Positions 1-64,000 of a stretch of 64,000 nucleotides of DNA are shown here, piece after piece; position 1 is the stretch's first letter; every line of letters begins with the position of its first letter. Origin of the DNA: Rhynchopus sp. YZ270_cl-10 (lineage: Eukaryota > Euglenozoa > Diplonemea > Diplonemida > Diplonemidae); the NCBI GenBank assembly GCA_964035575.1, contig OZ037854.1:248001-312000 (forward strand). Reading direction: 5' to 3'. The notes under the pieces are model-generated. The model had not been told where the DNA came from. It worked only from the letters and a program-made list of their open reading frames with translations, and did no database searches. Made by a program: the position numbers and the translations under genes.

Positions 1-1
1 T

Positions 2-3000
2 CAGGGAGACTTAGAAGGCAATCGCACCAAGAAGGTTAAGTTTATCTTGATGGCCATCTTCAGCAAACCAGACAATGAAACACCCAAACAAATCAGCAAG
101 GAAGTATTCCTCAACAGTGTACTTGCAACAGACGTACTTGACTTAGATGCAGTTATGAAGCAAGGGAATGAGCTCTTCAACCGCGATGAAGGGGAGTCAG
201 GTTTATTCTTTGTTGGCTTCAAGTATGTCACGATCTTAACCTACAACACAAAGATGCAGATCGGTGGTGAATATATTGATGTTGTGGAGAGGTTCAGTGC
301 CAACTCCAATCTCAAGAAGAATATTGTGAATGTAAAGAATGATGAATACCCAGAAGTCAACAACGCATGCTTCCGTTTTGCTGTGATGGCACATGAACAC
401 GACTTCCCGAAAGACGCATCACGAGTGAGCAAGTACTACAAGAAGAAGACTGGATGGATTGAGTCAAAGTATGATTTTTCGGTGTTTACTGACTACACGG
501 TCCCTACAACGGATCAGCAGGTCAAACACTTCCTGAAGGAAAACAAGAACACATCAATTAGCATATATGGTATTGAAGCCACATCCAACTCCGACAAGAC
601 AGGCAAGTTCCATGTGTTGAGGCACGAGAAGTCCCCAAAGGAAGACCACATGAACCTCCTCTTCCATGACAACCACTACATGCTGATCAAGAACCTGAGC
701 AAGATGATGGGTGATAATAACAAATATGTGTGCCCCAAGTGTTTGTCAGTCAAGAAGGATACCAAGAAGGAGATTGATGCCCACCTTGAGTCATGCAACG
801 AGAAACCAACACAGAGAACACAGATGGCAAGGTCTGCTATTATTGAGTTCTCCGAGAACAAGATGAAGAACAAAGAGATGAAGCCATTCATTATTACAGC
901 AGATTTCGAGAGCTTCCTTGACACAAGAGACCAGGATACATCATACAGCAAGACAAAGACACAGACAGGCAAAGAGGAGACAACCATTCTCCAAACCCAT
1001 CGTGCAGCCTCTTTCTCCCTAAAGCTTGTACCCGACACTTCACTCCACTTTACAGGTAAAACACTTTACACATACACACCTTCAGATCAAGATGATGCAG
1101 TAGAGTACGAGATTGACTTACTTGGTCAATTCAACAATGCCTGCCAGGAGATAGCCGAGGACGTTGCAGCATTCATGACCACAAGCCAGAAGGAGCATGG
1201 TAGCATTGATAGTGCATGCATCGCATTTACAGCTGAAGATAAGGATAGACATGAAGAAGCCAAGAAGTGTGCATTCTGCAACAAGACCTTTAACTTCCAA
1301 AACATCAAAGTCAGAGACCATTGCCATTTGACTGGGAAGTACAGAAGGGCCTTGTGCTCTTGGTGCAACCTCAACAACAAGACAGAGTACAACATCCCCA
1401 TCTACTTCCACAACGCCAGAGGATACGACAACAACTATATCTTCAAGATGCTGAAGCAGTATGACTCAAATGGCGTCAATGTTCTGAACACCAACAGCCA
1501 AACAACAATGCTGATCAAGATGGACAAGTACACGAAAGTCAAGGTAAATCATGGGAAGGAGATTAAGAATAGGAAGATTTCGTTCCAGGTGAAGGATAGT
1601 CTACAAGTCATGTCGTCTTCGTTGGACACGCTGTTGAAGAACTTACCCCATGATCAGAAGGTACATCAGCTAGACTACATCAAGACCGCACACAGGGATA
1701 TTGACGTGAATGATAAAGGCATGCTTGACCTCTTGTTGGGTAAAGGAGTGTTTCCGTATTCGTACTTCGACAGTCCCAAGAAGCTAAGTGGATCACTACC
1801 ATCGAAAGACCTATGGTATGACTGTCTAAGGCAGGATGACATCAAACAAGAAGACTACGATAAAGCCTGCAGAGTGTGGAACACCCTAAAGTGCAAGACC
1901 TTCAAAGACTACCACGACTTCTACCTCAACATGGATGTGCTTGGTCTTGCAGACGTCCTACAGGCACAAAGGAAGAACCTCCACACAACACATAAGCTGG
2001 ACATTTGCCACTACTGCAGTCTCCCGAGCTTCAGCTATGATGCATGGCTACTGAAGCAACAAGAAGATGATGTGAAGATGAAGACCCTGAAGGACCCAGA
2101 ACTATACGAGTTGTTTGAGGATCAAAAGCGTGGAGGGTTTACATGCACTGTGAAGAGACACTGCAAGGCCAACAACAAGCACACAAGAAGCGCAGCGACA
2201 GCTGAAGTGGGAGAGAATGTTGCTAAAGAAGGAGACACGCACCTGTTGTACATTGACGCAAACAACTTATACGGGTGGGCTATGTGCAAGAAGCTTCCCT
2301 ACGATGATTTCAAGCTGATGGAATGCAAGAGTTTGGATGAGACTGAGAAGATGATTGCCGACTACAACCCAGATAGCGACACAGGTTATGCTCTAGAAGT
2401 TGACCTTGAGTACCCTTTGAGCCTCCACGACAAGCACTGGGACTTCCCTCTTGCACCATACAATAGGTCTGTTAGAAGTGGAGAGCTGTCAGACTATCAG
2501 AGGAAAGTACTTGATGATGAGAAGCATGCAGAGGGTGGGAAGCTTATTGCAGACTTCAAAGACAGAGTGAAGCAGACATACAACATTGAGTACTTGCAGT
2601 TCCTCCTCAGGCAAGGTCTGAAGTTGACGAAGGTCCACCGCATTGTCTCATTCAAGCAGGACAACATCATGAAGCCATACATCGACAAGAACAGCGCACT
2701 GAGAGCACAGGCAAAGAACGATTTCGAGAAGGACCTGTACAAGTTGCTCAACAACTCCATCTATGGGAAGACCCTGGAAAATGTTCGTGGTAGGACAGAG
2801 ATGAAGAACATCCCTTACGACAAGACAAAGTGGGTGAAGGGGAAGGAGGTTCCAATGACAGAGGAGGAAATCAAGGAGTACATAGCGAAACATCAAAGCA
2901 AACCATTCTTCAACTGCAACACTGTCGACCTGAAGAGCAGCAAGATACTTCAATTCATGCAGGGGGACGTCACTCTTGACAAGCCTGTTTACATTGGCTC

Positions 3001-3553
3001 ACAAATCCTGGACTACAGTAAGCTTCTCATGAACAGCTTCTTCTACGACACCCTCATCCCACATTTCGGAAGGGAGAACGTGACCATGGCCTACACCGAC
3101 ACTGACAGCTTTGTGCTGGAGATAACAACAAAGGATCTTGATGAGGAGCTTGCCAAGCTGTCTGCAGACTTTGACTTCAGCAACTACCCAACAACCCACG
3201 AGCTGCATGACGTAAACAACAAGAAGGTCCCAGGGAAGTTCAAAGATGAGCTGGCTGGTGATGTGATGGTTGAGTTCATTGGCTTGAGGGCAAAGTGCTA
3301 TGCCTACTCAACGATCAAGAAGAACGACGACAACAAGGCCAAGGGTATAGCAAAGTCTGTCAGTAAAACTCTCAACCTGGACACCTATCGAAGTACCCTT
3401 GAATCCCACAAGAAGCACGTTGTGACGATCAACAGCATCGAGAAAAGGGATCATGAGCTGCATACAGTGAGGTCTCAGAAGATAGCATTGAGTGCCTTCG
3501 ATGACAAGAGGTATATTTGCGAGGATGGAGTTACCACAAAGGCCTACCGATAA
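2..3553 (+). CDS. protein-primed family B DNA polymerase (pPolB), 5' partial
   Basis: Replicates the element genome from a terminal protein. The frame is open to the first base, so the true start is probably upstream; the first ATG in the window is at 50 and leaves 1167 residues. Numbering from that ATG, the 3'-5' exonuclease motifs are ADFES near 283, FHNARGYDNN near 454 and the YLNMD segment near 621. Polymerase motif A is YIDANNLYGWAM near 735, motif B is KLLNNSIYGKT near 895, and motif C is YTDTDS near 1014. Between exo I and exo II lies a C-x2-C ... DHCHLTGKYR ... CSWCN segment near 407-440. It resembles the endonuclease VII/HNH zinc motif often embedded in Polinton polymerases. The gene converges on the capsid gene, with a 48-bp spacer containing a hairpin. 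Family assignment is secure; the start is not. Confidence 0.95.
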   Translation, partial: QGDLEGNRTKKVKFILMAIFSKPDNETPKQISKEVFLNSVLATDVLDLDAVMKQGNELFNRDEGESGLFFVGFKYVTILTYNTKMQIGGEYIDVVERFSANSNLKKNIVNVKNDEYPEVNNACFRFAVMAHEHDFPKDASRVSKYYKKKTGWIESKYDFSVFTDYTVPTTDQQVKHFLKENKNTSISIYGIEATSNSDKTGKFHVLRHEKSPKEDHMNLLFHDNHYMLIKNLSKMMGDNNKYVCPKCLSVKKDTKKEIDAHLESCNEKPTQRTQMARSAIIEFSENKMKNKEMKPFIITADFESFLDTRDQDTSYSKTKTQTGKEETTILQTHRAASFSLKLVPDTSLHFTGKTLYTYTPSDQDDAVEYEIDLLGQFNNACQEIAEDVAAFMTTSQKEHGSIDSACIAFTAEDKDRHEEAKKCAFCNKTFNFQNIKVRDHCHLTGKYRRALCSWCNLNNKTEYNIPIYFHNARGYDNNYIFKMLKQYDSNGVNVLNTNSQTTMLIKMDKYTKVKVNHGKEIKNRKISFQVKDSLQVMSSSLDTLLKNLPHDQKVHQLDYIKTAHRDIDVNDKGMLDLLLGKGVFPYSYFDSPKKLSGSLPSKDLWYDCLRQDDIKQEDYDKACRVWNTLKCKTFKDYHDFYLNMDVLGLADVLQAQRKNLHTTHKLDICHYCSLPSFSYDAWLLKQQEDDVKMKTLKDPELYELFEDQKRGGFTCTVKRHCKANNKHTRSAATAEVGENVAKEGDTHLLYIDANNLYGWAMCKKLPYDDFKLMECKSLDETEKMIADYNPDSDTGYALEVDLEYPLSLHDKHWDFPLAPYNRSVRSGELSDYQRKVLDDEKHAEGGKLIADFKDRVKQTYNIEYLQFLLRQGLKLTKVHRIVSFKQDNIMKPYIDKNSALRAQAKNDFEKDLYKLLNNSIYGKTLENVRGRTEMKNIPYDKTKWVKGKEVPMTEEEIKEYIAKHQSKPFFNCNTVDLKSSKILQFMQGDVTLDKPVYIGSQILDYSKLLMNSFFYDTLIPHFGRENVTMAYTDTDSFVLEITTKDLDEELAKLSADFDFSNYPTTHELHDVNNKKVPGKFKDELAGDVMVEFIGLRAKCYAYSTIKKNDDNKAKGIAKSVSKTLNLDTYRSTLESHKKHVVTINSIEKRDHELHTVRSQKIALSAFDDKRYICEDGVTTKAYR

Positions 3554-3562
3554 GTCTTCAAT

Positions 3563-3585
3563 ATACATATCTCTGCGATATGTAT
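3563..3585. terminator. hairpin between convergent polymerase and capsid genes
   Basis: A perfect 9-bp stem, ATACATATC with GATATGTAT, encloses the 5-base loop TCTGC. It lies in the 48-bp spacer between the stop codons of the polymerase (+) and capsid (-) genes. A related hairpin with the same CGCAGAGATATGTAT core sits at the other convergent junction (8167-8189). Inference: a bidirectional transcription end or polyadenylation signal, comparable in placement to the hairpin rule known for Mimivirus-type transcripts. Confidence 0.6.
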
Positions 3586-3601
3586 GTCTCTTATAGCAGT
3601 C

Positions 3602-5008
3602 TTACAGCACAGCACTGACCTCTTGCACAATCCCTGTCTTCAGGTTAAAGTCAACAACCTTATCATAGTACACCAAACAATACAGGTACATGTCGTAGCT
3701 GGCCTCTCTCTCGATGTTCACTGTCAAGGTGTTTGCCTGGGTGCTTGAGACGCTGTCTTGGTTCAATGTGTTCTGAAGGTCAAAGCAGTACATGGGGTAG
3801 TACTTCCAGTCGTTGTAGGAGAGCAGCCCTTGAGTGGTGAACCCCATTCCCTCAGGATCCTTGTAGGCACTATGCATCTTCATGTACTCCTTGTAGGCAG
3901 ACTCCCACTTGTTCTTACCCACCTCAATTTCCAGATCCTTGCTTGGCACCTTGATGCCGTTCAGGTCAACAGAGATCTTCCTCACCATACCACTGTCAAA
4001 GCGCGACATATCATGCTCTTGACTTGTTTCCCTGTTTTTCGTTTGGCAGAAGATGATTGCACGTTTGATCCTTGTGTGCGACTTGATTGGTACAGGCCAG
4101 GAGATGTATGTGTCGCCAGCTGCAAACTCCTTTCTCTGAATTTGTGAAGACTCAAAGACAGCTTGAACCATACCGGACTTGTTGATGTAGCTGAGAACTC
4201 CAGCGAGCGGTGAAGGAGCCAAGGTGACACGAGGCATCCAGATCCTCATACCATAACCCACCCAGTTCAAGGCACGGTCACTAACCCCAGAAGAGCGAAG
4301 AACTAGAGCACTGTCGTCATTCACCTCAAAGTTGAACTCCATAGGTATGTTAGTGAACATCTTCTTGTGGTGCTGGAATATGTTGAAGATAAGACTGAGA
4401 GGAACCATGCAGTGTATCTCTCTGTTCCCTGTGGTGCGTCTTGCGCGGTGTGAAGTACTTGAGTCTCTGTTTGCAGTGTCATTGAACCCATCCACAAAGT
4501 CATCATTAACAGCATCCTTCCAAGTGATGTAGTGGCTAAGTAGATTGCTCCCCACAGTGTCATCGTATTGATTGGTGAAGTGAATGAGCGACTCTGCATT
4601 CATCTGCTGTCCTGCAAAGTTGGGAGTGTCCTCGATGTTGACCCCACCGATCTTGAGTGACTTCCTTCTGAAGAAGTTGAGAACATTTGACGCGAAGGCA
4701 GCTTTGTTATCATCATTGTCAGCAAAGGTCCATGCTTCTGTAGCATCCAGGGTCTTGTGTGCTGCAAGGTCTTCATACCCGTTACCACCTGCGTTTACCT
4801 TTACCATCTTGAAGGACATCTCCAAGAACCCTTCAGAGGGGATGATGTGGCTGCTCTGGTCAAGAAGGGTGAAAGTGAAGTCCCGCTCGACTCTTCCAAA
4901 CTGGTTCTGCAGGTTGCTTGACTTCCCAGTGTCTTGGATGGTGATGTAGTCGTACCCACTAACATCGGAGTGTCTCTTGGTTTTCTCACTCAAATTGTAG
5001 AAGCTCAT
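3602..5008 (-). CDS. major capsid protein (double jelly-roll type), putative
   Basis: A 468-residue protein without signal peptide or membrane span. It is rich in beta-prone stretches and ends VQEVSAVL. I assign it as the major capsid protein from its length, its position downstream of the integrase, and its general likeness to Polinton/adintovirus capsid proteins; no single invariant motif proves it. Its ATG (5008-5006) overlaps the integrase stop (5007-5005) as ATGA, so it probably shares the integrase mRNA and may depend on termination-reinitiation. It ends 48 bp from the polymerase stop, opposite the hairpin at 3563-3585. A structure prediction showing two stacked jelly rolls would settle it. 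Confidence 0.78.
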   Translation of the reverse strand: MSFYNLSEKTKRHSDVSGYDYITIQDTGKSSNLQNQFGRVERDFTFTLLDQSSHIIPSEGFLEMSFKMVKVNAGGNGYEDLAAHKTLDATEAWTFADNDDNKAAFASNVLNFFRRKSLKIGGVNIEDTPNFAGQQMNAESLIHFTNQYDDTVGSNLLSHYITWKDAVNDDFVDGFNDTANRDSSTSHRARRTTGNREIHCMVPLSLIFNIFQHHKKMFTNIPMEFNFEVNDDSALVLRSSGVSDRALNWVGYGMRIWMPRVTLAPSPLAGVLSYINKSGMVQAVFESSQIQRKEFAAGDTYISWPVPIKSHTRIKRAIIFCQTKNRETSQEHDMSRFDSGMVRKISVDLNGIKVPSKDLEIEVGKNKWESAYKEYMKMHSAYKDPEGMGFTTQGLLSYNDWKYYPMYCFDLQNTLNQDSVSSTQANTLTVNIEREASYDMYLYCLVYYDKVVDFNLKTGIVQEVSAVL

Positions 5009-6558
5009 TTTGATAGGCGGATTCTATCTTGAGCAAATAGAAATTGTCTCAGCTGTGTTTCATCGTTGAGTATGTCAGGTTTGAGTGTGGGGAATGCTCG
5101 TTGTGCTATGCCCTTCATGCGTTCAAAGGATGGATCTGTCGGTGGGAGGAGCTTAAGTCTTTTGTTGGTCTTCTGTGGTGTTGACACCTCGAGGGAGCTC
5201 GGCTCCTGAGTCTTCTGTTCATCATCCCTCTCCTGAGTCTTCTGTTCATCATCCCTCTCCTGAGTCTTCTGTTCATCATCCCTCTCCTGAGTCTTCTGTT
5301 CATCATCCCTCTCCTGAGTCTTCTGTTCATCATCCCTCTCCTGAGTCTTCTGTTCATCATCCCTCTCCTGAGTCTTCTGTTCATCATCCCTCTCCCTCTT
5401 CTTAGCTCTTGCCTCTGCTCTGGGGTTACTGTTCAGATCCTCTTCTTTCCAATTAGGACCACCAATCTTATTCATGAAGCTGTCCATTTGTGACTCGTGT
5501 TCTGCTTCTTCTACAGCTGTGTTTTGCGGAGCATCACCAAAGTCTTGTTCTGGAGTAGATCTTGGAGCATCACCAAAGTCTTCAGGGTCGTTGACCCCTC
5601 CTGGGTCTTCAGGGACTGGGTCCTCCTCTTTCACTTTCAACAACCTCTCAATCCTCACCTTCCTCCCATTACTCAGTCTTGCATTCACTTGAGCCACACT
5701 CACCACACTAAAGATCTCCCTAGAAAACTTTTGCTTTGTCCCCTTTGCATGTATATTCTTACTCAACAACACCCTCACTCTATCACCAGGTTTTACACTA
5801 GACTGCGACACACTTGCTTTATCCAGGTTCATGATGAGTATGCTGACATCGTCGTTGGTGACAAGGTTCGGAGGCTTCTTGATGGTGCTGTGGTATCTGT
5901 TGTTGTAGGCGTACGTTAGCTCCTGAAGGCTGTCTACCCAGTTTGCTGTCTTGTTGATCTCGAAGTGCTTTTGCAGGATTTCTCGCAGTGTTCTAGAGAT
6001 GCGGTCGACAATCCCAAGGGCGTTATGGTCTCCAACCTCGTTCATCTGGTGTTCTATGCTGTGGGCGCTGAAGACTTCCTTCACCATCAGGTTGTTGAAT
6101 TCTAACCCGTTGTCACTCATGATCGTTTGAGGAAGGTCCTTCTTATCTGTCTGTATCTGATGTAGTATTGCTGTCAAGGCTTCTTTGACACTACCCATTG
6201 TCTTGTTCTTCAGGGGTCTGGTGTACAACTTTCTACTAAAGACGTCTATCAAGTTCAGTATCCACGAGTAGCCTTTGTTCCTTGTCTTGAGCTTCTGGAA
6301 GTCGAGGAGGTCCATCTGCATGACGTGGTTGATCTCGAAGGCTGTGATGTGACCCGACAGCTTGCTTGGTTTCTTCCTGAACAGCTGATATGCCCTCTGC
6401 TTGTGTATGTAGTCCTCTATCTCGTCAAGGGTATACTTCTCACCACCATCTTCGGCTGCGCCTGCAAACTGAAAGTCAAACAACCTCGCAGGATCAGTGA
6501 TGTAACCTGAGTCTCGCCATAATTTGTTCAAGTTTACTCTTACTTCGTTTGAGCTCAT
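5005..6558 (-). CDS. Polinton integrase (rve/DDE superfamily) with repeat-rich tail
   Basis: A 517-residue integrase that would join element ends to host DNA. The catalytic core has D83 (MQMDLLDF), D149 (IMSDNGLEF) and, exactly 36 positions later, D185 in GIVDRISRTLRE. The spacing is the classical D,D(35)E spacing, but the third acidic residue is Asp, not Glu. The N-terminal part (1-70) lacks an obvious HHCC zinc finger. After the core, a basic region (about 250-320) with alternating charged and hydrophobic residues may bind DNA. The tail (about 330-480) is acidic and disordered and holds seven 9-residue RDDEQKTQE units. The gene starts 21 bp from the divergent gene at 6580 and its stop overlaps the capsid start. 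Confidence 0.92.
   Translation of the reverse strand: MSSNEVRVNLNKLWRDSGYITDPARLFDFQFAGAAEDGGEKYTLDEIEDYIHKQRAYQLFRKKPSKLSGHITAFEINHVMQMDLLDFQKLKTRNKGYSWILNLIDVFSRKLYTRPLKNKTMGSVKEALTAILHQIQTDKKDLPQTIMSDNGLEFNNLMVKEVFSAHSIEHQMNEVGDHNALGIVDRISRTLREILQKHFEINKTANWVDSLQELTYAYNNRYHSTIKKPPNLVTNDDVSILIMNLDKASVSQSSVKPGDRVRVLLSKNIHAKGTKQKFSREIFSVVSVAQVNARLSNGRKVRIERLLKVKEEDPVPEDPGGVNDPEDFGDAPRSTPEQDFGDAPQNTAVEEAEHESQMDSFMNKIGGPNWKEEDLNSNPRAEARAKKRERDDEQKTQERDDEQKTQERDDEQKTQERDDEQKTQERDDEQKTQERDDEQKTQERDDEQKTQEPSSLEVSTPQKTNKRLKLLPPTDPSFERMKGIAQRAFPTLKPDILNDETQLRQFLFAQDRIRLSK
5204..5392. repeat. 27-bp minisatellite, 7 copies, inside integrase gene
   Basis: Seven exact or nearly exact 27-bp units (189 bp in total) keep the integrase frame and encode RDDEQKTQE on the minus strand. 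The near-perfect identity indicates recent expansion. Frames on the other strand that read through it are by-products. Confidence 0.95.
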
Positions 6559-6579
6559 TTATTTCTTCTACACAAAAAA
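6559..6579. promoter_or_regulatory. 21-bp divergent spacer between integrase and small-protein gene
   Basis: Only 21 bp, very A/T-rich, separate the two start codons (ATG at 6558 on minus and 6580 on plus). Any promoters must overlap the coding regions or be minimal. A TCTA lies about 10 bases before the plus-strand ATG in AT-rich surroundings. I recall TCTA as the late promoter core of CroV/Mavirus, but four bases are weak evidence. Confidence 0.45.
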
Positions 6580-6981
6580 ATGGTCACTACAAGCAGATAT
6601 CAGAAGACGCCAGTGTACGTATCACCTGTCGACATGCAGAGGATTGCAGATGCCTTAGGCGGGAAGAGCAAGACAGTGTCAGTCACGTTGCATGCAAGTG
6701 GTATCAAACGGTATCCATTGCCACTAACCTCAAAGCAGAAGGAGAAGGTCAAGGAGAAGGGGTCAACGCGCATCACTTTAAGTCAACCACAACTGCTGTT
6801 CATTGGAGGTGATAGGAAGGAGGGAGGGTTCTTTCAGTTCTTGGTACCGTTGTTGGCAGCAGGAGCAAGTGCACTAGCAGGCTCGCTTGGGACACAGCTT
6901 GGTAGCACAGCAGGGAAGTTCATTGATAGGAAGGTGAATGGGCGTGGTCTGGTAGCACCTGGTAGAAGGTTAAAAAAATAG
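6580..6981 (+). CDS. small basic protein with glycine/alanine hydrophobic segment
   Basis: A 133-residue protein. The first 80 residues are basic and polar. Residues 82-116 form a glycine/alanine-rich hydrophobic stretch (FFQFLVPLLAAGASALAG and onward), followed by a basic tail ending GRRLKK. This resembles small adenovirus/Polinton virion proteins that sit under the capsid and may disturb membranes, but I cannot assign a named family. The last codons, tta aaa aaa tag, form an A7 run where a -1 slip would carry ribosomes into the protease frame, so this may be the upstream half of a fusion as well as a free protein. Confidence 0.7.
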   Translation: MVTTSRYQKTPVYVSPVDMQRIADALGGKSKTVSVTLHASGIKRYPLPLTSKQKEKVKEKGSTRITLSQPQLLFIGGDRKEGGFFQFLVPLLAAGASALAGSLGTQLGSTAGKFIDRKVNGRGLVAPGRRLKK

Positions 6982-7002
6982 GGGACATAGAACCCGGGTC
7001 CC
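6972..7002 (+). promoter_or_regulatory. candidate -1 ribosomal frameshift site
   Basis: Bases 6972-6978 read A AAA AAA in the zero frame, directly before the stop TAG at 6979. A -1 slip continues in the protease frame at 6978. Just downstream, GGGAC (6982-6986) can pair with GTCCC (6998-7002) around an 11-base loop. The gap from slippery run to stem is only about 3 bases, shorter than usual. The protease frame upstream of 7068 is conserved-looking and has no ATG. A homopolymer-length error in the assembly (A8 instead of A7) would give a direct in-frame fusion and must be excluded. Confidence 0.6.
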
Positions 7003-7454
7003 TTGAGCCTCTTCGAGATGATGAGATTATAGACTGGTGTAGAGATCAGGGCATAGAGCTGAAAGGTATGGTGATGAGGGACGAGATTACAGACAACATG
7101 GATGGGTTGTACTTGATGAACTTAGATGAGAGAGAGGGTAAAGGAACACATTGGGTAGGTTTCTTTCATGACAAGGAGTCTAAAGGACCCCAGACTTTCT
7201 ACTTTGACCCCCTTGGTTTACCCCCTCCCCAAGAATTGACTGCACACTACAAACCCCTCACATACAACACCAATCAAATACAGGATGTCTCTTCTACACT
7301 ATGTGGATACTTTGTATGTTTGTTCTTCAAGTACATGCATAAGTATGAGGACAAATATGAAGGCTTCTACGCTATGACACACGGGATCTTTGGCAGCGAC
7401 ACAAAAGAAAACGAACGCGTACTTCTTGAGGATGTGTACGATGTATCAAAATGA
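6978..7454 (+). CDS. adenain-type cysteine protease, N-terminus without ATG
   Basis: Maturation protease of the capsid proteins (C5/ULP-like cysteine protease fold). Counting from the frame entry at 6978 (158 residues), the catalytic His is H58 in GTHWVGFF, the acidic partner D77 in YFDPLG, and the nucleophile C109 in a Q-x5-S-x2-CGYF context, the adenovirus-protease order. The first ATG in frame is at 7068. The preceding 30 codons (ending ELKG) look like the N-terminal helix region of the family, including a WCRDQ segment, and contain no start codon. The frame is closed by TAG at 6963. Expression is therefore either by -1 frameshift from the upstream gene or from 7068 as a shortened protein. 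The stop overlaps the next ATG (ATGA, 7451-7454). Confidence 0.85.
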   Translation: MGDIEPGSLEPLRDDEIIDWCRDQGIELKGMVMRDEITDNMDGLYLMNLDEREGKGTHWVGFFHDKESKGPQTFYFDPLGLPPPQELTAHYKPLTYNTNQIQDVSSTLCGYFVCLFFKYMHKYEDKYEGFYAMTHGIFGSDTKENERVLLEDVYDVSK

Positions 7455-8146
7455 CCTCATATTGTGTGAAGTGCAAGACAAAGACCACAGATGTCGATGG
7501 AGAGGAGACAACAACAAAGAACGGACGTCGAGGTGTGAAGAGCAAGTGTGCTGATTGCGGTACAAAGAAGTTCAGGTTTGCCAAAGGAGCAACAGTCACT
7601 GAAGGAGCAACACAGGGTGGAGTTGAAGGAGGAGACATTGTGAAGGCACTCAACGACAAGTTCCCAGACACAGAGTTCCATTTCCCTGTCATGAACGAAA
7701 AAACAGGACAAGTCGAGAAGGCTAACTTCATGGGACCAAACACAAAGCTGGAAGAGAGAATCAAAGACCTTGAGAAGAATGCTGAACGTGCTTGGAAGGG
7801 AGAGCAGATACCAAAGGAGGACATCATAACACCAGGCAAATCAAGGTTCGATGAAAGTGCGATGATACACGACCTGCAGTACAAACATGCCTCAAAGATA
7901 GGGAAGAGTGCGAAGGATGTACGTAAGATGAAGCACAAGGCAGACCTACAACTCATCCGATCAAACTTCTACCATGCACTAGACCCCAACAACAAGAGCT
8001 CAATAGACAAAATACAGAACATATCGAGTATCCCACTCTTCCTCATCAAGATCCTAGGGGAGACAGCGTATGGCAAGATCACAGGGAATGGAATGGAGAT
8101 TGGAGATACACTAGACTCAGGAGCAGAGCTCCCTCGAGGGTGCTAA
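7451..8146 (+). CDS. zinc-ribbon plus phospholipase A2-like virion protein
   Basis: A 231-residue protein. Residues 4-37 form a zinc ribbon with C5, C8, C33 and C36. From about 94 it has MGPNTKLE, matching the calcium-loop G-P-N pattern, and at 140 HDLQY, matching the HDxxY active-site motif of parvovirus-type phospholipase A2, followed by a helix with ADLQLI. In parvoviruses such a domain opens endosomal membranes, and PLA2-like proteins are known in adintovirus/Polinton relatives. Whether this one is catalytic is not shown. The first ATG lies within the protease stop (ATGA), implying the same mRNA and coupled translation. The gene ends 21 bp before the second hairpin. Confidence 0.75.
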   Translation: MTSYCVKCKTKTTDVDGEETTTKNGRRGVKSKCADCGTKKFRFAKGATVTEGATQGGVEGGDIVKALNDKFPDTEFHFPVMNEKTGQVEKANFMGPNTKLEERIKDLEKNAERAWKGEQIPKEDIITPGKSRFDESAMIHDLQYKHASKIGKSAKDVRKMKHKADLQLIRSNFYHALDPNNKSSIDKIQNISSIPLFLIKILGETAYGKITGNGMEIGDTLDSGAELPRGC

Positions 8147-8166
8147 CAGCACCGAAGACTCAAATA

Positions 8167-8189
8167 ATACATAACGCAGAGATATGTAT
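8167..8189. terminator. hairpin between convergent PLA2-like gene and penton unit
   Basis: ATACATA and TATGTAT flank the 9-base loop ACGCAGAGA. The CGCAGAGATATGTAT part equals the reverse complement of the hairpin at 3563-3585. It lies between the PLA2-like stop (8146) and the stop of the minus-strand 69-residue ORF (8198), as expected of a shared transcription end. Confidence 0.6.
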
Positions 8190-8197
8190 AGACACAC

Positions 8198-8407
8198 TTA
8201 TATTGTAACCAACCCATTCCCAAGCACAACATTATGCCTCTTAGAGATGTCAGCCAGTACATCAAGCACCTTCTTGTTGTCTCTTTCTTCTTGCTTCTCT
8301 TGCTTCTCCTCCAGATCTACCCCACTACCCTCCACCAAATCACTCCAGGTTCTCTTCCTCCCTGATACCCTTTCACTATCCCTCACTAGATTTGACCAGG
8401 ATGACAT
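8198..8407 (-). CDS. small ORF after penton gene (69 residues)
   Basis: Starts with ATG 4 bp after the penton stop on the same strand and ends just before the hairpin, so it fits as the last gene of that transcription unit. The product is charged and helix-prone, with a run EEKQEKQEERDNKK near the middle, and has no membrane span. I do not recognise a family. Its placement is the main support. Confidence 0.5.
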   Translation of the reverse strand: MSSWSNLVRDSERVSGRKRTWSDLVEGSGVDLEEKQEKQEERDNKKVLDVLADISKRHNVVLGNGLVTI

Positions 8408-8411
8408 TTTT

Positions 8412-9152
8412 TTAGTACGAAGATTTTACTTTGCGAAGGATAACATGATAGTTGACGTTCTCCCCTTGGTTGTTGATGCGCTTCCCATTCTGGTCTGTGA
8501 GCCAGAACCTTATGCTGTTGATCTGTGTCTTGTTGGTGGGGACATAGTACGAGCTGCCAGGTTCTACCACGTTGTACAAACTACTAGGAGGGAGGGATGG
8601 TGGGCTGACAACATACAAGATTTGCGACTTGGTGCCTGATGTGCCTGTGTTGTGGTAAGAGTACTTTGGGTTCACAAGATCACAGTGTACAACAACTGCT
8701 TGGATTCCGTTCGTGATGTCTGCGACGTGAGGCGCAGTGTTCACACCTGCACTTATGATGGTATTCTCAGCAAAGCCTAAGATTCCATAGAAGGAGCCTG
8801 TTCTGAAGTTCACTTGATAGTTAGCAGGTAGGGTGATCTTAATCTTCTGCAGGGCTAGGATGGGCTCTAGTGTGATTTCCGATGGTATGTGGTCGTTGAT
8901 CTCAGAGATGCTGTAGTTCCCGTCACCGAACACTATTGTCTCCCATGAAGAACCGTTGTCACGACTCCACTCAAAGAAGTTGTTGCCTTGCTGCTGGCTG
9001 ATGTTTGTCCACGAGTAGTACTGGCTGCTCTTGATGAGACTTATCTCATAGCTGTCACCTTCATCAAGGTATATGGGAGGGTTGTAGGCAACAGTGAAGT
9101 CAGTGGAGATTGGCTCTCCTTCAGAGGAGACAAAGAGTGAGAGTTGTTCCAT
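8412..9152 (-). CDS. penton-like minor capsid protein, putative
   Basis: A 246-residue all-beta-looking protein. The order of features is that of Polinton minor capsid (penton) proteins: an N-terminal strand region with PIYLDEGDSYEISL, then NISQQQGNNFFEW, a GDGNYSISEINDHI segment, a short I-x-I-x-LP strand, and FYGILGF. That order is typical of single-jelly-roll pentons at capsid vertices. It starts 3 bp after the stop of the upstream minus-strand gene (9156), so the two are probably co-expressed. Confidence 0.75.
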   Translation of the reverse strand: MEQLSLFVSSEGEPISTDFTVAYNPPIYLDEGDSYEISLIKSSQYYSWTNISQQQGNNFFEWSRDNGSSWETIVFGDGNYSISEINDHIPSEITLEPILALQKIKITLPANYQVNFRTGSFYGILGFAENTIISAGVNTAPHVADITNGIQAVVVHCDLVNPKYSYHNTGTSGTKSQILYVVSPPSLPPSSLYNVVEPGSSYYVPTNKTQINSIRFWLTDQNGKRINNQGENVNYHVILRKVKSSY

Positions 9153-9155
9153 TTT

Positions 9156-9806
9156 TTATGAGTTGATTTCTTGTGTGAGGAGTTTGTGTTCCTCTACATT
9201 TATCTTGTTGTTGTTCAGAAGCCAGTCAAGGATAGTGGATGCTTCTTGTTTGATTTTTTGACTTGTATTACCTGCCTTCTTTCCTCCTATCAAGATCGTC
9301 AGTCTATTCATTGCACCCTCGGTGTCCATTTGATACACACCACTCCCAGTCTTACCTCCTTTACCTTTACCCATACCCTTGTTCATCCCTTTCCCTTTAC
9401 CTTTACCTGTCGATGGTGTCGGAGGACTGTTGATGGTGCTGTGGTATCCGTTGTTGACCCAGGATTGTGTCGACATCGGACCCAGGTACGGTGTCAAATT
9501 CGCAGTCGGGTTCGGTGACGGGATAGGTTCTGGGGTCTGCATACTACTAATATGTGATAAAGCTTCTTGGAATGATGTCTGGTCTGAAGCACTCGGTTGT
9601 GGTGTGGATGTTGAGGTATATGTTGCAATTCCTGATAAGAAGTTGTCAGTTTGGTCTCCCTCATCTGATGTCTTGATCGGGGCATCAATCTCCTTCAGGG
9701 TTTCTTGTTCGTTGAGAATATCAGATCGTTGTTGTGCTATGGAGTCCTTCAGTCTACCAATATCGAGTAGAAGCTTCTCGAGACTTGATGTATTGTTCAG
9801 TTGCAT
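9156..9806 (-). CDS. Gly/Lys-rich virion protein candidate
   Basis: A 216-residue protein from the ATG at 9806; nine codons upstream of it in frame overlap the divergent ATPase gene start and are not needed. Residues 8-40 look like a coiled coil (LEKLLLDIGRLKDSIAQQ). The middle is Ser/Thr/Pro-rich and disordered, followed by a GKGKGKGMNKGMGKGKGGK tract that could contact nucleic acid. The C-terminus is helical (ILDWLLNNNKINVEEHKLL). No family recognised. Its position before the penton gene suggests a structural role. Confidence 0.65.
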   Translation of the reverse strand: MQLNNTSSLEKLLLDIGRLKDSIAQQRSDILNEQETLKEIDAPIKTSDEGDQTDNFLSGIATYTSTSTPQPSASDQTSFQEALSHISSMQTPEPIPSPNPTANLTPYLGPMSTQSWVNNGYHSTINSPPTPSTGKGKGKGMNKGMGKGKGGKTGSGVYQMDTEGAMNRLTILIGGKKAGNTSQKIKQEASTILDWLLNNNKINVEEHKLLTQEINS

Positions 9807-9822
9807 TTTTGTTATTGAAAAA
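9807..9822. promoter_or_regulatory. 16-bp divergent spacer before packaging ATPase
   Basis: Sixteen A/T-rich bases (T-rich then A-rich) separate the minus-strand ATG at 9806 from the ATPase ATG at 9823. Promoters for both directions must fit here or overlap coding sequence. Confidence 0.45.
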
Positions 9823-10563
9823 ATGATACGCAATTACGTTACGAGGAATGAGTCACCTGAGGATGATGAACATTCAAAGCTTCTTCCGTCGTGGCCATTC
9901 AGGATGTTGTCTGTCGGATCTTCTGGGTGTGGGAAGAGCACAGTGATGGGGAATATGCTGATGAACAAGGAGTTGAAGTTACCGTTTGACAGGGTTTTCG
10001 TTATCAGCACAACACTACACCAAAAGATCTACCAGGTTATGATGGAACACTTTGCAGACATTGACGAGAAGATACGAAGTGAGCTGGAACGGGAGTTGAA
10101 GAAGAAGAAGGTGAGTGAGGAGAAGATCGACGAGACCTTAGAAGCCTTGAAGCCAACAGCAGAGTTCTTCGACAGTGTGGGTGAGTTCGATGTGGAGGAC
10201 CTTGACGCAAAGCAGAAGAACCTTGTGTTGTTGGATGACATTGTGATGGAGAAGAAACAGAGAGACTTCATCAACCTGTATGTGCATGGGCGTCACCGCA
10301 ACATCTCCCCAGTGTACTTGAGTCAGAGCTTCTTTGACACCCCAAAGGTGATACGACAGAACTGTAGCTGCTTCCTGCTGTTCAACATCAACAAGAAGGA
10401 GAGGAGGATGATAGCGACTTCATGCAGCGACCTTGAGCCTGATGAGTTTAACAGTATGTTTGAGGGTCTTCCCCGGTACAACCTCATCATGATCGACAAC
10501 CAGCCTGTTGTTCCTGAATTGAAGTATCGAAGGAACTTTGATGAGATTCTGTTTCCAGGATGA
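9823..10563 (+). CDS. A32/FtsK-HerA-type genome packaging ATPase
   Basis: A 246-residue ATPase that would pump element DNA into capsids. Walker A is GSSGCGKST (32-40), Walker B is NLVLLDDI (near 133-140), and the polar sensor strand is PVYLSQSFFDTP. These match the packaging ATPases of Polintons and virophages. A charged helical insert (EKIRSELERELKKKK) lies between the Walker motifs. I chose the ATG at 9823 because the motif starts soon after it and the longer open frame upstream overlaps the divergent gene. The stop TGA overlaps a following ATG as ATGA. Confidence 0.93.
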   Translation: MIRNYVTRNESPEDDEHSKLLPSWPFRMLSVGSSGCGKSTVMGNMLMNKELKLPFDRVFVISTTLHQKIYQVMMEHFADIDEKIRSELERELKKKKVSEEKIDETLEALKPTAEFFDSVGEFDVEDLDAKQKNLVLLDDIVMEKKQRDFINLYVHGRHRNISPVYLSQSFFDTPKVIRQNCSCFLLFNINKKERRMIATSCSDLEPDEFNSMFEGLPRYNLIMIDNQPVVPELKYRRNFDEILFPG

Positions 10564-10730
10564 TAAGAGAAACGATGTCCGACAAGACGAGAGACTCAGA
10601 AACGAAGGTTCCTCGAGGGAATTCAGCCCGAGATGTGAGTTCGAGTGGGAGTGTTGGGAGCAAGATAGTGACTGTGATGTGTTGCAGAAGCAAATGTGTA
10701 GGGAACCCCAAGGTTGTGGTCAAACGCTGA
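10560..10730 (+). CDS. small ORF overlapping the ATPase stop (56 residues)
   Basis: Its ATG overlaps the ATPase stop as ATGA, the third such junction in the element. The product is Ser/Arg/Lys-rich with CCRSKC near the C-terminus and ends KVVVKR. No family recognised. It is believed only because the overlap type repeats that of two solid gene pairs; chance is possible. Confidence 0.42.
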   Translation: MIRETMSDKTRDSETKVPRGNSARDVSSSGSVGSKIVTVMCCRSKCVGNPKVVVKR

Positions 10731-10969
10731 GGCCAGGCTTCCGCCTGCTACATCCTTCTTTGCGAAGAGGTGTACTGTCTGTCTATCTTTGTGTGAGAGT
10801 AGCAATGTGTCAAAGCAAACGAGGAAAAAACACGTCTAGTTTGTAAACCCCCATCCCCTCTTCCTTTTGTGTCTTTTTATGTACCACTCCCAGCCTTTCT
10901 ACCTGTAACCTTACCCTCTATCCTGACACGCACACATATACCCAGGTGTACACAAGTTCTCACGAGAAG

Positions 10970-12420
10970 ATGCAAGCCGGATTGGGGAGATTTTTAAATA
11001 GACAGGGGAATGCACAAGGCAACTGGAACGACTGGGCACTCATATTTATTGCCCTTGTGATGTGCTTTCTTGCCATCCCCACAATATACTTTGCTAGTAA
11101 GTACCCGGAGCGTACGATAGCTTGGCTAGGGGGTAACCCTGAGACCGAAGCATATTTCAACGGAAAGCTCAGGGAGATTGTCACAGCACCGTACAACCCC
11201 CCAATGCCAAATAGCATGAAGGAATACATCACGAGACAGCAAGATGAGAAACTGAAGGACAAACTGTACCATCACATCTACAACGGTGATGGATTCTTCA
11301 TGTTGATGGGTGAGAGCGGCTCAGGCAAAACCACGATGATGCAGCATTTGCTGAAAGAAAATTACACGGAAGGTGTGATCTTTGTGGCGGTCAATGCGGA
11401 TAAGCTGGTGGATGTACCTAAAAACAAGGTGAGAGATGTGGTTGAGGAGGCTGTGCTCGACCAGTTCGGAGAATGCAAGAATCACCCCCGCCGTCACCCA
11501 GCCTTCACAAACTTCATCGCACAGGCCAACGAGGTCCGGAAGAGTGCGGAGGGGAAGAAGAAGGAGCACCCGCTGATCATCTACGTCACTCTGGACACGA
11601 AGGATCTAAAGATCAGTTACGAGGCTATGGGGAACATTGCCGTGGCTGTCGGTGGAATGGCAAGCGACCTTTCATCCAAGTCCAACAGTTGCAAGACCAT
11701 TCTCGAGTTCTCCAAAACAGGAATCTCGGACACGCTCAGGGAAATCCGCACTGATTTCGCCCGTTTTGAAGTGGGTGCAATGGCAGAGACGGAATTCCAG
11801 GCTATTGGGAAGCAGTTGCTAACAGTGAAGGATCCCCAGAATCTTGTTGAGCCGTATCTCCAGTACTATCACAACTGGTTGGGCGGACACACGAAGGCCC
11901 TGATGGGGCTCGTTGAAGATGCGGCGAGGTCTGAAAGTATGCACCGTTTGTTGCCTTTTTGTACAACATGATTATTAACCACACATCTCATCGCAGTTGA
12001 GTCTGCCACAGCTGACACGAAAAATGAGACCCTGAGGCGGCTGAAGGCGGGTATGTTGTTGTTGGGGTGGGTAGTTTGTCAATTATGAGACACATGTATT
12101 GCACAGAGATCGACGAGGAGTATTACCGTGTATGCGAAAATTTGGATAAGGAGCCAGAACTGAAGTTGCTCAAGGAAATGGCAGAGGCTGGAGCAAAAGG
12201 AATAGGCCCGCGCGCTCTCCCAAATACCATCCTTGCCAAGCTCAGCGAACGCAACTCAGACTCGACACTGATCCGCAAAGTGGGTAAAAACAACGCGAGG
12301 ATCCACCGCTACTCTCATGCGCTTTACCTGCATAATGTGACGGGGCCAAAGGACGAAAAAGCGACAGATAATATCGAAAAAGTGAAGGAGAAGTTCGGGA
12401 TGAAGGCCAAGTCTGCTTGA
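10970..12420 (+). CDS. membrane-anchored P-loop ATPase, three exons
   Basis: Exons reconstructed as 10970-11936, 11997-12050 and 12107-12420. Both introns (60 and 56 nt) have GTATG donors and CAG acceptors (TCGCAG, GCACAG), and phases match, giving one 444-residue protein. A hydrophobic span near 19-41 (WALIFIALVMCFLAIP) should anchor it. Walker A is GESGSGKTT near 117; a hydrophobic strand LIIYVTLD near 205 is the likely Walker B, though it lacks a clear DE. The middle resembles STAND/AAA-type ATPases. The last exon encodes a helical segment starting EIDEEYYRVCENLDKEPELKLLKEM. Introns and the membrane anchor set it apart from the adjacent Polinton. CCCAG at 10941-10945 could be a splice or trans-splice acceptor. 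Function unknown. Confidence 0.8.
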
Positions 12421-13161
12421 TTGATGATTTGGGTGGGGTGGGTATTGTGATTATATTTAATTTTTTGTGATTATTTTTTCTTTTTATTTGTCTCTGGAGG
12501 GTGGGAACAACGATGGGTCTTACTTGCACAATGTGGGGAAAAAAAAAAACCGTCCTATGAGTTGAGTGTATGTCTCTGGTGCTTTGAGTCAGAACGAGGG
12601 CCACCAAAACAAAACAAAACAAAACCAAAAAAAACATATCCCCTTATGAGTATTTTCTTTTCTTTCTCTTCTTCACAACACAATCACCACACTCAGACAG
12701 GAGTACAACAAACTACACAAATGGGCAGGATAACAAATTGTGGTTCAAGGGAACCCGTGGTATAGGCCTACAGGGGAACGCCACGTAAAATAAAGACTAA
12801 CGCGCCATGTGCACTACCTCTTGGGTGGTTGTGGAAACGTGCACTGCTTCCTGTATAATTTGTATAATTTGTATAATTTGGAGATACAGAGTAAACTCAC
12901 AGCTCCCTACACGGCCGTAAAGGTAAGGAGTATGCAGAAGACACCGACAGGCTGAACCATATCCATCATCACATCATTAGGAATACAGTCATCTAAGTCC
13001 GAGTCACTGAAGAAGCGACTGCTGAAACTTGCATTACACACGTACACACAGGTATGTAAAAGGCTTGCATAAAAAGTTAACAATTAATAAAATATTGGCG
13101 CAGTACATTTTTACCGGGTTTTAATTCCTGCGCCCATCTCTCGATTTCTCCTATTACTAGC
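12421..13161. other. intergenic, no gene seen
   Basis: 3' flank of the P-loop ATPase gene, T-rich at first. It contains a short triplication of TGTATAATT (about 12855-12880) and leads into the satellite. No coding exon could be supported. Confidence 0.6.
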
Positions 13162-14217
13162 GCGATGGAACACGCCCAAAACAACGCGTCGAAAACAACG
13201 CGATGAAACACGGCCAAAACAGCGCGTCGAAAACAACGCGATGAAACACGGCCAAAACAACGCGTCGAAAACAGCGCGATGAAACACGGCCAAAACAGCG
13301 CGTCGAAAACAACTCGATGGAACACGGCCAAAACAGCGCGTCGAAAACAGCGCGATGAAACACGGCCAAAACAGCGCGTCGAAAACAGCGCGATGGAACA
13401 CGCCCAAAACAGCGCGTCGAAAACAGCGCGATGAAACACGGCCAAAACAGCGCGTCGAAAACAACTCGATGGAACACGGCCAAAACAGCGCGTCGAAAAC
13501 AGCGCGATGGAACACGGCCAAAACAGCGCGTCGAAAACAACTCGATGGAACACGGCCAAAACAGCGCGTCGAAAACAGCGCGATGAAACACGGCCAAAAC
13601 AGCGCGTCGAAAACAGCGCGATGGAACACGGCCAAAACAGCGCGTCGAAAACAACGCGATGAAACACGGCCAAAACAACGCGTCGAAAACAGCGCGATGA
13701 AACACGGCCAAAACAGCGCGTCGAAAACAACTCGATGGAACACGGCCAAAACAGCGCGTCGAAAACAGCGCGATGAAACACGGCCAAAACAGCGCGTCGA
13801 AAACAACTCGATGGAACACGGCCAAAACAGCGCGTCGAAAACAGCGCGATGAAACACGGCCAAAACAGCGCGTCGAAAACAGCGCGATGAAACACGGCCA
13901 AAACAGCGCGTCGAAAACAGCGCGATGGAACACGGCCAAAACAGCGCGTCGAAAACAACTCGATGAAACACGGCCAAAACAGCGCGTCGAAAACAGCGCG
14001 ATGGAACACGGCCAAAACAGCGCGTCGAAAACAGCGCGATGAAACACGGCCAAAACAGCGCGTCGAAAACAACGCGATGGAACACGGCCAAAACAGCGCG
14101 TCGAAAACAACGCGATGAAACACGGCCAAAAAAGCGCGTCGAAAAGAGCGCGATGAAACACGGCCAAAACAACGCGTCGAAAACAACGCGATGAAACACG
14201 GCCAGAACAGCGCGTCG
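13162..14217. repeat. 38-bp satellite, 28 copies
   Basis: A regular 38-bp unit containing AACACGGCCAAAACAGCG and CGTCGAAAACAGCGCGATG repeats from the GAT at 13164 to the last at 14190 (27 intervals of exactly 38). Variants differ mainly at AGCGCG/AACGCG/AACTCG and GATGA/GATGG. Since 38 is not a multiple of three and the unit has no stop on the minus strand, all three minus frames stay open through it. These long frames are not genes. Confidence 0.97.
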
Positions 14218-15020
14218 GTGAGGCCCTGACCTCCCGACGCCCGAGGGAATCCCGTGGGACATGGGAGGGAGGGATGTCGCTTTGTGACCCGACGAGCTCG
14301 TTTTCTATCAGAACTGCCTGCAAACACGTGCTTTTGTGGTGCTTTGTGTACAAACACGTGGGTTTTTTTGTTTCACATGGGTATCATCGTTTGTGGCCCA
14401 CAGACGCTTAAAAGCTTGCGAATACGCTTTTCGAGTCACAGAAACCAGGATGTGGGCCGTTTTAAAAAAGTTTCTGGCCAGTTTCATTCACCAAAACGCA
14501 CGTTCTCTAGCGGGAATTTTTGGTGCTCTAAAGGGAATACCTTGAGACCTCCGGAGGGTTACAAATCACTTTTTTTATGAGGAACTGTGACGTATAAGAG
14601 TGTGCCTGACTTTATTTGAGAGAAATATATAAACATGACAGAACTTGTCCACCTTAACATTTTTGATTCGGCTAAGATGAATAACCTTCTTCTATATTTG
14701 TTTGTTCACATCACAAGAGGTTATTAGGTGACGTTAGTTAATATTTTGAGTGTCCCTTCTTTCGTAATCAGACAGAAGCTCATGTAAGTACTCCCTATAC
14801 GCGACTTGTCACGTACATCAAAAAACAAGGAGGACGAATCAGTGTCTTTGGTCGTGAATGTTTGTGGATTTTGTCATTTACCACCCCTCAGCACCCCTCC
14901 GCTTCACTTCTCCCCCTGTCGCCCCCGCCCTCTGTGCGTACTTATTTGTAGAGTTTTGCAGGGCTCTTCGTTACAACTACACACAACAGAAGCAGTACAC
15001 TATTTAACCTCTGCGCAACA
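14218..15020. other. intergenic, 5' flank of kinase gene
   Basis: Mixed-composition DNA with no supported exon. Acceptor-like CAG sites near 14989-14995 could belong to a 5' leader intron or trans-splice site of the kinase gene. Confidence 0.5.
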
Positions 15021-16202
15021 ATGTCCTCTGAGGAACAGAAAAGCTATGAACAGTCCAGGACGCACAGCATTAGCCCGATGGGTTTGCTCTCTGGGTTGGC
15101 CGGGCAGCTGGGGAAGGAGATTGTGGAGTGGTCCTATGTCGCAGGCGACGTGTTGTACTTGCAGTTCCTGGAATGGGGACTGGTGGTGCTGGTGAGTGTG
15201 GCAACGGGGGTGGCGGTGACGGCCATGATCTGGTACGGACGGATATGGTACCTGGGCGGCACGATGACCGTCAAGGGTTACGTCGCTGGAGAGGTACTGG
15301 GACGGGGCGGATTCGGCGAAGTATCGCGTGGGCACTCCATCATGCCGGGCTCACCCATGATTGCAATGAAGGTGCCGTACGGGAACACTGCAAAGTGGTC
15401 AAACGAGGCGCACACCTTGAAGCGGCTGAACCCCCCGCCGTTTCTCAGCGAGGGGTTTGCGAAGCTGGTGTTTGTGTCTCAGGGCATTATTGGGATGAAC
15501 CTTCTGGGGCCGTCTCTTGAGTCTGTGAAGAAGGAGCTGCCGCAGAAGAAGTTTTCGCTGAAGACGACACTTCTGGTTGCGGAGCAGGCGTTGAATCGTC
15601 TTTTTACGATGCACCATAAGCGCACACTGCACAGAGATGTAAAGCCCGAGAACTTCCTCCTTGGTTTGCGTGACGACAGGAACATTGTGCACATTGTCGA
15701 CTTTGGGCTCTCTGAGCGTTTCTACGATACCACACTGCGGCGACACAAAGCATACCGCGAGGGCTGTACCGTCTACGGCACACCGTACTTCTCATCGCTT
15801 AATGCCGACTGCGGCTGCGAGCAGGGACGTCGCGATGACATTGAGAGTCTTGGGTATACGCTGGTGTACCTGGCGAAGGGCACGCTGCCGTGGATTGGGT
15901 TGAAGTCTTTGGGTCCAAGAGAGTCTTGGCACAAACGTGTCTGCGATATGAAAGCCAACATGCCGCTTGCAGAGCTCTGTGAGGGCCTCCCGTCTGAGTT
16001 CTCCACCATTCTCACCCACGCACGCAGCCTCAAATTCACGGACAAACCAAACTACGCCTTTCTGCAGGAGATCCTTGCACGCAGGTTTGCAAAGCTTGGC
16101 TACGCAGCAGACAACGTGTACGACTGGTCTGAGGAGCATGCTTGGAAGTGCTGGGAGGTAGGTGGCACCCCAGCCGGCGTCGTTGACGTGGACCGAGAGT
16201 GA
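15021..16202 (+). CDS. membrane-anchored casein kinase 1-like protein kinase
   Basis: A 393-residue single-exon protein kinase. An N-terminal hydrophobic segment (about 53-76, VVLVSVATGVAVTAMIWY) should anchor it in a membrane. The kinase domain runs from the Gly-rich loop GRGGFGEV (near 94) through the ATP-binding lysine in AMKV, the catalytic loop HRDVKPENFLLG (near 204) and DFGLSERF (near 227). The segment GTPYFSSLNADCG followed by EQGRRDDIESLGYTLVYLAKGTLPW is the hallmark of casein kinase 1, which lacks the usual APE motif. All catalytic residues are present, so it should be active. An N-terminal membrane anchor is unusual for CK1, which is normally soluble or lipid-anchored. An inverted-repeat element begins 88 bp after the stop. 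Confidence 0.9.
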   Translation: MSSEEQKSYEQSRTHSISPMGLLSGLAGQLGKEIVEWSYVAGDVLYLQFLEWGLVVLVSVATGVAVTAMIWYGRIWYLGGTMTVKGYVAGEVLGRGGFGEVSRGHSIMPGSPMIAMKVPYGNTAKWSNEAHTLKRLNPPPFLSEGFAKLVFVSQGIIGMNLLGPSLESVKKELPQKKFSLKTTLLVAEQALNRLFTMHHKRTLHRDVKPENFLLGLRDDRNIVHIVDFGLSERFYDTTLRRHKAYREGCTVYGTPYFSSLNADCGCEQGRRDDIESLGYTLVYLAKGTLPWIGLKSLGPRESWHKRVCDMKANMPLAELCEGLPSEFSTILTHARSLKFTDKPNYAFLQEILARRFAKLGYAADNVYDWSEEHAWKCWEVGGTPAGVVDVDRE

Positions 16203-16289
16203 GCAGCGGAAGAGGGGAGGGAACATGCCTCCCCCGTCTACCTGGATGGTTTACCATCTATTAACCTGGGGGGGGGGGGGGGGGGGGTA

Positions 16290-17485
16290 GGGGGTCCGAC
16301 TGTGAGTAAAATTACCGTACAAAAAACTCATTATTAAACTTCTGGTCATTTCCAAGGTAACTGCGGGTGAAACACACCCTCAGAGTGGGTCACAGGGGGC
16401 CTGTGGGCCGAAAAACGACCCAGAAGCCACCCCAGAATACAAAAAAATGGAAAAAAATAGTGAAAAAACGGCTTTTTGGCGGTTTTGGCCAAGTTGGGCA
16501 AAATAGCGGTTTTTCAAGAAAAAACCAAAAAAACGGTTATTTTTTGACATCACAAAACCTCCTTTGGCACAAATATACCCCAAAAGTGGCCTGTGAGTCC
16601 ATTCCAACCTGTTTTGGACATATTTGACACTTTTGGAAGTGTTTTTTTGGTGTTTTTACGTCAAAAAACATACCCTGGCAATACCCTGACCGCGCTCCGG
16701 CAGCATTCCGGCATGCTGTTTGACCCATATAGGGGTCAAGAAATGGCCAAAAACCCCCGAAAAAGGACCCTGGGAACCCAGATAGTTCCAAATTTCCACC
16801 ACATCCCCACCCAAACACCGCAAAAACACGACAGAATATCGTCTTAAAAAACACACTTTTTTCAAAAAGGCTATTATGGAGCCTGTCTGACGACCTTTTT
16901 GAAAAAAGTGTGTTTTTTAAGACGATATTCTGTCGTGTTTTTGCAGTGTTTGGGTGGGGATGTGGTGGAAATTTGGAACTCTCTGGGTTCCCAGGGTCCT
17001 TTTTCGGGGGTTTTTGGCCATTTCTTGACCCCTATATGGGTCAAACAGCATGCCGGAATGCTGCCGGAGCGCGGTCAGGGTATTGCCAGGGTATGTTTTT
17101 TGACGTAAAAACACCAAAAAAACACTTCCAAAAGTGTCAAATATGTCCAAAACAGGTTGGAATGGACTCACAGGCCACTTTTGGGGTATATTTGTGCCAA
17201 AGGAGGTTTTGTGATGTCAAAAAATAACCGTTTTTTTGGTTTTTTCTTGAAAAACCGCTATTTTGCCCAACATGGCCAAAACCGCCAAAAAGCCGTTTTT
17301 TCACTATTTTTTTCCATTTTTTTGTATTCTGGGGTGGCTTCTGGGTCGTTTTTCGGCCCACAGGCCCCCTGTGACCCACTCTGAGGGTGTGTTTCACCCG
17401 CAGTTACCTTGGAAATGACCAGAAGTTTAATAATGAGTTTTTTGTACGAAATTTTATACACAAGTCTATTAGGAGTCGGACCCCC
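16290..17485. mobile_element. foldback element X1
   Basis: Begins GGGGGTCCGACT and ends AGTCGGACCCCC. Two arms of about 580-590 bp are almost perfect inverted copies around a 23-base loop (16871-16893). The outermost 40 bases of the two arms differ. Open frames in it occur in mirrored pairs and are not genes. A second copy, interrupted and truncated, lies at 30632-32224. Confidence 0.93.
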
Positions 17486-17487
17486 TA

Positions 17488-18641
17488 GGCATAGGTGCCC
17501 GGCGAGTTAAAACAACTCGGCAACTCGCCCAAATTCGGCCAACAACTCGCCCATTTTTTTTGGGCGAGTTGTTTTTTTTTGGGATTTTTTATGGCTACAA
17601 AAACACAGGTACACAGGTACACAGGTACACAGGTACACAGGTACACAGGTACACAGGTACACAGGTACACAGGTACACAGGTACACAGGTACACAGGTAC
17701 ACAGGTACACAGGTACACAGGTACACAGGTACACAGGTACACAGGTACACAGGTACACAGGTACACAGGTACACAGGTACACAGGTACACAGGTACACAG
17801 GTACACAGGTACACAGGTACACAGGTACACAGGTACACAGGTACACAGGTACACAGGTACACAGGTACACAGGTACACAGGTACACAGGTACACAGGTAC
17901 ACAGGTACACAGGTACACAGGTACACAGGTACACAGGTACACAGGTACACAGGTACACAGGTACACAGGTACACAGGTACACCACATCACGTTTTATCTT
18001 GTGCATCCCACGCTTCACAGCTGGTCTGTGAATGTGCGCTTTGTGTGGTTTTGTGTATCCCAAAGGAAGTCGTCGCCCAAAGCATTTTGACTAAACGTGT
18101 GAACGTTGTGAACCTGGAATCGATAGCAGACAGGAAAAGAGGATGGGCAGGCAGCGCCTGCCCGACCTGTGTGAAGTGAATCAGTGATTGCCTGACAGAT
18201 GTCTGGGGAACCGTGTGTTCTGTGTGGGTATCCATGTACGGAGTATATCCCATTCCCCCCAGCAATTACCAAAAACCGTGAGTGTGCACGGTGGCCCATG
18301 GACCACCACGACCTAGTTACCACCTATGACTAGTCATATGACAAGGTGCATGTAATGAGTGGCGTTTGGCCTTAGCCCTGGTTGTTTTTCTTGAGATTAT
18401 GTGTTGTACCAACGTTACATGTGTGTAACCTTACAACGTCACCTCCCATCCCTGTATGTTTTTGCCTGTAAAAATGGGCGAGTTGTGGCCGAGTTGTGGC
18501 CGAGTTGTGCCGAGTATAGGGCGAGTTGTGCCGAGTATAGGGCGAGTTGTGGCCGAGTTGTCCGAGTTTTGGGCGAGTTGTTTGGTAAAATCGTGGAGTT
18601 CGGACAACTCGCCCAAAAACGACTCGGCCGGCACCTATGCC
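17488..18641. mobile_element. inverted-repeat element Y
   Basis: Ends GGCATAGGTGCC and GGCACCTATGCC. Next to each end lie clusters of GGCGAGTTG-like subrepeats in opposite orientation, likely protein-binding sites. The interior holds an octamer satellite and about 450 bp of unique sequence. The inverted relative Y' is at 19472-20361, and element U (29786-30629) has related ends and subterminal repeats. Confidence 0.9.
17603..17982. repeat. octamer satellite ACAGGTAC, about 47 copies
   Basis: Perfect 8-bp tandem repeat in element Y. All frames through it encode period-8 peptides and are not genes. The equivalent tract in Y' has only about 12 copies. Confidence 0.98.
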
Positions 18642-18665
18642 TAGGGGGGGGGGGGGGGGGGGGTA

Positions 18666-19469
18666 GGGGAGGGTCACTGCACGTTAAATCTCTCGATAAA
18701 TGCGATTTTTCCGATTTTGATCCTCAGAACCGCAGAAGTCCCCGAAAACTATACCAAACCACCTAGGGGACCCAAAAAACGCACCAGCGACCCAGTTTTG
18801 ACACAGAAACACTCAGATGATGCCTGAAATGCAATTTTAAAAGAGTGCCTACAGAACTTGTACCTGCCCACCCCCGTAGATAGAGCAACTCACGCATCCA
18901 TCACGCCTCAGTGTGGGCCAGGGGCCAGAAAAGCCCCCAAAGCCACATATTTTCACCCCAGAACCTATCCCGAGGGGTACCCAGGCTGTTTCGGGGTGTT
19001 TAGAGGGACTTGGTGGAACTTAGAACCATGTTTCAAAAAGGGTACAAGTACTGTGCCAAGGGTTTGCCCTCTCAAGGGACCAAGTACTTGTACCCTTTTT
19101 GAAACATGGTTCTAAGTTCCACCAAGTCCCTCTAAACACCCCGAAACAGCCTGGGTACCCCTCGGGATAGGTTCTGGGGTGAAAATATGTGGCTTTGGGG
19201 GCTTTTCTGGCCCCTGGCCCACACTGAGGCGTGATGGATGCGTGAGTTGCTCTATCTACGGGGGTGGGCAGGTACAAGTTCTGTAGGCACTCTTTTAAAA
19301 TTGCATTTCAGGCATCATCTGAGTGTTTCTGTGTCAAAACTGGGTCGCTGGTGCGTTTTTTGGGTCCCCTAGGTGGTTTGGTATAGTTTTCGGGGACTTC
19401 TGCGGTTCTGAGGATCAAAATCGGAAAAATCGCATTTATCGAGAGATTTAACGTGCAGTGACCCTCCCC
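18666..19469. mobile_element. foldback element X2
   Basis: Begins GGGGAGGGTCACTGCACG, ends with its reverse complement, and folds around a 30-base loop (19053-19082) between GGTACAAGTACT and AGTACTTGTACC. Internal sequence (TGGGGTGAAAATATGTGGCT and the flanking region) is shared with V and with the fragment at 34208. Confidence 0.92.
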
Positions 19470-19471
19470 TA

Positions 19472-20361
19472 GGCATAGGTGCCCGCCGAGTCGTTTTTGG
19501 GCGAGTTGTCGGAACTTTACGATTTCACCTAACAACTCGCCCAAAACTCGCGCAACTCGGCCACAACTCGCCCTATACTCGGCACAACTCGCCCTATACT
19601 CGGCACAACTCGACCACAACTCGGCCACAACTCGCCCATTTTTACAGGCAAAAACATACAGGGATGGGAGGGGACATTGTAAGGTTACACGCATGTAACG
19701 TTGGTTGGAACACATGATATCAAGAAAAACAACCAGGGCTAAGGCCAAACGCCACTCATTACATGCACCTTGTCATATGACTAGTCATAGGTGGTAACTA
19801 GGTCGTGGTGGTCCATGGGCCACCGTGTACACTCACGATTTTTGGTAATTGCTGGGGGGAATGGGATACTCCGTACATGGATACCCACACAGAACACACG
19901 GTTCCCCAGACATCTGTCAGGCAATCACTGATTCACTTCCCACAGGTCGGGCAGGCGCTGCCTGCCCATCTCTTTTCCTGTCTGCTATCGATTCCAGGTT
20001 CACAACGTTCACACGTTTAGTCAAAATACTTTGGGCAACGACTTCCTTTGGGATACACAAAACCACACAAAGCGCACATTCACAGACCAGCTGTGAAGCG
20101 GCAGAGAGTCGTTCAAGCTGGAATGCACAAGATAAAACGTGATGAGGTGTACCTGTGTACCTGTGTACCTGTGTACCTGTGTACCTGTGTACCTGTGTAC
20201 CTGTGTACCTGTGTACCTGTGTACCTGTGTACCTGTGTACCTGTGTTTTTGTAGCCATAAAAAATCCCAAAAAAAAACAACTCGCCCAAAAAAAATGGGC
20301 GAGTTGTTGGCCGAATTTGGGCGAGTTGCCGAGTTGTTTTAACTCGCCGGGCACCTATGCC
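19472..20361. mobile_element. element Y', inverted copy of Y
   Basis: Same ends as Y, in opposite orientation, so Y, X2 and Y' together form a palindrome of about 2.9 kb. Substitutions, small indels and a much shorter octamer tract show that the two copies have diverged. Confidence 0.9.
20147..20246. repeat. octamer satellite in Y', about 12 copies
   Basis: GTACCTGT tandem, the reverse complement of the tract at 17603, contracted about fourfold relative to it. Confidence 0.97.
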
Positions 20362-20375
20362 TAGGGGGGGGGGTA

Positions 20376-22112
20376 GGCTCCACACATGGGTTTTCGACTT
20401 TTTAAAAAAAAAAAATGTCAAAAAAAAAATTTTTTTTTTTTTGTTGGGCCCAGATCGGTCCTCTGAGTATTTTGAAAAAAAAAATTTTTTTTTTTGAAAA
20501 AAAAATTTTACGTCAAAATCAAAAAACCAGGTTTTGGCCGTCTGAGAATATCGCCTGTGGAAGGATTTTTGACTCAATATTTCAAACCAAGACCGGTTCT
20601 AGGGGCCCAAAAGGGTGCAGCTCGTCGAAATCAGGCCCACAGGACCCCCAGGAGTACGATTTCCACAGGAGAGTGACCCTAAGAGGCCTCTGGCGGCCCT
20701 AATTTGGCATTTTTTAGCCCAAAACCGCCACTACCCCCCTCTCTGGGGGGAGGGCAATTTTCCACTCATTTTCCCCATTTCTAGTGCTTCTAAGTCCTCT
20801 AAAGGGTAAAAAACCGGTTCCATTGAGTCCGCAGACCATTTTTTGGGGGGGTATGTACCAAAATTTGCACCATACCCTACTTTATGTGATGGTCATGGGA
20901 AAAGTCCTTGCCTGGACAGGGGGGTGTCTACCCCCTGTCCAACCCCTGTCCAGGCCAGGACTTTTCCCATGACCATCACATAAAGTAGGGTATGGTGCAA
21001 ATTTTGGTACATACTCCCCCAAAAAATGGTCTGCGGACCCAATGGAACCGGTTTTTTACCCTTTGGAGGACTTAGAAGCACTAGAAATAGGGAAAATGAG
21101 TCAAAAATTGCCCTCCCCCCCAGAGAGGGGGGCACAGGGGGGTAGGGGCAATTTTTGACTCATTTTCCCCATTTCTGGTGCTTCTAAGTCCTCTAAAGGG
21201 TAAAAAACCGGTTCCGTTGGGTCCGCAGGCCATTTTTTTGGGGGGTATGTACGCAAATTTGCACCATACCCTACTTTATGTGATGGTCACGGGAAAAATC
21301 TTGGCCTGGACAGGGGGTAGACACCCCCTGTCCACCCCCTGTCCAGGCCAGGATTTTTCCCGTGACCATCACATAAAGTAGGGTATGGTGCAAATTTTGG
21401 TACATACCCCCCCCAAAAAATGGTCTGCGGACCCAACGGAACCGGTTTTTTACCCTTTAGAGGACTTAGAAGCACCAGAAATGGGGAAAATGAGTCAAAA
21501 ATTGCCCTCCCCCCCAGAGAGGGGGGCACAGGGGGGTAGGGTCCGTTTTGGGCTAAAAAATGCCAAATTAGGGCCGCCAGAGGCCTCTGAAGGGTAAAAA
21601 ACCGGTTCCGTTGGGTCCGCAGACCATTTTTTGGGGGGGTATGTACCAAAATTTGCACCATACCCTACTTTATGTGATGGCCACGGGAAAAGTCCTGGCC
21701 TGGACAGGGGTTGGACAGGGGTTGGACAGGGGGTCATTTTGACCTCAAAACACCAAAAAACGGCCAAAAAAAGTACCTAAAGTGTCCAAAACAGGTCGGA
21801 ATGGACTCACGGGACCTCCCTGGGGTAGTTTTGTGCCCAAGCAGCTGTCATGATGTCGAAATTTTACAATTTTTTTGAAAATTTGGTCAAAAATGGTCAT
21901 TTTCCCCAAAATGGCCCAAATGGCCGATGTGTGCTTTAATTTCCATTTTTTTTGGGTTTCTGGGGGACCTTTTCATGAATCTGTGGCTCAGACTGTCCCC
22001 CAGACCGGTTTCTGAGGTATTCCAGGGCGGGAGGTGCACTGGAAGAGCGTGATAAGCTGAAAATTCCTGAAAAAATGGCTATATAGGCGGTATTTTCCAC
22101 AAGTGTGGAGCC
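20376..22112. mobile_element. element Z, multiple inverted modules
   Basis: Ends GGCTCCACAC and GTGTGGAGCC. Between about 20700 and 21720 a module of about 180-220 bp containing AAAACCGGTTCC and CATCACATAAAGTAGGGTA occurs at least five times in alternating orientation (near 20700, 20945, 21150, 21345 and 21590). It is punctuated by CCCCTGTCC repeats at the turning points. No gene seen. Confidence 0.85.
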
Positions 22113-22132
22113 TAGGGGGGGGGGGGGGGGTA

Positions 22133-23738
22133 GGGGCTATCAAATGCTGTATAATTTTGTGTACAAATGACATTTTTTCGAATTTTTTTTAAAAACGTGT
22201 TTCTAAGTGTTTTCGACCGGAAAATGTGGTACATACCCCCCAAAAAACTACCTGTGCCCCGTTTTTTCACCATTTTGTGCATCTGCGAAACTTTTTTTCG
22301 CATTTTTCGAAAAAATCTCAAAAACTGGGCACACCTAGGTACCTGAGTGTGCCCATATTCTAGGATAGATGATATGTCAACAAAGGCCCGCTGCTCTCCC
22401 TCAAACCCCCCAGTTCGCCACAATATACCACACCGGGGTTGAATTCGATCAAAATATAGCTGCCACATTCAGTACTTAGACATTCCGAAGCAACTAATTT
22501 TATCCACCAAAAAGGCGCTTTTCTCCTACTAATGGGGGGCCCATAGGGGTGCCCAATGAGGGGGCCCAAGTTTGTGCGCCAAATCGGCAACAAATATGGA
22601 TGGAAACTGAGCCAAGCTGCAAACCTGACACAGCAGTATGATTTCCTCAGCGGGGAAGTTAAGAAGGGCACCTTATACGTTGTTGGCGGCAATGCTATGA
22701 AGGTATTTTGCCCCAGCCTCTAAACCCGCACTTTCAGCTGCGTCAGTGGTGTATCTGTGGTGGTACCTCTCCTCCGTGAAATTATTGAAGTGCGATAAAA
22801 ACCAAGAAGGTGAGTTGTCGGCTTCTGAAGCACGTCCCCACTTCTCCACGTTAAAGAGTTGGCTAACTACATTGTCAAATTTATAAGCAACTCCAAACAC
22901 CCACCGTGGTTCCCTGAATACTACGTGTCCAACATCAACTGCACACTGAAGCCAGCCCAACAGACACAGTGTGCCAAGCTTATCAGGGAAGGGACAGCAG
23001 CCATGATTCCCACCCTCACACGAGTTGTGGCTAAAGACGAACAGCAGTTTGTGGAGAACAAACAGGCGTACGAGATGGCGCCACATTCGAACGATTTTAC
23101 GGAATCTTCGCATGCAACGTTTGCGCAACTCTCTGACCGTCTGCCAGGAGCTAACCCTCTGCATACGTCCCAAATTGCGCAGTACAAGCAAAACTCCGGT
23201 ACCGCGCGCGCTTTAGGAATCCCCCTTGTGCGCTATGAAGTGGTCAAGAAGTTCCAAGGACAACAGCGCGCTCCAGCCTGCAGATCAGGTTTGGGGAGAG
23301 GTGCACGCGGTGAGCTCGAAAGCAAGAATACGGACGAAGCTGAAGGACGTGTTAATGGATGACTTGAAGGAAGAAGCCGAATCAATAGGCTTAAGTCCCG
23401 ATGGGCGCTGAGGGATGACCTTGTCGAGGTCAGAATCGACAATAAAATGTGAACCCCCTTCCGTCCCTCACAGGAGGACTCCAAAGCGCAAATTGTCATA
23501 ATCAAGCCCCGTATCTTCAAAAAAAGCATGTACTGAAGGGCGCACATAGGTACCTAGGTGTGCCCAGAAAATCGAAAAAGTGAAAAAAAGGTCTCTAATC
23601 ACCCCAAAACCGGGTTTTTTGGGCTCATGCGTCATTTTTATGGGGCTGTGGGGTGGATTTCATCATCAGAAGACATAGAAACACGTTTTTTATTTGAACT
23701 TGAAAAAAAGCCCAATGTTACCCCCATTTGATAGCCCC
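22133..23738. mobile_element. element W with gene-like cargo
   Basis: Begins GGGGCTATCAAATG and ends CATTTGATAGCCCC. Only the ends are inverted repeats; the middle (22550-23450) has higher GC and coding character, unlike the other elements of the array. Confidence 0.85.
22556..23362 (+). pseudogene. two-exon gene fragment carried in element W
   Basis: A reading of 216 residues is possible with exons 22556-22702 and 22859-23362. The intron (156 nt) starts GTATTT and ends AG after a pyrimidine-rich stretch, and phases fit. The first exon encodes IGNKYGWKLSQAANL and GTLYVVGGNAMK. The second contains NDFTESSHATFAQLSDRLPG, which faintly recalls C-terminal regions of eukaryotic cut-and-paste transposases. 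It may be a decayed transposase or a captured host gene piece. No complete domain is visible. Confidence 0.45.
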
Positions 23739-23752
23739 TAGGGGGGGGGGTA

Positions 23753-24961
23753 GGGGGTAGCAAACCCCACGTAAAAAGTGAGGCAAAAGTGGTTTTTTCG
23801 GATTTTTGAAAAAAAAAGCTTTCTATGTCATTCTGACCATACTCTCCGACCCATACCCCCCAAAAAACACCCCCTGACCCGGTTTCCACCCGAAATAGCA
23901 CTTTCTGTGCCCAAAAATGGACAAATTGTAAAAAAAAAAAAATTTGGCCAGGACTTGGTACCTTTGGTGGGTACCAGGTCCTGGCACCCTTTTTAAAACA
24001 TGGTTCTAAGTTCCACCAAGTCCCTCTAAACACCCCGAAACCGCCTGGGTACCCCTCGGGATGGGTTCTGGGGTGAAAATATGTGGCTTTGGGGCCTTTT
24101 CTGGCCCCAGAATGAGTAAAAGCGGTCCAAACAGCAGGTGGTGCAGATGATGGCCACAGTGGAGAGAACCACACGCTGCTTTTTGGACCGCTTTTACACA
24201 TACTGGGGCTAGAAAAACCCCCAAAGCCACATATTTTCACCCCAGAACCTATCCCGAGGGGTACCCAGGCGGTTTCGGGGTGTTAATCACCTTAGTTCGC
24301 ATGCTTTTTTTACTTTTTTTTTTATTTTTCTTGAAAATCTTGGTTTTCCTGTAGGTGTGGTATTTCTATTGGCACTATATTGTCACTCAGGTTGGGAGGG
24401 GGACAGTGATGGAACACAACGCATTTTTGACCCAAAAAACAGGGTACTGCACCTATTATGAGGTCGGGGAATCAATTCCGAGGTGATTTTTGGACATTGG
24501 AGACGTTCTGGCGGTCTCATTGGGAGTGTTGATGCTCGTGACAAGGCAAAAAGCAAGTGTGTATTTAATAAACCATGGAGTGTTGGGTATGTCAAATCAC
24601 TCTGAGACGTCTCTGGGGACCAGAAAAGGCCCCAAAGCCACATATTTTCACCCCAGAACCCATCCCGAGGGGTACCCAGGCGGTTTCGGGGTGTTTAGAG
24701 GGACTTGGTGGAACTTAGAACCATGTTTTAAAAAGGGTGCCAGGACCTGGTACCCACCAAAGGTACCAAGTCCTGGCCAAAAATTTTTTTTTTTTTGAAT
24801 TTGTCCATTTTTGGGCACAGAAAGTGCTATTTCGGGTGGAAACCGGGTCAGGGGGTGTTTTTTGGGGGGTATGGGTCGGAGAGTATGGTCAGAATGACAT
24901 AGAAAGCTTTTTTTTTCAAAAGTCAAAAAAATCGTGTTTGCCTCGGGCTTTTGCTACCCCC
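23753..24961. mobile_element. foldback element V with captured centre
   Basis: Begins GGGGGTAGCAAA and ends TTTTGCTACCCCC. The outer arms (about 23753-24105 and 24610-24961) are inverted copies. The centre holds an extra partial inverted copy (24200-24285) and about 300 bp of unrelated sequence. Arms share modules with X2, including the segment around GGTGGAACTTAGAACCATG. Confidence 0.88.
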
Positions 24962-24996
24962 TAAGGGGGGGGGGGGGGGGGGGGGAAAGGGGGGTA

Positions 24997-25692
24997 GTGT
25001 GTGGCTGTTTAAGGTTAACGCAAATCGCAAGATGCGCTTCCCTCCCCACCTTTGTCCCATAATGTGATGCAATGAGAGAAGTAATGCTAACTAGTTCTCC
25101 CCATACCCCCCTTTTTTTTAAAGCAGGAATAACTTTCTAATGGAAAAAAGAAACTCGCGGGGGAAAATTTTGTGATCCAATATTGTCGTGTTCCTCAAGC
25201 ACAACCTCGTTCTCTCTAAAAAAAAAATGTCAGAGAGTGGTTTTCATCACTTTCCACAACTAAAAAGCTTCGTTTCAACGTTGCCTCCTAGCGTACCTGG
25301 ACCGGGTTGGTAGTGGTGTGAACAGACACCACTGGTTCACATCTGGTGTAGGTGTTGTGTCCGCGTTTTTTTCCTTCTAAACTACATCCTCATGTCTATT
25401 GACACTAATTCAACCAAGTTTTCTAAAAAAAAAATTCAGAATACAGTCCGGGTGATTGCTGTTTTCCACATTTTAACTCCCAACCTTCCTCCCTCCCTCC
25501 TACACAAGCGACCTACAATTCACGGCAGGAGGTTGGACAAATCAACACCAGGGTTTTGTGCAACACACGTTCATGACCCCATCCCTCACGAAAACACACA
25601 CAAATACAAATAATAGCAGTTTTGGCGTATTCGAGGAGCTTCCGAGATCTCGCAGCGGCCGACAGGAAGGTGAGTGCGTACCTTCACAGAAG
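24997..25692. other. intergenic, 5' flank of zinc-finger gene
   Basis: AT-rich, no exon supported. It contains one copy of the A-tailed repeat (25394-25433). TTCACAG immediately before the gene's ATG (ends 25690) may be a splice or trans-splice acceptor. Confidence 0.55.
25394..25433 (+). repeat. A-tailed dispersed repeat R3 (partial)
   Basis: Contains CACTAATTCAACCAAGTTTT followed by an A run, as in the copies at 35949, 58431, 58488 and 61880. Confidence 0.6.
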
Positions 25693-28277
25693 ATGGCGGC
25701 TTTTAACTCGCACTTCGGGCTGGGCACGATCAAGCCCAAAGCCTTGCCGGGATTTGAGATAAAAGACGTCGACAGCGACGACGGGAACGTCGACGGCAGC
25801 GACGATGACGAGGACTGCCCACCGGACCTGGTAGGGAACGAGCCCAAGTCTCGCACAATGGCAAACCTGGCCACAACCGTTGTGGAGGAGGATTCGCTTG
25901 GGCAGGGCAGGGCAAAGTCTCTGTCACTTAGGGGAGGCATCTTGGCGCATATGGTATGTGCTCTACCTTTTTTTGTCTTTCCGTGTTTCTGTGTTGGAAA
26001 GCAGTTGTGGGTTCCCAGAGGGACGTTGCCTAGTTTGTGTGTTTAAAATTGGTGTGGGTAATCCCTGTATGAAATATTGCCAATGTGTTTGAAAGCAAAT
26101 AGGGTAGTTCCTAAGAGCGTAATATTGCCCATAAATGTGTGTGTTTTAAATCCCCTTTTTATGCAGCAACCTGAAGAGGTGTCGAACGTACCACAGCACA
26201 CGAGCAACAGTTTTACTGCACAGCCCACAAATGCCGGTATGCGTCAAATGGCGCAGTCACTCGTTGTCGGTCCCAACGGCGTTGATGACAGCGGCCGTCT
26301 CTACGAGAAGGTCAGCGGTGTGAGACCTCTTGCGTCTTCGTACAGTGCTCAGGCGAACCAGGCAAATGCAAGCTCCAGCAGCATAACAAGCAAAGGCAGT
26401 CAGTCAGGGAGCTCTCCCACAACTGGTCAGCAGAAAGTCCTCTGGGACACCGTGAAGTTTGGAGACCAGGTCAACCCAACAAGGCGGGCTGGAACTGCGA
26501 GTGCGACGGTGATGCGGGACAGTTTGCAGAACGTGTCCGTAGTGTCAGCACCGTCACAGTTTGATAATTTGGCAAGCAGCAACATTCTGTACGACAGCAC
26601 AGCGTGGCAGATAGCCGCGCAACAACAAGCAGAACAAATTCAACAAGCACAGGCGCAGCAGGTACAAGCGCAGCACGCCCAACAAGCACAACAGGCACAA
26701 CAAGCACAAGCGCAACAAGCACAGCAACAGCAACAAATGCAAGCCGCACAGCAACAACAACTTCTCATGCAGGTTGCTCATGGTCAAATGGCTCAGGTTC
26801 AGTTGGTGCACGTGAATCCCCAACAAGCTCAGGTTCAGGCACAGGTAGCCCATGCTCAGGCACAGGCACAGGCACAGGCCCATGCTCAAGCACAAGTTCA
26901 AAACGTTCACATTGTCCAACAAGGGACTCAGCCAGTGCAAATGGTGATGGTGCCACAGACTAACTGCAGTTCCTCTTCAATCCTCTCGCACCACTCCTCT
27001 GCAACAGGCTCACCTCGTGCCCAGATGATGAACAACGCATCCTATCTCACCATGTCGGGCAACCTCCAGCAGTACACCGACTCCGATGCAGAGCCGACGC
27101 AGCGCCCAGAGCGCAATCAGCGCCGCAATCAGAATGACGGCAGACAGAGCGGGTACAGCAGTGGAACCGACATGAACGGCATCCAGGATCCAGACAATGT
27201 GCACGAGTTGCAGCAGAAGCGGTTGACGCATCTGTTGACCGCAACGGACCCAACCGGAAAGGTGGATAAGAAGCTGACGGATGGCCTTACTAAGGGCGAG
27301 ATTGCTTTGCGCAACCATATTGTTAACAAGCAGCGCTTGATTGAGAAGCTCGGCGATGGGGCGGGGTGGGACTGGGGCACTCGCCCCTGCGAGCACAACA
27401 GCTGGGACGATGTGCGCTCGCGCAACGGCGTCAAGGTGCTGCGCTGCCGTGTGTGCCTGAAGCAGTTCAAACTCCCTTCATACAAGGTGCCCCGCTGTCT
27501 CCAGTTCCTTCAGGACAGCTCCTGCCACAAGCCCAACTGCGAGCTCCTTCACGTCCACAAGAAGAAGCGTTTGATGTCCGAAGCCATGCCTGACACCGAA
27601 CAAGAGACAGAGCCTGACACCGAGACGCACGGTGGTGAAGAGGAGGATGAGACTGAAGAAGTCTGCCTCCAGCCAGGCACCACTGAGAAGGAAGCACAGC
27701 AAGGCCCCCCTGCGAACGACGATGGCGACAAACAGAAGTATGAACTCACCCTACGAAACTCTTTTTGACGTTAGTATAAAGCTATTTTTATTGTTATCAA
27801 GATCAGTTTGCGGATGATATTGTCTAGTTTTAAACTAAGCAAATACGAGGCTACGCTACGGCTTACCTTCCTCTTCCTTTTTTCCCGCCAACTTTGATTA
27901 ATAATTTCCCCCTTTCTTAGTTAACGATTTGTCACTATCATTTGTGATCAAAAATTACTAAGCACACAGAGGCTTAGGTTCATCAACAAACTTTTTTTTC
28001 TAAATATAAATCCAAACGCCTGCATCCGCCTATGAACGGCGTTTGCACTTTTTTATGAATCCAATCTTCCTTTTTTTTTCACAGCAATATCTTGGGTGCT
28101 TTGAGAGCTCGTCACGAAGAGGTTACAGAGATGTTGACGGAGATGGAGAAGCAGTTTGGCGAGCCCACCACCCTCTGCCCGCACTGCAAGCTGCGGGCGA
28201 CAACCCCGTTCTGCGGACAAACGGGGTTGCCACATGAGCAGTACACTGCCCAAAAAGAAGACGTTCTGTCGGTCTAG
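25693..28277 (+). CDS. Gln/Ala-rich CCCH-type zinc-finger protein, three exons
   Basis: Exons 25693-25953, 26167-27737 and 28085-28277 join in phase to a 674-residue protein. Introns of 213 and 347 nt begin GTATGT and GTATGA and end TATGCAG and TTCACAG. Residues 1-87 are acidic. About 239-342 is a Gln/Ala tract (QAQ/QQA repeats). Near 495-551 lies a zinc region: CEHN ... CRVC, then C-x8-C-x4-C-x3-H (CLQFLQDSSCHKPNCELLH) followed by basic KKKR. The last exon adds a coiled segment and CPHCK ... FC. CCCH fingers usually bind RNA, so a role in post-transcriptional control is likely but inferred. Without the second splice the frame would end at 27768, so an alternative C-terminus is possible. Both introns contain dispersed repeats. 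Confidence 0.82.
27955..27984 (+). repeat. stem-loop repeat R1, copy in intron 2
   Basis: Pattern TTACTAAGC...GGCTTAGGTTCATC: CTAAGC pairs with GCTTAG. About 40 bases downstream is a second shared motif, GGCGTTTGCAC, also found after the R1 copy at 61180. Confidence 0.65.
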
Positions 28278-29759
28278 CTTCGTACTGAAACACGCCTCTT
28301 CATATATTCCAAATTGGTGTTCAAAAAAAAGTATATGGTGAATGGGTTTATTACAAGCCCCTCACCCAATGCACACCCTACCGATGCATCAAAGAAGACT
28401 CCTCAGGAGAATGGGTTCTTCACACCAGTCTCTGAATGCCTTCAAAATCAATCTCCTTCCCATCCTCTCCCCCTGGGTTTAGTTCTTTTTGTGTTTTTTT
28501 TTTCCCCTTCGCGATTACTTTTTTTTTCGTTAGCTTCCAAATTGCCTTTTATTACGCGCTTGTTTGGGTAGCGAATTCAACCCCCCTTCCTCCCTTTTCC
28601 CGTACTCTCCATTCATTCGCTTCTCAGGAGACCCTGTCAGTACCAAAAAAAAATAGAATAAAAATCTGCTCTTTATTGATGAGGGAAAAATGCTTGGAGA
28701 GGTGATGCCTTTCGTGCTTTGTTTGTCTGAGTTGTCTGCATCAACAACTGTTCTTTCTTTTTCTTTTTCCCCCCCTTTTTGGAGGCATCTTTTTTCGAGG
28801 CGATTTTCGCAATGGTACAATCTATGAACAAAAAAATGGATTTAATGTACAGTAATGCAAACCCTAAGGGCGACTTGCATACAAAATGACTAACGGCATG
28901 ATCCAGGATGGGGGGTGTCAAAAGTGTATTTTTCGGGTATTGGGTTGGATAGAGGGGGCATTCTTTTCCCCCCCTCCCTCCATGTCTTTCCTCACGATTT
29001 GTTCTGTTTCTGTGTTACGTGTTTTTTTTTTTTTTTTTTTTGCCCCCTCCCCTTTCTCCCTTATTTTTTTTTTTTTTTGGTGTATGTGACCGCGTAAGGG
29101 TACTCATATATTTTTTTTGGTTGGGTTTTCTTTTTCAATTTCAATTTCCAATTTCCAAACCTTGAAATGAATACTATGGGTTCCAAAAACTCTGGGTGGT
29201 GTAGCTGTTTTCCCCCCCAATCCCTCTCCCCCGATTTTTTTTTAAAGCGATTTTTTTTTTTTTTTTTTTTTTTTTCTGCATTTCAGTACGAAACTCTGAT
29301 TGTCCCCCCAGAATCTGAAGAGATCAGTGAACGGTTACTACTTGGGTTTTCAACCTTCCTGCATCTCCTTGGACTTAAGGTGTGTGCATGCATGCATGCA
29401 ATACCTATCAAGGGGTAGTCCTAGTCTAGCAGTGATCCTGTTGTTCCTATTCCATAAACTGGGTTGTGCTGGGATAACCTGTGAGAGGAAGAGACATTGT
29501 GTGAATACATTATGCGGCGGTGCCCAATTGGAGCACAAAAAACGAGATGGTGTGTCCAGTGCTGTTCATGATTGCGTGTTTGAGAAGAATGTATTGTTTT
29601 GAAGGAAAACGTTCATTTGAAACTCATGATGTCTTTTTATCGGAGGCCAGTTCCGTCCAGTGTCCCGGAGGCATTTGCACTTCATGTTCTCTTATTTAGT
29701 AGTTTTACAAGATGTGTTATTGCCCCCAGTGAGGCCCACGTTTCTTGTCTTTTTTATTT
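28278..29759. other. gene-poor, pyrimidine-rich spacer with one exon-like segment
   Basis: Dominated by T and C runs. At 29287-29381 an acceptor-like TTTCTGCATTTCAG precedes about 95 open bases encoding LIVPPESEEISERLLLGF and onward, then AAG|GTGTGTG. This is an orphan exon candidate only; no partner exon was found. At about 29640-29690 is a copy of the GGAGGCATTTGCACTTC motif. Confidence 0.4.
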
Positions 29760-29785
29760 CCCCCCCCCCCCCCCCCCCCCCCCTA

Positions 29786-30629
29786 GGCATACTGTGCAGG
29801 CGAGCCGTTTTTAGGCGAGTTTTTCGTTTTCCTGATTTTCAGGAAAAACTCGCCAAAAACTCGCCCTACTCGCCCATTACTCGCCTATTACTCGCCAAAA
29901 CTCGCCAAAAACTCGCCAAAACTCGCCTAAACTCGCCAAAAACTCGCCTAAACTCGCCTAAACTCGCCCACATTTGGGTGCAAATCCTGGTGCACATACG
30001 CACCTTGGGGGTGAAAATGTGCACCAGGATGTGAAAATGGAGGGCGGGGTGACTGATGACAACATGCCACTCGAAAACACACAAAAAAATTGAAATTGTG
30101 TCACTTGTACGTCTAACGGCAACCATGTCACGGCAGTGGCTGACAGGCATGTATGTAAACATTTGCTCCAGGGGAAGATCCAAGCGTGCCATAGATCCCG
30201 GGGGACAAGACGTGCTACAATCCGGAGGATGACGAAGACATGAGCCGGGGCTACACTCGCTATACAACAATGTCCTCGTCATGCCGGTAAATGGCAACCC
30301 TGCAGGCCACCCCTTGGCGGTATTCCCCCACGACTACATCGCACCCATCTGTGCAAGCTTCATGGATCCGCAGAAGGTACAGCTGGACTGGTGGTACTGG
30401 TTGTGGAAGCCTACAAAGCAAACTGCAGAGGTCTTGTTCAAGTGGAACGAAAAAAATTTTCTCTTCAAAACTCAAATTTCCCTCATATTTTCGTGTGTAC
30501 ACTTTTCCCAAGGTAAAATCCCTACCAAAAAAAAAAAACTCGCCAAAACTCGCCCCCCAAAAATGGGCGAGTTTTAGGCGAGTTTTTGGCGAGTAGGCGA
30601 GTTTTTTTTACTCGCCTGCACAGTATGCC
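29786..30629. mobile_element. inverted-repeat element U
   Basis: Ends GGCATACTGTGCAGGCGAG and its reverse complement, flanked by TA, preceded by a 24-base C run. Subterminal GGCGAGTTT-like repeats are inverted at the two ends, as in Y. The interior (30240-30440) has an open stretch encoding PHDYIAPICASFMDP and QLDWWYWLWKPTKQTAEV, which looks like a captured gene piece. Confidence 0.88.
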
Positions 30630-30631
30630 TA

Positions 30632-32224
30632 GGGGGTCCGACTGTGAGTAAAATGACCGTACAAAAAACTCATTAGGGCACGGTAATTTTTTTTCTTGGT
30701 AAGCGTCAGACCACTTCTCAAAAAAAAATACGCACGCACGCAAAAAAAAATTATGCAGTAAAAAAAATTATGAGTGGTGAAAAAAATTATAGAGGAAAAT
30801 TACAGTGGGGGAAATACAGGTACCAAAAATATTTTCCCACCAATTTTTGCCCACAAAAAATCGGGGGAAATTTTTTTTGATTTCGGCTCTCGGGAGTCTG
30901 TGTGTGCTGTGATGGGGTCAATTTGCGCTGAAAAATGTACATTTTTTACCTAAAATACATAGTTGAGTTATTGAGGGTCCCCCTTTATAATTTTTTTTTC
31001 TACATAATTTTTTTCCCTGGAATCTCAAAAAAAAAGTACGCACGCAGACGCTTACCAAAAATAAAAATTACCGTGCCCTTATTAAACTTCTGGTCATCTC
31101 CAAGGCAACTGCGGGTGAAAAACACCCTCAGAGTGGGTCACAGGGGGCCTGTGGGTCGAAAAACGACCCAGAAGCCACCCCAGAATACAAAAAAATGGAA
31201 AAAAATAGTGAAAAAACGGCTTTTTTCACGTTTTGGCCATGTTGGGCAAAACAGCGATTTTTCAAGAAAAAAAACCAAAAAACGGCATATTTTTTGACAT
31301 CACAAAGCCTCCTTTGGCACAAATATACCCCAAAAGTGGCCTGTGAGTCCATTCCAACCTGTTTTGGGCATATTTGACACTTTTGGAAGTGTTTTTTTGG
31401 TGTTTTCACGTTGAAAAACACCCCCACAAAACCCCCGGACCGCCCCCGGGACAGCACTGCCACTGTTGCTCGACCACATTCTCGGCCATATTTTTGCTTA
31501 AAACCCCCGAAAAAGGGCCCCCGGAACCCCAATCTTTCCAAATTTCCACCTCATCCCCACCCAAACACCGCAAAAACACGACAGAAAATCGTCTTAAAAA
31601 ACACACTTTTTTCAAAAAGGTCATCAGGCAGGTTCCATAATAGCCTTTTTGAAAAAAGTGTGTTTTTTAAGACGATTTTCTGTCGTGTTTTTGCGGTGTT
31701 TGGGTGGGGATGAGGTGGAAATTTGGAAAGATTGGGGTTCCGGGGGCCCTTTTTCGGGGGTTTTAAGCAAAAATATGGCCGAGAATGTGGTCGGAGCAAT
31801 GGTGGCAGTGCTGTCCAAGGACCGTCCAAGGATTTTTTGGGGGCGTTTTTCAGCGTGAAAACACCAAAAAAACACTTCCAAAAGTGTCAAATATGCCCAA
31901 AACAGGTTGGAATGGACTCACAGGCCACTTTTGGGGTATATTTGTGCCAAAGGAGGCTTTGTGATGTCAAAAAATATGCCGTTTTTTGGTTTTTTTCTTG
32001 AAAAATCGCTGTTTTGCCCAACATGGCCAAAACGTGAAAAAAGCCGTTTTTTCACTATTTTTTTCCATTTTTTTTTGTATTCTGGGGTGGCTTCTGGGTC
32101 GTTTTTCGGCCCACAGGCCCTCTGTGACCCACTCTGAGGGTGTTTTTCACCCGCAGTTGCCTTGGAGATGACCAGAAGTTTAATAATGAGTTTTTTGTAC
32201 GAAATTTTATACACAAGTCTATTA
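30632..32224. mobile_element. second copy of foldback X1, interrupted and truncated
   Basis: Starts GGGGGTCCGACT directly after the TA that ends U. The left arm is split by a 403-bp inverted-repeat element (30676-31078). The last 14 bases of the right arm are missing where element T begins. The 23-base loop (about 31621-31643) is the reverse complement of the X1 loop although the outer ends have the same orientation. Confidence 0.9.
30676..31078. mobile_element. MITE inserted in X1 copy, 3-bp TTA target duplication
   Basis: Begins GGGCACGGTAATTTTT and ends with its near reverse complement, with further pairing at GGTAAGCGTC. It is flanked by TTA on both sides (30673-30675, 31079-31081). Comparison with intact X1 shows the empty site CTCATTATTAAAC. 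A 3-bp TTA/TAA duplication is typical of PIF/Harbinger elements. Confidence 0.9.
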
Positions 32225-34207
32225 CACGACGCGGTCCAGGACCAATTTCACTTGTCATGGTGACAAGTGAAATGACAAGTGAAATGTATGACAAGTGGTC
32301 ACTTGTCATGACAAGTGAACCACTTGTCATGACAAGTGAATCACTTGTCATGACAAGTGATTTACCTGAGGAATGCCTGTGAGCTCATGATTTCATTTAT
32401 TCCTACATGAAATGAAGTAAAAAAATGTAAAATGATGTACTTTTTATCTCTTTCTTTTTTAGCCTGATGTGGGTAGTGGCGGCTATCTGATAGTTTTCTT
32501 TTATTGATTAGGGAGTGGGTTGTGCAGGCAACGTAAGGAAATGGGGTGGGGACTGGGGAACGGTAAAGAAAAGTATGGTTAAAGTGACGTAAGGACTTTT
32601 GCGAAGGGCTCTCACTCACGGACTGACGCTTCATTTTTTAAAAAAATTTGAAATGTAAAAGACAACAAAAGGTGATGTTTTATTTTTCCTTCCTTCAAAA
32701 CTTCACACACAACGCTTTTTTGGTTTTTGGGAGACACACAAGGTGCCAGGTTCTATGGTAAGCACGGAACCACCCTGCACCTGTTTGTCATGTTGTTTCC
32801 CGTGCAATACATGGAGAAACGTTTCGCACTCGAAACAAAGCTTTTTTAATAAAAAATGAACGAAGCACAAAAACAAGCGTGTGTGGAAGAAAAAAGAAAA
32901 GGGAAAATATTTTTTCTGATTCACAGTGGTGTTTATGTTTTGGGTACGGGGCGGAGAATAAAATCTGTTCGATAAAAGAAACGCAAGCTTTTTGTTTTAT
33001 CTTGTTCATTTTTAAAAGCAAAAATAACTATTTATTCCACAGTTAAATAAAGTATACGAAGCACTTTTAGCGTGATTCTTTTTAATGATAATTTCACGCC
33101 GTGTTTTTTTCACAAATAAAAACCACGCTAATTGAACTTTATTTCACGCGTTTTCACTTTTTTTCACTGCAATTCCTTATGCCAGCCACCGCCTTCCTCA
33201 CAATGAAGTAAGGGGGTGGTGTGTCCTCCGCCTTCATAGGTAATGAAGGAGTCGATTTCTTGTTTCGTAAGTGCGGAGTGCCTTGGACTGTCGTGTCGGT
33301 AGCCGGTCTGGTTTTGTTTCAAGAGACACACGAGCCTGCGCAAACTGGTCTTGCAGTTGCACCCCATACTTCCTCGCCAATATGCTGCTCAGCTTACTGA
33401 ACGCTGTCCATTACGACGACGATTTGTACGTGAGATCGTCACGGAGATGCACTATGCACAAAACAAAGTCGGCTTCCGTGGGCTTACCGTTGGGCTTGCC
33501 AATGAATTCCTTAAAAAGCGGTCCCATTCACGGATGTACGGTGTCGACGATGCCAGTCCTTCAGCAAAACCACTGTAGCGCTCGTCCATCTCTTGTCGGA
33601 GGACCGTTTGCGTCTTAGATCCTTCGGCATGTTGCGTGTGTCAAAAAAAAATGGGAAAAGTGCAAAAAAAAATTCGAAATTTTCAATTTTTAGGCGGGTG
33701 GTGGTGCAGGATATACCAAAATTTAGCGTGAAGTTATCGCCAAAAAAAAACCCCTGTTTTGGCGTGAAAAAAACAAAAATAAAATCACGCTCCTAAGGAA
33801 TTGCAGTGAAAAAAAGTGAAAACGCGTGAAATAAAGTTCAATTAGCGTGGTTTTTATTTGTGAAAAAAACACGGCGTGAAATTATCATTAAAAAGAATCA
33901 CGCTAAAAGTGCCAAATCCTTCGTATACTTTATTTAACTGTGGAATAACGTGTCCTTACGTCACTTTAAACAATACTTTTCCTTTTTTTTTTTTCTTTTC
34001 TTTTCCTTTTTTCCCCCACTCCCCACCCCATTGCCTTACTTTGCTTGCGCAACCCACTCCCTAATCAAAAAATAACAATAAAAAGAATCCAGGGTTAACA
34101 GGGACCCTAAGGATTCACTTGTCATGACAAGTGATTTACATGTCATTTCACTTGTCACTTTTATGACATGTCATTTCACTTGTCAGGTGCCTCTGGACCG
34201 CGTCGTG
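32225..34207. mobile_element. palindromic element T with CACTTGT clusters
   Basis: Ends CACGACGCGGTCCAG and CTGGACCGCGTCGTG. Just inside both ends are clusters of the palindrome CACTTGTCATGACAAGTG (32247-32365 and 34113-34186), probable transposase or host-factor sites. A second nested palindrome runs from about 33010 to 33950 (AGCGTGATTCTTTTTAATG and partner). The centre (33160-33600) has coding-like sequence, including a stretch encoding FVREIVTEMHYAQNKVGF, but no full gene. Confidence 0.85.
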
Positions 34208-34713
34208 TGGGGTGAAAATATGTGGCTTTGGGGGCTTTTCTGGCCCCTGGCTCACACTGAGGCGTGATGAATGTGTGAGTTGCTCTATCTACGGGGGGGT
34301 GGGCAGGTACAAGTTGGTGGTCACTTTTGAAAAAATGCAAAAAAGTCGCTCAGAAGTGGTCAAAAGTGCTCAAAACCGGGCGGAATTCGATTTTTGGGGT
34401 CACAATGGACATATTTTCTGGTTTCATCCAGCAGTACTCGCCCAAAGCAGAAGAGGAAACTGAATTTTAAATAAATGTGGGAACAGAGGGGGGGTGAAAA
34501 GGTACGAAGTCATGGACACCCATTTTTTTTTCCTGAATTTTTAAAATCAGGGCCACCGAAGTGCCAAAAAAGGGTAAACTCGGGGCCTGAGACGGTTTTT
34601 GGGGGTGTGTGGGTGGGTTGGTATGGTCAGAAACACTATGAAAGCCGTGGTTGGGGTTTTTTTAAAAAAATGACTTTTTGCCACCCTTTTTAGTACCCTT
34701 TTGATAGACCCTA
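34208..34713. mobile_element. fragment related to X2/V/W elements
   Basis: Starts with the module TGGGGTGAAAATATGTGGCT shared with X2 and V and ends TTTTGATAGACCC-TA followed by a run of 13 C, resembling the end of W. Its left end is missing where T adjoins. Confidence 0.7.
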
Positions 34714-34738
34714 CCCCCCCCCCCCCTCTTTTTACATG

Positions 34739-34967
34739 CACGACGGTGATGTACAGTACATTACAAGTGAAGTTACATGTAACGTTACAAGTGAAAAACC
34801 GTTACAAGTGAGTTACAAGTGAGTTACAAGTGGGATACATGAATTACAGGCAAAATCAGGTTGTAACTGGTGGGTTACAAGTGAGTTACAAGTGAGTTAC
34901 ATGTAACAAAAGTTACATGTAACTCACTTGTAACTCCACTTGTAACACCCGTTACATCACCGTCGTG
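34739..34967. mobile_element. short palindromic element S, relative of T
   Basis: 229 bp with ends CACGACGGTGATGTA and its reverse complement. The interior is almost entirely GTTACAAGTGA repeats in both orientations. It shares CACGACG ends and the ACAAGTG core with T and so may be mobilised by the same enzyme. Confidence 0.85.
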
Positions 34968-35948
34968 TGGCTCCCCTCCTCCAACCCCGGCACGCCGGAT
35001 TGCCAGTCAGATTTCACTATTTTCGTCTATTTTGACTCCTGTAAAAAAAAGTCAGGTGGTGATTTGACTGTCCGCGTAATATCTGCGCACTCAATTATCA
35101 AAAAGAATACAAAAAAAAAAAAGGCCTCAGCCTTTTTTGGACGAACGTAGCCCACATAGTCTCGAAACGAATTTTTTTTAAAAATTCGAAGATGTGTGCA
35201 CAGTGACGCACATTTATTACCATTTTATTTTTGCGTGTAGGGTAGGGGGAAGGGGGCAGCCTGTGTACCAATTTTATATTTTCCCATTTTTTTATTCAAA
35301 AAAAACGTTCTAAAAAGAGAAAGCGTCAAAACGTTTCCATTCCCCCAACCCAACCCCCATTAACCCCCCAACCCCATTTTTTTTCCCTCGGCAATAATGC
35401 AGGTAGTCACACAAATGATACCACAGCTAAAATCAATTTTGAAAAAAAAAAAAGCAACCTTCTCTTCTCCCCCCTACAAAATAAAAAACAAGTGAGCATC
35501 TTAGATGCCGTCATGAAATACAATCTTTTTGCGTGGGGAATGGGGTTCTGCAAATTACTAGTATAGTCAGTGTTTCCCAGATTTCCCAGGGTGAGGTTTT
35601 GGGGTGAGAAATCTCAGAAAAAGCTCCGCAAAAATAAAATAAAATAAAGTCCTCCATGTCTGAGTGAACCCCCTTACATTTTACAGCCAAAAAAAAAAAA
35701 AAAAAAAAAAAAAAAATGCAACTTGACCAAAGCTGCAAAAAGTAGACCATTTCCATAATGACCCCATCGCGATCCGAGATCAGCTCGGAAATGAATTTGC
35801 GAGTCACCGGGCGCGCAAAGCGCCCAAGCTCGCCAAACCTCCACAAAAACAAACTCCGAAAACCGCAAAATCTCACCTGTTTTGAGGTTGGTGAGAAACT
35901 GGGAAACACTGCGGGAAAAAGCAAAAAAAAACAGCAAAAACAAATATA

Positions 35949-36004
35949 GTGGAGTGCATCTTCGGGTGACTACACTAATACAACCAAGTTTTCAAAAAAA
36001 AAAA
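35949..36004 (+). repeat. A-tailed dispersed repeat R3
   Basis: GTGGAGTGCATCTTCGGGTG then CTACACTAATACAACCAAGT and a TTTTC-A(n) tail. Same orientation as the other copies. Confidence 0.75.
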
Positions 36005-36598
36005 ACAAACAAAAAAGAAGTGTGCCATGCGTTGGTGCATTCTAGCCCCTTTTTATGAATGCGTGCAGTTGTGAACACCCAGGCAAGAGGTGGGCGTTTA
36101 TCGTTGATTTTTTGTTTTGTTTTTTGTTTTATCAACAAATCAACCTGTCTCCGCTTGATACAAATATAAAAAAAAAATTTTCCTCCCTTTCCTCCTCCAC
36201 CCACTCTTCTCCAACCCAGTGTCAAGCTTACAGCTTTCAACGTGTCTCTTTTTTTATTTTTTACTTTCTTTTGTTTTACTGATTACTCAAAAAAATATAC
36301 CCCCACCCGATCTTGACGTAACAAGGAGGAAATATGTGACCACGCACCCCAAACCCCCACCTGTTTTGATTTTTTTTTGATCGTGTTTCACACACTTCCC
36401 TTACTCAAATAGCCTCACCCCATTCTCCTGTCCCCCACCGATATTGCGATCACGAATCACGCACACACACACACCACCCACTTCCCCCTGGGCTACAAGA
36501 TGGAACAGCCAATTTTGTGACCACAATACACAAAATTGTGACCCCCCCCTCCTCCTCTCCATTTCCATGTTTAAACCTTCATTTTCATTTTTTAAAAA

Positions 36599-36627
36599 GG
36601 TGAACCAGGCAACGGCTAAGGTTCATC
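36599..36627 (+). repeat. stem-loop repeat R1, degenerate
   Basis: GGTGAACC...GGCTAAGGTTCATC followed by a pyrimidine tract and TAG. Confidence 0.5.
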
Positions 36628-36806
36628 TTTACCTTCCCTTTTTTTTGTGAATAGAAAGTATGTGAATTTTATGGTGTCAACTTTGTCTTGAGACGTTTTA
36701 TTGATTGAGGTGTCTGCATTAGCATTTGCAAGACAAATCTGATTCTGCAAATAAGCAACTACCCCCTTCAATCAGTCTGCAATTAGCAACTACCATTTCC
36801 AAAAAA

Positions 36807-37319
36807 CACGGGTCGGGAAAGATCTTTTTTTTTTTTTTTTTTTTCGAGAAAAAAAATCCTCTTCTCCCGAAAAAAAAAAAAAAAAAAGATTTTTGGGAGA
36901 AAAAAAAAAAGAGAAAAGATTTGAAAATCCTGGGAAAATCCTGAAAAAATCCTGAAAAATCCTGGAAAAATCCATGAAATTTCATGAAAAATCTCGAGAT
37001 CTTGAGAAATCTTTGAAAAAAAAAAAAAAGATTTTCAAAATCTTTTTTTTTTTTTTTCCCAAAAAGATTTTTCAAAATCCCAAAAATCTTTTTTATCTTT
37101 TTTTTGAGAAAAAAAAGATTTTCAAGATCTTTTTCATCTTTTTTTCTCTTTTTTTCCTTTTTTTTCCTTTTTTTTCCAGGATTTTTCAAAGATCTCAAAG
37201 ATCTCGAGAGATCCTGAAAAAAAAAGACAAAAATCCTGAAAATCTTGATTTTTTTTTTTTTTTCTCCCGAGATTCTCGAAAAAAGACAAAAAAAGACAAA
37301 AGATCTTTCCTGACCCGTG
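36807..37319. mobile_element. A/T-tract inverted-repeat element
   Basis: Ends CACGGGTCGGGAAAGATCTTTT and near reverse complement, target in an A run. The interior is a set of AAAATCCTG and AAAGATTTT repeats that can fold on themselves. All frames through it are low complexity. Confidence 0.8.
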
Positions 37320-37360
<41 letters not shown>

Positions 37361-37395
37361 CAAAAAACGACCAAGGAGCCCCGATGAGAGTCATC

Positions 37396-37520
37396 GTACA
37401 CCCCCTAACCCCTAATTTATCGATTTTCTTATGGATTCGGCAAAAAAAATCAATTGGGAAAAAACAAAAAATTCCGAAAAAATAAAGTAATCAATCCATA
37501 AATTAGGGGTTAGAGTGTAC
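37396..37520. mobile_element. 125-bp inverted-repeat element
   Basis: GTACAC...CTAACCCCTAATTTAT at the left, with its reverse complement at the right. The CTAACCCCTAA is telomere-like in look, but only two units are present. Confidence 0.75.
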
Positions 37521-38680
37521 CAAACTTCTCTTTTTTTTTTCAACTTGTATGCAGATGTGTTTATATTTTATCCGAATGATGTCCGAGGTTCGCAACACCC
37601 CAAAAGGTGTACATGGAAAACCACCGCACACATCAAAAACTCTGCAATATCAAAAAAAAGCACACTTTTACAATGCATTTTGTATGTTGAAAATGCCCTT
37701 CTTTCTTGTACCTGCAAGCGTAGCTTAAAAGAGAAATAGGTTCCTCCGATACGGAAGATACAGGAAGATCAGGCAACTTTAGCGGGTTGCAGATTGAGAA
37801 GACTGTAGTATCCATGCATAGGTTGCTGCATACAATGTGTCGCAGAACAGCGTGTCTAAGGGACGGAGGAATGTTCTATAAAGCGTAGTTCATATCGCTT
37901 GGGGGGTGATGGTCGCAGTTGCATAACATGACACCTGATTTGGCCGGTAGCAACTTCTGGCAAACACAACCAAACAAACGCCCAGCACTGGGAAACATAG
38001 GTCAAATCAGGTGGACATATTCTCACACTTTCTGCTAGTCGTTTGATAACTTTGCAACTCCGACCACCCCCCTCCTTTGTGACATAACATGCACTTTACA
38101 TCCGATAAAATGGTTATTATTTGTTGTTGATGCATTCAGACAACGTAAAATCTATCAAAATTGCAATACAACCATTTAGATGAGTGGCAAAAGAGAGGAC
38201 TGAAACCATGCTCCCCTCCCCCTTTTTTTTCTTTTTTTGCTTCAATGCCCGTCCGCTGGTTTGTCCGGTTGAGGCGTTTGCACTTCTCTTTGTATCTTCT
38301 TTGCGCACTCTTGCCCAATGGTACTATGGGGTGATTAGGGGGTACTTTTCTGCCACTCTGGTCACAGAAACATCACAAAAAGAAATCACCCATAATATGT
38401 GCTTAAAAGCAGTTGTGGGTAGTTCCGAAGAGAGGAACATTCCCAGAATGTGTGTGTGCGTGTGCGCGTGTGTGCTTCAAAATGGGAAGGGGATAGGGGT
38501 GGGGAGGGAATCCTTTCTCCACACGACACTCTTTGTGTACAGAGGTGAGAACTTTGTGAACACAAGGTCCGTCTTTTTTATTTTATTCTTTTTTTGTCAG
38601 GCGGGAAAAGGGGGAAAGGGGAAGGGAAGGGGGGTAGCTCTAACCTCAAATTTTATTATCAACGCAGAAAAAAAAAAAAA

Positions 38681-38748
38681 GTGGAGATTGCACAACTGGC
38701 AACACAACCTGAGGCAACTACACTACCACAACAATTTCAGAAAAAAAA
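38681..38748 (+). repeat. A-tailed dispersed repeat R2
   Basis: GTGGAGATTGCACAACTGGC, then CAACACAACC, GGCAACTACACTACC and CAACAATTTC before an A run. Confidence 0.75.
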
Positions 38749-39834
38749 TATATGAAAGAATTCATGCAAAATAAAGAGAAGTAATTGCTCCAACAGAATT
38801 AGAAGGATATGGGATGGGGGGTGGGATGAGCGAACAGTCTGGAGGTGGATATACACTGCTTTTTATTTTATTTTGCAAAAATATTCGATGCTCTCCAGAC
38901 CAGATTTGCCGATTTGTTTGTAACCCGATTGTTGTTGCATGCACGGTTCTTTGTTATCTTTTAAAGATAAATGGGAAATTGAAAGTAAAATACACATTTC
39001 CATTTTTTTTCTCTCTCTTTCAAAATAAAGGCTCATGCTTCGACTACTATTGCTGACTGACAGCTTGTTTACTTAATTTTCGTTTATTGGCTTTGTATTT
39101 CCAGTCACATTCATTTCCCTCCCCTCAGTCCCATCCTTCCATCTCCAGTACACCCTAAACACAGAACCTTTGGTTTTGGTTTCACTGTGCTTTTTTTTTT
39201 ATTACTTTACTTATCATTCTAAAAAAACCCCCCTCAGGATCTGGGTGCATACGTGAGACATCCATCTTTCAATTTCCCCCCCCTTTGTTCCACCCTCAAA
39301 AAAGATTTTTTTAAAAGCTGATGTGTGCTGATACTTTCTGTGTCAGCACAGCACGATTGTCTTTTAAAGTCAGGTAGCTACCTGAGTACAAAAAAAATAG
39401 TTGTGGATCAGGCAGAGGGAAAAGTAATAATACTGGTACCCCAGAAATCCAAGAAAACGAAATCCAACGCGACAACAACGCACTAAGTACGCAATATGGG
39501 GTCGTCAGGAGCATCAAATACTGTGACTGTCTTCCTGACGGTGCAGTTGAGATACGCGAAAACAAACTGGTTTTATCCTTTTTTTTTTCCCCTCTCGATA
39601 TATGACTCGGAGGGTGTCAGGTTATGGGATTCCTTTTTGTTTTGTCTTTTTTTGGGGGGGTTTTTTTATTTGGGAAAATATACAAAGTTACCAGGAAAGG
39701 AGTTCACTCTCCTCTCTCTCCGTTCCTGAGTACTATCTGCAATACCAGAATGGGAGGTGGCGCAAAAATGAAATTATACTTCATCAAAACAGAACCAATC
39801 TCGGTGATTTGTCAACAAAAAAAAAGAATTGACA

Positions 39835-39905
39835 GTGGAGATTGCACAACTGTGGCAACACAACCGAGTCAACTACACTACTCCAACAATTTATCAAGAA
39901 AAAAA
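39835..39905 (+). repeat. A-tailed dispersed repeat R2
   Basis: GTGGAGATTGCACAACTGTG ... CTACACTACTCCAACAATTT, then ATC and A-rich tail. About 90% like the 40800 and 59417 copies by eye. Confidence 0.8.
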
Positions 39906-40207
39906 GAAAAGAAAAAAAACAAACAAAAGCAAAAAAAAGCAAAAAATATAGTAGGTATAAAGTAGGTACAGCTCATCCTTGGGGTGTCACTAACCTAGTT
40001 TCAGGAAAAAAAATGCTTTGGCCAACATTGAGTACAGACCCTGATCCACCAAGGTGGGTAGGAGATTGTCGGTACAAAAAAAAAAAAAAACAAAAATACA
40101 ACAAAAAAAAAATGACAACAAACAAAAATAACATTACCACCTTACTCCATATTTACCTTTTCGCTCCTCCACACCACATCCCACAGGAGTGGAGGGGGGG
40201 AAACCCT

Positions 40208-40339
40208 CTAATGGTGGCAGTATTGTGATGGGAGCCCATTGGAATACGCAAAAAATACATCAAAATACATCACAATACGTGTATTGTGATATATTTTGCA
40301 TATTCCAATGGGCTTCCCATCACAATACTGCACCATTAG
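40208..40339. mobile_element. 132-bp MITE with 6-bp AACCCT target duplication
   Basis: Begins CTAATGGTGGCAGTATTGTG and ends with the near reverse complement. AACCCT stands directly on both sides (40202-40207 and 40340-40345). Almost the whole element can fold into one hairpin. Confidence 0.88.
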
Positions 40340-41089
40340 AACCCTCATATACCCACTACTCCCTTCCTTTTTTTTTGATGCGCACAAAGAGGCACATTTC
40401 ATTCTTTCAAAGCTTTCTTCTTTCTTTGTCATTATTTCTTGTTTCTCATTTCTAGCTGCAGTTGTTGATACAGAGCGACAACCGAGCCAAAACCAACGGA
40501 CACAACGCGTCCTGACCATATTTTTCTCTCTCCCCCCCCCTTCCTTATTTCATATACATTCTTTTCAGAAAATAATGTATATGAAATAACTTCTTCAATC
40601 TCAATATCGAAGGATTGAAGGAAAATGTTACGTGTTTGTATGAGTCACCCCCCCCCCATTTTTTTTGATGCACCCCCCTATTCTTAAGGGATAGCACCTA
40701 TGAGTTATTTTCCTTGACCCTATTAATACGGGTCTTGCATTTGATTGGAACAGCGAGAGTTAAAATCTTGTCAATGAAGAAGAGAAAAAAACTTCGACAG
40801 TGGAGATTGCACAAAACTGTGGCAACACAAACCGAGGCAAACTACACTACTCCAACAATTTATCAAAAAAAGAAAAAAAAAAATTGAACCGTGAAGTTCA
40901 CAACCTCTCTCGCCCGGGTCTAATTACCTTGGGGGTGGTGCTATCATTTTTTTTTTGATACAGTGTTCACCGTGTCCGGATAATTTTCCTTCGGTGTCTT
41001 CGGGAGGGGGGTGGCAAAGGGGAGCGGTCTCTCCATGAGGTAAATATCTGATCTGTTTACTGAGTTTTTATTTTTATTTTTCTTTCTAT
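40340..41089. other. gene-poor spacer
   Basis: Low-complexity sequence with one R2 copy; no gene seen. A small inverted pair TATATGAAAT/ATTTCATATACATT lies near 40550-40590. Confidence 0.55.
40800..40870 (+). repeat. A-tailed dispersed repeat R2
   Basis: GTGGAGATTGCACAAAACTG ... ACTACACTACTCCAACAATT, then TATC-A(n). Confidence 0.8.
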
Positions 41090-42880
41090 GTACCGTTTTT
41101 TCACCCACCCAACCGGACCCAACACAGCCCATCTGGACCCACTTGGGGTCAATTATACCCAATTATACCCAATTATACCCAATTATACCCAAGTACAGCC
41201 CAATTTTGCCCAATTACGCCCAATTACAGCCCAATTACACCCAATTACAACCAATTACACCCAGTCACACCACTAGTACAACTCAGGTGTTTTTGAGGGG
41301 GGCTTACCAGGGGGTGACCTGTCTTGCTTGCTCACACGGTGGGGTCCAGCCTCTGAGCGGGTCAAACGGGATACTCAACTAGAGGGTGTGACGACACCCG
41401 CTTTTCGGGTGTGGCACCGAAAAGTGGAACGCCTATGACGGGCGGGTTTTGGTAACCGGACAGGGGACTGACTGCATGCCTTCTAGATATTTTGTGGCAC
41501 TACATGCCCACTCAGCCTTCTTCCTCACATACGTACGTACATAGGTCATTTTTACCTTGGAAAATTGTAACACTGGTGGCATGCTTCCCAGCACACCAGC
41601 ACATAGAAAACCGGTAAAAACACATGTAATCTGTGGTGGTCAAAAGTACAAAATTCCTTCGCCAATGCATTATTTGGGTATTTGTTATACCTGGAGAATA
41701 TGGTCAGATCACTCTTCAGACCACCTGGCGTTTACCCCAATAATAACACTTTTTCATACTATTTTTGACCGTGGAGTTTGTGTATCGGTACAGGTGATGG
41801 TTTTCGGAAGTTGGCTTTGGCAATCAGGTGGTTTGTGTACTGTGTACTGTGTACTGTGTACTGTGTACTGTGTACTGTGTACTGTGTACTGTGTACTGTG
41901 TACTGTGTACTGTGTACTGTGTACTGTGTACTGTGTACTGTGTACTGTGTACTGTGTACTGTGTACTGTGTACTGTGTACTGTGTACTGTGTACTGTGTA
42001 CTGTGTACTGTGTACTGTGTACTGTGTACTGTGTACTGTGTACTGTGTACTGTGTACTGTGTACTGTGTACTGTGTACTGTGTACTGTGTACTGTGTACT
42101 GTGTACTGTGTACTGTGTACTGTGTACTGTGTACTGTGTACTGTGTACTGTGTACTGTGTACTGTGTACTGTGTACTGTGTACTGTGTACTGTGTACTGT
42201 GTACTGTGTACTGTGTACTGTGTACTGTGTACTGTGTACTGTGTACTGTGTACTGTGTACTGTGTACTGTGTACTGTGTACTGTGTACTGTGTACTGTGT
42301 ACTGTGTACTGTGTACTGTGTACTGTGTACTGTGTACTGTGTACTGTGTACTGTGTACTGTGTACTGTGTACTGTGTACTGTGTACTGTGTACTGTGTAC
42401 TGTGTACTGTGTACTGTGTACTGTGTACTGTGTACTGTGTACTGTGTACTGTGTACTGTGTACTGTGTACTGTGCGGAAATTGACCAAAAACGAGAACTT
42501 GTCCATTTCGTCAAATTGACCCCACCACTGGCCGGACGGATTCCGAAAGTGCAAATGCCGCTGTTTAATAACAGCAGGTGTACGCCATTTCTTGCAGGTC
42601 AAATGGGGGAAACGGTACATGTGTCCTCCATTCTCGCATTATGTGCAGCATTTGTGACCACTCACCAAGGCATCTTTTTCATCGCCGTTTTCGATTTTAT
42701 ATTGATTTGTTGGGAAACAGCACAGAAGTGGGAAAATTTGGGGGTGTGGCGACCGAAAAGCAAGTCAAAAGTGCGAAAAACGGCAAAAAACGGCATTTTT
42801 GCCCAATTTCACCCAATTACGCCCAATTACAGCCCAATTACACCCAATTACAGCCCACCGACACCCGGAAAAAACGGTAC
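41090..42880. mobile_element. candidate element Q containing a heptamer satellite
   Basis: The 13-base GTACCGTTTTTTC at the left and its exact reverse complement at the right delimit 1.8 kb. Next to each end is a cluster of CCCAATTACA-like units, in direct rather than inverted orientation (41150-41265 and 42800-42855). The middle holds the satellite. The flanks of the satellite contain short open stretches (for example encoding LVHFVKLTPPLAGRIPKVQM) that may be captured gene pieces. No target duplication is evident. Confidence 0.55.
41835..42474. repeat. heptamer satellite GTGTACT, about 91 copies
   Basis: Perfect 7-bp tandem over 640 bp. Period 7 keeps all frames open; frames reading VYCVLCT or HSTQYTV are artefacts. 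Confidence 0.98.
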
Positions 42881-43637
42881 AAATTCTATTTGTTTGTTTG
42901 TTGTTTTTGCGCACTGATTTTTTATTAAAATCATTGGCCTCATTCTCAGGAGTGTAGCGGGGCTGGGGGGAGGGGGTGGAAAAAGGGTTAAGTGGAAAAA
43001 CGGGGAGTGTACTACGGGGGGAGGGTGGGAAAAAAAAAATACCCCCTTTTTTTTTGTATACAGAACAATTGGGTCATCTGAAAAGGGGGAGATGAATTTT
43101 TTTTTTTTTGTTGCACTAACAGAGTGTCTCACAGTGTCTCCCCTGATCAGGTAGCCCCTTTTTCAGATGACCCAACAATTTACTTTGGGGTGGTTTCTTC
43201 GTCGAATTATCTACTGAAAAAAAAAAAAAAAAAAAAAAAAAAGTTGCTTCCTCATCCCCATCCCATTTCGTCTTTTCCATTCTCCTACTACTACTGCAAA
43301 GCGTACTCCTTCTATTTGCTCTCTTTTAAGGATCCTGTGAAGAAAAACCGTGGCTATTATCTAGTGATAGTAGTCTATAATCAAACAAAACTTTCTCCTA
43401 CTTCTATCAATACCTGAATTCTTCCTTTCCCCCCATAGAGACCTGTATGTAAAATCAAATCCTGGTAACCTTGTCACAAAACCCATTTTTTTTTTTTTTT
43501 TTTGAAATTCAGGTAAAACAAAATCGTCGTATTTGCCCCCAAAACCTATTACAAGAAAAAAATCTCATTAACAACCACAGACCTTTTAACAGTGAGTTTG
43601 TTTCCCCCATTTTCAGAAAAAAATGACATTACAATAA
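42881..43637. other. spacer before FAM227-like gene
   Basis: Low complexity plus one inverted-repeat element. TTTCCCCCATTTTCAG (ends about 43617) is a good acceptor about 20 bases before the gene's ATG and may be a trans-splice or 5' UTR splice site. Confidence 0.55.
43065..43182. mobile_element. 118-bp inverted-repeat element
   Basis: CAATTGGGTCATCTGAAAAG at the left pairs with CTTTTTCAGATGACCC at the right. Confidence 0.7.
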
Positions 43638-46600
43638 ATGGAGGAAGAGCAAGAAGCGCAGTCTGGTGAACGCGAGGATGAAGGAGACAAGGTCGAGATG
43701 TGGTCTAAGGTGCGTGCACACTACGTACCGAAGCAGCAGAAGCAGCGTGATGCGGAGTCTGGGGTGACGCTGGCTAGCGTAGCCTTGCCGCCTCTAACTA
43801 CGTCTTTAGCCCCTCTGCCACTGCCCCACGGAAAGCCCTCCACACACATCATCCGCATGCTTGAACACGGCAACTTCTCACACAGCTTCTCTCAGCTCAT
43901 GATGAGCAACGCCACTGGCAACCTCCTCTCTTGCATCTTCTGGTACATTCTTGCCCTTGAATTCAAAACCCTGAAGGACGTCCCCGCCATTAGTGAATAC
44001 AAAACAACCCTTTTCGACCATATGTGCTGCTGGTATGCTCTCGTCTTCCAATCGCTGAAGACGACTGGAGTAAAAGACACGCTCCTCAGAGGCTATGCGG
44101 AGTCCTTGTCGCAGGCGCTGTTCTTCGCCTTTCAGCATTCCTTTCCATATGACCTCGGGTGTTTTGACACAACGTTCCACCTCTCAGTACAGACCAACGT
44201 TGCTTATTGGGTCGGCGGGGTGGTGCTATCCAAACCATTTGTGAGAGACGTATCAAAGCAACATGGGGACAACACGCCAAGCATGGGGACATCAGGAAAC
44301 TGCACAAAAAAGGCAAAAACTAGACTCACAAAACGACAAATCATCCAAAAAAACTGGTGTGCCGCTATGGGAAGCGACATCGGCGTCGAAGGTGCACCGC
44401 CCCCTTGCAGCCCTACCGAAAAACGAAAACCATCGGAGAGTGCCGACGCCAGCAAGACCACAGCCGACATCGCGCACGACCTCTACTTTATTAAGGGCAG
44501 CGGGCAGGGCTATGTTCTGCACTACGGAAGGGCAGGGGCTCCTGTATCACAGCGGAAGCAAAGTAGCACAACAACATGGGAGGAAACTGATACACCGGAC
44601 ACTTCAGACGACCGAAAGGACAAAAAAACGGACGACGACACTGACATGTGGCAGGCGTGGATGGGGCGCCACGCAAGAGGTGTGTTCTGTCTGGATGCTG
44701 CGTCGCCACTGCTACGTCACTTCCTCAACCATGTGGTGCGGCAAGGCACCGCATACATTGCAGAACCCATCGGCAATGGACGCGACTCGCAGGTTTCCAA
44801 TGCAATGAAGCAGGCAGAAGGGACCGTCCCAGCCCCGTCCCCAATCGACTCGGTGTATCACTCCTCGCTTCGCATCCAGTTCGTTTCTTCGTCTGCGCTT
44901 GGTGATGGCGACCGCCTTAAAGTACGCAAAAACGTTCTAAAACAGGGCAAACTACTTCACACAGTAAATTCCCGTGAACACGTGGAGCTTGGTGACATAT
45001 TCAAGAAAGGGACCTGGGATGCGGTGTCCTCAAGTGCACCAAGGCTGGTTGCAGCACTGCGGCCGGGGCCTGCGGAGGAGGATGCTGTGAAGACTCCTTT
45101 GTCCGAAGCACTTCGCTGGCAACGTGAGTTTGAGGAGATCATCTCGAGCGAGACGCGCCACGAACACGAAGATAAAGCCTTGCAACAGGTGTCCGACACG
45201 TTTGCCAGCACCTTCGAGAAGCACGCTTTCCCTTCGAAAACGGGTCGCGCCTTGCGGCCTGCCTCTGCACCCCTACATCGTGCCGGGCAAAGTGCACCCA
45301 AGACACGCCCCCACTCTGCCACCTCCACATCCTTCACAGGATGCCACCCTGTCGCCATCAACGAAGACTGCGACCCCACCCGCTCATGGGTGCCCATCAC
45401 ACAACAGTACTCTCATATGTCCAACGCAGCGAAGGTTCAGATGCACGCCACCAACCGCAAAGCCACCGACCAGGTTAAACGCGACGCAATGTCCCCGGTT
45501 CCAGTTTTAAACGAACCGCCACAACGACAACTTCAGACGAAGGACTGCCCGACGCGCTCTTTATTGAACCATAAGGCGCAGAGCAATCGGGTACCTAGGG
45601 CAAAGGCGGTGATTGGGTGGCAGTCGGCGAAGCAGGTCTATTCGAGGAAGGGGGTGGAGGTGGGGAGGATGACGACGGAGAAGAGCTCGAGGATGGTCAA
45701 GGAGACGCGGCAGACGTGGGAGCGTGCAGATGCGCTGACGAACAACCAGCAGGAGGAGATGCAGAAGTCGATGATTCTGCTGACGGCGGAGAACGAGCGT
45801 GTTCTTGCGAAGCTGAAGAACGACCAGGATACCACCAGTGGCGAGGCCATGCGTCTCATCACCACTGCTGTCGACCGTGTCAACACCTCTGCCAAGGCGA
45901 ACGTCCTCGACTCCATCGTCGCCGTCTCCGACCTCCGCTCCCTCATCAACGCGAACCTCTGCGCAGTCTCCGAAGACGTACGCGACGTTCTCGTGCAATA
46001 CTCCACACGCGCCGCATCGCAGCTCCACATGAAATGCAAAGAAGCGCGTCTCCAATACAGCAGCAGCCCCTACATGCTCGAATTCCTTCAAAAGGTAGAG
46101 AACAGCCTCAAAGCCTCTGCAGGGTCCTCTTTAAAGGTGAAGGGGAAGCCTGCCCGTGGTGGCCTCCTTGCTGAGGAGGATGTGCGTGATCGTGATGTAG
46201 AGTGCACTACAGTATCACCACGTGTCGGGCAGGACGTGCCGTCCCTGATGAAGGAGGCGCAAGAGGCGGAGGAGGCGTTCCTGGCCCAAGGCCTCGCCAG
46301 TCATGGTCTGTCCGACAGCACAACGCTAGACCGTCTGCGTACCGATGGCAAGCATCTAGGGCAAATCGGGTTAGGTTACCGCAACCCATGTGACCTGCGT
46401 GCCCCAGGTCTAGCATCGGTAGTGGATTTGGTGTGTGCTGAGGAGAAGACGGAGGTAGAGGAGCTGAAGGTGTGTGCAAGGCAAAATGAGCTCACCCCAG
46501 CAAAGCTTGCGCAGGTCTTGGAGGAGACGGGAGAAAGGTTGAAAGAGCAGTGGGCAACAGCGGAGGTGCCGAAAGTGAAGGTGAAGGCAAAGGCAACGGT

Positions 46601-47129
46601 GGTGCCCGAGAGGAAGCAGTGGAATTCGCGGGCTGTGATTACAGCGACAGATCGATTCCTTCGGAGTCCGTTGTTGAAGCAGTGGCGTAAATCTGATGAT
46701 GTAAGTACGGTGGTGATGGAAGATCCGGAGAATAAAACAAAGCGAGAGATGTTTGACAAGCTTGCCGTAACGTTAGACCGCCGCTCGCACGCTCCAAATA
46801 ACAAAGGGAGAACGAAAATGGAGTTCGAAGGCTTCTCAGCGATAGACGGGTACGTGGTCTGGAGTGACACAGCGGAGCCGGTTGGGTCGTCCAGTGAGGA
46901 GCTGATTCAGGTATGTACTATGTCAACCATTGCATTAATGTCGTTCACAACAGAGGGTCCAGCAGAACAGGAAGTTGCGAAAGGCAAGAAACAATGTGTT
47001 TTCGTACTGAACACGTCTCTTTACATTGCAGTGTTTCAGTACTATCTTCATCGTACAGAGAAAAAAAAGTTGGCTTTTTTTTTTTTTTTTTTTTTTTTTT
47101 TGGCGCAATTTGACCAGCGGATAAGTTAG
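43638..47129 (+). CDS. FAM227-like protein, large; 3' end uncertain
   Basis: About 1090 well-behaved codons from ATG 43638. Residues about 80-195 have the pattern of the FAM227 domain: FWYILALEFKTL, LFDHMCCWYALVF, a YAESLSQALFFAFQHSFP stretch, and W-x-GGVVLS. FAM227 proteins are poorly understood and often linked to cilia. The rest is Ser/Thr-rich and helical with no recognised domain. At 46911 there is a strong donor (ATTCAG|GTATGTACT) and at 47031 an acceptor (TTTACATTGCAG). Splicing them gives a short tail ending in poly-Phe from a T24 run; unspliced reading ends at 47129, also through the T run. Either tail looks unnatural, so the true last exon may be displaced or lost. Confident to about 46910. 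Confidence 0.7.
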   Translation: MEEEQEAQSGEREDEGDKVEMWSKVRAHYVPKQQKQRDAESGVTLASVALPPLTTSLAPLPLPHGKPSTHIIRMLEHGNFSHSFSQLMMSNATGNLLSCIFWYILALEFKTLKDVPAISEYKTTLFDHMCCWYALVFQSLKTTGVKDTLLRGYAESLSQALFFAFQHSFPYDLGCFDTTFHLSVQTNVAYWVGGVVLSKPFVRDVSKQHGDNTPSMGTSGNCTKKAKTRLTKRQIIQKNWCAAMGSDIGVEGAPPPCSPTEKRKPSESADASKTTADIAHDLYFIKGSGQGYVLHYGRAGAPVSQRKQSSTTTWEETDTPDTSDDRKDKKTDDDTDMWQAWMGRHARGVFCLDAASPLLRHFLNHVVRQGTAYIAEPIGNGRDSQVSNAMKQAEGTVPAPSPIDSVYHSSLRIQFVSSSALGDGDRLKVRKNVLKQGKLLHTVNSREHVELGDIFKKGTWDAVSSSAPRLVAALRPGPAEEDAVKTPLSEALRWQREFEEIISSETRHEHEDKALQQVSDTFASTFEKHAFPSKTGRALRPASAPLHRAGQSAPKTRPHSATSTSFTGCHPVAINEDCDPTRSWVPITQQYSHMSNAAKVQMHATNRKATDQVKRDAMSPVPVLNEPPQRQLQTKDCPTRSLLNHKAQSNRVPRAKAVIGWQSAKQVYSRKGVEVGRMTTEKSSRMVKETRQTWERADALTNNQQEEMQKSMILLTAENERVLAKLKNDQDTTSGEAMRLITTAVDRVNTSAKANVLDSIVAVSDLRSLINANLCAVSEDVRDVLVQYSTRAASQLHMKCKEARLQYSSSPYMLEFLQKVENSLKASAGSSLKVKGKPARGGLLAEEDVRDRDVECTTVSPRVGQDVPSLMKEAQEAEEAFLAQGLASHGLSDSTTLDRLRTDGKHLGQIGLGYRNPCDLRAPGLASVVDLVCAEEKTEVEELKVCARQNELTPAKLAQVLEETGERLKEQWATAEVPKVKVKAKATVVPERKQWNSRAVITATDRFLRSPLLKQWRKSDDVSTVVMEDPENKTKREMFDKLAVTLDRRSHAPNNKGRTKMEFEGFSAIDGYVVWSDTAEPVGSSSEELIQVCTMSTIALMSFTTEGPAEQEVAKGKKQCVFVLNTSLYIAVFQYYLHRTEKKKLAFFFFFFFFLAQFDQRIS

Positions 47130-47765
47130 CTTTTTTATTTTTCGCCAAATCCCGGTTTTTCCGGTTTTTTCCGGTTTTTCCCACCCACACAAAAATAATG
47201 ATGAAAAGTCACAAAAAAATGCCAGCGACCCCAAAATTCTACCCAGCCCCAGGTCTAAACCCACCAGCTCTTTGAACGACTTTTTCTGACTTCCATAGCC
47301 AGTGTTTGTGCGGCACAAAGATCCGCCAGGGGGAGGTAACTGAGGCGTCGCTCTTCGCCAATAAACGCGTTAATATACTCCTCACAGCTGTGATATAAAA
47401 TCGAACATTTTCACAGCCAAACTATGGCATGGTAGGGCTATTGCTCATAAATTTTGGCTGCGCCACAGGCGCAGCCACGGTACGCTACTTTTTTATGATC
47501 GCCGATCCCTTATTCTTGCTCGATATGAGGAGGTTGGGCTGCTGGGGGGGGGGGTGGGTGGGAACCGGACTTCCTTCAGGTCCGGTCCAGGTCTGGTCCA
47601 AAAAAAAATTTTTTTCAAAAATCCCGAATCTCAATTTTTTTTTTTTTTTTGAAAAAACCGGAAACCGGGAAAACCCGGTTTTCAAAACCGGAAAACCGGG
47701 TCAAACTTAACCCCTGAATTTGACACCCCCACCCCCACCCACACATATGCAATCAACGTCCAGGG
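47130..47765. other. spacer before proline-rich gene
   Basis: Contains CCGGTTTTT-type repeats in opposite orientation near 47145-47180 and 47650-47700, suggesting a decayed inverted-repeat element around 47100-47705. No gene seen. Confidence 0.45.
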
Positions 47766-50700
47766 ATGCGGTGTCTTACACTATGTACCCTTCTATCGGT
47801 GTTGGTACCATGTTTGTCGTATTCATGTTCTAATGTGCTCTCAATGACTTCGTGCGCTGGGGCTATCGCCAGCGGTACTGGGGAGCTTGTTATCACCGCC
47901 GCCCGTGTTACCAGCGTGACAAGACAGGGGGAGGCGTGGTCAGGATTGTCGTTTTATTGGGAAGACTACGATCAGTACGCAAAGTCCACGTTCACGTTTT
48001 CCTGGTGTGGTGTGACAAGGTCGACCGGGTGTTCCTGCTCGTCATGCCAGGGAAGCTATGAAATCACGAACACATGCTCCAGTGGCATATCAGCTGGCTG
48101 TGGCTGCAACACCCTCGGCTCGTTCCCTTCTTGTGCAGGCACCTTCCATATGTCACTGACTATGGAGTCTACGGGCGATCTGGGCCCCACGATTTACTAC
48201 GACGAACGGTGGTCGCTGATAGAGTTTGAGATTGACTTCGAGATTGTAAATCCAACACCGTCACCGCCAACACCCTCGCCACCCACACCTTCACCTCCGA
48301 CTCCATCGCCACCGACTCCAAGTCCTCCGACACCAGCTCCACCGACACCGTCACCACCGACTCCATCGCCACCGACTCCGAGTCCCCCGACACCATCTCC
48401 ACCGACACCTTCGCCACCAACACCTTCACCTCCGACACCGTCACCACCGACTCCTAGTCCCCCGACACCGTCGCCACCCACACCTTCACCTCCGACTCCA
48501 TCTCCACCGACACCGTCGCCACCAACGCCATCACCACCGACGCCGTCACCACCGACTCCGAGTCCCCCGACACCATCACCACCGACACCTGCGCCACCAA
48601 CACCTTCACCTCCGACACCGTCACCACCGACCCCTAGTCCCCCGACACCGTCGCCACCAACACCATCTCCACCCACACCGTCGCCACCGACTCCGAGTCC
48701 CCCGACACCTTCGCCACCTACACCATCACCACCAACACCTTCACCTCCGACACCGTCACCACCGACTCCAAGTCCCCCGACACCATCTCCACCCACACCG
48801 TCACCACCAACACCATCGCCACCGACACCGTCGCCACCAACACCATCACCACCGACTCCTAGTCCCCCGACACCGTCGCCACCCACACCTTCACCTCCGA
48901 CTCCATCTCCACCGACACCGTCGCCACCAACACCATCGCCACCGACTCCAAGTCCCCCGACACCATCTCCACCCACACCGTCACCACCAACACCTTCGCC
49001 ACCTACACCATCACCACCGACTCCTAGTCCCCCGACACCATCTCCACCCACACCGTCGCCACCAACACCATCACCACCGACTCCAAGTCCCCCGACACCG
49101 TCGCCACCCACACCTTCACCACCGACTCCGAGTCCCCCGACACCATCACCACCAACACCATCTCCGCCGACACCCTCGCCACCAACACCTTCACCTCCGA
49201 CTCCATCGCCACCGACTCCTAGTCCCCCGACACCAGCTCCACCGACACCCTCGCCACCAACACCATCACCACTGTCTCCATCACCTCCAACCCCGTCTCC
49301 ACCGACACCGTCACCTCCGACGCCAGCACCCTTGACGCCAGCGCCACTGACGACTGCACCATTGACGCCAGCACCATTAACACCAGCACCATTGACGCCA
49401 GCGCCCTTGACACCAGCGCCGTTAACACCAGCGCCGTTAACACCAGCACCACTGACGCCAGCACCATTAACACCAGCGCCATTGACGCCAGCGCCCTTGA
49501 CACCAGCGCCATTAACACCAGCGCCATTGACATCAGCGCCCTTGACGCCAGCGCCACTGACGACTGCACCATTAACGCCAGCACCATTAACACCAGCACC
49601 ATTGACGCCAGCGCCCTTGACACCAGCGCCATTAACACCAGCGCCATTAACACCAGCGCCATTGACATCAGCGCCCTTGACGCCAGCGCCACTGACGACT
49701 GCACCATTGACATCAGCGCCATTGACAACTGCGCCAGTAACGCCAGCGCCCTTGACGCCAGCACCATTGACATCAGCGCCATTGACGCCAGCGCCGTTAA
49801 CAGCTGCGCCATTAACACCTGCACCTCCGACGCCATCACCGCCCACTTTTGCACCGCCTACTTCTGCACCACCACAACCCACGACACCTCTTCCTGTCAT
49901 GAGCCTCCGCTGCCCCACCAACGTGACGGACATCTCTCTGCGCGCACGCAACGTCACACTCGAAGCGACGCTGTCGAACGGCGGCCTGGTGCACCCCGCC
50001 ATGAGCGCGACGACGGAGGGCGCACTGTCGTCTATTGCACACCACGCTGCGACACCGGGGTTTGCTTCTGCCGACCACGACGCGGAGACCCGGGTTACCA
50101 CGGTCACCATTGGACACAAGATGTTCTCTGCCACTGGGTCTGCGCCAGCAGTGCTAACGGTACACGACACGGTCACAGACGTCTCTGCGAGCTGCTCTGT
50201 TTTATTGATGTCGAGCGGCGAGATTGGCGTTGCAAAGCAGGAGGAGGTCACGAAGAGTGCACCGACTGTTGCTGCAGCTAGTGTAGGTGCGGCAGCAGCA
50301 GCCACGACACTGTCCCTGTTGGCAACACCTTCATGCGGCGCAGAGCAGAAGCTCCCGTTTACTCTACACCCCACCGGCCTCGTTGTCAACGGGAACGAAT
50401 ACCTGGGGGTCATCCTCGGGAACCTCGGGATCTCCCTTGCGGTGACCCTTCTGACGTATTGCATGGTCTTCTTTGTGTGGAAGTGCACGCCGGGGTGTCT
50501 CCCGGTGCAAAAGCTTCTCTCTGCAAAGGGTCTCACACGGTTCCCCTCTGTTGCGCTGTTCTTCTTCCTTGTGCTCTACCAAGGCACCGTGTACGCCTCG
50601 ATTAAGCTCATTGCATACCCCGACACAGCAATCAACCGCTTCTTAGGGATCCTCAGCACCGCCTTCTGCATGATCGTTCCCATAGTGACGGCACACACCG

Positions 50701-51809
50701 TGAGGTCCTCCGTGCCGTCGAAGGGAGTGTATATGCAGGAATCATGTGGTCCCATCAAATCGTTTTTGTTAGGCCCAGGGGAATGGATCGCTGTGCATCC
50801 GGAAGATCTGTGGCAGCAGAGGTACTACTCAATGATCAAGCCGTATCGGCAGGGGACGTGTTTCTTTGCGTTTTTTAGCTTTCTGCTCTCCTTTGCGGTG
50901 GGTGCGCTGAACGTTCCGGAGGTGCAGGAACTGCGGGAGTGTGGACACCTTAAGCTTGGCATCGCTGTTCTCTTTGCAGTCATGGCTGCCTTTGTAGCGT
51001 TGCTACGACCCTATGCACGTGGTCGTGATAACTTTGTCTTTTTCGTAGTCCACACTCTTACATGCACTGCCCTCTTTCTTCAAGCCTTTGGGTTTTACTC
51101 TGAGGATGTTGACAACTGGAGGTTCAACCTCGCAGCAAGCGTCTTTGGGATTACCATGATCATTGTGATCTCCAAGGCGTGTCTGGACCTTCTGTGCGAT
51201 GCGTACAACGTCATCACAGGGCGTAGAAGCAAACTGCAGGCCGTTCTCCACGACACACCAGAGAAGGAGCTGACCACACCCAACACACAGCCGTTATCCT
51301 CCACCCCCACAGATCCAAAAGGAATCGGCCTGAAGGAGGTTCTATCCCCAGATTCAAACCCTCCACGCGCAGAATGGTCGTCACCACGATCACCCTCGAG
51401 ACGAGAGGACTTAGTCATGACCGCCACCTGGGATCTGGTACCTGGGGCAGCGTTGGGAGCCTCATCCTCACGCAAAGGAAGCTTTGGGGTTGAACCTTCT
51501 GATTCGGTTGGGACAATAGATCTGTCTGAAGTGTCGTATCGTTCATTAGAAGACAAAACGTTGTCCCCTACACACGGATCATTCTTGATAGGCGGGGCAG
51601 GAGGGCTGCCTACCGGACGTAACTCCACTAGATACAACCGCCTGCAGAGTCCTCGCTCTCTGGGCAGTTCTCTTGGTGCCTCCACAATTCGGAGCCTCAA
51701 CGGCACCTCAAACCGCCCGCAGCTCGCTACCATCCCAATCCCCTCCAGCATCAGAGCTTCCTCCTTTGGTCGAGGCCGCTTAGATGCGACAGAGAAGGAG
51801 AAGGCATGA
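47766..51809 (+). CDS. proline-rich surface protein with seven membrane spans
   Basis: A 1347-residue single-exon protein. A signal peptide ([15 protein letters not shown]) is followed by a Cys-rich domain (about 20-160). Residues about 163-520 are PPTPSP/PPTPAP hexamers, then about 520-690 PLTPA pentamers, a mucin- or extensin-like rod that is likely glycosylated outside the cell. A beta-rich domain (about 705-850) precedes seven hydrophobic segments between about 878 and 1150, for example [20 protein letters not shown] and [20 protein letters not shown]. The tail of about 200 residues is cytoplasmic, Ser-rich and basic. The build suggests an adhesive or sensory receptor; I cannot name a family. 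The opposite strand is open for 779 codons (GDGVGG repeats) only because of repeat codon bias. Confidence 0.88.
48250..49830. repeat. coding minisatellite (CCA/CCG-ACN-CC repeats)
   Basis: An 18-bp unit encoding PPTPSP changes near 49330 to a 15-bp unit encoding PLTPA. Third positions vary widely (tcg, tcc, tca, agt for Ser), so the amino-acid pattern is preserved under selection while DNA drifts. Confidence 0.95.
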
Positions 51810-52134
51810 AAAAGGGGTGTTTTTTTTGGGGGGAATCAACTCTCCAAGGTGATCATATTATAGCACTGCGAAAGAAGGAAAAATGGAGTTCTCTCATTCT
51901 TCTCAGAGAAGAAGGCCAAAACTGAAGGAAGACATTGGGTTTGGGGAGGAGTGAGAGAAGGAGAGGGGGCCAATTTTGCTTCGTATGGTAGGGTTTTTTT
52001 TGCAGGGGGAGATGTCTTCCTCTATATTGTCTTTACTTTAGAGAGAAAATGTTGGAGGGATGTGAAATGGTTTCTATAGGGTGCTCTGCGTTTCTGATGG
52101 AAGGGAGGATGAGCGATTTGATCATGTTTTTTAA

Positions 52135-52165
52135 GGTGACTAAGCACGAGAGGCTTAGGATCATC
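52135..52165 (+). repeat. stem-loop repeat R1, best-preserved copy
   Basis: GGTGACTAAGCACGAGAGGC then TTAGGATCATC. CTAAGC and GCTTAG form a 6-bp stem with a 7-base loop; GGTGA and TCATC can extend it. A pyrimidine tract and ACACAATAG follow within 50 bases. Confidence 0.7.
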
Positions 52166-53282
52166 TTATAAACTTTTCTTCTTTCTTTTACACAATAGGA
52201 GGTATTGGGAAATGGAGGACGGCAACTATAGTTATGTGCAGAACCGTTCTGTACTGTGCAGCGCTGTGCCCACATTCTCATAGTGCAGATGCGATGATAG
52301 GGGGTGGGGGTGGGATGGGATGGGGGGTAGTCTGCCGTAGAGGTGTCTCCGATTGAAGCATTTTTTTTTTTTTTTTTTGTTGCGGAAACCTTAGACCTTA
52401 GGGATCTCTTTGGGATCTTTGACACTGCAAGGTACTGAGCATGCTCCGTTCCCACCCCCACCCCATCCCTTCCCCGAGCAAACAAAGAGAATGAACACCG
52501 AGATGCTGAGGTCTCATTGTCTGAGAGGGGGGTCTTCGTTGGGGATGGGGAGGGGGAGGGGAGGGGGGGGGGAACTGCAGCATGCGTCTGAAATGAATGC
52601 TTTTGCAGGCTGCAGGCTGGCTCTGATGGCTCTGAAGCGACCACCTGGATCAGATACCGTAGTCCACGACTGTAAACGATGCTGTCTCAGGATCGAAGGG
52701 CGATTATGGGGAAGGGGAAGCTTGGTTCACATCCCTATACAAAAGCCGTTGATCAGAGTGAGGATTCTCTGTTCCCCAGCTTTGTGTATGGTGTAGCTTC
52801 TTGTACATTGTACTGAGCAACCTACGCCCCCTTGAGGTGTCTTCTTGGTGATGGATCCCCAACCCTGTGCAGTTAATTGATGTTGGTGGTCTGTGGTGTT
52901 CCCTTCTGTTGCGTGGTGTAGTTGAAGCGAGGGTAATTCGTGTAGAATATGGCCCTTTTGTGTGGGGTAGGGTGAGTCTCTCAATACAAAGTGTCGTTGC
53001 AGTTTCTGCATCGTACCTGACTGTCTTGGGAGGACGTCACGGTGGGGAGGGGGAGGGAGGAGAGGAGGGGAGTTGGATTGTTGACGACAAACACCGTCGT
53101 AGAATTGTTGTTATATTGCAGTTGGGGGGGGGGGGGGGATGGGGATGGGGAGGGGGGGGGATTCTGACCTTTTTATGGTTCATTTTGCAAAAGAAAATGA
53201 ACCATTGATGCTGGTGTATTAGATTTTATCTGTGCTTCTTCACATAGTGTAGATACGAAACCGGTGTGCTCGTGTGATCTTT

Positions 53283-53325
53283 TGGTACACAGTTCATGAG
53301 AATGGGCTGTTGTATTTCAAGAAAA
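53283..53325 (+). repeat. dispersed repeat R4 (partial)
   Basis: GGTACACAGTTCATGAGAAT then GGGCTGTTGTATTTCAAG, shared with 57966 and 61533. Confidence 0.6.
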
Positions 53326-55261
53326 CCCTTTTTTATTTCCGTCTTTTTTTTTTTTACCCAGAGAAAGCGAGAGAGGCTTTAAATTATATCATCCATTTTT
53401 CTTCTTTTTTTAAAGAAGTTAAACTACCATGTCGCAATGTGATTCTTTTTTTCCCTCCAGCGGCAACGCTAAAAAGAAAAAAAATATTCTCATTGTTCTT
53501 GGCGCGCTTTTTTGGACAGCAGTCCCAAATCGATTCCTCTTGTGCATTTTTTTTTGTACATCTGTGGAATCGTAGGTCAGTCTGAAGTTTCCTGCATAAA
53601 ATGACCTCCGTATTCTTTATACACAACCACTGCTTTCCCTTTGTCACACACTGTAAGGTGTTTTCGCTTGTACCCCCCTTTTTTTGTGTCCCCCCCTTCG
53701 TGCTTCACGCTCCGCTTTGCTTATTACTTAAACACCCCTTTTATCATATCAAAGCCTATGTACAACTACACGAATGTTTAATACCATTCCTCTGAAGTGT
53801 TTGTACCTCTATTTAGAACATCGCAGTTCATGTGATCCGTCGAGAGAACACGACGTTCCTTTTCCTCCCAAGGTAGTTGCACGACTCCCTGATTCTAACA
53901 ACATTTACGATTTTTTTTTGGGTTATTTTTCTGGGCGAGGGGGTGGTGGTGGGTGGGGTCCTGATAGTGTGAAATCACTACACCCAGCTTATGGGGCACG
54001 AGACGGCTGTTTCATTGGTCACATCCCGGGGTAACATCGTCACCGTACAGCTACCTACTGTAGGGAAGGGGGTGCTTGCGTTGTATAAGAATCTCTCTGC
54101 TGTGGCCAGAAATGTGATCAGACTCTCAAGGGGTTGTTAGCCACAAGAGGTTCGGAGGCTCGAGTACTGGAGAAGATCGATTCAGGTTCTGGTAAGCGCC
54201 TGCTGAGAGCACAGCAATAAACGTACCGCATGGCCTGGGGTTGTGGTTATAAGTTTGCGGGGGACCCCCCGTGGACCCTACCCTGTCCGTATGGGACACC
54301 GTATATGGATCCGATGAAGAACAATTGTGGTTGCTATCCCTGTGACAGTAGTCTAAAATTAAAATAATATTTGTTTGGAGAGAAAATAACCCCTTTTCAG
54401 GAGTCGTGCACCGCACCTAGCACAATGGAGTACAACTGTACTCTTAGAATAAAGAAAGTGGTACTTTTATTTCAGAAGCAACTCTCCTTCCCCCCCCCCA
54501 TTCCAGTTAGCACCAAACCTAAAATGCTTTCGGCAAAAAAAAGCCAAAGCAATCCAGAGAACGAACCAATTTTTCGTTGTTGCCCCTTTTTTCAACCCCC
54601 ACCCAGCTCCAGTTTTTCTCTTAATCCTATGCTTATCCTTGCGTCTTACTTTATATTTTTTTGTTTCTTTTGACAGCAAAAAAGGTTGTCCACAACTCGG
54701 CGTATTTTTGATCTTTCTGTGTCTTTTCTTTGGTATTTGTGTGTTTGTGTGCACCCTATGTGCGATCCGTTCCTGCAAATATTTGATTTGACTAATATTT
54801 TTTTTCCTTCTTTCCACAACCCAAAACTTAGCACAGCGTCGACACGACACGTTGACGAAGGATTTCTTTTTTTTTTTTTCTTATGCCTCTTTGTTCTTCT
54901 TCTTCCTTTATAGACTAAGAACTGAGGCTTAGACCCTGGCAAGCTTCCAAGGTGTGTGTACACAAGCTGCAAACCCATCTCTCAAGTTGTCTCTTTCCTT
55001 TGCGACTCAATGTGAGTTTACTAGGCTGGTGCTCACTTCCCATGCGAGAGGTTTACCCTTTTTTGTCTCCTTCAATAAGTTGTACATTACAAGCAGTTGT
55101 GGGCAGTTTCTGAGAGCGGAAAATTGTCCAATGTGCGTGCGTGCACACACAAAGCGTGTGTACATCTTATAAGCGGGTCTTTTTTTTTCGAAGCCATTTG
55201 AGAGATGTTTTTTAAAAAGTGTTGAATAGTTGAATACAGTATTCGGTTTTTACCGTGACTA

Positions 55262-55343
55262 TAAATATGTTGGACCGTAAAAATGTTGGGACAGCGCAAA
55301 AAAGGCTCGCTCGTCCCAACAGTATTCCGGCCCAACATATTTA
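55262..55343. mobile_element. 82-bp inverted-repeat element
   Basis: TAAATATGTTGGACCG pairs with CGGCCCAACATATTTA; an inner TGTTGGGAC/GTCCCAACA continues the stem. Confidence 0.65.
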
Positions 55344-55776
55344 CAGTTATGATATTATTTCCAAATACCACTACAAAAAACACTTAATAGAGTTCTCTCT
55401 CAACGGTCTGAAGAAAGAGGCACCACGGAACAAAAAGGGGAACCTCAAGTTGATGGCACCGTTTTAGCTTTGCGTGTAATTTATGAAACTCTGTACCCCT
55501 CCCCATCCCACGCTTCCCCCCCTTTTGAAAGGTGATCAATCACGAAAGAGGATTTTTTACAAACTTTTCCATTTAAGTTTAACCGCAGCTAAGCGAGGTT
55601 CGATTCATAATATGTTATGCAAACACCACCCCTGCTCCAGAACACTATTCTTTTTCTTTTTTCTTTTGAAAGAAAATGCGGCTGTTCCACAACGGTAGCA
55701 CCATTTTTTGTAAAATACACAGCGAGAGGGCTTTGGATGATTTTTTTCTTCTCTAAAAACTAACCACGTGATTTTT
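55344..55776. other. spacer, no gene seen
   Basis: Short low-complexity stretch between two inverted-repeat elements. GCGAGGTTCGATTCAT near 55593 resembles a tRNA B box or degenerate R1 but has no tRNA fold around it. Confidence 0.55.
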
Positions 55777-55897
55777 CCTGAAATTTGGTTGATTTTGGAG
55801 GAGTTTCCACCTGCTTTTTACCGCGCCTATACGCGGGGTAAAAATCAGGTGGAGTGTAGTGGTATTTAAACACCACTAAAATCTACCAAATTTCAGG
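55777..55897. mobile_element. 121-bp inverted-repeat element
   Basis: CCTGAAATTTGG at the left and exact reverse complement at the right. An inner hairpin is CCACCTG...TTTTTACC / GGTAAAAATCAGGTGG. Confidence 0.7.
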
Positions 55898-56241
55898 TAA
55901 ACTCAGGTGGACTAATTATATGTGCTTGGGTTAGTCTCTGCTCTCTCCAACCTTTATTATGATTGTTGTGCTTTCTTCTGGGACTGACATCGTACGTTGA
56001 TCAGTCGAGAGGGTGATTGCATCAAAACCTACCATTTTCCCCCACTACAGTACCCACGTCCCCAGAGGCGTACGTACTGAACAACCCTTTTTTTCTTTTT
56101 TGAAATCCTCAAAAAAAAATGTGGTTCCGTTGTGCAGACATCAACCAGATGTGCTATACAACAAAACAACCATTTTTCTTTTTGTAGCGTTTTTTCGATA
56201 AGAAAAGTACAATGAAAGAAAGTTCTCTTTTTCTAAAAAAA

Positions 56242-56273
56242 GGTGACTTAACATTATGAGTCTTAGGTTCATC
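56242..56273 (+). repeat. stem-loop repeat R1
   Basis: GGTGACTTAACATTATGAGT then CTTAGGTTCATC; followed by a long T tract and CCTTCCGTAG. Confidence 0.6.
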
Positions 56274-56603
56274 TTCTGTTTTTTTCTTTTTTTTTTTTCC
56301 TTCCGTAGTTCATAGCAGTGTGGCTTTCTTATCCCCTCATCAGTCTTGGGCGAGAGCGATGGAAAAGCGGTTGCACGTTTGCGAGCTTTTCCCCCCTTTT
56401 TTTCCCCCTTCTCGTCTCCTACTTTTCTCCAGGTTTTTGGTGATTTTTCACCGTGTTTTCCCAACTGTTTTTCCCTTGAAGGAGCTCATGTAACCGTGAT
56501 GACTCCATACTGGAATAAACCCATAAAGTCAGGGGATTGGCTCGAAGTTGTATTATTTACTACTTCCCGTCTATACCAACATAACCTATTTTTTTTTTTT
56601 TTT

Positions 56604-56668
56604 GAAAGATGGGACCATTTTTGATCCCTCCTATGCTATCAAATTGATTGCATATGTTGAAATACTAT
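56604..56668 (+). repeat. dispersed repeat R5
   Basis: GAAAGATGGGACCATTTTTG, TGCTATCAAATTGATTGCAT; second copy at 58817-58891. Confidence 0.7.
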
Positions 56669-57269
56669 TTTTTTCTCTCTCTCGATTCTTTCTGATAGAC
56701 TTATTACCATCAAGGTGTCCCCCTATGCTATACTGTATTTCTTTTAAAGGTGGTGGAGCTCCACAAGCTTAAGTTATTTCTTTGGGTATGTGTGTACACA
56801 AGAGACGTGTGCATTCGTCTTACAATTTTTTTCTGTTTTGGTTATTTTGTTTTGTTATTCTTGTTGTGTCCGCGAGGCTTATTCATCCGTCATTTTAAGG
56901 AGGTGAATTATGCCAAGGGAAACACCATAGTCTCATCCATCAACCATTCTGTTTCTCCCCTTTTAAAAATAGTGATAAATTTCAGTGTTACACACAAAAA
57001 AAAAGACGGTGATTTTGGTGCGTTTTGTAAATTACCAATCTTGTGTGTAGGTCCAAAAACCCGAAGTGCATCATTTTATCATGTACTGACTTCGTAAGGA
57101 CTTAGAAAAGATTTTTTTTTGTACCATGTTAACAACGGCTTTTAATAATCAACAAAAACGTACCCTCTTTTTTGTTGTTGTTTTCCGCGTACAGGCTTTA
57201 CAGAGGCTTTATGAAAACTGACTTTTCGATCACAGCTCTTTTTTTTTTTTTTTTTTTTTGTTTTGTTTT

Positions 57270-57296
57270 GATGACCACGCGAGGATTTGGTTCATC
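57270..57296 (+). repeat. stem-loop repeat R1, degenerate
   Basis: GATGACCACGCGAGGATTTG then GTTCATC. Confidence 0.5.
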
Positions 57297-57527
57297 TTAT
57301 CAAATTATTTTTTGTTCAGTTCTTTTTTTGCACCTTCCTTCTTGCCCTTATAATAGAAAGAAAGTATACACATGGGGTTTCTTTTCTTTTTTTTTTTTGC
57401 ATCTTATTTCAGATGGGTTGTGCACAGTGAGAGGCACACCCATCTTTTTTTGAAGTTTTTTTTCTTCCTGATTATCGTCCCACAGAGACGTTTGCGCTTT
57501 TTAAAAAACTTTTTTTGGTGACTACAT

Positions 57528-57623
57528 GGTGGAGTTCGCACAAAATGAGCGGACCCTTTTGGGCGGCCCTTCCGCCTGAAGAATGCACCCAAAAGGGTCC
57601 GCCCATTTTGGGCGGACTCCACC
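57528..57623. mobile_element. inverted-repeat element, GGTGGAGT family, copy 1
   Basis: GGTGGAGT...ACTCCACC ends; inner arms contain GGACCCTTTTGGG and reverse complement. A related copy is at 62493-62645. Confidence 0.8.
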
Positions 57624-57965
57624 CTGTAAGAAACATGAGGCTTCGGTTCATCTCTCAACGATTCTCTTTTCCCCTCCCCTCACACAGCAGGGACCCGCCA
57701 TCTTTTCAAGTTCACATTTTTTGTTTTGTTCTGTTCTGACACAAACAAAACCGGTGTGTAGATAGTCCGCCTATCTCCCGTTATCCTCCACCCCCCACAC
57801 TCCACCCAATTGTAGGGAACCACAGTTCTGTTGCCATTGGCACGAGGGGGGAGGGATAGCGTGTGTGTTTTTTTTTTTAAATCAAGACCGGGTATTTGTG
57901 CTTTCATCCGGGGCTGGCATCGTGGGTCCGTAGGTGCCTGCTTCATTAACTATCAATTTTAATCT

Positions 57966-58045
57966 TGGTTGGGGTCCACCCCGGTACAGCCTGTCATTGT
58001 ACCAAGGTACAGTGTCACGAGAGGGCTGTTGTATTTCAAATCAAC
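57966..58045 (+). repeat. dispersed repeat R4
   Basis: GGTTGGGGTCCACC, GTCATTGTACCAAGGTACAG, then GGGCTGTTGTATTTCAA. Confidence 0.75.
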
Positions 58046-58430
58046 TTTAATCTCTTGCGTTCCCCAACGCGTAATTCCAGATGGGGAGTCACTCTCTTCT
58101 CTTCAGGCGGTTTCACCCCAAACCTGTGCACCGTATTGTCAGGTTGTAACCTCTCGATTTTTGGCGGATCAACTTCGTTCTGTTTTGTGCAGAACAAGTG
58201 TCTTTTTTTTTTGACGTGTGTTTTTTTTTTCCCTTGAAGTATTTAGATCAATGTGATCGGCTAAGGAAATGACTGTACCCTGCTTTCCTTGTAAGCAACT
58301 CTCTGGTGCAACGCTCCGGTTCGATAACCCATAGAACCTCAGTGCCTCCATAACCCAGAGGGTGTTTACGCTGTTAAACCCACCTTTTTCTTTTTGCAAC
58401 GCGTTTTATTGACGTTGCAAAAAGAAAAAG

Positions 58431-58542
58431 TATTAGTGGGCATCCTCGGGTGCCTCCTACCACACAACCAAATTTTCAAAAAAAAATAGTGGAGCACACT
58501 CTAGGGTGGCTACACTAATACAACCAAGTTTTCAAAAAAAAG
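58431..58542 (+). repeat. two adjacent R3 repeats
   Basis: Two head-to-tail copies, each ending TTTTC-A(n). The junction is A(n)-TAGTGGAG, so the second copy begins in the A tail of the first. Confidence 0.78.
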
Positions 58543-58816
58543 AGGGGATTTATTTTTGTTGTTTCAAACATTATATCCTTGGTGATACAAAACGGGTATT
58601 GTGGTGTGATTCAGGGGGTACGGACAACCTGCGGGAGAACCACGGGGGGAATCTCAGAGAACTGCTAGGGGCTATACCACCCCCTTAACGGAGCACCTTC
58701 GGGAGAACCACGGAGAATCGGTTTGGTGATCACACCAGTATGGTTCTCCTTTTTTTTTCTCTGCACGAAGCATTTTACTTTTCTTTTCTACGTTTTGCAA
58801 AACACACACCATAAAA

Positions 58817-58891
58817 AGAAAGATGGGACCATTTTTGTTGATCCCTCACCATATACTATCAATTTATTGATTGCATATGATGAAAATACTT
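58817..58891 (+). repeat. dispersed repeat R5
   Basis: AGAAAGATGGGACCATTTTT ... ATTGATTGCATATGATGAAA, homologous to 56604-56668. Confidence 0.7.
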
Positions 58892-59107
58892 TCTCTGTCA
58901 CCTTATGAAATGAAGGAGGAAATAGAAACAAAGCATTTTGAACACACTTTTGCGGTGCAGAGCCACTCCTCACCAAAACAGGTCGAGGTGTGTGCGTTTC
59001 ACCACAACCCTGTCTCCCATGGGTTGTATCGTGTGATGAGTGTTACGTTTCTATTTTCTTTTGAAGGGCAGATGGGCTGAATCCCATTCTATCAGGGTGT
59101 CTTTTCT

Positions 59108-59130
59108 GATGACCAAGCAGAGGTAACATC
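59108..59130 (+). repeat. stem-loop repeat R1, shortened
   Basis: GATGACCAAGCAGAGGTAAC then ATC; lacks part of the stem. Confidence 0.4.
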
Positions 59131-59416
59131 TCAACTCTATTTTTTTTTCCTCTTCCCCCAAAAAAACCCCCCCGCCCCCCCTTTTTCTTTCAGCGTTATT
59201 GGTGAGATAATGTCTGATTGATCACAGATTTTAAATTTCTACTTTATGTTTCAAATATACCCCCATTTTTTTCCCGTTCTCGCTACTCTATTAAGTTAGT
59301 GTAGTAATGTGCAGTGCAACCGTTCTTCACAAATCCATTGGATTCCCCCTTTAAAATGCCAACATCCATTTTGAGTACTCATTAATATGGGTGTTTGCAT
59401 CTACAAAAAAATGACA

Positions 59417-59484
59417 GTGGAGATTGCACAAACTGTGGCAACACAACCGAGACAACTACACTACTCCAACAATTTATCAAAAAA
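59417..59484 (+). repeat. A-tailed dispersed repeat R2
   Basis: GTGGAGATTGCACAAACTGT ... CTACACTACTCCAACAATTT, then ATC-A(n). Confidence 0.8.
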
Positions 59485-60298
59485 TATTCTTAAAGTCCAA
59501 TCCAAAGACACCATTTGAACAGAAGACCAACCTATCTTTCTTTTGGTAGACAACTGTCCACATTATAGCTAAAATCCCCGTATGTTTTTTGACCATGTTT
59601 TATCAAAAGATTTTTTTTTTTTTTTTTTTTTTGAGTAACAACTTCGCTTTTGTTACAGATCATGCCACACCAACTTTGTACGTGTTGTCGTTCTTTCCTC
59701 TCCCAATACACAACTTACTTTTTTGCGAAGGGAAGAGGATAGGGGGTAAAATGAGTTGATAGGATAGCAACTTCATTTCCCTCCTCTTCCTGTGTGTTTT
59801 TTTTCTCCCCTCACGACTACGATCCATTCATTGTCTTTTTACAATGGCATCTACAATCGAGGCTTTTCTGGTACTCTCAACCTACTGTCCATATTTTTGT
59901 AATGCCCAGATCCACCTGGACATTCGTAGACTGAAGTTGAATACCGTGACTCGATTTTCCTCCTCTATCTCTGTGGGTTGTTCATCCACCCACACACACA
60001 CTCCTCCTTTTTTGTTGAAAAATTGATAACGTGCAGACACGCTTTTTTTTTTTCGCGTTGTGAGATTCACGCAATTTTCTTCCTTTTTTTTGGTTCAAGA
60101 AAGACAACTAAACGAGATCTTTTTTTACCAACATTTCTCCTTTTTTTTTTTTTTTTTGCTGGGTGCACGAGATGGCCCTTTTTTGCCATTTCAAATGTTT
60201 CTTTTGCTAAAACATGCCCTACCCTTTGATTGTACCTTGTTATGCCATCATTTTTGCATACAGGGATCTGGTTACTGTATTTTTTTTTCTTTTTCCAA

Positions 60299-60327
60299 GG
60301 TGACTGAGCAGAGGCTAGGGTCCATCT
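60299..60327 (+). repeat. stem-loop repeat R1
   Basis: GGTGACTGAGCAGAGGCTAG then GGTCCATC, followed by a pyrimidine tract. Confidence 0.5.
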
Positions 60328-60525
60328 CGCCCTTTTCTTTTGAAAGATATGTGCACAACAAGACACACTTCAGCACATTTTTCTTCAGAGGCGACTATGC
60401 CCCCCGAGCCTTCAGTTCATGTGACAAATGCTTTCTTTTCCCCTTGAGAATTCCCGCTCTTTTCCCCATTTCCCTTTAAAAAAAGGCGTGTGTATTTGCA
60501 TGATATTTTCGAACTAGGTGCTACC

Positions 60526-60662
60526 CATAACCGAGAACAGTTAAGGAAACGGTTAAATGTTCCTTAGTTTTTGGGCATTCTTTAAGTTTTAGAGGTCCTT
60601 AATTTATCGTTTTTTTTTGGGACAATTTATCGTGTCTTAACTTTTCTCGGTTATGGACCACC
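60526..60662. mobile_element. inverted-repeat element with AGGTG ends
   Basis: CCATAACCGAGAA pairs exactly with TTCTCGGTTATGG; the weaker outer pair AGGTG/CACCT sets the limits. Confidence 0.7.
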
Positions 60663-61179
60663 TTCGAGTCAGCTGTGCACACTGTAGTAGTATTGGCTCT
60701 CTCCTTTGCTCTATTCAAGAGGGAGAGGGAGAGAGAGCTTGCCTTAGTCCTGAAGGAGAGAGGGGGGGCTTTCTAGTGGTTTGAACACAGGATCAAAAAA
60801 AAAAAAGAGGAATCCCCTTTTTTGAAGAGAAACCTTCGTGTTCTTACCGTACAGTGAGAAACAAAGGAAACAAAGTACCAAATCAGTGTTTTGTTTCGAA
60901 CGTTCCAGTTTTCTTGCAAAAAACCGCAAAAAAAACTGCAAAAAAAAAAAACCGCAAAAACCAGGGGAAGAGTGTGATTGTTGTACACATGTCTTTTCTT
61001 CCCTTTAATAGAAAATTCCTTTTTTATATATTACGAGTAACCCTACCAGGTAGATACCAGTTTTACTAGCAGTAACCCCTTTCAATTTGTCTGCACTGAG
61101 GTAGGTTTTGTGAGATGATTTTTTTTTTTTCCCCTTTCTTTTTCCCCTCTCTTTTTGTACTGCCAACCTCTTCACGAAA

Positions 61180-61210
61180 GGTGACGAAGTTATGAGAGAC
61201 TTAGGTTCAT
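61180..61210 (+). repeat. stem-loop repeat R1 with downstream partner motif
   Basis: GGTGACGAAGTTATGAGAGA then CTTAGGTTCAT. The partner motif GCGTCCCAGAGGCGTTTTGC lies about 30 bases downstream, in the same order as in the intron copy at 27955. Confidence 0.6.
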
Positions 61211-61532
61211 TACAAAACGTTTCTTTGGAGTGTCAGTCTGCGTCCCAGAGGCGTTTTGCACTATCAACTTCACTTTTTATTTTTTTTTTTGTTCACGATA
61301 CGGTCCGGGCACGTACCAGACCACCCATACAACCTTCCCCCCGCCCAACCCAGCTTCCACTTTTTTTATTCGCCCAAATTAGCAACTCAGGGTTTGTGCT
61401 TCATTTAGACTCTCTCCCACACTGCGAAACGGGCAGAGGACCCCAACCGGACCCTACATCACACAAAATTCATCTGGTTGATGAGTGATAGCGGTAGCAG
61501 ATGTAAAACACGAAATGGATTGTAGGACTGCA

Positions 61533-61612
61533 TGGTTGGGGTCCACCGGTCCAGCCGGTCATTGTACTAAGGTACACTGTTCACGAGCAGGCTTTTTGTT
61601 GTATTTCAAGTC
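61533..61612 (+). repeat. dispersed repeat R4
   Basis: GGTTGGGGTCCACCGGTCCA, GTCATTGTACTAAGGTACAC, TTGTTGTATTTCAAGTCAAG. Confidence 0.75.
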
Positions 61613-61701
61613 AAGTATTTATTTTTACTGTTATTTTTTTTTTTTTTTACCTCTGATTTAGTATTAACTGCCATTTCCTCCCCCGGTATCTCTCCCTTGT
61701 A

Positions 61702-61734
61702 GATGACTAAGCACAGAGGGGCTTACGGTCATCT
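61702..61734 (+). repeat. stem-loop repeat R1
   Basis: GATGACTAAGCACAGAGGGG then CTTACGGTCATCT; the outer GATGA/TCATC pairing is perfect. Followed by a pyrimidine tract and GCACGCAG. Confidence 0.65.
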
Positions 61735-61879
61735 AAAATACCTATCTTTCTTTCTTTTTTTTTGCACGCAGCCACCGCTAGGTTGGGTCGTGATGATGGC
61801 TGCCAGTAGTGAGTTGGTTATCCTTTTTATATGCATAATACAAGAAAGGAACCAACAACACCACGAACAAAAAATAATA

Positions 61880-61934
61880 GTGGCGTTCATCCTCTAGGTG
61901 TCTACACTAATACAACCAAGTTTTCAAAAAAAAG
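61880..61934 (+). repeat. A-tailed dispersed repeat R3
   Basis: GTGGCGTTCATCCTCTAGGT then CTACACTAATACAACCAAGT and TTTTC-A(n). Confidence 0.75.
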
Positions 61935-62151
61935 GTGTATTCGTTACTCTTTTTTTAACTGCTGCGTTGCTTATCAGAAGTATGTTGCTACGTTTTTCTT
62001 TTTTCTCTACCGGATGGGCGGGGAAGGGTGTTTCTCTACGAAAAAAACAACAACGGGACACAACTTCCCCCCTCCTCTTTGTTCTGGATTTCGACACAAA
62101 TCTGTATTTTACCTTTTTTTTTCCCCCTTCAAAAAAAATATTGTCTGTTTT

Positions 62152-62275
62152 CTTACTGGGGGGGCGAATACAAGAGGTACCTCTTGTAATAGACTTTGTT
62201 CTATTTTTTTTTCCTTCAAGCCTAATACAAGAGGTATAAGAGGGCTTGTATTTCGTCCCCCCCCACCCCAGTAAG
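62152..62275. mobile_element. 124-bp inverted-repeat element
   Basis: CTTACTGGGGGGGCGAATACAAG-like left end pairs with the right end, with a GAGGTACCTC self-pair and a second AATACAAGAGGTA inside. Confidence 0.7.
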
Positions 62276-62492
62276 ATATCTCTTCACTTCGCAACGTCTT
62301 TTTTTTATTCTTCATTTTCTTTCCTCACCTCCCTCCCACTTCCAACTCCCCCCTAACATCCCCCATTTCCAGATCTTTCTGGCAGAAGACGGGGAAAATT
62401 GTGTTTGAAAAAAAAAAGCAAAAAACTATTTTTCCCTATTACCTCCCCTCCCCCCTTGAGTTTCAACGTATTGCGACATTTTTTTTTTTCCC

Positions 62493-62645
62493 TGTCGCAC
62501 ACGGTGGAGTCTGACCAGCTTGAACTGAGTCCAATCCGGACTCACCCCCCGAGTCCGCCTCGGGATCCGGCCAACTAGACTCAGGGGTCCGTCCAAGAGT
62601 CCGGCCAAAAGGGTCCGGCCATTTTGGTCAGACTCCACTGTGCAG
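62493..62645. mobile_element. inverted-repeat element, GGTGGAGT family, copy 2
   Basis: GGTGGAGTCTGACCA pairs with TGGTCAGACTCCAC. GAGTCCGG-type motifs inside recur in both orientations, as in copy 1. Confidence 0.78.
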
Positions 62646-64000
62646 GGAATTAATGCCATGCGTCTGCCGATAAACGGTGAGATGTTTTGCACTTTCAATT
62701 CAACCCCTCTTGTTTGATTCCTCAAAATAACCCCCCCCCCCCTCCATCCTCTCTCCACAATGTCCACCACAGCTGGGTTTGCGGTGTCAACCACACACAC
62801 TATGGTCAAATGGGCAATGCTCTGAGCAGTCAGACAATTCGTCACGACTGATTTCAAACACACAACAGCCATGATTTGCACCGAACGAAACAAATTGGTT
62901 ACCACCTTCAAGTATAGCTGCAGCGGAAGAGAAGTGCGAATGGTGGCCTTCTTCCTGTCTTTGGAGGGGGCTGGGTTGGGTTGGGTTGGATTTGGGGCAA
63001 ACAGTTTGGATATCTGCAATCCATAGTCGAAGGGGGGGGGAACTAGGAGGACAGCAAATGGTATCACTCCATTTGCTTAATATGCCTGACAAGCGACGCA
63101 GATTCCAATATTTTTTTTTGGCACACTGTGGATTTTCCACTCTTCTTCTGTCAAAAAAAAATATAGCGTCTCTTTGCCTCCCCCCTCCGATCGGTTTGAA
63201 ACCCGCTGCACTGTGTGAGCGTGGCCTCGCTCTCTGTATGGGCACCGTGATGTGATTCCTGGTGTATGACTGCATGCACTATGGTTTGTGTAGGACTGCG
63301 GTGGGACGCGCAAGGCTGCCGTCAATGGGGTAGGGGGGTGGGGTGGGTGATACAGTGCGTTGCGAGGCAGATGAGGAGAAGTGTCGTGTGGTTGGGTCGC
63401 CTTCCCTCTCTGTGTCTCTCTTTGTCTGCATCTAGTGCAGGCTTCCGGATGAAACAGAGAGAGGCTACAGTAGGGAGGAAGTGGGGGCGAGAGGAGAAGG
63501 TTGGCGACGATGCTGTAGTAGTGTGTATGTGGTTTGAAATGAGCGTGCTGTTCTTGCTTGTGGGATGGCGTGGTTTGCAGTTCTGTTGTGATGCCTGTGT
63601 GCAGGGATGCAATAGGGGTGGGAAGGGGGAAGGAGATAGGGTTGAGGGTGAGCGGTCTCGGGGAAGGCTGTAAGGCAAGCTGTTGTTTTGGCTTATAACG
63701 ACGTAACCGTTCATTGTGGTTTTCTCAAGACGGAGGGTTTTGTGTGGCTTCTGCACTGCCTGTGGGCTGTATTGGGGTTCCTGTGGGGTAAGGGGAATGG
63801 TTTTGGGGGGGGAGAGGGGGTGAAGAAGGGATTGGTATCATTTGTGAGACTTTTGAGGCGCTTCCAATATAGTGTTGTTGTTGTTGTTGTGGAGACAACA
63901 CAGCTGCCACGACACCATGTTTGCATCGGGGGCATGTACCTGGGCAGGAAGGGACGACGAGGCACACCCATCTGACTGTCTGCAGCACTGAGGTGCATCT
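62646..64000. other. window end; GC richer, coding status unresolved
   Basis: Base composition becomes more balanced than in the preceding 10 kb. On the minus strand about 62780-62960 is open in two frames, so no exon can be chosen. From 63266 the DNA is G-rich on the plus strand, with a GTT triplet run at about 63870-63890. A gene may begin or continue beyond the window. Confidence 0.4.

Follow-up and report, generated by a model that had tools for sequence, protein, structure and literature searches.

Poly-G tracts in the genome of Rhynchopus sp. YZ270_cl-10 probably act as landing pads for a first tier of DNA transposons, with a second tier entering the junctions that the first produces, and insertion in two tiers explains, with a probability of about 0.85, a row of seven elements in the window (the whole stretch of 64,000 nucleotides that was analysed). 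The elements have terminal inverted repeats and abut from 16288 to 24963 with no host DNA between them (Table 1), as the preliminary description had stated, and its view that DNA transposons were stacked by successive insertion is supported. Five of them (E1, E3, E5, E6 and E7, the first tier) have TAGG...CCTA ends, and no coding capacity was found in them. E2 and E4, the second tier, have GGCATA ends and belong to the GGCATAGGTGCC family, for which there are 217 exact ends genome-wide.

Neighbours have one TA in common (E1/E2 and E3/E4) or are separated by a TA-G(n)-TA spacer (n = 20, 10, 16 and 10), and the G runs are on the + strand in every case, including the G20 before E1 and the A-G21 after E7; this too agrees with what had been described. 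At the left edge the host sequence abuts the G20 without a TA. The seven had been called palindromic, and different or inverted. The palindrome is complete only in E1 (97.5% over 1,163 bp) and E3 (97.8% along its whole length); E5 and E7 have long internal arms, and in the remaining three the terminal inverted repeats are short (22 bp in E2 and in E4, 16 bp in E6). The ends sort the elements into six families and not seven, although E2 and E4 are indeed inverted copies of one of them. Stretches of 80-139 bp are common to E3 and E7, and a 184-bp stretch of E1 matches E5 at 73%. Comparison of the arms supports the earlier argument that their differences speak against a mirrored assembly. A single mirrored duplication of E2-E3-E4 was also considered and rejected, as there are two opposite second-tier copies around a palindromic E3, each at a seam. 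A second array lies further along the window, and its first-tier block is probably a composite of more than one element.

Table 1. Elements and G runs of the two arrays in the window
Feature	Position	Strand	Description	
G20	16268..16287	+	left array edge, host AACCT directly before	
E1	16288..17487	+	first-tier, TAGGGGGTCCGACT...AGTCGGACCCCCTA, near-full palindrome	
E2	17486..18643	+	second-tier, GGCATAGGTGCC family, at E1/G-run seam	
G20	18644..18663	+	separates E2 and E3	
E3	18664..19471	+	first-tier, TAGGGGAGGGTCACTG..., end-to-end palindrome (97.8%)	
E4	19470..20363	-	second-tier, E2 family inverted, at E3/G-run seam	
G10	20364..20373	+	separates E4 and E5	
E5	20374..22114	+	first-tier, TAGGCTCCACAC...GTGTGGAGCCTA	
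G16	22115..22130	+	separates E5 and E6	
E6	22131..23740	+	first-tier, TAGGGGCTATCAAATG..., 16-bp TIR, middle non-palindromic	
G10	23741..23750	+	separates E6 and E7	
E7	23751..24963	+	first-tier, TAGGGGGTAGCAAA..., exact 11-bp repeat A+G10 on both flanks	
A-G21	24964..24985	+	right array edge, then AAAG6-TA and host DNA	
G24	29760..29783	-	downstream edge of second array (C24 on + strand)	
Second-tier element	29784..30631	-	GGCATACTGTGC...GCACAGTATGCC, between G run and first-tier end	
First-tier block	30630..34713	-	ends GGGGGTCCGACTG and GGGTCTATCAAA	
G13	34714..34726	-	upstream edge of second array (C13 on + strand)	

The junction pattern of the array is beyond chance and recurs across the genome, as shown by the genome-wide tabulation that had been proposed. 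TAGG directly followed 793 of the 5,391 G/C runs of at least 12 (24 in a reversed-pattern control), and CCTA directly preceded such a run in 706 cases (control, 3). A search up to 6 kb from each of 98 listed run-TAGG sites for the closest CCTA-run gave one on the same strand in 57 cases, one on the opposite strand in a single case and none in 40. Of these 98 runs, 15 were flanked by an element on both sides. L111 (G15 then C16) and L171 (flanked by G19 and C10) are exceptions to the one-strand rule. Unrelated elements stand end to end, and in the window array none was seen to interrupt another.

A repeat of the form AAAATTTTTTTGCTCGTT-G(n)-TTTTGGACCCC, with 19 exact copies of its left part, provided both empty and filled target sites. 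Ten copies are empty and hold a pure G run (11, 38 and, in the other eight, 17-21 nucleotides) with no TA. The other nine read G(n)-TA-element, with at least five element families represented. The G run therefore precedes insertion, and the TA is the element's own end (TAGG...CCTA) rather than a target duplication. The idea that TA-targeting elements had filled an ancestral (G(n)TA)m minisatellite was rejected, TA being absent from the empty copies. Total G in the five filled copies in which both runs were read was 28, 33, 34, 38 and 39 (mean 34.4, compared to 20.2 in the empty copies), a surplus which we read as near 11 plus drift.

The target duplication was determined with family X1 (GGGGGTACGACTCC), of which 52 copies were read, 36 with both ends; together with the five window elements these gave 41 first-tier elements. 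G-rich flanks were present on both sides of 30. The other 11 comprised seven with a second-tier neighbour, two without one flank (L070 and L183) and two with opposite-letter runs. When the 30 were scanned for exact flank repeats of 3-20 bp containing a non-G base, five were found at 11 bp, one at 13 and two at 14, and none at any other length, 8 bp included. The ragged edges of the runs were informative in 12 insertions, and in 11 of these the direct repeat extended beyond the run. The 11-bp repeats fit cut-and-paste insertion duplicating 11 bp. In E7, the A of the left-hand repeat is the final base of the terminal TA of E6. Drift or mutation is needed to explain the repeats of 13 and 14 bp, the single mismatch in the flank repeat of L155, and flanks with fewer than 11 G (8 at L061, 9 at both L069 and L072, and the window's G10 runs).

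The first tier is inferred to be Mutator-like, the 11-bp duplication in the five exact informative cases lying within the Mutator-like range of 8-11 bp; the longer exact repeats, one of 13 bp and two of 14 bp, are outside that range unless their runs have drifted. The five longer run-TAGG to CCTA-run intervals examined contained no first-tier element with a transposase, and these were rejected as coding first-tier elements. L147 is a first-tier block without coding sequence that closes with a palindrome of X1 type, L148 combines a first-tier element with a coding second-tier one, L189 and L191 are pairs of a first-tier and a second-tier element, and L190 starts as first-tier but has a far end of GGCATA type, and no seam was located in it. 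The MULE domain PF10551 was matched 12 times, and for the four matches on C1-C8 inspection by eye showed no listed run-TAGG or CCTA-run site at a distance of 6 kb or less.

It is unlikely that the first tier is a hAT with its 8-bp duplication concealed in the run. The TAGGG end fits the hAT end consensus YARNG, and hATs are abundant in this genome (at least 139 PF05699 matches). One autonomous family, whose 671-aa protein matches Hermes (E 6.6e-4), inserts into tracts rich in G or C, and five of its six copies have a visible 8-bp duplication, the left end of the sixth not being found. The informative repeats of the first tier, however, peak at 11 bp (0 of 30 insertions with an informative exact 8-bp repeat, five with exactly 11), and the assignment was rejected. 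Very unlikely is homologous recombination into chromosomal poly-G of first-tier circles with poly-G between their ends, a model given as speculation by the SaTar authors for plant SaTars in the available excerpts of their paper (PMC5907723). Recombination would not duplicate the non-G bases bordering a run, as seen in 11 of the 12 informative insertions, five at exactly 11 bp, even though such circles would account for the common strand, the element-borne TA and the higher G total of filled sites. X1 also occurs either way round with respect to the G strand, which counts against circles, though a palindrome can flip.

All 37 second-tier copies read were at CC-TA-GG, and 35 of them lay between a run of at least eight and an element end; the two exceptions were between two elements (L021) and between G8 and G10 (L049). 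The longest exact flank repeat was CCTAGG, 6 bp, and the duplication is possibly these 6 bp or the 2-bp TA only. Ten second-tier ends of variant sequence were found, in which the base before CATAGG is not G. At L148, a coding second-tier element with a 506-aa ORF occupies a seam between a run and an element. No 8-bp duplication was found there, the longest exact repeat again being CCTAGG; hAT duplications shorter than 8 bp do exist. The ORF matched the hAT dimerisation domain PF05699 at E 0.0074 and 16.5 bits, under the curated 21.4, and in a three-sequence alignment its DTRW and C-H-N positions, which we take to resemble hAT motifs, were conserved. From these features the putative transposase was judged hAT-like. 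There were 19 full-length, near-identical matches without stops, and the close similarity of these coding copies suggests recent activity. Of the six intact coding copies on C1-C8, five lie within 5 kb of a listed site and one (C7:767308) does not.

Other hATs of the same genome are available for comparison. Family H has a DUF659 domain, and a following frame contains a hAT-dimerisation match. Its ends are CAGTG, and TA lies at the centre of the 8-bp duplications (CCCTAGGG, CCTTAGGG and CTCTAGAC) in all seven copies read; it also uses seams. Family H and the 671-aa family are hATs by 8-bp duplication, CAGTG-type ends and hAT domain. At ordinary sites, one copy each was read of a 954-aa family (TSD GGCTCGTC) and an 891-aa family (TSD ACTACACT). 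Relatives in a large protein collection amounted to two matches for each of two transposases.

The preliminary description had TA-targeting elements of Tc1/mariner type entering the CCTAGG junctions of earlier insertions, with G runs growing later, and this is now highly improbable. TA does stand beside the elements at nearly every junction, and CCTAGG is the target of E2 and E4, but it is not that of the first tier, whose TA belongs to the element and whose flank repeats are 11 bp and contain G's. The search for empty TA sites that had been suggested yielded only pure G runs without TA (10 of 10). Filled sites do contain more total G than empty ones and run lengths drift, but the run is the target and not mainly a later by-product. 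The autonomous relative had been expected to be of Tc1/mariner type; the coding second-tier relative is instead hAT-like, and the seam-using family H is a hAT. Homopolymers and palindromes are difficult to assemble, but assembly error is scarcely credible: the arms of the elements differ and this junction pattern is found at hundreds of places, with different hosts and neighbours where read.

Starting from what was read directly (the pre-existing G run, the element-borne TA, the 11-bp repeat, the placement of the second tier and the hAT-like coding in its relative), two-tier insertion would probably have built the array as follows. Poly-G tracts already in the genome would be the landing pads. 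A first-tier element would enter a G run by cut-and-paste, its transposase acting in trans, with 11 bp duplicated. The duplicated bases being mostly G, the product would be G(n)-TA-element-TA-G(m) on a single strand, and the G run left on either side could receive a further element. The downstream junction would be CC-TA-GG, at which a second-tier element would insert and re-create the seam, so that neighbours have one TA in common. Repetition of both steps, with run lengths changing presumably by slippage, would yield the array.

SaTar arrays of plants appear to be the closest precedent, and the earlier statement that no described family tiles in this way does not hold: in guayule and rice, microsatellites link SaTar MULEs end to end into arrays (PMC5907723; this and the following comparisons refer to the available excerpts of the papers cited). 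SaTar, rSaTar and AgS-MULE elements of guayule, rice, sorghum and citrus are microsatellite-targeted MULEs with a stated duplication of 8-11 bp, 10 bp in guayule (PMC5907723). Like the first tier, SaTars are short non-autonomous TIR elements with simple-repeat flanks and a duplication in the MULE range, 11 bp in Rhynchopus, and unrelated elements abut without interrupting each other. New compared to SaTar are the mononucleotide G target (that of SaTar is mainly (TA)n), a duplication readable at the tract edges, and a dependent, hAT-like second tier using the seam; also unlike SaTar, no autonomous MULE partner of the first tier was found in the PF10551 search. TAFTA MULEs of maize and Micron (rSaTar2) of rice also target (TA)n microsatellites, and for TAFTA, empty sites and growth of the flanking repeat after insertion are known; the excerpts of PMC5907723 describe no second tier for either, in contrast to Rhynchopus. 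TcBuster, a hAT of the Buster group, duplicates 8 bp, nnnTAnnn (PMC3499496). Family H is similar to hATs, Buster included, in its TA-centred 8-bp duplications, CAGTG ends and DUF659. The GGCATA second tier differs from hAT/Buster elements in its repeat of 6 bp (CCTAGG) or 2 bp (TA) and in lying, among the copies read, almost only on the seams of other transposons. Dada transposons also have strict targets, with 6-7-bp duplications, but these are snRNA and tRNA genes (PMC3706591), compared to G runs and transposon seams in Rhynchopus. Among the matches listed in a literature search, neither poly-G-targeted transposons nor SaTar follow-up work were recognised.

The SaTar authors did not settle how these elements reach simple repeats, weighing a site-specific transposase against circle recombination (PMC5907723, excerpts). 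Microsatellites tend to conceal the duplication, and the ragged edges of G runs reveal 11 bp; this edge-exposed duplication and the multi-copy empty sites favour direct cut-and-paste insertion. The second tier is a clear case of transposons targeting the junction left by other transposons. More broadly, and at somewhat less than an even chance, the arrays may represent a layered transposon guild on poly-G. In this reading one kind of mononucleotide tract would draw at least two superfamilies, a Mutator-like first tier with an 11-bp duplication and a hAT with an 8-bp one, perhaps because of some host property of poly-G (for example G-quadruplex formation, absence of nucleosomes or proneness to breaks), and a hAT-like clade specialised on the first-tier seam would depend on other transposons for its landing sites.

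Reading of the window sequence confirmed seven elements (E1 to E7) standing end to end and joined by TA or TA-G(n)-TA. E1, E3, E5, E6 and E7 form a first tier, each starting with TAGG and ending with CCTA; their terminal repeats differ, being 14-18 bp long but extending over the whole length of E3. The second tier, E2 and E4, is one family with GGCATAGGTGCC ends, present in opposite orientation. The preliminary description had all seven as palindromic; E1 and E3 are near-perfect palindromes, and E2, E4 and E6 are non-palindromic. The element order of a second, smaller array matches that of the main array. A 167-aa ORF in the non-palindromic stretch of E6 gave no match in a Pfam search. The presence of FWWh, a flagellar protein family, points to a eukaryote, as do the size of the genome and its transposon content.

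Arrays and neighbouring features of the window (window coordinates)
Feature	Position	Strand	Composition
Main array, left part	16288-24963 (E1 to E7)	+	host AACCT - G20 - TA - E1 - TA - E2 - TA - G20
Main array, centre		+	TA - E3 - TA - E4 - TA - G10 - TA - E5 - TA - G16
Main array, right part		+	TA - E6 - TA - G10 - TA - E7 - TA - A - G21
Main array, right border		+	AAAG6 - TA - host
Second array	29760-34726	-	G13 - TA - first-tier block - TA - second-tier element - TA - G24
Second-tier minisatellite, E2	17603-17982		8-bp unit CAGGTACA, x47
Second-tier minisatellite, E4	20147-20246		same unit, x12
Non-palindromic stretch of E6	22580-23500		about 0.9 kb, flanked by CACACCTAGGTACC-type inverted repeats
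Protein-kinase ORF	15021-16202		393 aa; ends about 65 bp ahead of left G run of main array
Integrase-core (rve) ORF	3602-6558		adjoins a second ORF
Endonuclease_7-matching ORF	47-3553		1,168 aa

The assembly comprises 152 Mb in 126 contigs, the window being bases 248001-312000 of contig C22. A genome-wide search for element ends showed the same junction pattern recurring. The genome has 5,391 G/C runs that are 12 or longer; TAGG follows 793 of them (24 in a backward-read control) and CCTA precedes 706 (3 in the control). Among 98 run-TAGG sites listed on contigs C1-C8, runs of at least 12 only, 57 had their nearest listed CCTA-run within 6 kb downstream on the same strand and one on the opposite strand, while 40 had none. 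First-tier copies against this one-strand rule lie next to G15-C16 (stretch L111) and between G19 and C10 (L171/L172). Genome-wide there are 217 occurrences of the E2/E4 end and 204 of the end of X1, a first-tier family of approximately 1,188 bp and 95.5% palindromic.

Which came first, run or element, was read from a separate genomic repeat containing AAAATTTTTTTGCTCGTT-G(n)-TTTTGGACCCC, whose left part is found in 19 exact copies. Ten are uninterrupted and all have a pure G run without TA (n = 11, 17, 18, 18, 19, 19, 20, 21, 21 and 38). The other nine read G(n)-TA-element (eight in L079-L097, the ninth being X1 copy L065), with at least five families represented among the inserted elements. 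At this repeat the G run predates insertion, where growth at the junction afterwards had been suggested. Because the empty copies lack TA, this dinucleotide is the terminus of the first-tier elements and not a duplicated target. In the five filled copies whose far border lay within the DNA read, the two runs total 28, 33, 34, 38 and 39 G (mean 34.4 vs 20.2 in empty copies). Among these five, L102 has additional bases next to its right TA, and L099 includes a second-tier element as well as an extended T run. The excess of about 14 is near that given by an 11-bp duplication plus drift.

A pure G run hides any duplication, so insertions near run edges were examined. Both ends were present in 36 of the 52 X1 copies read, giving 41 insertions with the five first-tier window elements. 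Thirty with G-rich flanks on both sides were kept; the 11 left out were seven with a second-tier neighbour, L070 and L183, which lack one flank, and L111 and L171, which have an opposite-letter run on one side. Exact flank repeats including a non-G base, tested at lengths of 3-20, were 11 bp in five cases (T+G10 twice, C+G10, G9TT, and A+G10 at E7), 13 bp in one and 14 bp in two, with none at other lengths in that range. Seven insertions have a non-G base after the right TA, and in six (all but L155) it is the same as the base before the left run (P approximately 0.007 at a one-in-three chance), though in two of the six, E7 and L149, it is, or looks like, the last base of the neighbour's TA. 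All five insertions with non-G bases between the left run and TA have the same bases after the right run. The direct repeat, present in 11 of 12 informative insertions, best fits a target duplication of 11 bp with later drift of run length. Such a duplication requires that flanking runs of 8-10 (L061, L069, L072 and the window's G10 runs) have lost at least one G.

The second tier behaves otherwise. All 37 E2/E4-family copies read (35 fetched from the genome, two in the window) lie between CC-TA and TA-GG, 35 with a G run of length 8 or longer on one side and an element end on the other; the exceptions lie between two elements (L021) and between G8 and G10 (L049). The suggested insertion into CCTAGG junctions thus holds for this family but not for the first tier, whose target is the G run. 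Downstream of seven X1 copies that were read at both ends and follow a G run, a GGCATA element stands at CC-TA-GG, and the L111 copy has one on the side away from its G15-C16 run. No exact repeat flanking second-tier elements is longer than CCTAGG, so their duplication would be 6 bp if the ends are CATA, or 2 bp if they are GGCATA.

Coding relatives of the second tier were found. L148 holds a 3.46-kb element with GGCATACCTAGAAAGCG ends, between first-tier CCCCC-TA and TA-G17, with two ORFs, one of 506 aa and one of 173 aa. The longer gave a weak, below cut-off hAT-dimerisation match (PF05699, E 0.0074), and some of its positions resemble hAT motifs. It has 19 full-cover genomic matches without stops at approximately 100% identity; six intact copies fall on C1-C8, and all but C7:767308 begin no more than 5 kb from a listed G run bordered by an element. 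At C5:1778902-1788243 two successive blocks, of which the second alone was read (L148), each comprise a first-tier element and a full-length 506-aa coding copy, with one G run between. A 39%-identical match at C5:1045012 lies within an 853-aa open frame that has X1 copy L073 on one side and the CCTA-run listed next on the other; the element end beside L073 is GGCATAGTGTGC, and we infer that the frame belongs to that element.

Of the published systems found, the SaTar arrays known from guayule, rice, sorghum and citrus come closest; they are described as non-autonomous MULEs between microsatellites, joined end to end with none interrupting another (PMC5907723), so tiling of this kind does have a described precedent. 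The first tier works like SaTar. With the MULE duplication range given there as 8-11 bp, the duplication length, together with the long inverted repeats of some elements, supports its being a MULE; a search for MULE transposases yielded none tied to it. In the literature searched, which includes few subscription papers, neither a target made of G alone (a mononucleotide tract) nor a dependent second tier was recognised. The observation of the preliminary description is real; its mechanism is largely replaced.

PF05699 matches number at least 139 genome-wide. Among the hATs, family H (DUF659, a BED-like N-terminus by eye, CAGTG ends) has 8-bp duplications in all seven copies read (CCCTAGGG in five, CCTTAGGG and CTCTAGAC in one each), and three copies (L122, L137/138, L141/142) lie at, or at sites resembling, first-tier seams. 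It is also found at a distance from G runs (L121, L143-L146), within a tandem repeat containing CCCTAGGG units (GTACCCTAGGGTCCGTAATTACG). In three copies of a 741-aa hAT family (L118-L120), what comes after the 3' end CAACCTTG is CCCCCCTA, TGCAGCTT and a long C run; two of the three adjoin C runs. A 671-aa family (L126, L127-L136) related to Hermes (E 6.6e-4) has duplicated 8 bp in five of six copies, each time at a G- or C-rich site (C8, G8, GGGGTAAA, GGTGGGGG and CTACCCCC); the left end of the sixth was not found. This is a second superfamily with the same kind of landing pad. Because two further hAT families, one copy each, use ordinary sites (GGCTCGTC, ACTACACT), G-tract targeting is not general to the transposons here but is common to one hAT and the 11-bp first tier.
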